The notes beneath the pieces were generated by a model. That model had not been told where the DNA came from. It saw nothing but the letters and a program-made list of their open reading frames with translations, and searched no databases. A program made the translations under genes and the position numbers. From NCBI GenBank assembly GCA_029448655.1, contig JACCLO010000019.1:372001-436000 (forward strand): a DNA stretch of 64,000 nucleotides, given 5' to 3'. This DNA comes from Wolfiporia cocos. Its lineage: Eukaryota; Basidiomycota; Agaricomycetes; Polyporales; Phaeolaceae. Below, piece by piece: positions 1-64,000 of this stretch. Every line of letters starts with the position of its first letter. Position 1 is the first letter of the stretch.

Positions 1-317
1 TTGCAGTTGAGCGCAACAAGAGATGAAACACGGAACTACTGTGGTTGGACACAGAATATCAGCTAGAACGAGATGCGGACACAGAGAGTGGGCATAGGGT
101 TGTTATTCATGAAACAGGACCTACGGTTGAGCGGAGGCCCCCTAGAAGTAGAGCGCTGGTAGAACTGTAACACTGTGCGCAGGCGCTGTAGCGCTGCTAA
201 CTAAGCCGAATCACGTGACCAGTGTACTACATACCGGAGTACGCTCATACCACTACACTAACAGGAACAGATCATGTGACTACAATGCATGAGATCCCTG
301 GTTTGACCCAGGGAGGG
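1..317 (-). repeat. Retroelement fragment, inverted copy of part of 16500-16690
   Basis: The first about 170 bases are the reverse complement, with scattered differences, of about 16500-16690. The match ends near an agcgctgg motif and the two copies then diverge. The stretch finishes in a purine-rich gggaggg at 311-317, directly before the TGTTACGG start of the LTR at 318, so it could be the 3' internal end of an element reading rightwards whose body lies outside the window. No coding sequence is visible. Confidence 0.5.
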
Positions 318-947
318 TGTTACGGTTATTTTGATTTTTGAGATACGAACAGAACTCACCACCGGGCGAATACGATACATAGACTTGTTGCACAACCAAC
401 CCCCTGGCTACTCGTGATTCTACTGGGCACATCCCCAGTTGTACTAGCATGTAGGGTGCGTTTCACCTTTGACAGATTCAACTCTGTCTGTGTTTCGTAT
501 CTATCATTTATTAGCTGATAGGTGGCGTTCAACCGCCATCTTCATTCCTATCTATCATTTCGGATATATCACTACATACTTATCAAACATTTGGTACTAT
601 AGCGTAGATAGTATCGGTGACATCTGGGACAGGATCGACCCCTGAAACTTAACGTAGTATATAAACCTATGTACTTACCGTCGAAGCTCTTTAGCTCGAC
701 CTTGTTGTACAAACAAGAAGTCTTATACTTGTTCTCTAACGTAGGAAACTACGCTCAGTATTTCCCGCTCGAGCAACCAAACGACTAAGTCCTCGAAGTG
801 CACACTGACTTCTCGGACTTAGGAATCTCACCTAGGACTTGAAGGCATCTAACGAGCATTTGCCTTTCATATGGCGACGTGCCTACGTGCAGAAGAACAG
901 TTTATATTCGCGACTCGAATATACGAACGGGTATTCGACCCGTAACA
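318..947 (+). repeat. LTR of family A, plus orientation
   Basis: It starts TGTTACGG and ends CCGTAACA, 630 bases, and matches the LTRs of element 1 in the opposite orientation. It carries a TATA box near 656-665, followed by AGCTCGACCTT at 693-703, the presumed transcript start used for self-priming in this family. Just inside the 3' end is the hairpin ACGGGT-attcg-ACCCGT. No 5-base duplication flanks it, and the sequence after 947 is not the complementary primer site. It is either a 3' LTR or a rearranged solo LTR. The 71 bases to the next LTR hold nothing recognisable. Confidence 0.75.
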
Positions 948-1018
948 AAGGCCCCCGTATAGAACGACTGGAACAGGCTTTTCAGTTGGCAAGGGAGCAG
1001 TCGAACACGGTGCGCGCC

Positions 1019-1729
1019 TGTTACGGGTCGAATACCCGTTCGTATATTCGAGTCGCGAATATAGATCGTTCTTCTGCATGTAGGCACGTCGCCGTATGCA
1101 AGGCAAATACTCGTTAGATGCCTTCGGGTCCTAAGTGAAGTCCTTAGGAGATCGGTTAATATCCAATACGCGTTAGAAGATATAATCTGTTCAGGTGCGA
1201 GTCTGATAGAATATAAGACTCGCCTAAGTCCGAGAAGTCAGTGTGCACTTCGAGGACTTAGTCGTTCAGTTGCTCGAGCGAGAAATACTGAGCATAGTTT
1301 CCTATGTTTGAGAACGAGTATAAGACTTCTTGTTTGTACAACAAGGTCGAGCTGAAGAGCCTCGACAATAGGTACATTAGTTTATATACTACGTTGGGTT
1401 TCAGGGGTCAAGTCCGTCCCAGATATCACCGATACTATCTATGCTATAGTAGTAACAAATGTTTGATAGGTATGTAGTGATATACCTGAGACGATAGATA
1501 GGAATGATGGCGGTTGAACGCCATCTATCAGCTAACAAACGATGAACATGAAACGGTGGCAGAGTTGGATCTGCCAAAGATGAAACGTGCCCTATGGACT
1601 AGTACAACTGGGGATGCGCCCAGTAGAATCACGAGTAGCCAGGGGAGTTGGTTGTGCAACAAGTCCCTGTATCGTATTCGCCCAGTGGTGAGTTCTGTCG
1701 ATATTCGAAAAATCAAAATAACCGTAACA
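1019..1729 (-). repeat. 3' LTR of element 1 (family A)
   Basis: In element orientation it starts TGTTACGG at 1729 and ends CCCGTAACA at 1019, 711 bases. It lies next to a purine-rich tract, as expected for a 3' LTR. It lacks the 86-base internal duplication found in the 5' LTR at 15406-15577, so the pair has diverged or exchanged since insertion. Confidence 0.85.
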
Positions 1730-1745
1730 TCAGCCCCTCCCTAAG
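1730..1745 (-). promoter_or_regulatory. Polypurine tract of element 1
   Basis: On the minus strand this reads cttagggaggggctga directly upstream of the 3' LTR. That is the place and composition of the plus-strand primer of an LTR retrotransposon. It fixes the direction of the element. Confidence 0.7.
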
Positions 1746-2645
1746 CATTCGTTGGCCTCGACGAATTTTCCAAGTTCCCCTCTTCAGAGTGCCTCGGCGT
1801 CCTGTTCGTTGTAGATGTCGCCGTTCCCGCTGAGGGACGGGGTCGTAGGAGTTCGCCATACGAAGTGTTGGCAGCATTCATTCTGTCGATGACCTGGTTG
1901 ATTGAGCCCACAAGTTCTGCAAATATAATCGGGGCAGTCGAGGATCCAGTGGTTAGCGGAACCACATTCGACACGGCTGCTTGGGTGAGGGCCTCGCTGG
2001 TACCCGGAGGGAAGGGATATCACGGAGGTATTCATTATGTTGGTACCTCCAGTGGTGAGCGGCTCGGTGGAGGTTTCGTGCGGCCCATGTTGGTAGGGAG
2101 GCGGTGTCTCGTTCGTGCTCCCTCGCACCTCGCTCAAACTCCTCGCGGGTAATACTCTGCACTGAAGGAGATCATCGAATAGGCGGCGTGCTATTTGCTC
2201 TTCGTTATCGCGCTGGGGTATCCCTAGGGCTCGTCGGGCGTGCAGGTGGTTCACGTCTCCCGTTGCCTCCCATACCAGAAATACGTGGCGTCGAGTCTCT
2301 AACTCCTGTTTGGCGGGCCCTCTGAGTCCCGGTAGGCAACGGAAATAATACTCTATCACCCTCCATAAAATCAAATGGGCTTGCAACTCGGCAGTCGTTC
2401 GTCGGGGGTGAAAAAGCGGGCGGGTCGCGGTGTGTATTCGGGTCGACTGGGAGCAACGTGCTCGCGATCCTCGAAGTCGTTGAGCGCGTGTCGTAGTCGG
2501 GCCGTCGTAGTGGCGGCCAATCGGTCGATAAGTCTGTCAGTGAGTAGCTCGAGTCCCTCTCTCTGCGCTCTGATCTGCCCCTCCATTCGGACGAGGTCCT
2601 CGGTGATGTTCTGGTACGAGCTGTAAACGTGGGTAAGGTCCTGCG

Positions 2646-4313
2646 TAACACAAGATAACACTTACTTGTAATAGTTGCTTGGTTTTGCTGGTTAGGCAAG
2701 ATAGTTGACACAAGCGCAACCTTAAGACACACACCGGGGGAAGGTGGATCGCATGAAAGCGCCTTCCTGGTCCGGGCATCTCAAGGCACAAAAGGCCAAG
2801 ACAAGTCTGAGGTTTACGCTCAAGACTGTCCGGCATATATACTCCTAATCTATTTGTACATGTTTGTGTACAGTGGCTCAGAGGCCTCTACATACTGGTA
2901 TCTAACTGGCTATGAACTACGGGCCGGTAATGGCATCGGAGCGCTGGGGTTCGCGAGGATGTCCATGGCGACGTAGCATATAAGGGTCGGATCAAAGGAG
3001 TAGCCAATCTATCGGGTTCGATCAGTGGTTCTCGTCGATCGTGGGTGCGCCGGTAATGGCGGGGTTCTAAGTCCGTGATCGGGCGTGGTCTGCCGCGATC
3101 GGGGTCGTGACGTCATAATGACCGGTGGTCCTCGTCGGTCGGGTCTATGCCAGTAATGGCGGTGGTGATCGGTAGGTTACGTCAATCGGGGTTCTATCAG
3201 TGGTTCTCGTCGATAGGGGTTCTGCCGTGCCAATGGCAGGGTTTATACAAGGTGTGGTCTGGGAGCGCGCGAGCGATCCATGTTCCCAAAGGGTTACGTA
3301 CTAAAGGTCGATCGTTCACGATCCTAGGTTCCGAGGTTCTTGGTACTGAGGAGTGGCAGGAGCGTGGACGCGTAGAGTGTAGGTCTAGTGCCTGTAATGG
3401 CATGGGTTCATGGAGACGGGAGGCGTAGGGTTTGGTTGGTTGGGTGGACGTGGTTTAGTCCTAGCCGTAAGTCTTGGTTAGCGTGAGCCAAAGGTCAGCT
3501 TAACGTGAGCCAAGGGTCGGCTTAGCGTGAGCCAAGGGTCATGTGACTTGTGTGGCTTTATATTGGACTGGACGTGGGGTCCGGGACTAGGGTTCTTAGG
3601 CGTGGCTGGCGATGCTGTTAGCTAGTGCCCGTAGTGGTACATACGTAGGGCTTGGATCTGGCTGAGGCATCGGGTTCCCAGCTTCGGGGGTGCTCTCGGC
3701 AGTCGGAAGAGGTACTGTGCCTAAAGGCTTGAAATTGGCGTGTGACAATAGTTGTAAGAGTTAAGCAGGATACGCGGAGTGGTTAACTCGTAGTATGAAT
3801 GCAATGAATAGAACTGAGGCAATAGCGCTCAGCAAGTCCAGTATATATACATGATAAATAAGACCCCTAACAGTCCTTTTAGATAATACTAATGTCAGTA
3901 TTCGTATGTACAAGTCCCCAGATACCTAAGTACTTAGTAATATGCGATAAATACATATACCGATCAAAACCGGGATATAGGAAGGCGGCATAGGCCGCAC
4001 GAATGGCGTTTTGCGCTCTTTGTCATTACAAAGACGGGGCGTGACCAAAGCCCGGTCCGCTGACGTTCATACGCTGACTGCTTCCGGACGGAATGTCCGA
4101 TTGGCTAGAACTACACATGTGACTGATGGTAACTACTAGTGATAAGATAAGACCGTTGTTACGGGAGATAACGCGGCCATCATTCGGCACGTATGTAACC
4201 GTTAACTTATGAACCAGATAAGCTAGTTATTGGTCTAGAAAGTCGTAGATAATTCGTAGAATTGTCAGAAAAATAGTAAGAAATATCGGGAAACTAGGAG
4301 AATTCTTGTGACA
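2646..4313 (-). mobile_element. Solo LTR of family G inside element 1, itself interrupted
   Basis: It is flanked by the 5-base duplication ctgcg (2641-2645 and 4314-4318). On the minus strand it starts TGTCACAAG and ends CTTGTGTTA. Without the nested LTR at 2706-3747 it is about 621 bases, the same length as the family G LTR at 39701-40321. It splits the third ORF of element 1. Confidence 0.85.
2706..3747. mobile_element. Solo LTR of family I nested in the family G LTR
   Basis: It is 1042 bases, starts TGACACAAG, ends GTGTGACA, and is flanked by atagt (2701-2705 and 3748-3752). Much of it is matched in inverted orientation by the copy at 21067-22644, which broke the epimerase gene. Short repeats of gcgtgagccaag occur near 3480-3540. 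There are no coding features. Confidence 0.85.
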
Positions 4314-4426
4314 CTGCGCGATGTCGAAGAGGGCCGACCAGCCATCAGCTTGGCCAGCAAAAGGTCCCTCGGCCCTGTACCAGAGGAGGGCGTGTCTAAT
4401 CTGCAGATGCTGGGGGGAGTACCTTC

Positions 4427-4776
4427 TTGGTGGCGTACCTCGCGGTCGGCCTTCTCGACGATCTGCATCGCCGGGGGTCGTGGTACGGCGGGGGAGCTGG
4501 TGGCGAGTTGTCGACATACTATTACTGTCCTGTTTTCGAGTGTTGGGGTTGTCCTGACTCTCGTCCTGTGGTAGTCTTTTATCAGCTCCTTGGAGTGCTC
4601 CAAGTTCCCCTCGTCTTCCCATGAGTTGTCGGCCGTGGCATAGCCTTTCCACTTGACGAAGTATTGATGCTTCTTTCTTTGCCATCTGTCAGCCAAGATG
4701 GCTTTGACTTCGTATTCTTCTTGTCACTTGATGATATCAGGTGGCGGCCGTAGGTAATTGGGTCCGTGTACCCTTG
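4427..4776 (-). pseudogene. Chromodomain at the Pol C-terminus of element 1
   Basis: The minus strand reads HGPNYLRPPPDIIK, then an in-frame TGA (4724-4726), then a chromodomain core including YFVKWKGY and NSWEDEGNL, with the aromatic residues expected of a histone-tail reader. In chromoviruses this module targets integration to marked chromatin. The frame joins that of the integrase once the insertion at 4777-7143 is removed. The TGA is consistent with a CGA arginine codon that lost its C. Confidence 0.85.
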
Positions 4777-5022
4777 TGTCACGGTTTTCTACCTGACGTT
4801 GGGACATGGTATTCCCCCGGGGTCGAACCCCGGTCCTCTTGGTTTCTAGTCACGTGTTAGGACTGTTAGATAGTGTAGCGGTTATCTTCCCTACCTTAGT
4901 TGTCACGTTACAGGGACACATGACATAGCTTAGTCAGCGGCATTGCGGAGCCGGCGCACGGACCTTTACTTTAGGGTCGGTACTTACAGTAGTACGGTGC
5001 GCGACACATGTATATAAGCTAG

Positions 5023-6924
5023 TGTCACGGATCACTCCTGGGGGGTATCTGTACATCCCTCGCTATTGGTATTCACAGGCGCCGCTAGGTGCGCGCGCGC
5101 CTTCCTGATCTTCAGCCACCTCCAGCGTCTCCTCCAGCCATATAGATCATCTGACTCAGTAGTTTAGCGCTGTAGGGTAGCGCGCGCCTCATCATACGGA
5201 CACATGATGGTCACATTAGTTACATGTTACGTTACGCTCCCGTGATCCCTTAGTTACGGCGCACAGGCCATTACATTAGGGTAGGATTCGTGCTCTCAAC
5301 GTTCATGCATGTATATATACGACAAGATGGTGGCCTTACAGCCCCATCTTTAGGATTCTCGTCAATGAGCTAACGCTCCTTTCTTATCCTCTGTCTGCGT
5401 GCGCTCGGGCCCGGGGCCCCTCTCGACTAGCTTGTCTGTGTGCCAGCTCAACTCGTCGCCTCTTAGGAGTTCCCCCATGGGATACAGCCGACGTCGCGGT
5501 CTTGCTGGCTTGCGCACCGCCTTGTTAGGCGTTAGGGCCTCCCCAGATGCCTGGGTCCTCACAGACTGGTAAGTCTGTGACATAATCCTAAAGATATTTA
5601 CTCTCCCCTCCGACGCCAACTGCGTTGGGGCCGAGAGGTTTCCACCTACAGGTCGCCATGGCAGCGTGGCGGGGCAGCCGTCGGTAGAAGCGCCGGCGGT
5701 CCGTAGCCTTACGAGCCCCCACGAAACGCTACACCAGGCAAAGCGACCGTAGGGAGTGAATAGACAAGACCGCCCCCCATGAACAACAGGGTAGCGGGAT
5801 CGACCAGGGTAAGCCCCGTTTGAGGACCCGCCGCCATCACCCCTGCAAAGGGAATGCATGCGCGTGTGGAGGTCTAGGGCACCTCGGCCATTATCCCTGG
5901 GCGGCAGGAGCGACTCAAGAACCTTGACCAGTGGGTATGCGAAGGGCTCCGCAAGGATGCCCAACCCCACAACGACCGGTCAACGCGATGAATATGGACA
6001 CGACGCCGACAGAATTGGCCTTTGGGTACGACGGACACGGGTGACAGGCACCCTCAGTGAGTAGCGGCTGGGAGCGACCCTTGCTGGCCGCGAAAACTTC
6101 AACAAAAAACCTAGCTACAAGGCTGTCCCTCTCGACTCGGTGAGTCTTGCCAACTCGATGCCGCGCTGGGTTGGCGTCCCCACCAGCGCGCGTCCTTTTC
6201 TCTTCAACCCTATCCGACGGACGGACCGTCAGAAAACCCGGATGCTCCCTGCTGCGATTGTGACAGGTGGTGCTGGCCCAGCAGTGCCGGGCTCTCTCTT
6301 AACCAACAGGAAGGGATGTCGTAGGACCAACGTCAGAGACGACGTTTTCTCGGAGGGGGGGTAATGTCACGGATCACTCCTGGGGGGTATCTGTACATCC
6401 CTCGCTATTGGTATTCACAGGCGCCGCTAGGTGCGCGCGCGCCTTCCTGATCTTCAGCCACCTCCAGCGTCTCCTCCAGCCATATAGATCATCTGACTCA
6501 GTAGTTTAGCGCTGTAGGGTAGCGCGCGCCTCATCATACGGACACATGATGGTCACATTAGTTACATGTTACGTTACGCTCCCGTGATCCCTTAGTTACG
6601 GCGCACAGGCCATTACATTAGGGTAGGATTCGTGCTCTCAACGTTCATGCATGTATATATACGACAAGATGGTGGCCTTACAGCCCCATCTTTAGGATTC
6701 TCGTCAATGAGCTAACGCTCCTTTCTTATCCTCTGTCTGCGTGCGCTCGGGCCCGGGGCCCCTCTCGACTAGCTTGTCTGTGTGCCAGCTCAACTCGTCG
6801 CCTCTTAGGAGTTCCCCCATGGGATACAGCCGACGTCGCGGTCTTGCTGGCTTGCGCACCGCCTTGTTAGGCGTTAGGGCCTCCCCAGATGCCTGGGTCC
6901 TCACAGACTGGTAAGTCTGTGACA
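5023..6924 (+). mobile_element. Complete miniature LTR retrotransposon, family E copy 1 (TRIM-like)
   Basis: Two LTRs of 560 bases (5023-5582 and 6365-6924), identical as far as I can read, flank a 782-base interior. The target duplication gctag sits at 5018-5022 and 6925-6929. The interior has a primer site (5584-5595) and a polypurine tract ggagggggggtaa ending at 6364. It has no protein I recognise, although a short open stretch (plus strand, about 6140-6364) is shared with copy 2 at 38907-39132. Identical LTRs imply recent insertion. Movement must depend on proteins made elsewhere. Confidence 0.9.
5584..5595 (+). promoter_or_regulatory. Self-priming site of family E copy 1
   Basis: AATCCTAAAGAT begins one base after the 5' LTR and is the exact reverse complement of ATCTTTAGGATT at 5346-5357. 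That 12-mer lies about 34 bases after the TATA box at 5312, where the transcript should begin. The arrangement is that of Tf1/sushi elements, in which the folded 5' end of the RNA primes reverse transcription. Confidence 0.8.
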
Positions 6925-7143
6925 GCTAGCGACTGAGGTCTTACAACCTCAGTCTTGTTATTGTCGACATTGGGGCGTGTCCCACAGCTATCTCCCTCTG
7001 CGTGCTCTGCTGGCCTCGCCATGCTTCTTAGCCTCTGGTCTTACTGAGTAGCCCTCATAGCCAGCGCCATTAGGACGACTTCGGTCCAAGACATTGCGTC
7101 TTGATCCTAGGGCATAAGCCGTACGTCGTGAATAACTGCGTCA

Positions 7144-9434
7144 CCTTGTTTCGTTGAATGGCTTTAGTAAGGCAGCGTGGAAGACCGGATGAATTTTCCA
7201 ATTCGCCGGTAACTGCAGCCGGTATGTCGTGGGTCCCATCTTTTCTGTGATGGTGAAGGGTCCTTCTTTTTTTGGTGCCAGTTTGTTCGATTCATAGGGG
7301 ATCGTTAGGTTCTTGGCGTCGAGCCAGACCTTATCCCCTTTCTCAAGCTTTGGCAGTTCTCTGAGGAACTGCCCTGCCATTCTTTTCTGGGCTAATTCAT
7401 GCGCGATGAATGCCATTTTTCACACCTCTTTGATCTTCTTGATCCTGTCGACCGCTGCCGGGACGTTCCCTATTCTGTCATAGTCTGGGAATCTTCTCGG
7501 GACGTATCCTAAGATCATTTCGAGTGGCGCTGGCCGGTTTTCGGTTCGTCTGGTGTTGTGCGCAAATTCGACGTCAGGCAGTCGTTGTACCCATTGGAAC
7601 GGGTCATTCATGCAATAGATACGAAGGTATACTTGACACAGATGGCTCTGTGGGACTCACCAAGCCAGTATCCTTGCGATGAACTAAGGCGACTAGGTGA
7701 GGTAGAGGTTATCAGACGCAGCAGGAGGTAGGAGGTTCTTCTACGGCGTATGCCGAGAAGAATAGAACTGAAGTTATAGGCCGTCAAGGCCCTACTTATA
7801 TACACATATATAACGGGTCATGTGCTACTGTATAGTGCATGCCCGATAAGGAGTGTGGGCTTGGTTGCCATAAGGGCGACCAAGTGGTATGACTACTCTA
7901 CAAAGGCCGTGGCCCGCCGGTAATGGCCGGGCCAATGGTAAAATAGAGAGCGTGTGGTCTCATCGTAAGATGGACATGTGAAGACGGGCGCAGCCCGGGT
8001 ATAAGGGATGCCGGTTGCCGGATACCGTGAGGTATAATGGCGATTGGCCGGTCATCGTGTGCTGACCAAGGCGGAACGCCGAGGTCGTAATGCTATTGGG
8101 CCAGTAGGCACCGTAGCATGTGATATGTCCGGACCGGAAGGTAACCGGAACATATGGTGGTCTTAGCCATGAGGCGAGGACTGGTGTTTGGGCAACGCCG
8201 TGATGGCAGAAGCCCGGGACTTGGAGAACGCCGAGTCCGTGGGATGGCCGAGAAGGCCGAGCCTATAGCAATATTGCCTTGGTGCTAATATAGTGCTATT
8301 TGGCCGTGTTGCCATTATTATGCGAAGGCGTGGCGCGCCTGAGGTGCCATTGTGATCGAGGATCTTATGGCGGTGGGAAGCCGGGAAGGCCGACCCAATA
8401 GTACAAGGCCGCGAGGCACTGTTTGTACATGTGGACATTATTATGCGAGCGTGCCGCGCTCGGCCTATCATTATGATCTAAGATCTATGACGTGGCTGGT
8501 CTTGCTCTGACGGGCGAGACCATATGGTTTGGCGTTAGCCAAGCGTTAGCTTAGCGTGAGCCAAGGGTTACACTTAGCGTTAGCGAGGCGTGAGCCAAGC
8601 GTGAGTGGCGTAGACGACTTGTAGTTAGACGTATAAATCCCAGGTAAATTGCTATAATCATAGGAAAAATGCTGTAAGCCCCAGATAAATCTGTGACAAT
8701 ACTTCGATCTGTTGGTTCATCCTTTCCGTTTGTCCGTCCGTCTGGGGATGGTATGCTGTACTCATTGCTGACTCCTTTCCCTGCAGCTTGCACAATTCCT
8801 TGAATAGTTCTGATGCGAATTGTGGTCCCCTGTCCGAGATGATTTTTCGGGGGATGCCGTACTGTGAATATATCTTTCGATGGAATATTTCTGCGGCCCC
8901 TTCGCTTGTAATTGTTTTGTCGCATGGGGTGAGAGAGATGGCCTTGGATAGGCCATGGTCGACAATCACCATCATGGAGTCATACTTTCCGACTCTTGGC
9001 AGGTCGGTGACAAAATCGACTGAGCACTGTGAGAAGGGGAGGGCGTCTTCCCATGTCGGTATTGGTTGCAAAGGGGGTTTTAGCGGATTCCTATCAGGTT
9101 TCATCTGTTGACAGATTGCATAGCCCCTGACGTATTCCGCTATCATTGTTCTCATGTCGGGCCACCAAAAGTGGGTCGGAACCTGTACTGTTGTACCCCA
9201 GATCCCAGGGTGTCCGGCCGGGATCGTGTCGTGGTATTTTGAGATGACGTCCCGTCGAAGGCCCTCGTCCCTTGGCACGTACATCCTGCCCCTGTAGAGC
9301 AGTATTCCATCCGTTTGTTGCCATTCATCTGCGGTGGTTCTCGCGGGGAATTTGCCTGTGCCCCCTAGAGCACGGATCGCCTGTTCCGCAGATTCATCTC
9401 GATTGTTGGTGTTCTTGATTCGATAATGATCGGG
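7144..9434 (-). pseudogene. Integrase of element 1
   Basis: This is the catalytic core of a Ty3 integrase: DFVTDLP, IISDRGPQF and STAYHPQTDGQTERMNQ carry the D, D and E residues. The N-terminal zinc site keeps its histidines (AGHPG) but reads GYAICQQ where GC-x2-CQQ is usual, so the first cysteine is tyrosine. A solo LTR (7634-8698) follows the QTERMNQ motif, and the C-terminal part (EKGDKVWLDAKNL, HPVFHAALLKPF) continues to 7144. An in-frame TGA lies at 7420-7422. The link to RNase H needs a frameshift near 9435. Nonfunctional. Confidence 0.85.
7634..8698 (-). mobile_element. Solo LTR (family D) in the integrase
   Basis: It is 1065 bases, flanked by atact (7629-7633 and 8699-8703). It starts TGACACAGA with hairpin CACAGA-tggc-TCTGTG and ends CTGTGACA. 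A TATA-like tract near 7796-7812 and the following gttctattc, read on the minus strand, resemble the promoter end of families G and B, which suggests minus orientation. No coding features. Confidence 0.85.
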
Positions 9435-10820
9435 ATCTGGATTGCGTGGACGACGAGTTCATCTGGGATCATGGTGATTCCCTCGTTGTCTTCGTTGCTT
9501 TCGTCCAGGTGATACAACCTGGACAGTGTGTCGGCCATGACTAGTTTCCTTCCGGGGACGTGTTGTAACTTCAGGTCGAATTGCAAGAGGAATAGATGCC
9601 ATCTCGCTTGTCGCCGATTTAGATGCTGTGCGCTTCTCCAGTACGTCAGGTTCTGGTGATCACTTCGGATCAAGATCCGATGCGGTGCTCCTTCTAACAG
9701 GTGCCGCCATTCTTCTAAGACTCGGACTATTCCGAGTAGTTCGCGATCGTAGATTTCATAGTTCCGTTCTGTAGATGTCAAGGACTGTGAGAGATATCCC
9801 ACCGGCCGTTCGCGCCCTGTTTCATCTATCTGTTTCGGTACTGCTCCTGTGGCGAACTGAGATGCGTCTGTTTCGAGGATGAACGGTTTCTCCTTGTCTG
9901 GTGTTCCTAGTGCGGGCGCCGTCGTGAATGCTTTCTTCATGAATTCGAATTCTTTCTCTGTCCATTGGAACCCTGTCCCTGTGACCGTTTTTGTGAGGTC
10001 TACCAAGGGTCGGGCGTGCGTAGAGTAGTGATCGATAAATTTCCGATAGAAGTTCGCAAATCCTAGGAAGGATCTGACTTCTTTGAGATTTCAGGGAGTC
10101 GGCCACTCCTTAATCCCATTGAGTTTCGCGGGGTCCATCTGGATATTTCCTGGGGTGATGACTAGTCCCAGAAATTCGACTCTGTCGACACCGAAGGCGC
10201 ATTTCTCGGGTTTCACAAAGAGATGGTTATCCATCAATCTCTGAAGGATCCGCCGCTCCCGTTCCTTGTGTATTTTCTCGTCTTCTGAGAAAATGAGGAT
10301 GTCGTCCATATAAACAAGCACCCATCCTTCGAGGATTTCTGCTTTCAGGATTTCGTTCATCATTGCCTGAAAGGTCCCGGGTGCATTGCACAATCCGAAA
10401 AATATAACCGTGGGCTCGTACAACCCTCGGTTTGTTTTGAAGGCTGCTTTCCATTCGTCTCCTTTTTTGATTCACACGTTGTTGTATCCCGCTTTAAGGT
10501 CCATTTTTGTGAAGATCTTTGCTCCTTTTAGCTTTTCCAGGAGCTCTGAGATCAGTGGCAAGGGATAGACGTTCGTTCCTTCGTTCAGATATCGATAATC
10601 TTGACAGGGTCGTAGGCCGCTGTCTTTCTTTGGAACGAAAAAGAATGGTGACGCCATCGGGGATTTTGAAGGGACTATGAATCCCTTGGCCAAGTTTTCT
10701 TTGAGGAATTCGTCCAGCGCCTGTTGCTCTTTAGGCGAGAGTGCATAGACTTTGCAGTCTTTCGGCACAAAATCATGTTTTAATTCGATTGCGTGGTCCC
10801 ATGGTCCCGACGGGGGAACG
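9435..10820 (-). pseudogene. Reverse transcriptase and RNase H of element 1
   Basis: RT motifs run in order: [44 protein letters not shown] and the catalytic VYMDDILIF. RNase H follows with ETDASQFATGA, ERNYEIYDRELLG and MADTLSRL. Two in-frame TGA codons interrupt it (10472-10474 and 10091-10093). The first falls where element 2 has arginine in the aligned segment YNNVRIKEGDEW, so it is most simply a CGA-to-TGA change. Frameshifts sit near 10815 (a run of C) and 9435. It made the cDNA copy of the element in the cytoplasmic particle; it cannot now. Confidence 0.9.
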
Positions 10821-11253
10821 CTGCTGCGGACTCCTTGCTGAACACCTTGGCAAAGTCCAGTAGGTGCTTCGGGACCATCTCCTCAATCGTTCGTTCTGGT
10901 TCGGGGGTTTTCTGTGCGAATTCTTGGGATTTCGTCAGCGCTTTCCTGACAGCGTTGATGATTTGTATTCTTGTTCGGAACTTCTTTCGCGTCTCCCCTT
11001 TCTTTCCTATGATCCTAGGGTTATCTTTTGCAAAGTGTCGGATCGCTTCGTACTCCTCGGGAGTATAGAACCGCTGTGCTGTTTCTTCTGGCTGGTCCGT
11101 GGATCCAAACCCCTTCTCCCCTTGTTCTGTTTCATCTAGGTCTTCGACCTCTATAATGTCGGGGGTGAGGTGCCGTTCGAAAATTATCTGGGCTATTTGC
11201 ATGCCCGGGATAAATATATGTGCTTTGGCTGAGTAGTTGAAGACGATGGCTCC

Positions 11254-11496
11254 TGTCACAGATTATACCTGTAAAGGCATCTGGACGTTACGGAGTAATT
11301 AACTAGGGTATACGGAGGGAATACGTGGGTATAACCTGAACAAGGCTACCTATAGACGCTAAGCGTGGGAATCTGAACTGCAGATATAGCCAGACCCTTG
11401 ATAACAGCCAAGCTGTTATCGTAGCCCTTTTGGGGGAGTGGTCTATAACACCACTCATAAGCGCGTTGCATTGGGTCCGCTGCGCGTCTTGTGATA
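11254..11496. mobile_element. Short solo LTR-like insertion (family J) in the dUTPase
   Basis: Only 243 bases, it starts TGTCACAGATTATA and ends CTTGTGATA, flanked by gctcc (11249-11253 and 11497-11501). It lies between dUTPase motif 3 residues GDVGAI and VFNYS. Its size is small for the LTRs here, so it may be a truncated LTR or another small element with a 5-base duplication. Confidence 0.7.
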
Positions 11497-11632
11497 GCTC
11501 CGACGTCTCCTCGGTAGTCCGAGTCTATGACTCCAGCTTGTACTACCAATCCGTGTCTGAGGGTGTTGCCTGATCGTCCAGCCAGCCTTCCATATGATCC
11601 CTTCGGGATCTTCATTTTGACTCCTGTGGAGA

Positions 11633-12251
11633 TGTCACGGTGACCACCGTGCCACCCGCCCCAGCGGGGAACCCCTATATCCGCCTCATCTCTAATGCCT
11701 ATAGCCCCCCACCCTCCTAACGGCGGAGAACAAGAAGGCGCTCCTGTTGAGGAGCCCTGCCGTATTGCACAGACTAGCAGGTAAAGATAAAAGAGAGAGT
11801 ATGGATGTAATGAATAGAGGCCCCCACGCCCAAGTAGGATGCAGCAGGCTTTGTCGACGAGGACCCTGCACGCAGAGACAAGCAAGCAAATGGTATATGA
11901 AAAGGTTGCCAGGGGACGCGCCCCCAACGACGAGAAGATAAGTTCTGAGGAGTACCTCAGAACGCTACCTAGTATATATACATGTGGACGCATACTCCTA
12001 TAGCTACAAGACCTGCCCTAATGGCATGGTCTGTGCACACTGTGACTACGCTGCACATGACTAAGTAACGATCGTGACTCCAGTGACGTACCACGTGACC
12101 TAAGTAAGAGATAAGATATGAGAAGCTTATCTATTTCCCATGCACGTGCAATTCCGGGCGGCTAGGTATAACGTAGCGAATGTCTGTGGATAAGTGTTAG
12201 CCAAGGGTGAGCCAAAACGTAAACCCCTTTATTCCGGAATTTCTTGTGACA
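11633..12251 (-). mobile_element. Solo LTR, family B copy 1, in the dUTPase
   Basis: It is 619 bases, flanked by ggaga (11628-11632 and 12252-12256). It starts TGTCACGGTGACCACCGTG (hairpin CACGGTG-ac-CACCGTG) and ends TTTCTTGTGACA. It is the same family as 13666-14293 and 33187-33843 and lies between dUTPase motifs 1 and 2. Confidence 0.85.
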
Positions 12252-12755
12252 GGAGACGAGTTTCCATCCCCCGGCGGGAATCTCGGTTTCTTCTGCGGCG
12301 TAAAGGTCATACCCTGCAGCTTCTTGGGTCCCCCTTGTTGGAATTTTCCCTTCTGGGGCAACTACCATCCCCACTGTATCCATTCGGATCGTGGCTTCCT
12401 GTTTCTTTTCTTCTGGCCCTAGTATTGATCGTACATCGACTGTTTGGTCCATTGTGGGGTTTTCGTCTTTTAGCCATCCATACCCTAGAATCATATTCTC
12501 TGTTCCGATTGATGATCCTACCAGGAATCGGACTTTTCGCGTTTTCTGGGTCTTCGGATATCGTAGTAGTATGGTAGCTTCTCGGTTTATTCGCCCATCT
12601 TTGTTTTCTGTTCCGTCAACATTTTTGACGATGATCGGGTTCTTCAAGGGTTGCGTGGGCACCTTGTATTTTTCTACCACTCTGCTGTGGATCAGGTTTG
12701 ACATTGCTCCTGAGTCGATTAGTGCATTGCACTTCACGGGTTTTGCCAACATCAT

Positions 12756-15314
12756 GATTACCGGGATGAAGAGGGATTGATTCTTCTCGAACGAGGTAAT
12801 TACATGTGCTGCTTTCTCGGAGGGTAAGACCGTGGGCTTCCCTCCTAGGCAAAATTCTGTTCTTCTACGAGCCGTGCTAGGAGCTCGGGGTTCTTGGCTT
12901 TCAGAGCCCTAATTGCTGTGACCGCTCTGTTAGCAGTGATGTATTCAGTCTCTTCCTCAGAGACTTCTTTGATGCGAGCTTCTTGCTCGGCTTCTTCTTC
13001 TTCGGTCTTTCAAGTAGTCCGCCTAGGGCGGGCTGGCTTCCTCGGCCTCTTTGGGCAGTCTCGCGACATATGCCCTGGCTGATGACAGGTGAAACACTTT
13101 CCCTTCTTGATGTGATCGTCCCTTTCCTGGGTGGTCATTCGATCTACATCCATCGCGTTCGGATCTTTCAGTGCGGTTGTCTGTGGAGCACTAGTGCGTC
13201 CGCCGTTCTGGTTCGAGGCTTGCCAAGCCTTTTTCTTCTTGACAAACGGTTTATCCCGTTTCAAGAATATCTTGTACGTATTTTCATAGTACGAGGCAGC
13301 GGACTGCCTTTCATCAATGGTCGCTGGTAGCGGCCGAACGCCGATGATGTATCGGGTCGTATGTTCGGGTAACCCTTTCTCGAAGAGGGTTATGAGCAAT
13401 GCGTTTCCGTCCGCGCTGTATCGATCGTACTGGGCCTTTCTGGCCAAGTTGTTGAACTCGGTGATATAATCATCGATGTCCTTTCTGTCCTGGGTTACGT
13501 CCAGGATTTTCTTCCGTGCCTTCTGTACCTCTGCGATGGCTCCGAAGGCTTTCTGGAAGTCTGCATCAAACTGTGCAAGACTAGGCGGGAAGAATTGTTT
13601 CGTCTGGGGGTTCGTATAAACCCGGTGATAATTCTGTTTCCATTGGCCCGTTTTCCCCTTGTTCGTGACACGGAAACCATCCGTGCCACCCGTCCTAACG
13701 GGGAACTCCTATATCCGCCCTATCTTATCTCCAATAGCCTCCCACCCTCTATATGGCGGAGAACAAGAAGGCACCTCTATTGAGAGGTCCTGCCGTATTG
13801 CCTGAGGTACCGACCCATGAGTGTACCGGTACGCCCCCAGACTAGCAAGTAATAGAGAAGAGACTAAGACGAATGCAATGAATAGAAGCCCCCACGCCCA
13901 AGTAGGACGCAGCAGGCTTTGTTGTCAAGGACCCTGCACGCGAAGACAAGCAGCAGAGGGATAATAAAGAGGTGACCAGGGGACATGCCCCCTAGGCCAA
14001 AATCTTAAGTCTGAGGAGTAATCCTCAGACGTCGCCTGTATATATACATGTAGAGACCCCCTAGCTAAGACTTTTTGTCTACCCTAAAGAGACGGTCTGT
14101 GCACAATAAGAATCATGTGAGTACAGAGGTAACTAGGTAACGTGCTACTCAAGATGCTACAACGTGACCGTATGAAAGCGAGATAAGATAAAGACTTTTA
14201 TCTACCTATGCACGTGATACCTCCAGCGACGATTTTCAAGCCTAGAAATCGGAATATAAATCGCAAAAGAAGGGAAATATATTTCTTGTGACAGTTCGAA
14301 ATATAAGAGAGGATAAAGATCACTCTCTGATCGTCGTTCTGGAATGACGTTTCGTACATCGTAAACCAGGAATTGCACTAGTTTATGAAGTTCTGCATAT
14401 CGTTCCCCGTCAAATACGTCCGGGGGATTGATCTTTATCATTGGGGGTCGGTAGTACGGGTTCGGCGCCGGAGGTTGAGGCTGCGGCGCATTCGGTGGTG
14501 GAGGCCCTCCTGGGGGTCCTCCTCCTCCCGGGTATCCTCCACCCGGGTTTCCTGGGTTTCCTCCGGGGTTCCCTGGGTTCCCTCCAGGGTTTCCTCCTCC
14601 GGGGTTCGTGGGGGTTCCTCCTCTGAGTCCTCCAGGAGGGGGGGCATTCCCTCCTCCGAGTCCGAAGTTTCCTCCCAGTCCTCCTCCACTTGTACCTGCG
14701 GAGGTTCGTCCAAATAGGCCTGAAGGCCATGTTCCTGGGTTTGCCGTTCCCATTCCTCCGCTTGGGCTAGTCCAAGATGGATTTCCTCCGCTACCCATTC
14801 CGGGTGCGTTCTGTGGGGGGTTTCCAAAGAGGTCTGTTCCTCCAGCCATAGGCCCAATCCCACTCTGCGCAAAAGCAGATATAAATCCTGGAGGGTCCTG
14901 TCCTCCGGTCTGGCTGTTATCTGTTCCTGTAAAATTTCCAGGATTTCTTCCGATGCGCTCAATTCCTGCCATTCCTGTGGCGCCCAAAGGCTGATTCGTA
15001 TTTCCATCGGCATCGAAGATTCTGTTGATGGTTTCGGTTTCGTTTTCGGTCAACATCGCGGTTGACATCGGAGGGATTTCTCCGAATCGTTCGAACACTT
15101 CACGCATTATTTCCCAAGCGGTCGTTCTTGCGGAGGGGTATACTTCTACCCATTTTGATGCCCTATCTTCTCTTGGAATGACAACAATTCCTCCGCGGTT
15201 ACGGAAGGCTCCAATGGTGTCAGTCCACTCGTATCGGTGGAGTCTGTTTACTCCCTGAATGTCCTCGGGCAAGAGTTCAATCAGTCGTGCTGGGAATTCT
15301 GGTCCAAATATCAT
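12756..15314 (-). pseudogene. Gag of element 1
   Basis: It starts at ATG 15314 (MIFGPEFPARLIELLPEDIQ), 35 bases inside the primer site. The first 250 residues lead into a glycine-proline-asparagine low-complexity tract (14480-14660), then a capsid-like stretch that a solo LTR splits at 13666-14293. A CCHC zinc knuckle, CFTCHQPGHMSRDC, lies at about 13060-13100 and should bind the genomic RNA. The frame closes at 13010. The remaining about 250 bases to the protease carry stops in every frame, so this part is decayed. Confidence 0.75.
13666..14293 (-). mobile_element. Solo LTR, family B copy 2, in gag
   Basis: It is 628 bases, flanked by gttcg (13661-13665 and 14294-14298). It starts TGACACGGAAACCATCCGTG with hairpin CACGGA-aacca-TCCGTG and ends TTTCTTGTGACA. 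On the minus strand a TATA-like tatatata near 14041 precedes promoter-end sequence shared with the other two copies. Confidence 0.85.
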
Positions 15315-15348
15315 GGGCCCTTACACCGTGATAGGTGAGGGTGTGATA

Positions 15349-15359
15349 AGCTCGACCTT
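15349..15359 (-). promoter_or_regulatory. Self-priming site of element 1
   Basis: On the minus strand AAGGTCGAGCT starts one base after the 5' LTR and pairs over 11 bases with AGCTCGACCTT in that LTR (15762-15772). That segment lies about 33 bases downstream of its TATA box. The length, spacing and position match Tf1-type self-priming. No tRNA-type primer site is seen. Confidence 0.75.
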
Positions 15360-15360
15360 C

Positions 15361-16139
15361 TGTTACGGGTCAAATACCCGTTCGTATATTCGAGTCGCGA
15401 ATATAGATCGTTCTTCTGCACGTGGGCGTATAGCCATAGGCAAGGCAAATGCTTGTTAGATGCCTTCAAGTCCTAGGTGAAGTTCCTAGGAGATCGTTCT
15501 TCTGCACGTAGGCACATCGCCGTATGCAAGGCAAATACTCGTTAGATGCATTCGGGTCCTAAGTGAAGTCCTTAGGAGATCGGTTAATATCCAATACGCG
15601 TTAGAGGATATAATCTGTTCAGGTGCGAGTCTAATAGAATATAAGACTCGCCTAAGTCAGTGTGCACTTCGAGGACTTAGTCGTTCAGTTGCTCGAGAGA
15701 GAAATACTGAGCATAGTTTCCTATGTTTGAGAACGAGTATAAGACTTCTTGTTTGTACAACAAGGTCGAGCTGAAGAGCCTCGACAATAGGTACATTAGT
15801 TTATATACTACGTTGGGTTTCAGGGGTCAAGTCCGTCCCAGATGTCACCGATACTATCTACGCTATAGTAGTAACAAATGTTTGATAGGTATGTAGTGAT
15901 ATACCTGAGACGATAGATAGGAATGATGGCGGTTGAACGCCATCTATCAGCTAACAAACGATGAACATGAAACGGTGGCAGAGTTGGATCTGCCAAAGAT
16001 GAAACGTGCCCTATGGACTAGTACAACTGGGGATGCGCCCAGTAGAATCACGAGTAGCCAGGGGAGTTGGTTGCGCAACAAGTCCCTGTATTGTATTCGC
16101 CCAGTGGTGAGTTCTGTCGATATTCGAAAAAACGTAACA
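15361..16139 (-). repeat. 5' LTR of element 1 (family A)
   Basis: It is 779 bases, starting TGTTACG at 16139 and ending CCCGTAACA at 15361 in element orientation. It is longer than the 3' LTR because an 86-base segment is present twice (15406-15491 and 15492-15577, diverged copies). On the minus strand a TATA box at about 15800 and the presumed RNA start at 15772 read towards gag. Confidence 0.85.
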
Positions 16140-16984
16140 GCATATGTATTTACGGTGTATTACTAATTACTTAAGTCCCCGAGGACTTGCCTGTACGGAT
16201 TGGGGTAATTAGATTAGGTAATAAGACTGTTAGTGGTCTTATATAACATGTATATATACTACGATATCTGAGTGTTAACACCTCAGATTCTATTCATTGC
16301 ATTTGCACTCTGAAGATAACATCTCACCGCGCCCTGCTCTACCTGCTTAACCAGTTCTTGTCTACTCGACAACCTCAAAGCTACCGCCTAACCAGCACCC
16401 TCAAAGCTTATAACATGAATAACATAAGTGAGTAGTCTTGTGTTTTACGATTTTACCAGGTACACTCGAATATTCCGTTTGATGCCTCACCGTGTATGAG
16501 GACTTAGCGTTCAACCGCTGTGCCCAGCGCTTTATTTCTAGGGGGCCTCCGCTCAACCGTAGGCCCTGTTTCATGTATAACTACCCTATGCCCACTCTCC
16601 GTGTTCGCATCTCGTTCTAGCTGATATTCTGTGTCCAACCACAGCAGTTCCGTGTTTCATCTCTTGTTGCGCTCAACCACAACACTTCTCTTTTATTACT
16701 TATATCGTTAGCCCAACAGACTTAATAGTAGTAGTACCAAAGACACTATGACCCCGACTAGCGGATCGCAGTATATAACCTGATGTAAATATTGGTCGAG
16801 TTCCTCAGCTTGACTTTGTTGAATTCAAGGATCTCATACTCGTTCTCAAAGGCTTGAGCAATTAAGCCTGCAGCTTGTATATTGACGCTCTGACTCAGAA
16901 GAGTCCGACGAATAGTGCGCTATTTGATACGCTGAGTAACTCGACTTAGTTATTTTGCGTTGAACGGATATTCGATCCGTAACA
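16140..16984 (+). repeat. Truncated LTR related to family G, followed by an LTR-like segment H
   Basis: 16140-16440 resembles the interior of family G LTRs (gcatatgtattta, tatatatact, ctattcattgcatt) but lacks the start. About 16480-16984 is another LTR-like end finishing in ACGGAT-attcg-ATCCGTAACA, the same hairpin form as family A with paired substitutions. Part of it (16500-16690) is repeated inverted at 1-170. The stretch from 16985 to 17088 has nothing recognisable. Confidence 0.5.
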
Positions 16985-17088
16985 TTGTGTCAGTTACTCA
17001 GCGATAACACTCTTGCCTAATAAGCAAACACTACTTAGCTCGTCTAACAACAAGACCTTACAAGTAAGTCATCCGTTACAAATTGAGC

Positions 17089-17540
17089 GCGCCGTCGCCG
17101 CCATCGTGCGCGACAGCGGCGGCAAGGCGCTTGTCGGTGGCGCGGGGGCGGCGTGGGACGAGCGCGATAAGATAAGCGCGCCATTATCTGGCGCGACGAG
17201 ACGTAGCGCCGATCGTGGGATAACTCTCCGCGTTTGGGAGGTCAGACGCCCGCCGGATGTCATCCGTCATTGGGCGGCGGCATCCACCCCACACGTGGGA
17301 GATACGGAAATACTGTTATTACCATTTGAATCGTAGGGCTACGTTGTCTAGAAAGCGTGAAAGAATGGTATTGGTATTATGTAAAGAATTGAGCGCGCTG
17401 TCACCACCGTCGTGCGCGACAGCGGCGGCGGGGTGCTTGTCGGTGGCGTGGGGGCGGCAGGGCGCCGGTAGGTGGCGTGGGGAGTGAGGCGCTGGTGGGT
17501 GGCGCGGGGAGTGGGCGGGCACATGATCTTCACCCCAGAA
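17089..17540. repeat. GC-rich sequence present twice
   Basis: A segment beginning attgagcgcgc and continuing through gtgcgcgacagcggcgg occurs at about 17087-17155 and again, diverged, at about 17387-17465. Short ggtgg(c/t)gcgggg units follow. Open frames across it are low complexity and match nothing I know. The region to 17887 has no convincing gene. Confidence 0.5.
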
Positions 17541-17590
17541 GGGCAATCGACTGTGGTGCTACTGGCAGTATGCGGGTAGGACGATAATTC

Positions 17591-17638
17591 AAGCTTATTA
17601 GCTTGGTGCACGCACGTGTATGGCAAGCTAATAAGCTT
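17591..17638. other. Perfect 15-base inverted repeat
   Basis: aagcttattagcttg (17591-17605) is followed after 18 bases by its exact reverse complement (17624-17638). The DNA or a transcript could form a hairpin. It has no U-rich tail and no gene immediately before it, so its role is unknown. Confidence 0.6.
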
Positions 17639-17887
17639 GGTAATATGTGAGGTTTAGGTGAACATAGCTATACAAGAACAGCGCATAAAGCAATGATCGA
17701 AGAATTGCAGCATTACAAGAAGCGGGCACTACCCCAGCATTGCCAGCCACGCCGCCAAAGACGCATGGGGCAGCCGGCCCGCATCATCCGCACCCCGGCA
17801 CAGCATGCCGACAGTGCATTCGAGTGGCTTTAGTTACCGCAACTGGAAAACAATGTTGCACAAACGAGTGGTGTGGCAGGGTGCAGG

Positions 17888-18524
17888 TAGTGATGTGCCA
17901 GGCCCGGCTTTGGGCCATAGGCCGGGCTGGGCCAAGCCCTACTTGGGCCGGGCCAGGCTGGGCCCTACACCACGGCTTGAGACGGCCCAGGGCCCGGCTT
18001 GTGTCTCAAGTCGGGCCGGGCCAAGCCGTGAGCCCCGGCCTGAAAGCTCTAACGGATAAAATGTCTAGTAACTATGACATAAGGATATATATAGTAGCAG
18101 TATGCCATATTCCAATGAAGTATGTCTATATTATTAAATTCAAGCAAGAGGATAGTCCCATGGATTGAATATTTGGTGCTGAAGCCTGTCGCTCACTTTT
18201 GGGCGCCTATACAATGCCCCATTTGGAAGGCGCGCCACAGAGCACCGTGCCGGTGAAATGATGATTTCACACTATAATTCACTAATTATTGAAGATAGGA
18301 GCTTGGCTTTGTCAGAAGATAGTTGGAGAAGGTACGTTATGAGTTTGTGTGGCTACAGTGATGATCATCCTCACAGTGCCAGGCCCCGGGCAAGCCCCAG
18401 GCCGGGCCGGGCCAAGCCATGGGCCGTCAATGGGGGCCCGGCCTGAGGTTTTGAAAAGCCAAGGCCGTCCAAAGCCGGGCCAAAGCCGGGGCTTTTGAGC
18501 CGGGCCGGGCCTGGCACATCACTA
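17888..18524. mobile_element. Non-autonomous hAT-like element (MITE), 637 bases
   Basis: The ends are imperfect inverted repeats starting TAGTGATGTGCCAGGCCCGG on the left and, on the opposite strand, TAGTGATGTGCCAGGCCCGG on the right. The 8-base duplication ggtgcagg lies at 17880-17887 and 18525-18532. An 8-base duplication and TAGTG-type, GGGCC-rich ends are typical of hAT elements. Subterminal GC-rich palindromic repeats surround an AT-rich centre with no transposase. Confidence 0.85.
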
Positions 18525-18658
18525 GGTGCAGGTATATATGGCTGCCCAAATTCTGGGAGGTTCAATCACTGCCTCTGCACAATATCCGCCTCTGCACACG
18601 ATGCTTACTTTTACTAGGCCGCCTCGCTCCCTATTCCGACCATCTCCACGCAACTCAT

Positions 18659-19540
18659 ATGTGGCACACCACAATCTGGAGAGTGGCGACACGCTTTCGG
18701 TGTCCGTCCGCGCGTACGAATTTACCATACAGCTTTGCGGGCTCGAGCTCCACGAATGGCTCCGAGCCAACGATAGTCTCCTTGCCGGAGCCCTCCCACA
18801 AACAGGAGTCGGCGAAGAGCCCTGTCCACCCTCCCGAGCAGACATCTCTTCCTCCGCCGACTTATTCTCAGCTATCGCTCCCCACGCCATCCTACTCCCC
18901 GTCTTCCCAACACCAGTCCTCATCTTCCCCTTCCCCCCATATGCAGGACCGCTGTCCACCGCTTGTCTACCAACGACATATCGATAATCAGCAGCAGCAC
19001 AAGCGGGCATACCAGCTCTTCGAGCTCGTCGGCAAGAGAATATTTCTCTTTCCCGTGGTCGCCATGACAGGGTTCACAATCCTATACGGAGCACTTGCCG
19101 TCGCTTGGTCCTTCCTATGTGGCTACACGGGGCTCCGAATCCTCGCCGTGAGCAGACACGCGCCCTACGCTGACACCAGCGCGCACGACGCCGCGACGGC
19201 ATGTGCAGTGGGAGCGTTCATCCTGAGCTTCGCCATCGCCGCGGTGCGGACCGTCGACCTAATTCTCACCGTGGCAGACGAGGACGGCTGGTTCGCGCTC
19301 ATGACATGGAATTGGGCGCATTGGGCAGTCGACAACGTGAGGCTGTTGTGCGTGGTGCTCATCGGCTTCCTCAGCCAGGGGATCGGCTTTGCCGTGTTGC
19401 AGCATCGGCTTGGTGGGGCACTGGATGTATCGAGCGCATTCTGTGCGAGCGCCGTCAGAGAGGCGGTGCTTTTGCTGGTACCTGTGGTGACGGTCCCGAT
19501 TGTACACCGCTTTCAGGACAGCATGTCATACAAGGACTAG
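18659..19540 (+). CDS. Probable four-helix membrane protein, unknown function
   Basis: The ORF has 293 codons from ATG 18659. The first about 110 residues are rich in Ser, Pro and Gln and include a PPPTYSQ motif (PPxY type, a possible WW-domain ligand). Four hydrophobic segments follow (about residues 128-155, 183-208, 228-248 and 268-285). The short loops, balanced composition and GC-rich third positions suggest a real host gene, not repeat shadow. I do not recognise the family. An upstream exon cannot be excluded because 18575-18658 is open in other frames. No gene is seen from 19541 to 19987. Confidence 0.55.
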   Translation: MWHTTIWRVATRFRCPSARTNLPYSFAGSSSTNGSEPTIVSLPEPSHKQESAKSPVHPPEQTSLPPPTYSQLSLPTPSYSPSSQHQSSSSPSPHMQDRCPPLVYQRHIDNQQQHKRAYQLFELVGKRIFLFPVVAMTGFTILYGALAVAWSFLCGYTGLRILAVSRHAPYADTSAHDAATACAVGAFILSFAIAAVRTVDLILTVADEDGWFALMTWNWAHWAVDNVRLLCVVLIGFLSQGIGFAVLQHRLGGALDVSSAFCASAVREAVLLLVPVVTVPIVHRFQDSMSYKD

Positions 19541-21066
19541 AGTCACTATACCCGCCAGTAGACATCACTATGTTCCATCATATGAAATGACGTACATATT
19601 ATTATAGGTAGCTTATAGAGTTGTAGTCCCAAGCGTAACATAATCTGTAGTCTATGAAGAAGGAAGAACAAAATAGAACGCTCACCAGCCACCGCACAAT
19701 TTCTTGCTCTGCATCCATATCGACGTATCAGCAAACAAGGGATTGCTGCCTCCCGATAAGCTGCTTCTTCTGCTCACGCGACTACAGTGCGACGGGATCA
19801 ACGTCCGATGTCCGACATCCAGCGTTCCACGGCTCGCGCCAGCACACCGCATTCCATCATCGTCTCAGTAAAGATCAGCACATCGTACATTCCAGCAACC
19901 TTCTCAACTTCTATCTTACACCTCGCGCCACCTTCTCTCCCCGCGCTTCCCACCTTCGCCCGCGATGCTCCTCGCCGGCGCGGCGCTCAGAGCCCCTCCT
20001 GGCTGCGGTACCACACGTCCATGCGCACGAAGCTGTTGTATACCTCGCCCGCCGCGAGCAGCGCGTCGTGCCCGGACGGACCGAGCGTATTGGGGTGCAT
20101 CCACGCCGCGAGCGGCTCGTGGAACTCGAGGAACGCGGCGGCTGTGGACGTGCGGTGGATTCAAAGGCCACAGTTCGAGGAAGGGGCGAGGCATGCGGAA
20201 TTCGCAGGATGGAGTGCGCGCGGTTGAGAGTGAGGAAGCGACGAGAGAGGAGACTCCAATGTCAGCATCGCACACGACTTGAAATACGGTCGACGTAGAG
20301 CCCGCCTCGTATCCGTCGCCCTTCTCGCCAGAGCCGCCGTGGATCTTCTTCCTCGCGGTCTTCTTGGGGTCGACAAAGTTGTTCGAGTAGAACTGCACAG
20401 CCGACTCTGCGCACGCGTCAGGGGCGGGGATCAGCAGAGGCAAACCAACAAAACGCGCGACGTACGGTTCGTCGTAAAGTCGACCCGGAGCCCGCTCTTC
20501 GCGCCTGCGAGCTCAACGACGGGGTCGCGTGCCTCGAGCGCAGGCGTGAGCAGGTCCGCCTCCGGCCCCAGCTCCGCCTCAGACACGCGCGGCGGCGGGA
20601 GCACGGGGGAGTCCGGGCGCGGCGCGAACACGTAAAACTCATCTGCGGGTGCGTCAGCGCCAGGGCAGCATTCACGGCCGCACCACACGCACCGTATCCG
20701 TTCTCAGGGAACCGCTCCCCGATCGTGCGCGTCGTCTTCTCCGCATGCGCGTGGTGCGTGCCCGCGACGGGCGCGAGCGCGCCGGCCGAGTTGGCGTCGG
20801 GGAGGTACGCAAGCGTGTGGTCCGCCTGCACCGCGGCGGGCATCAGTGCGCGCAGACCACCAGCACTCGCGGGGGACGCACCTTGTTCGTGAGGCTGTGG
20901 TCCCTGACGCTCACGCCCTCCTGGAGGGACGCGTCGAGGTTGAATCCCCAGTGCTAGAGCGCGCGTCAGCCCGCGCCGCGCCGCACACCGCACGCACGCA
21001 CCTGCATCATATTCACGGCCGTGACGGCGCCGTCGAGGAGCTTCGCGCGGTAGACGAGGAGCACGC

Positions 21067-22644
21067 TGTCACAAGCCAATTTCAAAGCCTAGTAGAGCAC
21101 CCTAGGTTGACACCCCATTCACGCCGTACGCACGCTACAGCACTCTATCCGAGCCCAGCTGGAATCCCACGGCAACGCTAGTAGGAGCCCTCCTGTCACG
21201 GTTCACCCCTGGGGGGTACCAGCATCCCTCACTATGGTTGTATGGGCGCCGCTGCACGCGCGCGCGCCCCGCTCACTTTACGTTTCCTCTCTGTCGCGCC
21301 CTAGTTACCTCCAGGATCACCTGACCCAGTAGGCGCGCGCTAGTCAGGCAGCGCGCGTGCCAGGTACTCACATGCTAGGTCACCATATAGTTACATGTTA
21401 CGTTACTTGTACGGTCACGCTTACGTTACATGCGCACAGGCCATGTCTGTAGGGCAGGCTAGATACTTAGCGTTCCAACACATGTACTTATACTGCAGCG
21501 ATGAGGGCTTACTCCCTCATCTTTGAGATTCTAGTCATTGGGCCTTGGCCCCTTTCTTGCTATGCGCGTGATGCGTCTCTGCCCCGGGGGCCTCTCTTGT
21601 CGCGCTTGACTGTGTGCCGCCATGTTATGTCGCCGCTAGGAGTCCTCGGGTTGGGTTCGCCCTTGGTACAGCCGACCCGGTCACCGCTGTCGCGGCCGCA
21701 CACATGCCTCGTTAGGCACGTTAGGATTCCCCTGCAGCGCAGGTCCTCACAAACAAGTAAGTTTGTGACACCTCCGCTATACGGACCACTACGGGCACTA
21801 GCAGGCCACCAGCAGTCTAACCCTAAAACTTAGTCCAAGTCCCGGCAGCAAGACATACGCTGCCTAGTCCCTAAAACCCCGTAGTCACGAGCCGACCCCT
21901 AGAATCCAATAGGCTACGATAGCATGACGGTACGCCTTGTACAAACCCAGGCTAAACCGCCACCATACACTACGCTATACGCCAACTAGGGGGACGGTAT
22001 ATACTCGCACGTGACCCAGAACACTAAACCCAACGCCTCGCGTCCCTACCGCACGGACACTCGCCATTACTGGCATAGACATTATACTATACCCCTTACG
22101 CACCCTGACCTACGAGTACAACAGGCAGGGATAATAACCCAAGGCTCTGCACGACTGAGAACCCTACCAGTCACAGAGCGCTACACCCCGATCGCAGCCG
22201 ATCACGCTCGATCAACTCACACTATACCCGGCCCGTACTGGCCAACCCCGATCGCGGCAGACCACGCCCGATCACGGACTTAGAACCCCGCCATTACCGG
22301 CGCGCCTACGATCGACGAGAACCACCGATCGAACCCGACCGATTGGCTATTCCTCTGATCCGACCCTTATACGCTACGTCGCCATGGACATCCTCGCGTA
22401 CCCCAGCGCTCCGATGCCATTACCGGCACATAGCTCATAGCCAGTTAGATACCAGTACGTAGAGGCCTCTGAGCCACCGTACACAAACATGTACAAATAG
22501 ATTAGGAGTATATATGCCGGACAGTCTTGAGCGTAAACCTCAGACTTGTCTTGGCCTTTTGTGCCTTGAGATGCCCGGACCAGGAAGGCGCTTTCATGCG
22601 ACCCACCTTCCCCCGGTGTGTGTCTTAAGGTTGCGCTTGTGTCA
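21067..22644. mobile_element. Solo LTR of family I in the epimerase gene
   Basis: It starts TGTCACAAGCC, ends GCTTGTGTCA, and is flanked by cacgc (21062-21066 and 22645-22649). It is largely the inverted counterpart of 2706-3747 and is itself split by a family E LTR at 21194-21770. It contains short repeats of a ccgatcgcggcagacc type near 22190-22280. Confidence 0.85.
21194..21770 (+). mobile_element. Solo LTR of family E nested in the family I LTR
   Basis: It is 577 bases, flanked by cctcc (21189-21193 and 21771-21775). It starts TGTCACGGTTCACCCCTGGGG and ends with hairpin CACAAAC-aagtaa-GTTTGTG followed by aca. The presumed RNA start reads ATCTTTGAGATT, as in copy 4. Confidence 0.9.
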
Positions 22645-23098
22645 CACGCTCCCGAGGTGCCACTCGCCGTCGCGGGCGCCGTCGGGACGCCCGCGCGCGT
22701 CGAGGAGCGCGACGAGCACCTCGACGCGGAGGCGCCCGGGGAAGCCCTCCTCGCCGTCGGGCGACTCGCGCACGAAGAACGCGTACGCGCCGGCGGGGAT
22801 GGCCGCCTGCGCGAGCTCCGCGGCGGTGAACAGGGTGACGCGCGCGGCAGGGTCCGCCTCCACGGCGGTGTCGGGGACGGGCGTCCACGGGGTGAGGTCC
22901 CACCCGGTGAGGCCGCCGTGGAGCGAGACGGTCGGGCGCTCGTTCGCGCGCGGGGCGATCTCCGCGGACGGCGGGCGGGCGAGCAAGACAGAGTGTGACA
23001 CCATTGCTGCGGGGAGTCACGGATTATCACACGGGTGTGACAACCAAGGACGCCACAACACACAACTTCCAACCACCACGACCAACTGATTCCAAGTC

Positions 23099-25843
23099 AT
23101 GTCCTCAACCTCAACGGTCACAGTTTGGTATCTTCGAAACGATGGCAAAGCGAACCCAAGCAAGGTCAGGATTACCCAGGATGCTGATATGGATATGGAC
23201 GATTTGCGAAAGGCCATTGGCGACGATCTGGGGTTATCAAGGGTGGAGTCACAATCATTGAACCTGTGGAAGGTATGTGGCGACCTCATGCCGCATCTTG
23301 ATGACCCTCACACCCGCTTAGCCCAATGAGGAATTACCCATCGTAGATGAGGCAGGCAACAAGGCACGGACTGTCTGGAGCAACAAGAAGGAGGCAGCCA
23401 ATTACCGCCTTGATGCCATTGCAACTGAGTTGTACCCTGATGAGATTGTCGACGCCACCCTACCGCTTACCCCCGGCAAGCGTTTAGTGCACGTCATTGT
23501 TCAGACCGATGCGCACGAACGTAAGTTTTGCTGTTACATGACATCTCGTCGCGATCATAACAGCATTTGAGGGCAGAAGATGAAGATGCAGACAGAATAC
23601 ATGCCAGCTCAACCCTTGTCCGTATATACGAGGACTGCTTCATCAGGGTGCATCGATGGAGGACCTTCGCCACTTCTCTTCTTGAAGTTAATGCGGTTAC
23701 GGAATGTTCCACCTCGACGCCGGTCCCTAATTTTGTTACGGAGCTCGAGAACAAACTGAAGGACAAGCCAGGACTGACGCCTGATGTGCGCTGTTTGCTT
23801 GACATGCCAATCTACTTCTTGAGTCTCACAGATCAATACAGGCGCGTACGGTGATCAATTTTGTAAAAGATACTCAATGTTCGGATCTTTTCAACGCTTG
23901 CGACAATACTTCTCAGGGGCCAACCCAGGGGCCGACTGGCGAGGGACAGCCATGGCGCGATGCCGAGCCACTCGAGGCAGAGCATATCGCGTGTGTTTTC
24001 AAACGAGCATGGCCCAGCCTTTGGAGTGGTGCTAAGAAGCTCGGAGGAGAGTTGAATGAAAGTATAGCGAACGCGATGTTCTTTGTCCCGCTCGCGATTG
24101 AAATCCCAGGGGGCTCCATGATCAAAAGTCAACTGTACGTGTTCGCTCGTTTGCTCGCTCGCCTCCTTCAGTCATGATTAGCGTCGTCTCTACAGAGGCC
24201 ATACTAAGAGCCCTATGACGCTTATCACGCAACTTATCAATGCTCCCACTTCCGAGGACGGGCTCCGCACGTACGAACCCAAAAGCGACTTCCTCCTCTC
24301 GAAGGCAGGTCTTCCTCGACTGCTCGTAGAGGTTGCTTCGAAGCCAGCAGTAGGATCATCATTAGATTGGCCTACACCGGTTTTTTCCAGATGACCTTGT
24401 CCGGATGCTTCTGCAGGGCGCGGCTATCGTTCGTTTCGCTAACAATCACGTGGACGAGTTCAAGCAGGGGAAGAACTTCGTCCTCGTTGTTGCCTACATT
24501 TATAAGACAGGCGATGCACGACGCTTTCTTCTGTTTCAGAAGGAGAAGGACAGAAAGGTACGTTGCGCTTTGTATACGAGCGGGTTCGCATGCTGAGTCG
24601 CTGCAGGTCTTCTACCGCACTCCAGATTATACTGACTTGAGTCGCAACACTGACCGCGCTCAGTTTGCGCTCCTGTTGTACAACCTCGTTCATGTGCTCC
24701 GTGGGGGCAGCGAGGATGCAGATCGCAAAACATCCAACGATGTTTCGCAATATGGTCAGGAGGTCGACAAACATAGAAAGCAATTCGGCACCATGTCGTT
24801 CTACAGCGGCGACACTCGTGGAACCTCGAGGAAACGTTCTCGCCCTACAGAAGGTGGCAGCGGTGGAGGTGGAGCCGCGGATTCAATAGACGGTCGCATC
24901 GAGCTTAAAGCAAATGGCTATGAGGTGGAACTGCCATTCGAGGTGTGGCAATCCTTCTTATCTGTGATACATCGCGCCGACGCTTGACCCCCAGACGCTG
25001 TCGAATATTTTCACCGTACGTCAACGGTCGGAGTCTGGCCAGGAACTGATCGCGAAGAAAGTTCGCGAGAACTCGAACGAGCTGGCAATCCTCCAATTCA
25101 TTAACGCCCAACAAACGAAGTCCGAACACGTCATTTCGCTATTTGCTTCATTCTGTGGTCATTCCGGGCCGTGGGTCATTCTGCCCAAGCTGAACTCTGT
25201 TCGGTCTTGTCTCACAACCAAACCTCACCGGCTTCGTGACAGCGCCACGCGAATCTGCTGGGGCCTAATCGAGGGCCTCGCGTATCTTCATACGTTCTGC
25301 ATTGCTCACAGGGACATCAAGCCCGACAACCTTGTTGTCGACGAGAAGTTCTGCTTGAAGATAATTGACTTTGACATCGCTATTCGTCTGAAGACTGAAG
25401 ACGAGGTGGTCAGTGATTATTGCGGGACGGAGGGTTGGTTGGCGCCCGAGGTGGAGGACGAGTGGCCGACGTATAGTCCGATCAAGGCTGACCGATGGTC
25501 GTGCGGGAACGTTATACTGTACCTTCTAGACAGGCTCGAGCGAGAGGACGAGCCCTTGAAGAGGATTGCGAAGGAGCTGGGGGCGGACGATCCCGGGAAG
25601 CGGCCGTCACTGCTTGAATGGCGCGAGTGGAAGAGTGCACCGCCCCCTACCACCGTGTGCGGAGGCAGCAAAGTGGCATTCCCAAACCGGAAACGTACGG
25701 CCAAAGTCGATGGAGATGATGCAGCGAGGATGGCGAAGAAACCCAAACATGATATCGCGAAGATGCCCAGACGTGATATCATGAAGATGCCCAGACGTGA
25801 TATGGCGTGCCTATGCAGCACTGCAGGAGTCGGAGCTGAGTGA
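23099..25843 (+). CDS. Crinkler-type N-terminus fused to a protein kinase domain, multi-exon
   Basis: Exon 1 (23099-23272) starts MSSTSTVTVWYLRNDGKANP and ends LNLWK, then a GT-AG intron to 23321. This resembles the ubiquitin-like header of Crinkler proteins. Further exons (23322-23520, about 23565-23850 and several to 25000) lead to a kinase domain: LIAKKVREN (VAIK-like lysine), AHRDIKPDN (about 25305-25330), IIDFDIA (DFD instead of DFG, about 25362), GTEGWLAPE and DRWSCGN. The C-terminal tail repeats KMPRRDI. The full exon chain around 23850-25000 is not certain. Crinkler-headed kinases occur in many basidiomycetes; a role in signalling or conflict is inference. Confidence 0.7.
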
Positions 25844-26271
25844 GGTACGAGCCGTAGTCAAGGTACACTGACCCATTGTATGTATACCTCGAGTTTTGCT
25901 GTGTACCGCAAGCATATGTTCTCTGCTCATCTCTAGATCTCTGCAGTCGTGATGCGCATGCGCGACGGTCACTAGGTCTAAGAATTAACGTCCGAGCGAG
26001 CAAGTGACCTTACTCAACCCCCCATCCGACATTTCCTTTTCGGGGCTTGACGCGCCTTGCGCAAACAAAAGCAAACATATCAAGCGCTAAATCTACAAAA
26101 ATGGTTGAGCGTGCAAGCAAGCATGAACAAATAGATCAAAGCCATAGTGTTAGTAAAGCGTAATCACTGAATTTCGGAGGTGGATGCCAGTGCATGTTCG
26201 GTAGCGAGGAGACACGGTAGCGAGGAGATGTGCTATATGAGAGAATATTGCGTTCCTTCATTTTTACAATC

Positions 26272-29270
26272 ATGAACTCACAGCATGTCTGCTCAAAATC
26301 TGCTTGTAAAAACATCCTCCCTGACGATTCAGCTCATAGAACCTGCGAGCCATGTCGTGAACGTGATCGTCTTGGTGCGGCAGCTCGGCGAAAGAGAAAG
26401 CGGGAGGTACAGGCTACAAGCATTCCAAAGCGCTCCAAAGGGGATGGTGGACAGCCCGGGAAGCTACTTGGAGATAGCGAGGAGGATGAATCACTGAAGG
26501 AGGGTGGTTCAGGGAGTGAACCTGGTATAACGAACCAAGTGAGTGTATTCTAAGTATTTGTAATCATGAAAATCCCGACGCACCAGCTGTGTAGGCTATG
26601 AGAGTGTATACAACTTGTCAGGCTCTGTTTGAAGCACTGCGAGAGGACTTCACACGATCAGAGCACATCTCTTTCATTAGCAGAGTCACAATGCCAGCTG
26701 ATCCTCTGGTGACGAAGAAGGAGAAGGTCCAAATGATGATACATGAGATTTGGAAGGTGACTGGCTATCGCTTCCGGTAAGCTCGACATGTATATGTCTT
26801 AGATACACTCAATCCTGAAATGCTTGATATAGCGTAAAAGATCATCGTACCAGTTCTTTAAGTCATCGGACCCGCTTATGGTGTTGTCAAGATGCCGATC
26901 GCAAGCAGCGTACACGCCGCAGCACAGCTCCTGATGTCAAAAACCGTGATAACATGGGAATGCATCGATTTTCCTGCAAAAGTCGCGCTACGGTTTCATG
27001 TCGCATGGATCAGCAGGACCAGTCAAAGGCAATCATACAAATTCATGTTGAGCACCATATCCGTCATAAGCCTTACTACGATGTGACCATGCCCGAGGAC
27101 GCCGCTAGGATTGTGCGAGACAGCATTGAATGGTCCGCTCCAAGTCAGCTTGTTCGTCAAATTCAAAACATATACCCACAGGTCATGCCATCACAGATAC
27201 ACTATGCGTGGACAGAAATGAGCGAAGTTTTGTGGAAACGAGATAAGATGCAAGTACCATCAGCCCAGGCACTGTTGGAAGAGTATGCCGATGATGTCGA
27301 TGTCTTCAATGTCTCGGAAACAGAGGGTATAGAACAGCTATGCTGGGGTATGAAGCGTATAGCAACAGCCCTCAAGGGCAAGGTGGTCGAGATAGGTCTC
27401 GATGCAACCTGTGAGTAATATCTGCTATTGAAAATGTCATATGAGTAATAATATCCACAGTCAATACAAATTCACGGAACCTAGAGTTATACACGGTCCT
27501 CGCCGAGTATGATAATGCTGGATTTCCTCTGTCGTACTGTCTGTTATCCACAGCAGCAGCAGTCAATATTGGAAAGCGTACTCAGGCTTTGAAGGCATGG
27601 GGAACTGCCCTACACAGCAGCTATGGTGTAATGCCTGATTTTGTGCATGTCGATAAGGACATGGCTGAAATCGGGATGGCACGCACCGTTTGGAATGCAA
27701 AAATTCAACTTTGCTGGTGGCATTTACGGCGCGCTGTCAGGGAACGTCTCAGCAAAAACAAGCTTTCGACCACCCCTTATAATTCCACCTGCGCTGCTGC
27801 CGAATTCTCGTTCATCGACCCAACCTTTACTCCACTGACTATGCCCGATCTGGCTGAGCACGAAGATGGATTAGCCAATTCGTCTCTACCATCTGTTGCA
27901 GCTCAAAAAGTGAGCATCAATACCCTCACTTTCACGCTCCCCCATTTCGCCACCGGCTCGACAGAAGGGACATCATACGAGACAACCTCAGCTATTGCAC
28001 CCACCGCTCATTCCATCCTCAAGCTCATGGATGGTGCAGTCCTTCCATTAGCAGTGTCGTCAGTCAAATCCTCTTCTGACGCTGTAGAAGCCACGCACCC
28101 ACCTGATGCCACTGATGACATCAACAACATTCAACAGCGAGCGTTTTGCCCAATCGAACTTCGGGCAGAAATCGTGTCGAAGATGGAGATGCATCTGTGT
28201 GCCCATCCCATTATTCCAGGATACTCACATCCTAGTCAAGAAGGGATCCGTGAGTGGGCTGTGAAGGAGATGTATCAATTCTGTTTTGAGAATGATCTCC
28301 GGGAGCTATGGGCATACCTATGGGAGAACTGGTACCGACCTGGCCGATGGGAGCTTTGGGCCCGTAGTGTGCATGCGGAGATCCCGCGCCTCAAAACTAC
28401 AATGATGGTCGAGAGTCAGTGAGTATCCACATGCCTAATTCATCAATAGGGCACCTTACTTACCATTGCATCCAAATACTTAGCTGGCGGCGCATTAAGA
28501 AGGACTTTTTGAACTATTTTCGCAAACCGCGTGTCGATCTACTTGCATACATTTTGGTCCGAAGGCTGGCGCCAACTTACTATCAACGGCTCGAACTGAT
28601 GATGAACAACGTGGGCCGATATCGGGGCCTCCCTTCGTGGCGTAAGGCTTTCAAGCTAGCCTGGAAGCGGGCTCTATCATGGCCCATCGATGAGCAACGT
28701 GAAGCTAATCAGTACCGACCCGATGCGCACCGTTGGGTATGCACTTGTCCATCATTTGTAACAAGCCGCTTCTTGGTGTGCAAGCATTTGGTGCAGTTGG
28801 TGCACCCTGTGGATCCGACATTCTTCCTTGAGGTTACACGCAACAGGACAGCACCATTTTGGACTCACCCATCCTTGATACCACTAGACAGCAGCTCTCT
28901 ACCATTAATGGCTGGCTCATCTAATGGCACAAGCAGTCCCATCAGTGCCATAGATCATGTTGATCGGGGCGAACACATTAGCGATGAAGACGATTACAAC
29001 GATTACGACGATGACGACGATGACATTACCTTCAATCTGAGTGCAGCAATGCAGCGGGCGACGTTTCAGGAGCGCCTCTCCGAGCATATCAAGGTGTTGC
29101 GGGACTTCACGGATGGCCTGGAGTACCAGCTTCAGTTCAGCGATTTCCGTATGTTGCAGACTTTGGAGAGGGATGGCGCCGGGTTCTTCCGACTAGCTGA
29201 GGCTTGCCTTAGCAAGGAGAGACGTTCTCTCGTGGTCCATCGCCAACCACGTGGGAAGCAGCAGCCCTGA
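26272..29270 (+). CDS. MULE transposase with SWIM zinc finger
   Basis: The spliced gene starts at ATG 26272 with a cysteine cluster (CSKSACKN, CEPCRERDR) and a basic stretch. Later exons hold the catalytic region: VEIGLDATC (first Asp, exon end near 27413), LYTVLAEYDNAGFPL, VHVDKDMAEIGMA (second Asp, about 27650) and IQLCWWHLRRAVRERL. The SWIM finger (WVCTCPSFVTSRFLVCKHL) is at about 28737-28793. The C-terminus is acidic (a run of Asp near 29000). Introns include about 26539-26596, 26777-26832, 27414-27460 and 28420-28483. I see no stop in the exons checked, so it may be functional, but splice sites are by eye. Confidence 0.75.
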
Positions 29271-29316
29271 GCACAATGTATTTTCGCAGTAGACCTCGTG
29301 CAGCCGATCGTTCTAC

Positions 29317-30038
29317 GTAAGATAGACCCAAGTCATACTCAACCAGGGGGTGTCACACCGTGACATCCACGTGCCGCAGACTAATCCGGCATGATCAGGA
29401 CTTGTCTATTACATGATATGTAAATTACAAAAACAGAGTACACGTGCTGTCCTGGGCATGAAAGGATTCAATCTATGTTACATTGTCTAGCTTGGCCGAG
29501 ACACCTTCTGGGGTCACTCTACGACCATGGTCGCCGCCCAAGCTGCTTAGGAGCCAGAGAGTCCCTTGCGGTATGCATCCATAAACATCTGCGAACGCAT
29601 ATATAATTTATGTAAACGTCAACAATTAACTCACAATATAACGAGGCAGTATATCATACCTTTGAATGTTCGCTTTGTGGATTGTATGCTCTTAGCAATG
29701 GTCTCTCGAGACTACATGTTGGAAGACACAATCTGTATGTCTGGGCATATATTCGATGGATAATGTCATCCTCCTAAATTGTGCGATGCTGACTAATTCG
29801 ATGGGTCGGCCACATAAATAGCCACATAAGAAGGGACTGATGCACTTTATCAAAAATCGAAAACCTGAGAATCCTCAACCTTTGTGTTTGCAAGAGATCT
29901 CAGGTTTTAGATTTTACTCAAATGGTCTTTGACCATTGTTATGTCAAATGCAAGTTGCCCACTCTGTCAAACTTGCCTCGGCGTGACAGATTTTGGTCAT
30001 GTGACGTGATTGAGTATGACTTGGGTCTATCTTAGCTA
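29317..30038. repeat. Inverted-repeat-bounded segment inside the 3' part of the MULE
   Basis: AAGATAGACCCAAGTCATAC at about 29318 is repeated inverted at about 30019-30038, bounding about 720 bases without a gene. A second inverted motif, aaaacctgag/ctcaggtttt, lies near 29860-29915. I could not find a convincing duplication around it. It may be a nested MITE or a subterminal structure of the MULE. Confidence 0.5.
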
Positions 30039-30350
30039 GAATTAACACATACATCTTGGAGCAGCCGAAATAGATGCATTATGACTAGCCAATCCCAAGG
30101 AATCGACGCCACAGCACTGCTCAACGATACGGAGCGTACCATATCACGTGCACTGCCAAATATTTGGTCGTGTCGGATGGGGGGTTGAGTAAGGTCACTT
30201 CGAGCGAGCAAGCAAATTTCACCGCGCGCTTATGCGCGCTCGCCCCTTGCTTCCTTCGCCCTTCTGCGTGTCGCTTACCAGCCCGCTGCCGCTGCCTTTA
30301 GCGACGCCGCCGTCCCGTTTCCTTCCTGCTTCGATTCCCTTTTGACTCAC

Positions 30351-32558
30351 ATGCAAGACCCACCCGCTCCGCCTCTCCCGCCGCGGCATCTGCGAATCCA
30401 TCTCGTGGCAGACCACGACGCACCCCCAGGCGGCTCAGCTGTCGCGCACGTCCCGCACCGCGAGACCTCCAATGGGAACCTCCCGGTGCCCCGCGTGCCA
30501 GAAGCGCCCCTACCGCCGCCTCCCAGCCCGGCGCGCCCGGGTGGAGGCGCGGCGGCCCCACCCGCGGTTGCCCCACCGGCACCTGCTGCCCCGGCCGCTG
30601 CCCCGCGCCCTGCCGAGCCCGCGCACCCGTGCGGCAAACCCCCGTGCCTGCCATCAGCCCGGGCGCACCACCTGTCGTGGCCTTGTTCGAATCGCTGGAG
30701 GATTTGGCGGCCGTGCGCGCGGCCGCGGCTCTGGCTCGCGGCGACGATGGCAAGGTTACACCCATTCCGCCCATAAAGAAAGGCTACAAGGGTAGCCCCC
30801 TCGAGCTCGGTAGGTGCCCGTTTCCTGCATCCGGGATGAACCCCGCTCCTCTCGTCGCTTGAGCCCTGCATTCCCGTTACTCGTTTCCCGCCATAGGCCT
30901 CCCGTGCCTGTGTGCCCGGCGGTGCCGGTGCATCTTCCTTCCCGTTACCATTGGGCTCGCAGGCGTGGCACGCCTGGCCCCTCTCTGTCCTACTGTTTGT
31001 GCGGCGCGCCCTTCCCGCCTCTGCTTCAGTGCGCTGATGGCGTTCACCCGTAGCGCCGCCACCGAAGGTCATACGCGCCATCCAGAAGTGTATGTCCCCT
31101 ACAACTCCCTCTCTGTTGGGGCCCGTCGCGCGGCAATCTCCGGCGACGAGACCCTGGTCTTCACGTCGCAGGGTGGCCTGGCGGCAAAAGGTCTTGACTG
31201 CACGGGGGAACGATCCCTCTCCTTCCTGGAGTGGTCAGTGGCTGCCTCCACCATGGAGCGGCTCATGCGCCAATATCGGGGCGATGATCGGGCTGATGCC
31301 CTGGCAGCACACCACAAGATTGTTGCGGGCCTCGCCCTGCACCACGGCTGGGCAGTGGCTATGACTTATGACATCAAGCAGCGCGAGCTGGTCATAGCCA
31401 ACCCCATGATCAATATCTCCACCCTTGACGGTGCGGCACTCATGGTTATCACCACATCAATTCGGTCGGACCTCTTCGCCCCCCAGGCCGCTCCCACAGC
31501 AGTGACGCAGAAATACCATCATTGCCCACAAGGCACTAACATGGCTTGAGGACCGTATAGAGGGGCGACGTAACGGCCACTAATGGCTGTTGCACAGACT
31601 AGCGGTCTAAAGGTGAAGCCAGAGGTTGTGAACAGAGACCTTGAAGGGGCCAACTAAGGCCAGAGGTCGGTGTCGAAGTGCGCGAGCAGACGCAGATGGC
31701 ATAACCGGGGGGACTAAGCCCCAAAGTCGAGAATAATCGTTCTAAGGCTCTAAAGCCCTAGAACGCAACATATATGTACATGGACCGGACCACTATCTAA
31801 GGTACTACCCTAAAGTAATGGTCTGTGCGCCAGTAAGGGCACAGGTCACATGTAACGAGGTAAGCATAAAGGCCTGGACCATAAGGGCCCAGGCTGGAGA
31901 CCTAGGTATCTAGACTCATCGTCATAGATACAAGGCTGTACATAATGTGTGACGTCAGCGGTAAGGCTGACGCCGGTAGGACAGGCGCTAGGTTAGTGCC
32001 AACAATAAGGTAACGCTAAGATAGCGCTACGATAACAATAAGATAACGCTGTCTGGGGGTGATGCTACTATCTAATCTATGGTGTCACGTGACTACCTGG
32101 CTAAGGTGAGCGTATGACGAGGACAGGGGAACTAGGGGACTAGGGTGCGAGGCGTACGCTGAAGCCTAAAAGAAAGGCAAAAAGAATGGCGTACCCTTAG
32201 TCAACGGCGTAAACCGTGACAAGCAGTGCGCCGCTCACGAGGTGCTGATGACGCCCCTGTGGCCCCGCCGGCCAAGCTACCTAGGCTGTCAACCTGTTGC
32301 TTTCGCTGCGGAGCAACCGGCCACCTTCCACAGGGCTGCACTGCCATCACAACCATCACTGGGCGCCCCGTTGCGGCCCTCGACTCATCTGCCCGCAGCC
32401 CCCATGCTTTGCTGGCCCCCGATGGCCGCAAGCAGTTTTGCTTCACATTCGCTCGCAAATCCTACTGCCCACATGCAGCCAGTTGCCCGTATTTCCATGG
32501 CTGCTCCCTGTGCGGCAGATCCAAGCATGGTGCTGGCGGGTGCTCCTCACGCAAGTAG
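30351..32558 (+). pseudogene. Gag-like protein of the DIRS-like element
   Basis: From ATG 30351 a proline-alanine-rich N-terminus runs to a frameshift near 30630 and continues as SLEDLAAVRAAAAL. A conserved stretch (EGHTRHPEVYVPYNSLS, HHGWAVAMTYDIKQREL) reaches 31502. After the LTR at 31503-32221 it continues in frame with zinc motifs CFRCGATGHLPQGC and a CPHAASCPYFHGCSLCG cluster, stopping at 32558. It probably bound element RNA. Confidence 0.65.
31503..32221 (-). mobile_element. Solo LTR in the gag-like ORF
   Basis: It is 719 bases, starts TGACGCAG, ends CCGTGACA, and is flanked by agcag (31498-31502 and 32222-32226). Its ends resemble those of the family F LTR at 4777-7143, but the interiors differ. 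On the minus strand a TATA-like catatatatg precedes ttgcgttctagggcttt. Confidence 0.85.
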
Positions 32559-32742
32559 TGACCCGCGCAGGGTTGTCACCCCCCTGGATGTTGGGGGCCT
32601 CAAAAATATGCTCCGCCAGCATAGCATCCTTAAAGAATGGCAGCACATCATTGACGGTCTTCGTCATGGCTTTGACATGGGGCTACGGCCCCCATCGAGC
32701 GTACCTTGATATAATCATTCCTCTGTCAACCTGTGCCCCTCC

Positions 32743-34003
32743 TGTCACAGATTTTATCTGTGGCATATATAGGTACTTTTTCGCTTGTTTTTAGGGCTTA
32801 TTTTACGTCTTCTAGGCGTCCCCTACAGCCTTAGCGCCCATACTGGCGTCTAGGCATAACAGCGCGCGCCTATCCTCATACCTTAGCGCCTTAGCCCCCG
32901 GCCCGTGTCCCGTGCCTGGACCAGCGCCCGGTCACATGGTAGATAGTCATTATGCTTATGCGTTAGCCCATAGCCCCTGGCCCGGTAGTTATGCGCTGAC
33001 ACCATTATGCTTATGGGACTTAGGTAGTTACCGCACACAGACCGCGCCTTTAGGGCCGGCTGTCCACCTAACGTAGCGGTCTGCCTACATGTATATATGC
33101 CCATGCGTTCTGAGGGTTACTCCTCAGAACTAGTAATCTCGGCCGCAGCCTCGATCTGAGGTTGGCGTGCCATACACCCATTCCTCTGACACGGAAACCA
33201 TCCGTGCCACCCGTCCTAACGGGGAACTCCTATATCCGCCCTATCCTATCTCCAATAGCCCCCCACCCTCCATAGGCGGAGAACAAGAAGGCACCTCTAT
33301 TGAGAGGTCCTGCCGTATTGCCTGAGGTACCGACCCATGAGTGTATCGGTACGCCCCCAGACTAGCAAGGTAATAGAGAAAAGACTAAGACGAATGTAAT
33401 GAATAGAAGCCCCCACGCCCAAGTAGGACGCAGCAGGCTTTGTCGACGAGGACCCTGCACGCGAAGACAAGCAGCAGAGGGATATGAAAGAGGTGACCAG
33501 GGGACACGCCCCCTAGGCCAAAATCTTAAGTCTGAGGAGTAGCCTCAGACGTCGCCAGTATATATACATGTAGGAGACCTCTAGCTAAAGACCTTTTGTC
33601 TACCCTAAAGTGACGGTCTGTGCGCATCAGGATCATGTGCCTACAGTAACAACTAAGTGACAGTCATATGACGAGGTAACTACCCGTGACTCTAGATATA
33701 ACAACGTGACCTGTAGAGATAGCGAGATAGTGAGGATCTTATCTACCTACGCACGTGATACCTCCAGCGACGGTTTTCAAGCCTAAAAATCGGAATATAA
33801 ATCGCAAAAATAGGGGAAAAATCACAATATATTTCTTGTGACATCCTCTTAGCGTGTGCGCCTTAGGGCCCTTGGCTAGTCACCAACTACTCGCTAGACT
33901 GGGGGGTTCTCCCTTCGCCTATACGTCTGCCCCTTCTTGGGCTATTACGCAGGCTACAGGACATAGGGTCATAGGGGGTGGGCCCCTGGTACGTTCCGTG
34001 TCA
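32743..34003 (+). mobile_element. Solo LTR of family C, with a family B LTR nested inside
   Basis: It is flanked by cctcc (32738-32742 and 34004-34008). It starts TGTCACAGATTTTATCTGTG (hairpin CACAGAT-ttt-ATCTGTG), ends CCGTGTCA, and is about 599 bases without the nested copy. A TATA-like tgtatatatgcc lies near 33090. Confidence 0.85.
33187..33843 (-). mobile_element. Solo LTR, family B copy 3, nested in family C LTR
   Basis: It is 657 bases, flanked by tcctc (33182-33186 and 33844-33848), starts TGACACGGAAACCATCCGTG and ends TTTCTTGTGACA. It is very similar to 13666-14293, sharing long exact stretches. Confidence 0.9.
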
Positions 34004-34288
34004 CCTCCTTCATTGACCAATATATTGCCGATGAACAGGCTGCTGCCCGTTATTCTGCTGCATTTGCGCCGTCGGACCTTGAGGCTTGCATTGGCCCATT
34101 CCGCACCTCACCGCTGGGGCTTGTGCCGAAGCCGCATTCAGACAAGCTTCACATGGTTCAGGACCTGTCCTACCCGCATAACGACCCTTCCATCCCTTCT
34201 GTGAATGCAGGCATCTCCTCTGATGACTTTCCCACTGAGTGGGGGACGTTCGATGACACCTCCGCACTCCTTCTCTCCCTTCCCTCGG

Positions 34289-34663
34289 TGTCAGGAATCA
34301 AGGATTATTCAATTGCGGAATTAATAGCCCAGGACCCTGTATCAAGATGAACATTTGTGTGTGTCCAAGAAGACCTCTTATGGATCCAATGTGTAAGCAT
34401 CCCCTTCGCCCAAGTAACCCTTGACCACATTATATACATATCTTCACATACATTACCAATCATCCCCTATGCCCAAGGCAACCCTAATACCACAACGATT
34501 CTATCACAACTCTAAAGCAACAACGCCCTATGCCCTATGATATTACCAAGCATAAATCAAACATGTATATATACTGACCCATTACTGGAGTCAAACCTCA
34601 GCTTCGATTTAATCATTTACACCATCTCAGCTGGAAAGCAACATTCTAGTCGACAATCTGACA
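34289..34663 (+). mobile_element. Short solo LTR (family K) in RT
   Basis: It is 375 bases, starts TGTCAGGAATC, ends CAATCTGACA, and is flanked by ctcgg (34284-34288 and 34664-34668). It has a TATA-like tgtatatatactg at about 34563. It interrupts RT between LLSLPS and GCLAATFDIS. Confidence 0.85.
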
Positions 34664-34922
34664 CTCGGGCTGCCTTGCGGCCACTTTTGACATTTCCGCT
34701 GCTTACCGCATTACCCCTGTACAGCCCACTCAACAGCGTGCCTTTTGTGTTGCATGGCGTGGCAAGGTCTATGTCGACTTTGCTGCTGCCTTCGGGTGTG
34801 CTTCCAGTGCCGGCGTGTTTGGCTCCATCGCTGACATGCTCGTTGCAATTTATCAGGTGCACGGATTTGGCCCACTCCGAAAGTGGGTCGACGATTTCCT
34901 CGTCATCCACTTGCCAGGTCAG

Positions 34923-35610
34923 TGTCACAGATTTGGGACATGCCACTATTTTTCCCGTATTTATCTGGTATTTCTACGACCTTGTAGACATTTACGCTGC
35001 ATAAGCACCCGTCTACACGTACACGCAACCAAACAACACGTACACAACACGGTATACCTCCACCTGTCATAACAACATGTACATAACACGTTTGTACACG
35101 TCAATGACTCAGCGGACTAACATCCGGTGTCACACGTCTTACTCATACCCCGATATCGGGCTATGTCAGTACTATTGGATAAGCGGCCTGCTCGTTATCA
35201 CATGCCAATGCCCTTGTTATTACTCATATCCCGATAGCGGTATATACCAATCACATGCATGGCTTACTAACGTAGCAACGCCACTTCCACAACATGGACC
35301 TACGGTCCAAACAAACATCCTTACTGGTGCGGCCATTACCGGCGCACATGGTCTATTGTAGTTTACGACTTAGCTGTATTAGTTATGTCTGCGCACAGAC
35401 CGTCTTCATGTTTGGCTCCCTTACTGGTAACCAAACAAAATATGTATATAAGTAGGGCTATCACTGCGGATAAGCCTTAGATTTGTTCTCTGCATTCGCA
35501 CAGTCACATATCATCTCTGCTTGCGCCTACTAGTCCCCTCACCAACCTCCAGCAACTCCTTCAAGTCGCTTATAAGGTTATAGAGTGAGTCCCACAACTA
35601 GTTTGTGTCA
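34923..35610 (+). mobile_element. Solo LTR (family L) in RT
   Basis: It is 688 bases, starts TGTCACAGATTTGGG, ends GTTTGTGTCA, and is flanked by gtcag (34918-34922 and 35611-35615). The end carries a near-hairpin CACAA-ctag-TTTGTG. A TATA-like tgtatataagtag lies near 35440. Confidence 0.85.
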
Positions 35611-35711
35611 GTCAGTCTTGGTGCGAGGCCGATTTTGTTGCACTGACCACGCAGTTTGGCGTTCCATGGAATGTGCCCAAAACCCGCCCGCTTGCTGCGG
35701 TGCAGCGCTAC

Positions 35712-36412
35712 TGTTATGGGTCGAATACCCGTTCGTATATTCGAGTCGCGAATATAGTTCGTTCTGCACGTGGGCACGTCACCGTGTGCAAGGCAAATAC
35801 TCGTTAGATGCCTTCAGGTCCTAAGTGAAGTCCTTAGGAGATCGGTTAATATCCAATACGCGTTAGAGGATATAATCTGTTCGAGTGCGAGTCTGATAGA
35901 ATATAAGACTCGCCTAAGTCCGAGAAGTCAATGTGCGCTTCGAGGACTTAGTCGTTTGGTTGCTCGAGTGAGAAATACTGAGCGTAGTTTCCTACGTTTG
36001 AGAACGAGTATAAGACTTCTTGTTTGTACAACAAGGTCGAGCTGAAGAGCCTCGACGGTAAGTACATGAGCCTATATACTTCGTTAGGTTTTCGGGGTCA
36101 AGTCCATCCCTGATGCCACCGATACTATCTACGCTATAGTACCAAACGTTTGATAAGTATGTAGTGATATATCCGAAACGATAGATAGGAATGATGATGG
36201 TGGTTGAACGCCATCTGTCAGCTACTGGATGATAGAAATGAAACGGTGGCTGAGTTGGATCTGCCAGAGATGAAACGCGGCCTATATGCTAGTACAACTG
36301 GGGATGCGCCCAGTAGAGTCACGAGTAGCCAGGGTTGCGCAACAGGTCCCTGTATCGTATTTGCCTTATGGTGAGTTCTGCCAGCGTTCAAAAAATCGAA
36401 ATAACCGTAACA
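35712..36412 (-). mobile_element. Solo LTR of family A in the DIRS-like element
   Basis: It is 701 bases, flanked by gctac (35707-35711 and 36413-36417), with TGTTACGG and CCGTAACA-type ends. It is the same family as the LTRs of element 1, so element 1 relatives inserted at least twice in this window. Confidence 0.9.
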
Positions 36413-36670
36413 GCTACATTGGTTTTGACTGGGACCTCGCACAAAAATCTGTGGCTTTCCCATCCGACAAGCTCACTTCATTGCTGCAGCTGGTCAAGGA
36501 TTGGCATGCGCTGCAGGCTGGCTTTGCTGCCAAGGATGCTGCTGCCCTGCATGGCAAACTCGTTCATGCCAGCTGCATTTTCCCTCTCATTCGCCCCTTT
36601 CTCCCATCCATCTCCCGCTTTTCCGAGTCTTTCATCTCGTCGCGGGCGCGGCATTTTCCGCCCGCTTCCT

Positions 36671-37190
36671 AAGGCTCCAACCATATAATATACATGTACA
36701 GAAAATTATGGTATATGGTATATACATAGTATATACATAGTATATACATGGTTTACATGGTTTTTGAATGGTACATTTTTTAGACATCTTGGCATAGCCA
36801 TTGCTTTGCCCATATAGCTATGGAGATTGTCTTTTCACGGTTTCTCTTATTTTTCCCTATTTTTCCCTATTTTCTCTGATTTTCTACAGCTCGTACTACT
36901 CGCTCTCCAAGTCACGTTATGTCTTATCTTATCTCACTCTCGTAGATAACTCTTATCTTATCTCTTGTGCACGTTAGCTCAGCGCCTATCATGGCGCCTC
37001 GTCATATCTGTAGACTTATCCTGCACGTGACCCTACAAAGAGTTCACAACATACGTTGCCACACGTCACATGGCTTTCTAGTGACTCACATCACCTGCCA
37101 CTGCCTCTCGCTCAGTCAGCGGCCTAACTCACGTCACATGCTGTAGCCTTACGCTCAGTCAGCGACCTACTGAACTATCACAAGCTTCGG
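36671..37190. repeat. Repeat end matching 54262, then unassigned AT-rich sequence
   Basis: taaggctccaaccatataat at 36671 matches the left end of the element at 54262 (taaggctccggccatatgat). Tandem gtatatacata units follow at about 36715-36750. The right end of this copy is not found; the sequence runs into a family G LTR. Nothing else is recognised to 37190. Confidence 0.5.
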
Positions 37191-39700
37191 TGTCACAAGA
37201 ATTCTCCTAGTTTCCCAATATTTCTTACTATTTTTCCGGCAATTCTACGAATTATCTACGACTTTCTAGACCAATAACTAGCTTATCTGGTTCATAAGTT
37301 AACGGTTACATACGTGCCGAATGATGGCCGCGTTATCTCCCGTAAAGACGGTCTTATCTTATCATTAGTAGTTACCATCAGTCACATGTCTAGTTCCAGC
37401 CAATTGGACATTCTGTCCAGAAGCAGTCAGCGTATAAACGTCAGCGGACCGGGCTTTGGTCACGCCCCGTCTTTGTAATGACAAGAGCGCAAAATGCCAT
37501 TCGTGCGGCCTACGCCGCCTTTCTATACCCCAGTTTTGATCGGCATATGTATTTATCGTATATTACTAAGTACTTAGGTACCTGGGGACTTGTACATACG
37601 AATATGGACACTAGTATTACCTAATAAGACTGTTAGGGGTCTTATTTATCATGTATATATACTAGACTTGCTGAGCGCTATTGCCTCAGTTCTATTCATT
37701 GCATTCATACTACGAGTTAACCACTCCGCGTATCCTGCTTAACTCTTACAACTATCCTGCCTAACCAGCAAACCAAGCAACATTACAAGTGTCACGGATC
37801 ACTCCTGGGGGGTATCTGTACATCCCTCGCTATTGGTATTCATAGGCGCCGCTAGGTGCGCGCGCGTCTTCCTGATCCTCAGCCACCTCCAGCGTCTCCT
37901 CCAGCCATATAGATCATCTGACTCAGTAGTTTAGCGCTGTAGGGTAGCGCGCACCTCAGGTACGAACACGTTACGGTCACAGTAGTTACATGTACGTTAC
38001 TTGTCATGTGCCTCTTAGATAATGCGCACGGGCCATTACTTTAGGGCACGACTCGTAGTTACAATCGTCATGTATATATTACGTCGAGATGCGGGCTTAC
38101 ACCCCATCTCTCAGATTCTAGTCAATGGGTTAATCCCCTTTCTCGCTATCTCGTCTGTGTTACTGCTGGCCCGGGGCCCCATCTTCTCTTCCTTGACTGT
38201 GATAGCGCCTTCGACGTCAGGGCACCTCGCGACTCTGTCGCTTGGATGGACCTTTGAGTACGCCGCTGCGCGTCGTTGCTGCCTTGTGGAGGGCTGTGGG
38301 AGTTCCCCATGTAGCCATGGTCGCACAGACCGGTGAGTCTGTGACATAATCTGAGAGATATCTTACCTCCCCTCCGGCGCCACCTGCGCTGGGGCCGAGG
38401 GTTCTCCACGTACAGGGTGCCATGGCAACGCGGCGGGGCAGCCTCTGGTAGAAGCACCAGAGGTCCGTAGTCTTACGAGCCCCCACGAAGCGTTACACCA
38501 GGCGAAGTACCCGTGCGGAGTGAGTAAGCAAGACCGCCCCCTTTCGAACGCAAGGTAGAAGGGGTCGACCGACGTAAGCCCCGTTTGAGGACCCGCCGCC
38601 GTCACCCCTGCAAAGGGAATGCGCGCGCGTGTGGAGGCACAGTGCAGTCTGACCACTTACCCCTGGGCGGCGGGGATTACTCAAGAACTGATGACCAGTG
38701 GGTATGCGAAGGACTCCGTAAGGATGTCCAACCCCACAACGACCGGTCAACGCGATGAATATGGACACGACGCCGACAGAATTGGCCTTTGGGTACGACG
38801 GACACGGGTGACGGGCACCCACAGTGAGTAGTGGCTGGGAGCGATCCTTGCTGGCCACGAAAACTTCAACAAAAAACCTAGCTACAAGGCTGTCCCTCTC
38901 GACTCGGTGAGTCTTGCCAACTCGATGCCGCGCTGGGTTGGCGTCCCCACCAGCGCGCGTCCTCTTCTCTTCAACCCTATCCGACGGACGGACCGTCAGA
39001 AAGTCCCGGGTGCTCCCTGCTGCGATTGTGACAGGTGGTGCTGGCCCAGCAGTGCCGGGCTCTCTCTTAACCAACAGGAAGGGATGTCGTAGGACCAACG
39101 TCAGAGACGACGTTTTTTCGGAGGGGGGGTAATGTCACGGATCACTCCTGGGGGGTATCTGTACATCCCTCGCTATTGGTATTCATAGGCGCCGCTAGGT
39201 GCGCGCGCGTCTTCCTGATCCTCAGCCACCTCCAGCGTCTCCTCCAGCCATATAGATCATCTGACTCAGTAGTTTAGCGCTGTAGGGTAGCGCGCACCTC
39301 AGGTACGAACACGTTACGGTCACAGTAGTTACATGTACGTTACTTGTCATGTGCCTCTTAGATAATGCGCACGGGCCATTACTTTAGGGCACGACTCGTA
39401 GTTACAATCGTCATGTATATATTACGTCGAGATGCGGGCTTACACCCCATCTCTCAGATTCTAGTCAATGGGTTAATCCCCTTTCTCGCTATCTCGTCTG
39501 TGTTACTGCTGGCCCGGGGCCCCATCTTCTCTTCCTTGACTGTGATAGCGCCTTCGACGTCAGGGCACCTCGCGACTCTGTCGCTTGGATGGACCTTTGA
39601 GTACGCCGCTGCGCGTCGTTGCTGCCTTGTGGAGGGCTGTGGGAGTTCCCCATGTAGCCATGGTCGCACAGACCGGTGAGTCTGTGACAACAAGTAAGTG
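37191..39700 (+). mobile_element. LTR of family G, interrupted, abutting a second copy
   Basis: It starts TGTCACAAGAATTCTCC and is about 605 bases without the miniature element at 37790-39689. It lacks the last about 15 bases of the family (ttatcttgtgtta) and is followed immediately by the family G LTR at 39701. The simplest reading is that element 2 inserted near the end of this older LTR and the missing end lay on the far side of element 2. Confidence 0.7.
37790..39689 (+). mobile_element. Complete miniature LTR retrotransposon, family E copy 2
   Basis: LTRs of 557 bases (37790-38346 and 39133-39689), identical by eye, are flanked by acaag (37785-37789 and 39690-39694). The primer site AATCTGAGAGAT (38348-38359) is the exact complement of ATCTCTCAGATT at 38106-38117, after the TATA box. 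A polypurine tract gagggggggtaa ends at 39132. The LTR ends in CACAGAC-cggtga-GTCTGTG. There is no coding capacity beyond short shared open stretches. Confidence 0.9.
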
Positions 39701-40321
39701 TGTCACAAGAATTCTCCTAGCTTCCCTATATTTCTTACTATTTTTCGGGCAATTCTACGAATTATCTACGACTTTCTAGACCAATAACTAGCTTATCTGG
39801 TTCATAAATTAACGGTTACATACGTGCCGAATGATGGCCGCGTTATCTCCCGTAACGACGGTCTTATCTTATCACTAGTAGTTACCATCAGTCACATGTC
39901 TAGTTCTAGCCAATCGGACATCCTGTCCGGAAGCAGTCAGCGTATAAACGTCAGCGGACCGGGCTTTGGTCACGCCCCGTCTTTGTAATGACAAGAGTGC
40001 AAAACGCCATTCGTGCGGCCTACGCCGCCTTTCTATATCCCGGTTTTGATCGGCATATGTATTTATCGTATATTACTAAGTACTTAGGTACCTGGGGACT
40101 TGTACATACGAATACGGACATTAGTATTACCTAATAAGACTGTTAGGGGTCTTATTTATCATGTATATATACTGGACTTGCTGAGCGCTATTGCCTCAGT
40201 TCTATTCATTGCATTCATACTATCGAGTAACACTCGTGTCGTATCCTGCTTAACAGCCTACTACTCTTCGCCTAACCAGCAAACCTTCAAGAATAACCAA
40301 GTAAGTTGTTATCTTGTGTTA
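39701..40321 (+). repeat. 5' LTR of element 2 (family G)
   Basis: It is 621 bases, starts TGTCACAAGAATT and ends TATCTTGTGTTA. The TATA box at 40164-40170 is followed by AGTTCTATTCAT at 40198-40209, the presumed RNA start. The length equals the net length of the copy at 2646-4313, which fixes the ends. Confidence 0.8.
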
Positions 40322-40322
40322 T

Positions 40323-40334
40323 ATGAATAGAACT
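40323..40334 (+). promoter_or_regulatory. Self-priming site of element 2
   Basis: ATGAATAGAACT starts one base after the LTR and is the exact reverse complement of AGTTCTATTCAT at 40198-40209. It shows the same one-base spacing and location as in element 1 and family E. Confidence 0.75.
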
Positions 40335-41021
40335 CGCTTTCGCCCCCGCCCTCTTTGAGGGTCTGGGATTTTTTCTTCTTAGGGGTTTTCGTCGCTGTCT
40401 GCGCACCCCCGCTCGCCGCCAGGCAGCGGGGTATCCTTAGTGGGCTCTGGGGGATCACCGCCTTCGGGCAAATAGCCGGACCGTAGGCTTAAGCGGAACC
40501 GGGAACTGGCTGCCAAGCCTTTCCCCATATGTTGGGAATCGATGGCAACGGTGTAACCTCTTGACCGGGCCGGAGACGACCTTCTAGCCTATCCCCAGGC
40601 GAACAGGGGCCACTCTATTTTAGAGTTGGGATGGTGGGCACGAGTTGCCCTGCCTAGAACAGCCACCGATAGGCTTCAGAACGATAGAGTTCTGGCCGTG
40701 GCTAGCTGCTGGTCATGTTGACCTGGCGAAAGGTTTAATCACTGGCAGCCACCTAACTGGAGTGAGGCGTGTGCACATGCGGGGTGTAATACCCCAAATC
40801 CTGCATTCCCAGGTGCCAAGGGAAGACGACCTGCTGTACCCCCCACCTGGTAGTGTGAGAGAGACGCAATCCAGTTGCCGACACTAACTCCGGTCGAGGG
40901 CGGAGCGCCCATTGACGCCGGAGGATAAGCGCACGACACATCAAGATGCGACGATAAGCCCCAACAGAAGACCACGTGATTTCCACTAGAATAGCTTACT
41001 TAGACTTCTTTTCATGTAGTC
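40335..41021 (+). other. Long untranslated leader of element 2
   Basis: About 690 bases without a credible ORF precede the first ORF. It is GC-rich with several short inverted motifs (for example gcggggtgtaataccccaaatcctgc near 40780). Packaging or translation signals would be expected here, but I can point to none with confidence. Confidence 0.35.
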
Positions 41022-41837
41022 ATGACGAAAGCACCACGTTTCACGGTTACCCCGAGAAACGCCGCTACGGGGGAGCGCGAGGAATGGCACATTGCCTCCT
41101 CTAAATCGCTCGAAGACCGCATCTCCGCGGTCACAGCCCCAAAGCGAGGAAAGTCCCGAAAGGGCAAAGATGTCTTCCACAGGAAGCCAAACCCCGACCC
41201 CGAGGAAATCCGAAGGGTCAACCACGAGGCCGCCCTCGCCGACATCAGGCGGAAGAAGCTCGACAAGCTTTTCCGACAGAAGGAGAAGCTCGAGGCTCGG
41301 ATCCAAAAGCAGAGCCTGGATCAGCTAATCGCCGAGGCAGCCAGGAAGAGGGTTGAGGACGAGAGAATGGTGAGGAGTCTTCGGGAGCGAATCCAGCCCC
41401 CAAAGAAGTCGCTGTTGGAAAGGGTGGAGGAGCTTAGGATGCCGGCCGAGTGGATCGAGAAACGGGGTCTTACGAACCCCAAGGATGTCCACTGCACGGA
41501 GAAGAAGTGGGACTGGTTCTTGGACGTCGACAAACAGATGAACGCCGCTCACAAGAACCTTTTCCGGCTATGGAAGGTCCCCGACGCAACCACCACGGCC
41601 CCCATCATAGCAAAATTCACCACCCTCATCACCGACTTCGACGATCTCTCCACACACCTGGAGCAAAGGGTCCATCAGGACTCCATGAAAAACAAAGATC
41701 TCCGCCGCCTCGAAAAATATCTCAGGAGGGTGGAGCACGTTTTTGGAGACCTAGACGTGAAACAGCACGTTACGTACTTAAAGACACATCTAGTACATAG
41801 CGGTCTCAACTTCAACCTCGGCAAACCCCAGTTGTAG
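41022..41837 (+). CDS. Upstream ORF of element 2, 271 residues, unknown
   Basis: It is intact from ATG 41022 to TAG 41837. The composition is basic and charged with a long predicted helix or coiled coil (about residues 65-130, rich in Lys, Arg and Glu, including KLDKLFRQKEKLEARIQKQS), then a mixed C-terminal half with a WDWFLDVDKQMNAAH motif. No cysteine cluster or enzyme motif is seen. It lies between the 5' LTR and gag, so it is probably an extra structural or accessory protein of the element. Three short repeats of aagtcctgaaaaggcattt follow at 41846-41930. Confidence 0.6.
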   Translation: MTKAPRFTVTPRNAATGEREEWHIASSKSLEDRISAVTAPKRGKSRKGKDVFHRKPNPDPEEIRRVNHEAALADIRRKKLDKLFRQKEKLEARIQKQSLDQLIAEAARKRVEDERMVRSLRERIQPPKKSLLERVEELRMPAEWIEKRGLTNPKDVHCTEKKWDWFLDVDKQMNAAHKNLFRLWKVPDATTTAPIIAKFTTLITDFDDLSTHLEQRVHQDSMKNKDLRRLEKYLRRVEHVFGDLDVKQHVTYLKTHLVHSGLNFNLGKPQL

Positions 41838-41993
41838 TAGATAGAAAGTCCTGGAAAGGCATTTATTTTTTGGTGCATGGCATTGATTGCGAAAAGTCCT
41901 GAAAAGGCATTTAAGTCCTGAAAAGGCACTTTTTTTTTCTTGAATTATCGTTTAAGAAAGAAAATAACTCAAGCTGACAAATACTGTCCAGCA

Positions 41994-44900
41994 ATGGTGT
42001 CTTACACAATCGTCCAAGGCGCTTTGTACAACACCCACAAGGTGGCTACGGCCTACCGCCCCGCCGTCGGCAAGCACGCGTGGCCCGGAGAGCAAACTTG
42101 CTTGATGGACTACCTGCGAGTCGTATTCGGCATCAGAGTTAGGGGGAGTGTCACCTCCTTCAACTCAATTCCGGCGCATGTGCGCCCATTCCTGAACGTG
42201 AACCACACGGCGTACATCAAGTACTACGGGGAAGATTCGACCAGGAATCACATATCGTGGTGGAGGTGGGACAATTACTGCACCGCCATCCCCCTGTCGG
42301 ACCTCATAGTCCTGTACGGTGACGTCCACTGGTACTCACATGGAAGAAGCGTCGCCACGCACGAGAGCCGCCAGGCTCTTCAACCCGGAAACACCCGCAC
42401 GCCGAGCAGTCAGTCACCCCCGAAGGCAGCGAGACTCCACGGCCGGAGGAACCAGTCAACACGGAGCCCCTATTTGGGACGCTCCCCGATCTCCTCCCCT
42501 CCTATGAAAGGGGAACCTCTGGAAATCGTCGCGCAGCCGGAAAGGAGCGAGAACGAATTGACGGGAAGGTTGCAGTGCACTCTGGAAGTGGCCGCCTCAG
42601 ACGAAGTTCTGCAGGTGGGAAAGGAAGCTTACATGGAGGCGCTGTACCAAGCCAAAAACCATCTCTACAGCAACCTCGCGGCCTACAAAGGCTGGGTGGA
42701 CACGGATTTGGAAATGGTCTGGAACAAGACCAACCAGATCTGGAGCCACAACCAAGTGCTTCAAAATAGAATCGAAGCACTAGAGGAAGCGGAGAGTTTA
42801 CAGCAACAATTGGACACCCTTTGTCACAAACTTACTGTTTGTGAGGACCTGCGCTGCAGGGGAATCCTACCGTGCCTAGCGAGGCTTGTGTGCGACCACG
42901 ACAGCGGTGACCGAGTCGGCTGTACCAAGGGCAGCACCAACCCGAGGACTCCTAACGGCGACGTAAGGTGGCGGCACACAGTCAAGCGCGACAAGAGAGG
43001 CCCCCGGGGCAGAGACGCATCACGCGCAAATAAGAAAGGGGCCTAAGCCCAAACGACTAGAATCTCAAAGATGGGGGAGTAAGCCCCCATCGCTGCAGTA
43101 TAAGTACATGTGTTGGAACGCTAAGTATCTAGCCTGCCCTACAGACATGGCCTGTGCGCATGTAACGTAAGCGTGACCGTACAAGTAACGTAACATGTAA
43201 CTATATGGTGACCTATCATGTGAGTACCTGGCACGCGCGCTGCCTGACTAGCGCGCGCCTACTGGGTCAGGTGATCTTGGAGGTAACTAGGGCGCGACCG
43301 AGAGGAAACGTAAAGTGAGCGGGGCGCGCGCGCGTGCAGCGGCGCCCATACAACAATAGGAAAGGGATGTACAGTAGCCCCTCGGGCATATCCGTGACAT
43401 TACCCCCCCTCTCAAAAAAAGTCGTCCCGACTTTCTACCTAGCTTCTACGGCGCTACATCCCTTGGTCTTTATTTATGCACGGCCCATTCTTACTTGACG
43501 GAAGATGGGGAGCGTCCGCGCAGGTGGACCGTCCACCGGTGGGAGAGCGGAGGAGTTGGTTTCGGTATCGGTTCGGCATTCGTCGCTGAGGTTACTGGGT
43601 TATTTTTTAAATGGGGTCCCCGTCGTCCCCGTGTGCCTCCGCTTGCCTAATCCCGACATCGTCGTCGCGGTAGTCCGTACTGAACCTTCATCACTCTGAG
43701 ACCGTCGGCGTGGGGTTGGGTAACCCTTGCGGGCCCCTTCGCATACCCACAGGTCAGAGGTTCTTGGCTTGGCTCCTGCCGCCCAGGGGTATGGCCGCGC
43801 TGCGCTAGACCTCCACGCGCGCGCACATTTGGTTAATGGCGGCGGCGGGCCCTCAAACACGGCTTACGCTGGTTGACCCCGCTACCCTGTTGTTCATGGG
43901 GGGCGGACTTACTTTTTACTCCTCCTGGTCGCTTTGCCTGGTGTATCACTTCGTGGGGGCTCGTAAAGCTACGGACCACCGGTGCTTCTACCGATGGCTG
44001 CCCCGCCGTGATGCCATGGCGACCTAGGAGTGAAAAACCCTCGGCCCCAGCGCGAGCGCCGGAGGGGAGGTAAAACATCTTTGAGATTATGTCACAAACT
44101 TACTGTTTGTGAGGACCTGCGCTGCAGGGGAATCCTAACGTGCCTAGCGAGGCTTGTGTGCGACCAGCGACAGCGGTGACCGAGTCGGCTGTACCAAGGG
44201 CAGCACCAACCCGAGGACTCCTAACGGCGACGTAAGGTGGCGGCACACAGTCAAGCGCGACAAGAGAGGCCCCCGGGGCAGAGACGCATCACGCGCAAAT
44301 AAGAAAGGGGCCTAAGCCCAAACGACTAGAATCTCAAAGATGGGGGAGTAAGCCCCCATCGCTGCAGTATAAGTACATGTGTTGGAACGCTAAGTATCTA
44401 GCCTGCCCTACAGACATGGCCTGTGCGCATGTAACGTAAGCGTGACCGTACAAGTAACGTAACATGTAACTATATGGTGACCTATCATGTGAGTACCTGG
44501 CACGCGCGCTGCCTGACTAGCGCGCGCCTACTGGGTCAGGTGATCTTGGAGGTAACTAGGGCGCGACCGAGAGGAAACGTAAAGTGAGCGGGGCGCGCGC
44601 GCGTGCAGCGGCGCCCATACAACAATAGGAAAGGGATGTACAGTAGCCCCTCGGGCATATCCGTGACACCCTTTCCGAAAATCGGTCCATCCGCATAGAA
44701 AAAGATATTGCAGTACTGCAAAAGCGTCCGGCAGTCCCAACCGCGGGACCCAGCGGTGCCCAGGTCACGGCACTAATTAATAGAATTGACCAACTCGAAG
44801 CGGAGTTAACCGCTCTAAAAAACGCACCAGCAGCCGCGACAGCAGCTGCCACAACGGTCAACTTCCAACAGACCAAACCGACTCAGCCGCCCAAATTCTC

Positions 44901-46086
44901 GGGCCCTAAGGACTCTATCTCGTCAAAAGAGTGGATCCAAAAAATGGGCATGTATTTCGCAGACGCCAAGGTGACCCTCGAAGAAGACAAGGTTCGCCAA
45001 GCCCTGCTACGGCTTACGGGCGAGGCCTACCAGTACATGTCACCGGTAGTTGATAAAATCGCCACCGGACAAACCTCGGGGCACACCTGGAAGACGTTTG
45101 CGGAAACAATCGAGAAGGTGTACGGCAAGAAGACGGACAAGGAGATTGCCGAGAAGGAGATTGAAGGGTACTTCGGAGACGAAGGGAAAAAGAAGCTCCA
45201 ATTGGACTTCTTTTCTTGGGCACAGAAGCTCAGGACCCTGGCTCGCCTGGCCGAGACTGACAACAAGACGTTGTTCAGTCACATCAAACGGATCCTCCCG
45301 GAAAAGGTGCGAGAGACCCTCGCTACCTTGGAATCGGTGCCCGGCTTTACAATGCCGACCGACTGGGAGGTATACCTCGACATGGCCATCGACCTCTACA
45401 AGAGGCAATACCCGGACAAGCTCAAAGGCAAGATCTTTGAGGAAGAAAAGAAGAAGGAGTCGTCGGGGTCTGGCAAGACCACCGACAAAGCTACGTCGAA
45501 GCCTGCCAAGGCTGATGACAAAGGCAAAGGCAAGGCAAAAGAAACCGGCTCTTACGGGAAGGACTGTCGCAAACACCCTGGACAACACAAATGGGGCGAC
45601 TGTCCTGAGAACCCTAAAAACAAGCCGAAGGAAGCCAAGCCGGCCAGTAGTGGAAGCGGAACGACGAAGCCGACAGGCTCGTCGAGCGGAACGCAACAGT
45701 CGGGCCAGAAGAAATTGGACCCGAAAAAGAAATACAAAGTCCGAATTGTCAGCACCCAGGAACTGGTGACTGACGACGAAGATGAATCCCCCCAAGCCAC
45801 CGTAGGGACCATCCGGACCAACGTTCCGAAACAACCAGAGGTGGTTCCTCTGGCCCCCACTACGCACATCAGCGATGAGGAGAAAAGCGGGAGTTCGGTG
45901 CGATCGGCAGAAAGCACCAGCCCCGTCCAGACCCAGTCGACTGGTTCGACTTCGACTGCACCTACACCGTCGGGCGACTCCATCAGGACACATCTGCCCT
46001 GGCTTCGCAAGCGGATAGCCGACTCCGCAAACACCCTGGGCATCTACGGAAGCTCTGCCTCGGGTTTTCCCACCGAGCACATGTGA
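41994..46086 (+). CDS. Gag of element 2, very long, split by a miniature element
   Basis: The start is ATG 41994 (MVSYTIVQGALYN). An N-terminal domain of about 115 residues, rich in aromatic residues (YIKYYGEDSTRN, WWRWDNYC), is unfamiliar. A Ser-Pro-Arg linker and a helical stretch follow, to DTL at 42821. Family E copy 4 sits here. Removing it joins DTL to SENRSIRIEKD in frame, then a typical Ty3 capsid (KFSGPKDSISSKEWIQKM), a zinc-knuckle-like CRKHPGQHKWGDC near 45570 and an acidic Ser-Thr tail. About 747 codons would be uninterrupted. As it stands translation ends inside the insertion. Confidence 0.7.
42822..44668 (-). mobile_element. Complete miniature LTR retrotransposon, family E copy 4, minus strand
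   Basis: LTRs 42822-43399 and 44090-44668 (578 and 579 bases, with one substitution and one indel noticed) are flanked by ccctt (42817-42821 and 44669-44673). On the minus strand the primer site AATCTCAAAGAT (44088-44077) pairs exactly with ATCTTTGAGATT (44341-44330). The purine tract is the complement of ttaccccccctctc at 43400. The 690-base interior is shorter than in copies 1 and 2 and shares only part of it. Confidence 0.9.
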
Positions 46087-46204
46087 TGACCTGCCCACTT
46101 GTGCTCCTGTGTAATTTTAGTCCCGTACCCGCTGTAAAGAGTGTATTCGAGTCAATGTATCATATTTTTGGCAACGATGCGCGCGACTTCGCTCGATCAT
46201 TTCC

Positions 46205-48327
46205 GTGTTCGAGGTAACACTCTGGGTATATGGGCAAAAAGTGCAGGCTCTGGCTCTAATCGACAGCGGTGCGACCATATCGGTCATATCACAACGATTG
46301 GTCGATAAACATAAGCTGGTCACCGACAAACTAGCGTTTCCCATTACGGTTACAAACGCAGACGGAACTAACAACGTCGCCTGGCCGCTTAACGCAATCA
46401 GTAAAAGCATTCATGCAACATGGCACACACAAGGAAAAAATAGGTCTGACGGTCATGCACCTAGAACCAGACCTAATCCTTGGCTATGACTGGTTACGTC
46501 TCCATAATCCTACTTTTGATTGGAGGAAAGGAGAAATGGAATATGCACGCTGCTACACACGACCAACCGTACGCCAGAAAAAAGGGTAACCGCCCTTCTG
46601 AGGAGGAAGCAGTTGAACTCCCAGAAAAGGAAATCATCGAAGTAAATTCGATTTGGGACACTCCCGTGGACATATTAGGAGAGGAGGACCCCGAAAATCC
46701 TTTGATCGCTTGGGTGGCAACCCTTGACGATGAGGAAATGAACCTGCTGACACAGTTGGTAGCCGAGGTACTTTACAAAGACCTCGACGAAGCAGACGAC
46801 CGTGAGGAAAACACACCACCGATTGACATTGAAAAATGGCGATCGTTAGTGCCCGAACAATACCAAGAGTATGGGCCAACGGTGTTCTCACAAAAGGCGT
46901 CAGAGAGGATGCCGGAACGGAAGCCCTGGGATCACGCCATAGTGCTTGAACCAGACGCGCAGCTTCCTCCCCCGGTAAAACCATACAAAATGTCTCCCCA
47001 AGAGCGTAATAGCTTGGATGAGTGGATGGACACCAAACTACGGAAGGGTTACATTCGACCATCCAAAAGTCCGATGGCATCCCCGGTTTTCTTCGTCCAT
47101 AAAAAGGATGGAGGGCTGCGGATGGTTGTCGATTACAGGAGGCTAAACGGAATAACCGTGAAAAATCGTTATCCGATACCTCGGATCGATGACCTCATTG
47201 ATCAATTGTCCCATGCGACCATCTTCACCAAAATTGACCTTAGATGGGGATATAACAATGTCCGCATCAAGGAAGGTGATGAATGGAAGACGGCATTTAT
47301 TACACACCGTGGACTATACGAGGCAACGGTAATGTATTTCGGTTTCTGCAATGCCCCCGCAACGTTCCAAGCGATGATGAATTCAATCCTCGCACCATTC
47401 ATTCGGACCGGCAAGGTGGTTGTCTACCTAGACGACATCTTGATTTTCGGGAATGATATGGAGGAACATCGGCGACTTACCGAAGGGGTTCTACAAACCC
47501 TGAAGGACTCGGACTTGTATGCGAAGCCCGAAAAGTGCTTTTTCGAACAATCTTCCATCGAATACCTAGGAATGATCATATCCGACGGTAACATCATGAT
47601 GGATCCGAAGAAGTACGCCGGAGTTCAGGACTGGCCTAGACCTACTAAGGTCAAAGAGGTTCAAGCTTTCCTTGGATTTGCCAATTTCTACAGGCGATTC
47701 ATAGAAGGATTCTCAAAAATAGCCAAACCACTCACCATGCTGACCAAAAAGTCAGAAGCTTGGCACTGGGACGCCGAGCAGGAAAATGCCTTCCAAACCC
47801 TAAAGGAAGCATTTACCAAAGCGCCCGTGCTTCGAATTCCGTCGCACGATCAGCCTTTCCGCATAGAAACAGATGCGTCAGACTTCGCTACCAGAGCAGT
47901 ACTATCTCAGTTAGATCCTACGGATAAAAAATTCCACCCCGTGGCGTACTATAGCAAGTCGCTAAGTGCCCCGGAAAGGAACTACGAGATCTACGACAAG
48001 GAAATGTTGGCTGTCATCAGGGCTCTAGAGGAGTGGCGACACTACCTAGAGGGACACCCTGAAAAATTTGAGATATGGTCAGATCACCTAAACCTGACAT
48101 ATTTCAAAACGGCGCAAAAACTGACGAGACAACAAGCCCGTTGGGCACTGTACCTCTCACGCTTCAACTTCCAAATGAAGCACAAACCTGGCAAAACAAT
48201 GCTAACTGCGGATCCTCTGTCCAGGCGGCCAGACCATGAGGAGGGGGTGGACCTCGATAATCGCGATCAGGTTCTCCTGAAACCTGAGTGGTTCGAGCAA
48301 GAGTACATGGCACACACCTTTCAGTGA
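46205..48327 (+). pseudogene. Protease, RT and RNase H of element 2; integrase absent
   Basis: Protease ALIDSGATISVIS lies near 46255. Two frameshifts between about 46430 and 46560 separate it from the long open RT frame (46480-48327). RT motifs: [46 protein letters not shown] and VVYLDDILIFG. RNase H: ETDASDFATRAVL (Arg where Gly is usual), ERNYEIYDKEM and TADPLSRR. The frame ends at 48327 about 30 residues after RNase H, and no integrase, second LTR or purine tract follows, so the 3' part has been lost. Confidence 0.85.
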
Positions 48328-48419
48328 CAGTAGGTGACGGTTCAGGTCAACCGGCTTGTACCAACCCCTAACGGTTCAGGTCAGCCGGTCGTCGGCCCAT
48401 GCCCTAACCGTCCGGCCTA

Positions 48420-48712
48420 CCGTCGGGTGGGCCGACGTCTTCTGTGACCAGACGGTTGCAACAGTTGTGGGTGGGCCCAAGACTGCTGCGACTAGATGGT
48501 TGTGACGGTTGCGGGTCGGCCCACAACCACCGTGACCGGATGGTTATGACGGTCGTGGGTCGGCCCACGACTTCCGCGACCAGACGGTTGTGACAGTTGT
48601 GGGTCGGCCCACGACCATCATGACTTGACGGTCGTGATGCTTGCGGGTCGGCCCACCAATGCTGTGACCAAATGATTGTGACAGTTGTGGGTCGCCCCAC
48701 CAATGCCGCAAT
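48420..48712. repeat. Minisatellite, 44-base unit, about 6-7 copies
   Basis: The core gtgggtcggcccac recurs with starts about 44 bases apart (48469, 48513, 48557, 48601, 48645 and 48689). Between the cores lie variants of a gtgaccagacggttgtgac motif. It directly follows the broken end of element 2. Open frames across it are repeat shadow. Confidence 0.8.
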
Positions 48713-49400
48713 TTCCCCTTCATAGTTGATGACAATGTCAACTACAGGAAGGGACATGATGATGGTTTGTTGATGGGAGCTGGCAAAAGAGTGATGACCT
48801 GCATTGTTCTTGCATTATTTGATGCATCAGTCACAAATTCCACAGCTTCCAAAGTTCCATCCCAAACAGCCTCAAGACTTGGGATTGCCACAATCATGCT
48901 TCATGTGGAGTGTACAGATACATTTATCCATGGTGAGTTCTTAATTTATGTGTATCAGGTATCCCAACACATCTACCAGATGCCAGGGATATCATCAAGG
49001 AAGCCATAGAAGACAATTCCCTCATGGTATTGGGCAAGACCATTAGTGGCCAGGGACACCAAAGGAGATGGTGCAGATGATATGCCCATTAGGACACTGT
49101 CCAATTTCTCCATCCATGAATGGTACAGCCAGCAACTCATAGACATTGCTTGTCTCATGACTGTCAACATGAATTCCAAAATCCATACATGTACACCTGA
49201 CTGCTGTGCCTGCAGCAGCTGAAATGTCATTGAGTTTACCTGTTCCAAGATGAAGCAAAAACTGTTGCCTTACATTCCAGTTTATTTCTTTGTCTGGTTC
49301 AAATTGATTTTCTCCTCACAATGAAGCAATGAAAAAATCATATATTATACATTTATACAATGAACAAAAGGTAATACAGTTGTATGCTGACTGGAACTGC
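48713..49400. other. No gene identified
   Basis: The AT content rises compared with the flanking repeats. A minus-strand open stretch at about 48973-49258 (for example AVPFMDGEIGQCPNGHIIC) looks protein-like but is interrupted by stops and matches nothing I know. It could be a decayed exon. Confidence 0.3.
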
Positions 49401-52400
49401 TCAGTCAGACCCACCCATATCCATATCTGTGTCCTCATCACCTGTAAAGATATTGGTGGTGAGCATTCCCCTTTTTAAGCCTCCTCAGAGTACCAATGCT
49501 CACCTTGCCCACTGGCAACAGGAGAATCCAGTTGCGATGACAAGTGGGTGTCATCATCTTCCATTGAAATGTCCTGACCAGTCGTAGATCGACTTTAGAA
49601 TGTGCGGGCAGAGTGAGAGGGGAATGGTGGTACTTACAGTGGGGCCGACGTCTTCATTGTGCACAGTGTCGTCAGTTGCATCGTTCATGGGTGCATGTTC
49701 AGAGGCTGGAGGGACCACAGAAGCTGGTGTGGACGATGTCATGGAGCTACCAGTCACAGAAAGCACGGGGGTCGCGGTCGCGGAGTTCACGAGAGGCGCA
49801 GGTGCCACGGTCGCGGTGGTCACGAGAGCCACATTGGGCGCGTCAGGTGCATCAGGTGGCGTTGCGGAATGCATGGGTGGCGGTGTCACGAGATGTGCGG
49901 GGGGCAGTGTCGCGAGACGTGCGGGGAGCGAAGGGACCGTGGTCGCGGAGGTCGCGAGAGGTGCAGGGGCCGCAGTCGCGGAGGTCGTGAGAGTCACATC
50001 GGGCACGTGAGAGGCATCAAGTGGCGTCACGAGATGCACGGGGGGTGGCGTCGCAAGAGACACGGGGGGCGGCGTCGCGAGAGGTGCGGGGAGCGAAGGG
50101 ACCGCGGTCGCGGAGGTCGCGAGAGGTGCAGGGGCCGCGGTCGCGGAGGTCGCGAGAGGTGCAGGGGCCGCGGTCGCGGAGATCGCGAGAGTTGCAGGGG
50201 CCGCGGTCGCGGAGGTCGCGAGAGTCACATCGGGCACGTGAGAAGCATCAAGTGGAGTCACGAGATGCACGGGTGGCGGCGTTGCGAGAGACACGAGGGG
50301 CGGCGTCGCGAGAGGTGCCGGGAGCGAAGGGACCGCAGTCGCGGAGGTCGCGAGAGTCATATCGGGCATGTGAGGAGCATCAGGTGGCGTCACGAGATGC
50401 ACGGGTGGTGGCGTCGCGAGAGACACGGGGGGCGGCGTCGCGAGAGGTGCGGGGAGCGAAGGGACCGCGGTCGCGGAGGTCGCGAGAGGTGCAGGGGCCA
50501 CGGTCGTGGAGGTCGCGAGAGGCACCCCCATCGCCACCTGTCGCAGGGCCTCAAGCTGCGCCTGCAGACCTACGTGACCCACCTGCATCTCATGGACAGT
50601 CTCTTGGAGGACGTCCACTTTACGGACGAGCTGGTGAAGCATGCCACTCATTTGAGTGACCGCCTTCAACAGCTCGTCCCGGTCGTCCCCCACCTGGCTG
50701 CGGTAGCGACTGTACCCGCCCTCGTTGTCCGCTATATATAGATATGTGAAGGCTATTTATTAGAATAGAGTAATTAAGTTTTTTTTTGCTCACCTGATGG
50801 CTGCTCTGCCTGAACATGGACACTTGCTTGAGGAGCTTGTGAGGCCTCACGACGCTCACGCTCGGCCACCCTCGTCGACCGTCGGGGCACCTGTTTGCCC
50901 TTGTCGGCCTGTCGTGTGGTTGAAGGGCCAGCAGAAGGACCAGCCGAAGGGCCAGCCGAAGGGCCCGCTTCCCCCTCCCCATCCATCTCCGTGTCGTCGC
51001 CGTGCCGGAGTCTCTGGAATGCGGCTGCAACTGAACCGTCAGTTTCAGCCCCCCCTGATTTCGCCTCCTCCTCCCTGCCCATCTGATCCTCCTCGTTCTC
51101 TTCGTCCTCCTCCGATTCGCTGGCATCTTTCTCCATTGGCTTTTCTCGGGTTGACCGCTTCTTGTGTCCAGCCTTGGTAGCAGCATTTTTTTCCGCCACT
51201 ATAATATAATCAGTACCAAATGAGAAATAATGGCATGCTGACTCACCAATTTTTGCGATCTGCTTCTTCTCCTTCTGAGAAAGAAGAGTCCTCTTATCAA
51301 AAATGAAATCATTTTTCTCTGCGTTGTAGCAGACCACCTTGAGGTCATTAAAGTTGTCTGGTCGGCTGGCTTCATCCTCATACGTCTTCTGAAACTTGCG
51401 GGAAATCACGTAGACTTCTTGCCCCGTGATAGCGGCGAATTCTCCATCTTCGATCTCCTTGGGGACAAGACTACACTTAAGACTTTTAGTAGTGCAGCGC
51501 TCACATCTTGCTCGTATATTGGTGTCGATAGTGCATACGGTTGGTGCTGTCCTGCATGTTATACATTGTAAGACCTGAAAATCAGGTTAGCAAAAAATCT
51601 GCAAGCCGACGAAGATCTTACTGAGCGCTTTGCCTCATCTGAGAACTTAGGCCTGGGCTTAGGAGTTTTGAGCACAGAGGGTTTTGATGCCTTCTTCCCC
51701 TTGTTGGAGCCTTTTGAACGGCTATGGCGAGCTGGGGGGGGGCTGTCCGACTCCGAGTCCGACGACTGTCGGGCAGTTGATGGCGACTGGTGGATGGATC
51801 GCTGGCGCTTTGGTGGCCTTGTTCCCGACTTGGACCGTGTCTGGCTCACGACAGTTGTCGAAGTCGCGGTGTCGCGAGACTTGCGACCTGGCTCGCGACG
51901 GTCGCGAGTGTCACGACTTTTCTCGCGACTGCCAGCGAGTGTCGCGACTTTTCTCGCGACTGCCGCGAGGCCCGCGACTCCGCTCGCGACGATCACGAGG
52001 CTCCCGACTCGGCTCGCGACTGTCGCGAGGCTCGCGACTGGTCTCGCGACCTTGCTGGTCATCTTCACTCCCTCCGCGACCATGATCCTCCTCCTCATCT
52101 CCTCCCAACCCATCGTCCTTTCCACCCTCCTTCTCCGTGCTCTCCTCGTCCGAGTCCTCCCGACCTCTCTTTTTGGTTGCATGCTGGGCGGTCGAGCTGC
52201 CCTCTGCCTCAGTCAATGTATTGTCTTTTTTGCGAACATTCTCAATTATTGTAAATAAGAAAATTTTTGAGTTACTACATACCTGCTGTCCACCACTGGT
52301 TAGGCCCCAAGTCCTCCACAACTGGGAGGGGTCTGGTGGGGTCTACTGTTGGCGCAAGATTCTTGATACTCGCAATCCTCGTGTCGCCTTCGTGGACACG

Positions 52401-52713
52401 AATCTTGTTGAATTCCTCCCCATCATTCCTCACCTGTGTATACTCCGCCACCATGCTGCCGTATAGCTCGGGTAGCCTGTACCCGAGCTCGAATACCTTA
52501 TAGGGAAAGTTTCCCATGTTGAATGCCTGAAGGGTCATGCCTCAGCTTCCTTGAATGGTTTCAGAGAATGATATCACTTACAAGCTCTTCCATGAACTTG
52601 GTCTGCCACTGGGTATAGTCCTCCCCCTCCATGCTCTCGGGAGCCGCCCTGAGCGCCGCAACTGCACGGGCGATCATTCTGTTGGCGGTGTTCATCAACT
52701 GGTTGTCTGACAT
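49401..52713 (-). CDS. Spliced gene: charged protein with SR/RE repeats, Cys cluster and repetitive tail
   Basis: Start ATG 52713 (MSDNQLMNTANRMIARAV). Exons: 52713-52582, 52526-52283 (AFNMGNFPYKVFELGYR), 52224-about 51607 (acidic, then SREPRDSREP repeats), about 51580-51240 (CITCRTAPTVCTIDTN, ARCERCTTKSLKCS), about 51200-50795 (acidic, then GPSAGPSAG), about 50730-49639 (coiled coil EELLKAV-like start, then LATSATAV/LATPPPV repeats) and two small 3' exons to TGA 49403. Introns are about 55-65 bases with GT-AG ends. A frame change inside the SR repeat near 51930 suggests either an indel or an unseen intron. The cysteine cluster hints at DNA binding. Function unknown. Confidence 0.6.
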
Positions 52714-53054
52714 AGTGATTTGTGAGGTTTCAAAGCTAGTGGATATGGGAGGAGCGGAGCGAGTGCGAGCGCGAGACGAAAAGTGGGGTGATGGTTCGAA
52801 GTTGAGCCGTCGGAGTCGCGAGTCGCGAGCTGTTGATATATATCTCGCGGCCTCATGGCACATCCGGGAGCCGGCCCGAGAAGCGCTTAATCTCCGTTTC
52901 GGGACATTTCATTAGTGCGCCGGCGTCTACGTAGCACATGATCACTTCTGTTCTCACGCTGCCCTTCTGTGCTTCTGTTCTTCTATGGAACTACCCGTAT
53001 CAATTATATCTTGTTGCCGCGACTATATTCTTTCCCGCCCACCCTCACCCCAAC

Positions 53055-54028
53055 ATGAACCCATCAAAACAGCTCAGTCCCTCTCCAGTTCCCCAGTACC
53101 CGATGCCCTTCAAGTTCTTACACTTCCGCACCAGTGCAGTGCGGGACTCCCTACTGGAAGAAGGGGCATCACCCACACAAAACAGTCAAGAACCTCAAGA
53201 AAATGAAGACATTGAGATGCAGGAAGGTACATATTTTTTTTGCTCAAAACTTTCTATTTCAAACTTCTATATTCACAGAAAACCCACACTATCCAGCTTG
53301 GGGTTTCAACACAGCGGTGCTGCTGCCCGCGACCTCAACTGCGACCTCCGCGACCGCGACCTCCGCGACCGCGACCTCCGCGACCGCGACCTCCGCGACC
53401 GCGACCTCCGCGGTCGCAATATTCGCGACCTCCGCGACCTCCGCGACCGCGACCTCCGCGGTCGCAATATTCGCGACCTCCGCGACCCTCGCCACCGCGG
53501 CATCCGCAACAACTACAGCACCCGCTTCACGTGCAGAATATCCAGAGTGGAACTTTGATCCATCAGTTCTCCTCCGCAATACCTCAACCGCGACTGCCGA
53601 GACCGCCACCTCAAAGCCGGACTATCCAGAATGGAGCTTCGACCCGGCTGTTCTGCTGCCATCAACCTCAGCCGAGACCGCCGCGGCCGCGGCTCCGTCA
53701 AGAACAGTAAAATCTGCAATGCGCCAGACACGAAAAGTGAATAAGCGGAAGACACGGGCCATTGATAAGTCTGCGGACCTGGGTGATGAATCTGCTCCAG
53801 GGCCCTCAAGTTCAGGCAGAAAACGGGTCCGCTTTGTGGCTGAGGATGGTGAGCTATTTCTGCAAATCTCCTTGGCTTATTCTCATCCATCATCTACATA
53901 AAGAAGTTGCTAGATACAAGATACTGGACAGAGTGCAGGAAAACATGGATTCTCTTTATGACATGAGTGATGGTACTCCCCCTTCCTATTACAGCTCGGT
54001 CCGCCACAGGCTGTGGAAGAGTCAGTAG
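53055..54028 (+). CDS. Spliced gene: protein with three YPxWxFxxxVLL motifs
   Basis: Exons 53055-53226, 53279-53848 and 53904-54028 join to 288 codons, with GT-AG introns of 52 and 55 bases. Exon 2 has three copies of a motif: YPAWGFNTAVLLP, YPEWNFDPSVLLR and YPEWSFDPAVLLP. The first two are separated by an ATSATATS tract encoded by the GCGACCTCC-type array (53330-53510). A basic stretch (RQTRKVNKRKTRAIDK) and GRKRVRFVAEDGE follow. It is divergent from the gene ending at 52713, with 341 bases between the starts, so the two may share a promoter. Function unknown. Confidence 0.65.
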
Positions 54029-54261
54029 AATACAAGGTCTTTGGATGTATCATACAGTTTTGTAGTTGTGTACCACAATCTCAATGGATTTTTCATGTAT
54101 TATATGGTTTTGCATTTGGGTACCACAAACTAAATGGAATGGTTTCATCTGGCTCTGTGAGCACAATAAGTGGGGAATCTCAAATGAAATGCCATCCCAG
54201 CAGATGAAGCAATTGCAATGGCCCTCAGGAAGAGGTTACAGAACTCATGGTTGCAGGAGTC

Positions 54262-56482
54262 TAAGGCTCCGGCCATATGATATACATGTAGGAAAAATCA
54301 GTCAACATATGGTATATGAGCATGGCCACTGTTTTACAAGATGGACATAGAGATCATCTCCATTTTCAGTGAACCATAGGTATCAGCACATAGCTGGCAT
54401 GAGGAGTTGACATGCAGTCAGCATTCAACATTCCATGGCCATACTACAGTCCCGGACAAGCAAACTCCGCAATTTTTGTACAGCATCTCTGAGAGGATTT
54501 TACTACATTCTGAGTGCATATCTGAACTCTGGAGGCCTGAAAACATCCAAATCCGCCCCATTCATATTTTTCCCACAACTTTTGGGTCACCGCCAAATTT
54601 TCGCCCCAAAAAACATATAGGTGCCCAATGGCTCCCAACAAAAAAACATATGTAGACTACTCCATACTCAATTCTATAGCTTGAATTGCCTGTTCAGAAA
54701 CCTGGGGTGCCATTTTTTGCTCCCACACAGCCCATGCTGCTGCCTTCTCCATCAGCCCAAGTTGATAAGAACTTAGCCAGGAACAACTTATAAAATGTCT
54801 GATCATTTCTATTGGGTTAAGCTCACAATGGAACTTGGGCAAGAAAACACAATAGCCTGGCTTCTTGAATCATTGTCTCAAGCACTGATGGCTAATTCAT
54901 GAAGTTGTCTTGCTGACTTAGCAGCTGTGCCATGCAACAGTTCTTGCTCTCAAAAGAACAGACTGTGGAGCATTTTGCACAGAGCTTGCTGACATCTATC
55001 CTTCAAGTACTGGTTTTAGGCCTTTTGGCTCACCTGCCAGTGTTGTCATCTTCTGAGGAAGTCCCCTAAGGGTAGTGACAGGGTTAGACATGGGAATAAA
55101 TGTGTCTCACTGTGAGCGCTGCTTGCCTCCATCCAAACCATTCATGTTGGATGCCCAGAGAGCATTTGGGGAAGAGCAGCATGATTTATCATCCATTGGA
55201 TCATCTTCAACCCATTGTGCAAGATAAGTTCTGAAATCTTCATTGTCAAGCTCTTCCCAATCACTACATTCACCCACTCCAGTGCCACTCGTTGTATCTT
55301 CCTCTTTGACATCACTCTGAGCTTCAGTACCTTAGTTGCCTTTAGGGCTCAGAACACAGGATCACACAAGCATATCTCCAGCAGAATGATTGCATTGTAT
55401 TGGGTTCAAATGAGCAGTAGATGCCTGACAAGTATGATTTCAAAGGCCAGATGTATTTTTGGGCTGTTTAGGATGTCGCCCTAAGCTGTGTTTGATGCAC
55501 AGTAGTAGTGCTTATCACACCATAATTGATTTATGGAGGATGACATAGGAGTATTAATCCATTTCTGATTATGCAATCAGATTGCGACAATGAAAAGGAG
55601 TCGATTGGTATATTTTCCGAGATTTTAGCGCTTATTTTGAGGTCACTGCCAATTTTTTGGACTCAAAAAACTAAGAATGGTTTTTTTTGAGAATCAGCTC
55701 GTACAACTTGCAACTCTTTATCAAGTAATGCATGATTATACATGATTATACTATTTTTAAGACCCTAGGGAGCATAGAAAATTCATTACTCAAGTTGGCG
55801 GAGTTTGCTTGTCTGGGACTGTAGCAGCAGGAACGTCCAGGAAATTGCACTAAATGCACAAGATGATGGGGACCTCATCTGCATGAGACTAATGTTGCGG
55901 TCACTATGTGGCAACGTATAGCGTTGATTAGATCTTACTTTCTACTGAACAAGGGGGTAAATTGGAGTTTGTAAATTATATCCCAACATCCATGTGGTCG
56001 TGTAGCTATAATCATATCCAAGTCTTATATATTGTCGCACCATACAATCTGTAGAACACATATTTCAGTCAGATACACTATCTGTCACTAGCTTATTTAT
56101 CTGTGGCTTCACCACAGATGTCAGTTGTCACTTAAACATGAGATCTCAAATGGAAGCTCATTGAAGCTCTACACAAAGTAAGGCATTATTGATACAGCAT
56201 TCAATAGCAAAGATCAATCGATTGCCAATAGATTGTCACACTACCTTTTGGGAGTTCTTGAAGAAACATGCAAGAACAACATGGCTTTCTCATCCGCATC
56301 CCATTAGTATTATATGTCTACTGAAGGTCTACTCATAGACATATTGAATGCACTCACAGTAACTGTATACCATTTTATATACCATGTATATACCATGTAC
56401 TCAGCCACCTATAAATACATGTATATAGTGTTCATAAAGAACAACATATACTTGGTATGTGCATTATATGGCTTGAGCCTTA
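54262..56482. mobile_element. DNA element with 8-base duplication and degenerate interior
   Basis: Inverted ends start TAAGGCTCCGGCCATATGAT (left) and, on the opposite strand, TAAGGCTCAAGCCATATAAT (right). The duplication caggagtc lies at 54254-54261 and 56483-56490. The 2221-base interior is AT-rich with scraps of transposase (54657-54842). An 8-base duplication fits hAT-like elements, while the transposase scrap looks Tc1/mariner-like, so this may be a composite. A related left end occurs at 36671. The 230 bases before it hold only the 3' flank of the preceding gene. Confidence 0.7.
54657..54842 (-). pseudogene. Transposase remnant with a PKFHCELNPIEM motif
   Basis: The short minus-strand open stretch starts MPKFHCELNPIEMIRHF. 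The ELNPIE core corresponds to the last catalytic motif of Tc1/mariner-like DDE transposases (usually DLNPIE followed by W). Here the aromatic residue is missing and the rest of the catalytic domain cannot be followed, so it is a fragment. Confidence 0.5.
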
Positions 56483-57089
56483 CAGGAGTCAAGAGTGTTG
56501 CGGTCACAAAGGTCGCGAGAGTTGCGGTCGCGGAGGTCACGAGAGCCGCGGAGGTCATGATCGCGGAGGTCGTGGTCGTGGTGGTCGCGACCCTCAGGAC
56601 CCTCACAAAGAGGTCGCAACGGTCACAGCGGTCGCGATAGTTCTTGCAAGCAAAGTCCGTGGCCCAGATCTTAGGTTGGCCATTACTGCTGAGCTATTCA
56701 TTCAGCCTTCCTTCAATGCTAGCCATTGTCGGCAATGGCAATGAGGGTGGAGGAAACCAGGCAAATGCTGAAGTCTTATGGATTTGCTTTTGTTTCATGA
56801 TGAGAAGGGCCCGGCTTGATATCTCTCACATGGATGCTTGGAGCAGTTTGGTATAGCATGGCAGTGTCATACCACCAGTGGGTCTATATATCCACAGATC
56901 TCACATTGCCACACTGTTCTAACAGCAAAACCCCCAACCTGTCTCCATTCTTGCTGATATGAAACCAGTCTGCATATAATTGTAAGGATAAAGTGTATTC
57001 TCTATGATCAGTACAGCAATTAGGCACATCAAATATTTAAGTAGCAAGGCGATCTAATCACCAACTACCAAGCAAACAACATGCCACAT
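56483..57089. repeat. GTCGCG array (56500-56640) and unassigned sequence
   Basis: Units such as ggtcgcgagagttgcggtcgcgg run from 56500 to 56640, then about 450 bases without a recognisable gene lead to the stop of the next gene at 57090. The array adjoins the right end of the DNA element at 56482. Confidence 0.55.
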
Positions 57090-58314
57090 CTATGTATGGT
57101 GTCCTTCCTTCCTTTTAGATCTAAGTCGGCGAGGTGATGGAGACCTTGCAGTGTCCGATCTGGAAGCATGCTTGACACGCCTGTGGGTTGCCTGCCGTTT
57201 CGGTGCTGGCTCGACTGCGCCTTTCATCCGCACCATATCCCTCCGACGTTTGGCTCCCAGTTGTGCTGTGGATGCACTGCTTCCTTCCCCTCCACCCGAG
57301 CCTTCTTCCTGAGCATCAGCATCTCCAGATCCATCTCCAACCCTACCTGCCCCCTCAACAACCTCTGCCCTAGCATCTGTGACATCCCCTTCAACTTCTA
57401 CAATACCCTCAACATCTGTGTGAGCCCTAGTGTCAGTGGTCACCAAGGCCTCTACCACTCCATTTGCATCCGAATTCTGCTCGAGGACCTGACCTCCACC
57501 CTCATCATCAGATGAGAAATCCCACAGGGATTGGAACTCTGGATTCTGTCACAATGGGGCCAGAACAGACTTCCCATCAAGCAATCTGATCATGACAGAC
57601 ACCAGCATGTCCAAAGCTCCAATGGAAATGCCTTCGGGGTTAGAATCCATCGTAATCTGGCTGTCGATGAGGTATTGAGGCGCCCCTTCCCTAGGGACAT
57701 CTGGCTTGACCCAAACAAATTGAGCATCCTCCATCTCCCGGTAGAGGATGCCGATCGTCAATACGATGCGCTGGATCAATGCCTTGTCAGAAGTCAACTT
57801 GCATTCATCGTCCTTCATGGGCTGATCATGTCGAAGCCAGTAGGCAACTTCGTCAAGTCCAGAGGGACCATGAATGTCAGCCCTTCTGTGATGCTCCCAG
57901 GTCCAGGATGCCCAATGAGGACCATCTTCATCTTTGCTGAAAAGTACCTGGCTTCCCTGAACACCAAGGGTCAGTGGTGGGAGACAATCAAGGAGGACAT
58001 TCATACGATGAGCTCAGAGCACTTCACCACCATGGTCTTGTATGATTCCCCAGTGCCAAGAGCAAGGAGATAGTTTTGTCGGCGGGTTGGACTCATGAGA
58101 GCCCACACTGGAGGGAGATGACGGATATTTTCGGGATTGTCGCTTTGGTCGGTGGCACCCCAATTGTCGACCCAGTCAGTGATGGTGATGCGTGCACGAC
58201 CTTTTCCCTTTCCTGACAATGTGAGAGGCTCAGATTGTGTCCATTGGTGAGGACGATTCATGGCCATGTTGGGGTCACTGTCACTTGAGGCATTGACATC
58301 TTCGTTGGACTTGT

Positions 58315-58901
58315 TGTCACAGAATTCCCGGTGGGGGGTTCTGACATCCCTCGCTATAGGTATTCACAGGCGCCGCTAGGCGTGCGCGCGCCTTCCTGAT
58401 CCTCAGCCACCTCCAGCATCTCCTCTTCGCCATCTAGATCATCTGACCCAGTAGTTTAGCGCTGTAGGGTAGCGCGCGCCTTAGGTACATCACATATGGT
58501 CACAGTAGTTACATGTAGCGTCACTAGCACATGACCCAGTAGATACGGCGCACAGGCCCTCTCTTTAGGGCAGTACTAGTAGCTCCATCGCTCATGTATA
58601 TATTACGACGGAATGCGGGCTTACTCCCCATTCCTAAGATTCTCGACAATTGGGCATAGCCCCTTTCTACTCTCGTTCTGTGTGCGACTCTGGCCGGGGG
58701 CCCATCTCGACTAGCTTGTCTGTGTGCCAGCCCCGACACGTCGCCTTGCGGAGTACCGTTGGTACTCCCGGTGGACTCCTATAAGGATGTCCCATCGGGC
58801 GCGCCGTGAGGTCACCGCTATCGCGGTTGGTACACCGCCTTGTTAGGCGTTATAGGATTCCCCTGTCGTACAGGGTCCCACAGACAGGTTAGTCTGTGTC
58901 A
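58315..58901 (+). mobile_element. Solo LTR of family E, copy 5
   Basis: It is 587 bases, flanked by cttgt (58310-58314 and 58902-58906). It starts TGTCACAGAATTCCCGGTGG and ends with CACAGAC-aggtta-GTCTGTG then TCA. It is more diverged from the other copies. It lies in an exon of the minus-strand gene 57090-60787. Confidence 0.85.
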
Positions 58902-58919
58902 CTTGTCTTGGCCACCGCG

Positions 58920-58985
58920 ATCTTCCCCGCGACCTCCGCGACCTCCGCGACCTCCGCGACCTCCGCGACTGCTGCGGCCACGAGT
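58920..58985. repeat. GCGACCTCC array, coding for RGG repeats on the minus strand
   Basis: Five or more 9-base units GCGACCTCC. On the minus strand they read RGGRGGRGG inside the gene 57090-60787. The same unit appears non-coding elsewhere in 49-63 kb. Confidence 0.8.
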
Positions 58986-59999
58986 TTCGCGACCTACTTC
59001 ATTTTTGGCAAGGCCACCGTCCATCTGCTCATCATCATTTTCACTCCTTCTCAGTGCCTGTGTCCCACTGACAGAAGGTCCTCCAGCTGCCATGCTGCTT
59101 CCAGGTCCAGCCTCATCAATCTCGACATATTCTTTGGTCTGGGGCTTCTTTGCTGGGGGCACACTACTTGGTAGGTTCCTGTAGATGGCATTGCGGAGCT
59201 CATGCTTCGGATTGTTCCTGTAGGCGGTTGTGTATTTCTTGAATCGGAAGAGGACCGCACCGCTCCTGCCACTCTTGGCATCCTCCCAGTGCTGTAGGAT
59301 GGCAATGCAGTCCTCCTTTCTCATGTGATGTGGCTCGGCAAGGGAAATACCGTGCGGCATCATGGCATCGTCAAAGAAGCTCTCAGGCTCACTTGCCATC
59401 AAGCCCCAGGGACAGGCACGGTCAGATGCTCCACAGGCCAGCTCTATTTGCAGCTCAGCAATCTAATTATAACTTTATGAGGAGGACCCACTCACGGTAA
59501 TGTCTGTTAAGGAACAATCTGATAATTTGCCGCATTCTAGCTAGACGGAGCCGCTTTCTTGGATTATACGGAGGCAAGATTGGCAATCCCTCATCGTCCA
59601 TGGGCAAGGAAAACTTCCTGTCATCATCCGAGTCTCCTGAGTCATCTTCCTCATCAGATCCTTGGGACGTCTTCTTGTCGAGAATCACCTCATGACTGTA
59701 TGCCTTCCATTGCCCCCACAGGTCATTCTCCCACTCGGCCCTGTCTTTAAATGAAGGGGCCGAGTCAAAGGCATCATTAAAGTCATGACTGCCAAGGAAT
59801 GAGCTCTGGGGTGACCCTAGTGATTTTAAACTCACAGCTCAACATAGGCTTGGTTGTCCTTGGGGTATGCCGTCAACACGAGCGTTCGGACACCAAGCTC
59901 AGTTGCCATTTGGTCTGCGAACGCCTTGCACCAACTATGCATCTTCCTATTTACTTTGCTATGGAAGATTGTCAGTCATGATGAATGGAAATGGGGCAG

Positions 60000-60215
60000 C
60001 CACGTGAGTTGCAGTTGCAGCACTCGCGAGAGTCGCAGCCGAGAAGGTCGCGATCGCGAGAGTCGCAGCCGAGAAGGTCGCGATCGCGAGAGTCGCGAGA
60101 GTCGCAAAGGTCGTGGGAGTCGCGGTCGCGGAGGCCGCGGAGGCCGCGAGTGTCGCGAGTGTCGCGGTTGCGAGTGTCGCGGAGGTCGCGGTTGCGAGTG
60201 TCACGGAGGTCGCGG
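60000..60215. repeat. GTCGCG-type array inside intron 1
   Basis: Units of gagtcgcgagagtcgca and gcggaggccgcggaggc type fill most of the 281-base intron of the gene at 57090-60787. Other introns of these genes are 50-65 bases, so the array accounts for the extra length. It is fortuitously open on the minus strand (ATLATLATA). Confidence 0.7.
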
Positions 60216-60787
60216 TCACAGAAACATGCAGCTACTCACTTTGGCTGTACAGCTGCCATTGTCCCTTCACGACTCTTAACCTGTCCCTCAAACTCCTCTT
60301 GCTGCTCCTTCGTCAGCTCACCCCAAAGCTCCGTTCCCGCCCTGCCCCAGAAAACAACCTGATCCTTGGTTTCCTCGTTCGACTCTGCCATGAGCTTTGC
60401 CTGTCGAACCTTCACCTCGTCTGGATGCTCCTTGGCCCACAGTCTCCACATTGAAAGCTTCTTGCCAATTTGGACTTCCTCTTTTGATGACTGGCCTCCG
60501 ATTGCTTTTGAATGGTTCCTCAGCCATTCCCTCACTTTCTGTGGCCGAGCATAAGGCTGTAATGCTTCACATGCAGGAGACCCACTCACCGCTGCTAATA
60601 CTGAGTCCTCCACCTCTGCCAGGTCCTCAAACTTGCTTTTTAGCTCCTGAGTGAGGGAGTTTGAGATTTCCGTTCTTTCCACCGAATATGTTGCCGCTTG
60701 CTGATAGCCGTGCAGCTTGGTCGCGACCACCGCTTTTTGTGCCTCTGTTAGAGGCGGCGCAGAGCTCGCTTTGTCGTGCTTTGCCAT

Positions 60788-61325
60788 TGTATTACAGGAA
60801 TGTAGCAGGGCAAGGAGAATGCAGGAGGATCACAAGCAGATCACAGGCAGCTGTAAATTGAGAGCAGGGCAGAGGCGACAACAGCTAACAGACTCCCCAA
60901 CTCGGCCAGAGGCACCGGAGCACATGGGCATTATCTGTAAACCAATGAGATTGCCCTGATAGTCCCGGGCCGACTTGTGGCGCTAACCGTATGGAGTGCG
61001 ATCGGAGATTCGACACGGCGGCTAATCCGAAATGGGCAATACAATGCTGTTTCAGGCTGGCGCTACCGGTGCTCTGGTGCGCGCTAACCGCATTCGGCCC
61101 AGATCAAGATTAGTGCACATTGTAGACACTGTGCACCACATTTGTGGACGGAACGCGCGAGAGTGCGAGAGAGCATTGGTGTGCATGGCAGCAGCGTGTT
61201 TGCAATGCGCACCGCTGCCTCTCTCCACGACCTCCGCGACCCCTTCCACCCGCGACCTCCGCGACCTCCGCGACCTCCGCGACCTCTGCAACCCTGCTGC
61301 TTTTCCACTGAATTAATATCCAATC
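60788..61325. promoter_or_regulatory. Divergent intergenic region between two spliced genes
   Basis: 538 bases separate the ATGs at 60787 (minus) and 61326 (plus). It holds a GCGACCTCC array at about 61226-61290, just upstream of the TET/JBP-like gene. No TATA box is certain. A shared promoter is plausible from the layout only. Confidence 0.4.
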
Positions 61326-62657
61326 ATGAGCTCATCACCTGTCACTGGACTTGAGTTGGAGGCTCTGTGTGCATCATATTTCCGATCACTTTTTGTCTAT
61401 TTCACTCGGTGCATCCGGGGCGAACATCCGGCCATCCCACATGTTCCAGCGTCACTCTACATGTCCTGTGCGCTGGTGGTAGAGTGCACTAGCATTGCAG
61501 AGAAGTTGGCATTGGCATTTGCCAACAAAGGTGTGTGACCATCCTTCACTCCTAGCATTTTAGCTGCTGTAACCCTGCTGGTGTGGACCTCATAGTGTCT
61601 GTACCCTGGGACATTGACAGGTACACAGACATGCTTGGGAGCAGGCCAAGTGGTACCAATGATATGTTGGAGCTTCGGCTTGAAAGGAAGTGGGGTCCTG
61701 TGCAGCAGGGACCCCCGCTTGAGATTTCTCGTCCGTCCATCATTATGGATGAGCACAAGAAGATCCTCGCATGGTGCTTGCCATTTGTGCTCTCAGAGAG
61801 GCGTCAGGTATGTGTGCATGTAGAAATGTGTTGACAAACACTAAATCTCCCTCACAGATATTGATGAAGGCTGCAACAATACATCTCAACCAGCAGCTCA
61901 AATTTAAGAACACCCCAGATGATAGTGCAGAAGAGCCGTCAAGGAGCACAAGTTGGAGAACAGACAGACGGTATTTCAGAGAATGGAGCCAGCTCGAGCT
62001 TAATTCCGGTGTCGTCAACCTCTCCCCTGGGTGGCACCACCAAGGACATGAAGTAAGTCCTCTTGATGCTTACACCTGCTCTCCTCAATCAACTGTCCAC
62101 ATCAGGGACTGAATGATCCAATCTACATCTCTGCCAGCCTCAGAGACAAGAACAAGCAGGCAGGCGATGAGTGGCTCCGCGACATACAAGAGTCGTCCGC
62201 CATTCTCTCCGGAATGATGGCGGTCATGCACCCTGACCTGCATGCGGCGGGGCAGGAGTGCATGAGACGACTTGCACAGAATGGGGAGCTGAAGGATACC
62301 TTAAAACGGTGGGCTTCCATATTCAATGGGGCACAGATCATAAGCAATCGTGTCACCCCGGCTCACCGCGACTCGAAAAGTCGCATGCAATGGTACGATC
62401 TGCTTGCCAGCATCGGTTCCTACCACAATGCGTCCCTCGACCTACATGGAGCCAACATTTCAATCAAAGATGGACCTGGAACTGTGATTGCCCTCTGTGG
62501 CACAGCAGTTCGACATTCATTGATGAAGTATGAAGGTGACAGGTTATGTTATGCTTACTTCATGAGGGACAGTGTGCATGCTAGCATGCATGTGGAGGCT
62601 GCCGGCTGGTGCAAGACGGACCATGTGGAGGCACTTTTGATGTTGCAGGGGCTGTGA
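61326..62657 (+). CDS. TET/JBP-like 2-oxoglutarate Fe(II) dioxygenase
   Basis: Exons 61326-61530, 61596-61807, 61858-62052 and 62106-62657 join in frame to 387 residues; introns are 65, 50 and 53 bases with GT-AG ends. The C-terminal half has the double-stranded beta-helix signature: TPAHRDS (iron ligands His291 and Asp293), SIKDGPGTVIALCGTAVRHS (third ligand His341), and GDRLCYAYFMRD with Arg350 positioned for 2-oxoglutarate. This pattern matches the TET/JBP family expanded in basidiomycetes, where members oxidise 5-methylcytosine. The N-terminal half is unfamiliar. No stop or frameshift was seen. It lies 580 bases from a KDZ transposase end, an association known for this family. Confidence 0.75.
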
Positions 62658-62975
62658 AGGTCGCAGAGGGAGGTCACGGAGATCGCGGAGGTCGCGAAAT
62701 GAGGCCGCGAGGATCGCGAAGGTTGCGGTCGTGAAGGTTGCGGTGGCCGCGGTGGTCGCGGTGGTCGCGGTGGTCGCGGAAGGAGGTCGCGGTGGTCGCG
62801 AGGGTCGCGAAACAAGGTCGCGAGGGTCGCGGGTGGCAGTCGCGGGGCTGCAGCAGTCGCGGTGGCCGCGGTGGTCGCGGCGGTCGCGGTGGTCGCGGAA
62901 GGAGGTCGCGGTGGTCGCGAGGGTCATGAAACAGGGTCGTGAGGGTCGCGGGCGGCAGTCGCGGGGGTCGTGGAG
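62655..62975. repeat. GGTGGTCGC / GTCGCGAGG array
   Basis: About 320 bases of 9-base units (ggtggtcgc, gaggtcgcg, gagggtcgc) begin right at the stop codon of the TET/JBP-like gene. The longest array in the window. Short ORFs across it are shadow. From 62976 to 63237 no gene is seen. Confidence 0.8.
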
Positions 62976-63237
62976 ATCCATGGTGATATCTCTGTGGCTG
63001 CGATGCAGGTCATTCTAGTAGCAGTAGAGGTTGATATGGTGCCTATGTATACAGAACTGTTCTCCTTATGTACATGTCCTGACCAAGGCTTCTTTATGTT
63101 ATGCGAATTGAGATTGAAAGCCACATCTGCTTTGGTTGAAGCTGAGACCTTGTTTCATGATCCCTGGTTCTCAGACTCATTTTGGATGTATTTTCCGGTG
63201 CTCATATACAAGTGAAACTCCTCATGGCTTTTCCTAT

Positions 63238-64000
63238 TTATGTGTGGCCCTTGAATGTGCTAGCTGCAGACTGAGCCATCTCTACCCACATTGCCTGCTG
63301 TTGAAAAGCATATGCCTCTGCTCCTCATTGGGCTGTTCCATCTGCTATCTCCTGCCAATCCCTCGCCCTCTTCTCAAAATATCTCACCGTCCAATTCATC
63401 TCTGCCAGCACGATGGCATGCTCCTCTTTCCATCTATCATTTCTTGCCTTGGTCCTTAGCCAGTTCACCCGTTGCACTTTCAGCTCACATCAATAGGTGG
63501 ACGTGCTGACCAGGACAGCTTGGAGACTCACATTCAGCCAACCAGTCAGACTGGCTGGTGTCCCCTGCCACATCCACCGCCCAGATCCAGGACATGGGCT
63601 GGTTGTGCATGCCCTGGACTGTGTTGTCCATTATGTGAGTGATTGCCTTGAGGTCTTGTGGCTTGAGAACCTTGTACTTTGCCAGTATATCCCCGTTGGC
63701 CCCGAGCCGTTCCATTGCCCGTCTTGCCTGTGTATAGACCCGTGCGTGTCGAGCCACCATCTTGGCCACCACCTGCACTTCGCCCCATGCCCGTGTCTTT
63801 GTTTGCTGGCTGTTGGATGGCCTCACTCTGTTCCGGAACAGGAATGACTTGTGTCCGATCGCCACTCGGATCTCATGCAGGGCATCATTGGCCTGTCCTT
63901 GCCATAGCTGTAGCTCCACCTCAGCGATGTGCCCCCATCCTCTTCTCTCGATTGCTGATGCCCCGAGCTGTGAAGGTAATGAAAGGCACGACTCCTCTGG
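63238..64000 (-). CDS. KDZ transposase, C-terminal part (runs off the window)
   Basis: The minus-strand frame is open from the window edge to about 63532: GQANDALHEIRVAIGHKSFL, RVRPSNSQQTKTRAWGEV, RHARVYTQARRAMERLGA and WIWAVDVAGDTSQSDWL, a stretch characteristic of the conserved C-terminus of Kyakuja-Dileera-Zisupton transposases. An intron (about 63531-63482) leads to RVNWLRTKARNDRWKEE and WTVRYFEKRARDW. A TGA at 63325-63327 precedes a further open stretch to TAA 63238-63240, so that TGA may be a premature stop (CGA to TGA). The catalytic region lies beyond 64000. Confidence 0.75.

Follow-up and report, generated by a model that had tools for sequence, protein, structure and literature searches.

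Self-priming elements and gene-less LTR retrotransposons

Tf1/sushi elements commonly self-prime, according to the relevant passages of PMC10085805 and PMC6317226 and, for Tj1, of PMC4600332. In these chromoviruses, which include Tf1/Tf2 of Schizosaccharomyces pombe, Tj1, and Tosmo1-3, the primer lies at the 5' end of the RNA and pairs with a PBS just inside the 5' LTR (PMC10085805, passages on Tf1). The resulting Tf1 fold, known as the 'pretzel', consists of a central primer:PBS duplex and two duplexes joining PBS-adjacent and LTR sequences, the latter downstream of the primer; in the same passages of PMC10085805, its support comes from work on Tf1 and inspection of a few relatives.

A second group of relevance comprises the TRIM elements of plants, ants, bivalves, and fungi, which are short, have no recognized genes, and carry two direct terminal repeats, a PBS-like site, and a polypurine tract. 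In the passages of PMC6934838 that define them, TRIMs are shorter than 1 kb, with repeats of 100-250 bp and a PBS complementary to tRNA; where that source discusses PBS-less bivalve TRIMs, it mentions Tf1-type self-priming and proposes no mechanism. Non-coding LTR elements of the TRIM and LARD classes have also been recorded in the genomes of Boletales, likewise basidiomycetes, and the passages concerned give their abundance and no priming mode (PMC5689174). A self-primed TRIM was not found in the literature searched, in which subscription papers were mostly outside coverage.

Here, we analyze family E, whose copies were noticed in a 64,000-nucleotide stretch of the Wolfiporia cocos genome (the window). 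From its sequence, family E is very probably a ~1.9 kb non-autonomous LTR retrotransposon that starts reverse transcription by Tf1-type self-priming. The novelty is one of combination: a known mode of priming in a known type of parasite, with unusually rich natural covariation. Family E resembles Tf1/sushi elements in the pairing of a sequence at the presumed RNA start with a PBS adjacent to the 5' LTR, and in PBS-adjacent duplexes formed with LTR sequence downstream of the primer. It differs in having at least eight primer types together in one family, in having no room for the gag-pol that Tf1/sushi elements encode, and in the length of the primer, which is 12 nt, as compared to 11 nt in Tf1.

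Anatomy of family E

The window holds three complete copies, with LTRs of the form TGTCAC...GTGACA and a G-rich polypurine tract and TAA ahead of the 3' LTR: copy 1 (5023-6924, LTRs of 560 bp), copy 2 (37790-39689, LTRs of 557 bp), and copy 4 (44668-42822 on the reverse strand, LTRs of 579 and 578 bp). Their features, together with those of a solo LTR of the same superfamily, are as follows; a further LTR-like stretch lies at 21194-21773.

5023..5582, forward: copy 1, 5' LTR (TGTCAC...GTGACA), TSD GCTAG
5312..5319, forward: copy 1, TATA-like box, its first base 34 nt before the presumed RNA start
5346..5357, forward: copy 1, putative self-primer 12-mer ATCTTTAGGATT at the presumed RNA start
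5361..5364, forward: copy 1, second long-range duplex (predicted), 5' arm, partner 5578-5581
5383..5387, forward: copy 1, third predicted long-range duplex, 5' arm, partner 5569-5573
5560..5579, forward: copy 1, local hairpin at the LTR end, competing with the long-range arms
5578..5581, forward: copy 1, second duplex (predicted), 3' arm at the LTR terminus
5583..6364, forward: copy 1, internal region of 782 bp without recognized protein
5584..5595, forward: copy 1, PBS AATCCTAAAGAT, one nt inside the LTR end
5602..5636, forward: copy 1, conserved hairpin directly past the PBS
6352..6361, forward: copy 1, polypurine tract, followed by TAA and the 3' LTR
6365..6924, forward: copy 1, 3' LTR
37790..38346, forward: copy 2, 5' LTR, with primer at 38106-38117
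38348..38359, forward: copy 2, PBS AATCTGAGAGAT
39133..39689, forward: copy 2, 3' LTR, TSD ACAAG
44090..44668, reverse: copy 4, 5' LTR, with primer at 44341-44330
44077..44088, reverse: copy 4, PBS AATCTCAAAGAT
42822..43399, reverse: copy 4, 3' LTR, TSD AAGGG
58315..58901, forward: solo LTR of the same superfamily as family E, primer ATTCCTAAGATT, TSD CTTGT

The initial annotation had claimed that, in these three copies, 12 bases at the presumed RNA start pair perfectly with 12 bases just inside the 5' LTR, and its letters and coordinates proved exact. The perfect reverse complements are 5346-5357/5584-5595 in copy 1, 38106-38117/38348-38359 in copy 2, and, on the reverse strand, 44341-44330/44088-44077 in copy 4, the PBS starting one nt past the terminal CA of the LTR. 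When the leader of copy 1 was base-shuffled 20,000 times, the reverse complement of the 12-mer never arose at the PBS position within the first 60 nt.

Genome-wide, 49 elements were measured, with the search limited to LTRs of 500-660 bp and internal regions of 600-900 bp; their LTRs span 548-605 bp and their internal regions 690-803 bp, for a total of ~1.9 kb. With those limits lifted, a second LTR was found at a period of 1318-1387 bp for the main PBS sites in 50 loci (L001-L050), which span only ~1.5 kb each, limiting the detection of longer relatives. Identical 5-bp TSDs flank 42 of the 49 elements, and 38 of 49 have LTR pairs without mismatch (three of these 38 differ in length by 42-56 bp); because of these mismatch-free pairs, most copies are taken to be young. 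The longest ATG-started open reading frame in the 40 internal regions listed encodes 136 aa, and no frame common to the subfamilies was found among them; frames recurring within a subfamily were a 92-aa frame on the minus strand (L001, L002, L003, L005, and L009) and a 97-aa frame on the plus strand (L017, L021, and L045). The long minus-strand frames of copies 1 and 2 were considered as a coding remnant and rejected, being differently placed and without a Pfam match in the two frames scanned. Judged by the length and place of reading frames and these two Pfam scans, family E is a young, apparently non-autonomous family.

Several features of the surroundings were recorded. Copy 2 is flanked, at gaps of 10-15 bp, by LTR-like direct repeats of another family (37190-37774 and 39700-40285) that are 94.6% identical. 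Around copy 4 (window 41922-48327) lie frames resembling gypsy parts, namely RT/RNase H and a capsid-like match below cut-off. Contig C17 (183192-183752 and 193179-193733) holds a near-identical second copy of parts of the window, with the insertion site of copy 1 identical, which is either a duplication or an uncollapsed contig.

Primer and PBS across the genome

The genome searched comprises 64.4 Mb in 76 contigs (64,431,438 bases; longest contig 5.29 Mb), the window lying in contig C11. A DNA search with the leader returned 30 loci; together with the window copies these make 33 rows, 31 of which match at 12/12, in a set that is partly redundant (L004 repeats copy 1, L003 shares its flanks, and L029 and L030 lie in one array). 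A pattern for the PBS context gave 224 genome matches as opposed to 11 for its reversed control; among the first 30 loci, 28 carry a perfect 12-mer at a distance of 237-275 nt upstream from the main site. Among the 100 PBS-context matches listed, a ninth PBS type, AATCTGAAGGAT, occurs at one site.

A second sample was picked by the junction of polypurine tract and 3' LTR and so was not chosen by the 12-mers. The junction pattern has 150 matches in the genome and none in the control; 60 places were taken from the 100 listed of these 150, one of which (L120) falls in L013 again. The motif GTGNCATAA is present in 55 of the 60, and 54 of these 55 pair perfectly, while in the remaining element (L103) the matching 12-mer lies further upstream, pushed away by an insertion. 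The motif was not found in the fetched stretch of five regions (L066, L067, L097, L118, and L119), a count that would include any PBS changed in its first bases.

Pooling the motif records reduced 128 to 100 distinct segments, 92 of which have a readable 12-mer at the R start and a PBS that starts with AATC. The eight rows dropped are L043 and L103, where inserted LTRs displace the matching primer, and six loose-motif hits without the AATC start, one of which has 8 mismatches. The covariation seen at first in three copies held when copies were gathered in this way: the primer:PBS match is perfect in 90 of the 92 distinct segments, in eight primer types (ATCTTTAGGATT, ATCTCTCAGATT, ATCCTTGAGATT, ATCTTTGAGATT, ATTCCTAAGATT, ATCCTTAAGATT, ATCTCTTAGATT, and ATCTCTAAGATT), and every PBS fits its own type. 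The types differ from one another at 1-4 positions and each matches only itself, bearing out the earlier statement that the 12-mers vary among copies with the partner altered to fit. All eight PBS types start with AATC and are complementary to the element's own RNA start. Copies with intact LTRs and unpaired 12-mers were looked for, and the only misfits among the 92 are L016, with one mismatch from a point mutation in the PBS, and L026/L049, with 4 mismatches and a mosaic 5' LTR, the matching 12-mer being kept in the 3' LTR.

The mean mismatch over the 92 segments is 0.054, compared to 2.17 when the PBSs are re-dealt, the lowest of 2,000 shuffles being 1.74; the shuffles leave relatedness in, and eight self-matching types are a fairer count than copies. 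The selection patterns demanded that the R 12-mer read AT........TT and that the PBS open with AATC, which makes constancy there partly a matter of construction, and the free test is given by positions 3-8 of the 12-mer, unconstrained on both sides. A TAT[A/T] motif starts 30-35 nt upstream of the 12-mer in 87 of the 92 segments, and from this spacing we infer that the RNA starts at the 12-mer.

Fold of the leader

We aligned 45 diverse leaders (alignment A1), including the two misfits, and scored the proportion of paired cells. In the primer:PBS helix, 99.3% of cells are paired, and 5 of the 12 pairs have changed on both sides. The other 7 pairs give no covariation signal because primer positions 1, 2, and 9-12 are invariant and position 6 varies only as a mismatch; part of this constancy stems from the selection patterns. 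RNAalifold draws the primer:PBS helix unprompted, as does the single-sequence fold of copy 1, whose leader reaches a predicted -121 kcal/mol as compared to -96.1 for shuffles (s.d. 4.4; z -5.6). Over the whole tested structure, 98.5% of cells are paired, as opposed to 26.8-46.4% in slid controls. The count of pair types is not above that of shuffles, having been reached by 479 and 420 of 500, and these shuffles leave relatedness in.

The RNAalifold fold also contains a second duplex, in which the bases from 4 nt past the primer onwards (G, T/A/G, C, A/G) are predicted to pair with the LTR terminus (TG, A/T, C). At its variable position, the 92 segments have T-A in 50, A-T in 39, G-T in 2, and A-A in one; the pair is thus a standard one in 91 of 92, the sole misfit belonging to the mosaic LTR of L049. 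In A1, where the duplex occupies columns 18-21:302-305, 99.4% of cells are paired, with U-A in 22 rows and A-U in 21. Four of the eight primer types include both states, and the switch is thus independent of the primer. A third duplex of 5 pairs has 95.1% of cells paired and three pairs changed on both sides; both this duplex and the second were picked from a fold of the alignment on which they were scored, with relatedness retained. The hairpin past the PBS is paired in 99.0% and 100% of cells in its two parts. As a whole, the predicted fold is similar to the Tf1 'pretzel'.

A local hairpin at the LTR end (97.4% of cells paired) covaries at one pair, changed on both sides, and competes with the long-range arms, since its bases overlap those of the second and third duplexes. 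Folded singly, copy 1 favors this hairpin, and the RNA may therefore have two states.

Separately, the third base from the LTR end (GTGACA/GTGTCA; A1 column 304) covaries with R and not with the LTR start, despite lying at the end presumed to be recognized by integrase.

Putatively self-priming gypsy families in the same genome

Copy 1 lies inside a larger element that, by the same test, also carries a self-primer:

1018..16131 (approximate), reverse: damaged chromodomain gypsy element with nested inserts, copy 1 inside; putative primer/PBS AGCTCGACCTT / AAGGTCGAGCT

Its primer lies 413 nt ahead of a PBS one nt inside the LTR, and the two pair at 11/11. Pfam matches above cut-off were obtained for Chromo, RT_RNaseH, and Integrase_H2C2, and RVT_1 was not matched in the pieces scanned. 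With chromodomain, RNase H, integrase, and self-primer in one LTR pair, the element classifies as a putative chromovirus, and this LTR pair suggests that all its pieces belong to one element. Seven other LTR copies of the family were fetched, four of which extend into the PBS; three of these are perfect and one has a single mismatch. At 12162-12908 (reverse strand), the chromodomain element also shows a dUTPase match barely above the Pfam cut-off (34 residues), adjoining a protease match below cut-off.

A chromodomain search gave 1126 candidates, with 150 scored hits. A second, abundant gypsy family (C1:1334321 onwards) has open frames of ~2,250-2,285 codons and LTR ends TGTCAC...GTGTCA. Its sequence CACCCC followed by the primer AGACTCGTCTT sits 105 nt ahead of GTGTCA, a T, and the PBS AAGACGAGTCT. 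Among three 5' ends read, two (L131 and L134) match, and one (L132) has a single changed primer base; the 20-mer spanning LTR and PBS has 189 exact occurrences. Single folds of both gypsy families pair the LTR terminus with bases just beyond the primer. In two more gypsy pieces (L133 and L135), a self-primer was not found within the stretch fetched.

Both gypsy families have much in common with family E: LTR starts of TGT(T/C)AC, a PBS one nt inside the LTR, a G-rich polypurine tract, and the use of their own RNA-start sequence, here an 11-mer, as the likely primer. The abundant family further shares the TGTCAC...GTGTCA ends, the CACCCC before the primer, and the 5-bp TSD. Unlike family E, both are protein-coding, and their primers and LTRs are unrelated to those of family E. 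A blastn comparison of the LTR and leader of copy 1 with the LTR of the abundant gypsy gave nothing better than E 2, and the sole hit of the internal region against the gypsy pieces was copy 1 itself within the window element. No protein-coding element with family E primers was found. Any of these gypsy elements could be the protein donor for family E.

Recombination and upkeep of the match

When 51 elements were compared, certain pairs proved 0.97-0.99 identical in U3 yet 0.77-0.79 in R-U5, while sharing primer and PBS (e.g., L050/L059 and L017/L034). Both members carry the same primer in all 76 pairs with an R-U5 identity of at least 0.90 and in all 62 with a U3 identity of at least 0.95; at a U3 identity of at least 0.90, primers differ in 25 of 156 pairs, and U3 and primer are therefore not always linked. 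Across the genome segments, primer, LTR-end base, and post-PBS sequence occur in 17 combinations. Three elements (L026, L028, and L059) have clearly unlike 5' and 3' LTRs inside matching TSDs. In L028, the difference is confined to R-U5, U3 having one difference, and the PBS matches the 5' LTR in L059 and the 3' LTR in L026. Such unlike pairs fit template switching in reverse transcription, or later gene conversion.

The primer/PBS match persists while the surrounding sequence changes. If strong-stop DNA were transferred to a foreign RNA, some mismatches should remain, and these are hardly seen. The initial annotation had called the matched changes compensatory; the partners do match, but the word may mislead, as a self-primed element may re-copy its primer into the PBS in each cycle. 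The changes were not necessarily selected singly; the PBS may receive its sequence from the primer during reverse transcription, and upkeep of the match probably reflects this copying, selection, or both. We put forward only tentatively a more specific account, which we consider somewhat less likely than its failure: that at least eight self-matched pairs coexist in one active gene-less family, that block exchange swaps R-U5 and internal sequence while the primer-PBS match is kept, often with U3, that re-templating from the primer, and not point-by-point selection, keeps the PBS matched, and that the recombination map shows the steps of self-primed reverse transcription in nature.

Proposed mechanism and alternatives

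In the proposed mechanism, the family E RNA would begin at the 12-mer, and its first 12 nt would fold back over 237-275 nt onto the PBS just inside the 5' LTR. This fold would be held by the post-PBS hairpin and by the second duplex, in which G[T/A]CA, its first base 4 nt past the primer, pairs with TG[A/T]C at the end of the LTR. A gypsy element of the same genome would supply reverse transcriptase/RNase H in trans; RNase H would then cut after nt 12, and the reverse transcriptase would extend the primer.

Self-priming, as first suggested for the window copies, is the best reading of a match that is perfect in 90 of 92 segments of eight types, of a second duplex that covaries, and of gypsy families with the same layout. 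The 12-mers might instead form a structural stem for another RNA role, such as packaging, dimerization, translation, or stability, with priming effected by, e.g., an internal part of a tRNA. The leader is indeed strongly structured (z -5.6) and has more conserved hairpins; however, the 3' arm sits at the obligatory PBS place, one nt past CA, in each of the eight types and also in two gypsy families whose 11-mers are unrelated. A PBS that starts with TGG marks the tRNA 3' end, whereas the PBS types here start with AATC, and eight PBS sequences would require eight outside primers, all of which makes a purely structural role very unlikely. For the AATC start and the eight PBS types, priming by tRNA was itself judged unlikely.

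Still less likely, in our estimation, is that the match is an echo of descent without present function, the primer having been copied to the PBS in each cycle, selected or not. Copying would account for the perfect match in young copies of all eight types and for a PBS that still matches where near-identical U3 regions (0.97-0.99) accompany differing R-U5 (0.77-0.79), but copying of primer into PBS is itself self-priming, and the second duplex, which lies wholly inside the LTR and could not be made by that copying, covaries too. Least probable of all is an ordinary inverted repeat inherited from a small number of founder lineages, in which independent changes would be too sparse to carry information. 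The types number only eight, and near-identical copies are many, so that copy counts overstate the support; against this, the types differ at 1-4 positions with each matching only itself, both states of the second duplex occur within four primer types, and 17 combinations of primer, LTR end, and post-PBS sequence exist.

Family E among Tf1/sushi and TRIM elements

Family E appears to work like the Tf1/sushi elements without itself being an autonomous member. The sequence at its RNA start, as placed from the TATA spacing, is complementary to the PBS adjacent to the 5' LTR, and duplexes are predicted between PBS-adjacent sequence and the part of the LTR downstream of the primer; a Ty3/gypsy RT of its own, another Tf1/sushi feature, is absent from internal regions of at most 803 bp. 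Release of the primer from its own RNA by RNase H, a further trait of the group, is proposed for family E as well.

The initial annotation had named family E a coding-less TRIM. The description holds for the two LTRs, PBS-like site, and polypurine tract without recognized coding capacity, but the ~1.9 kb length and LTRs of 550-600 bp (548-605 bp in the elements measured) exceed the TRIM size of <1 kb with repeats of 100-250 bp given in the defining passages of PMC6934838, and the PBS, which matches the element's own RNA start, is probably not tRNA-like. Family E is therefore best described as TRIM-like, and not as a strict TRIM. Self-priming had also been thought unusual, which is true for a TRIM but not for this genome, where two gypsy families self-prime by the same test.

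The 92 distinct natural segments, in eight types and out of 224 pattern matches in the genome, amount to a mutation series, with covariation in the second duplex as well as in the primer:PBS helix. They suggest that a gene-less parasite may carry its own primer, needing no tRNA and only the proteins of its partner, and the natural pairs are ready material for asking whether the PBS is re-templated from the primer.

Family E also occurs in tandem arrays of 2-4 LTR-internal units with a period of 1346-1374 bp, at C5:1590614-1595471, C1:740318-743813, C4:198901-201053, and C7:519307-521498.
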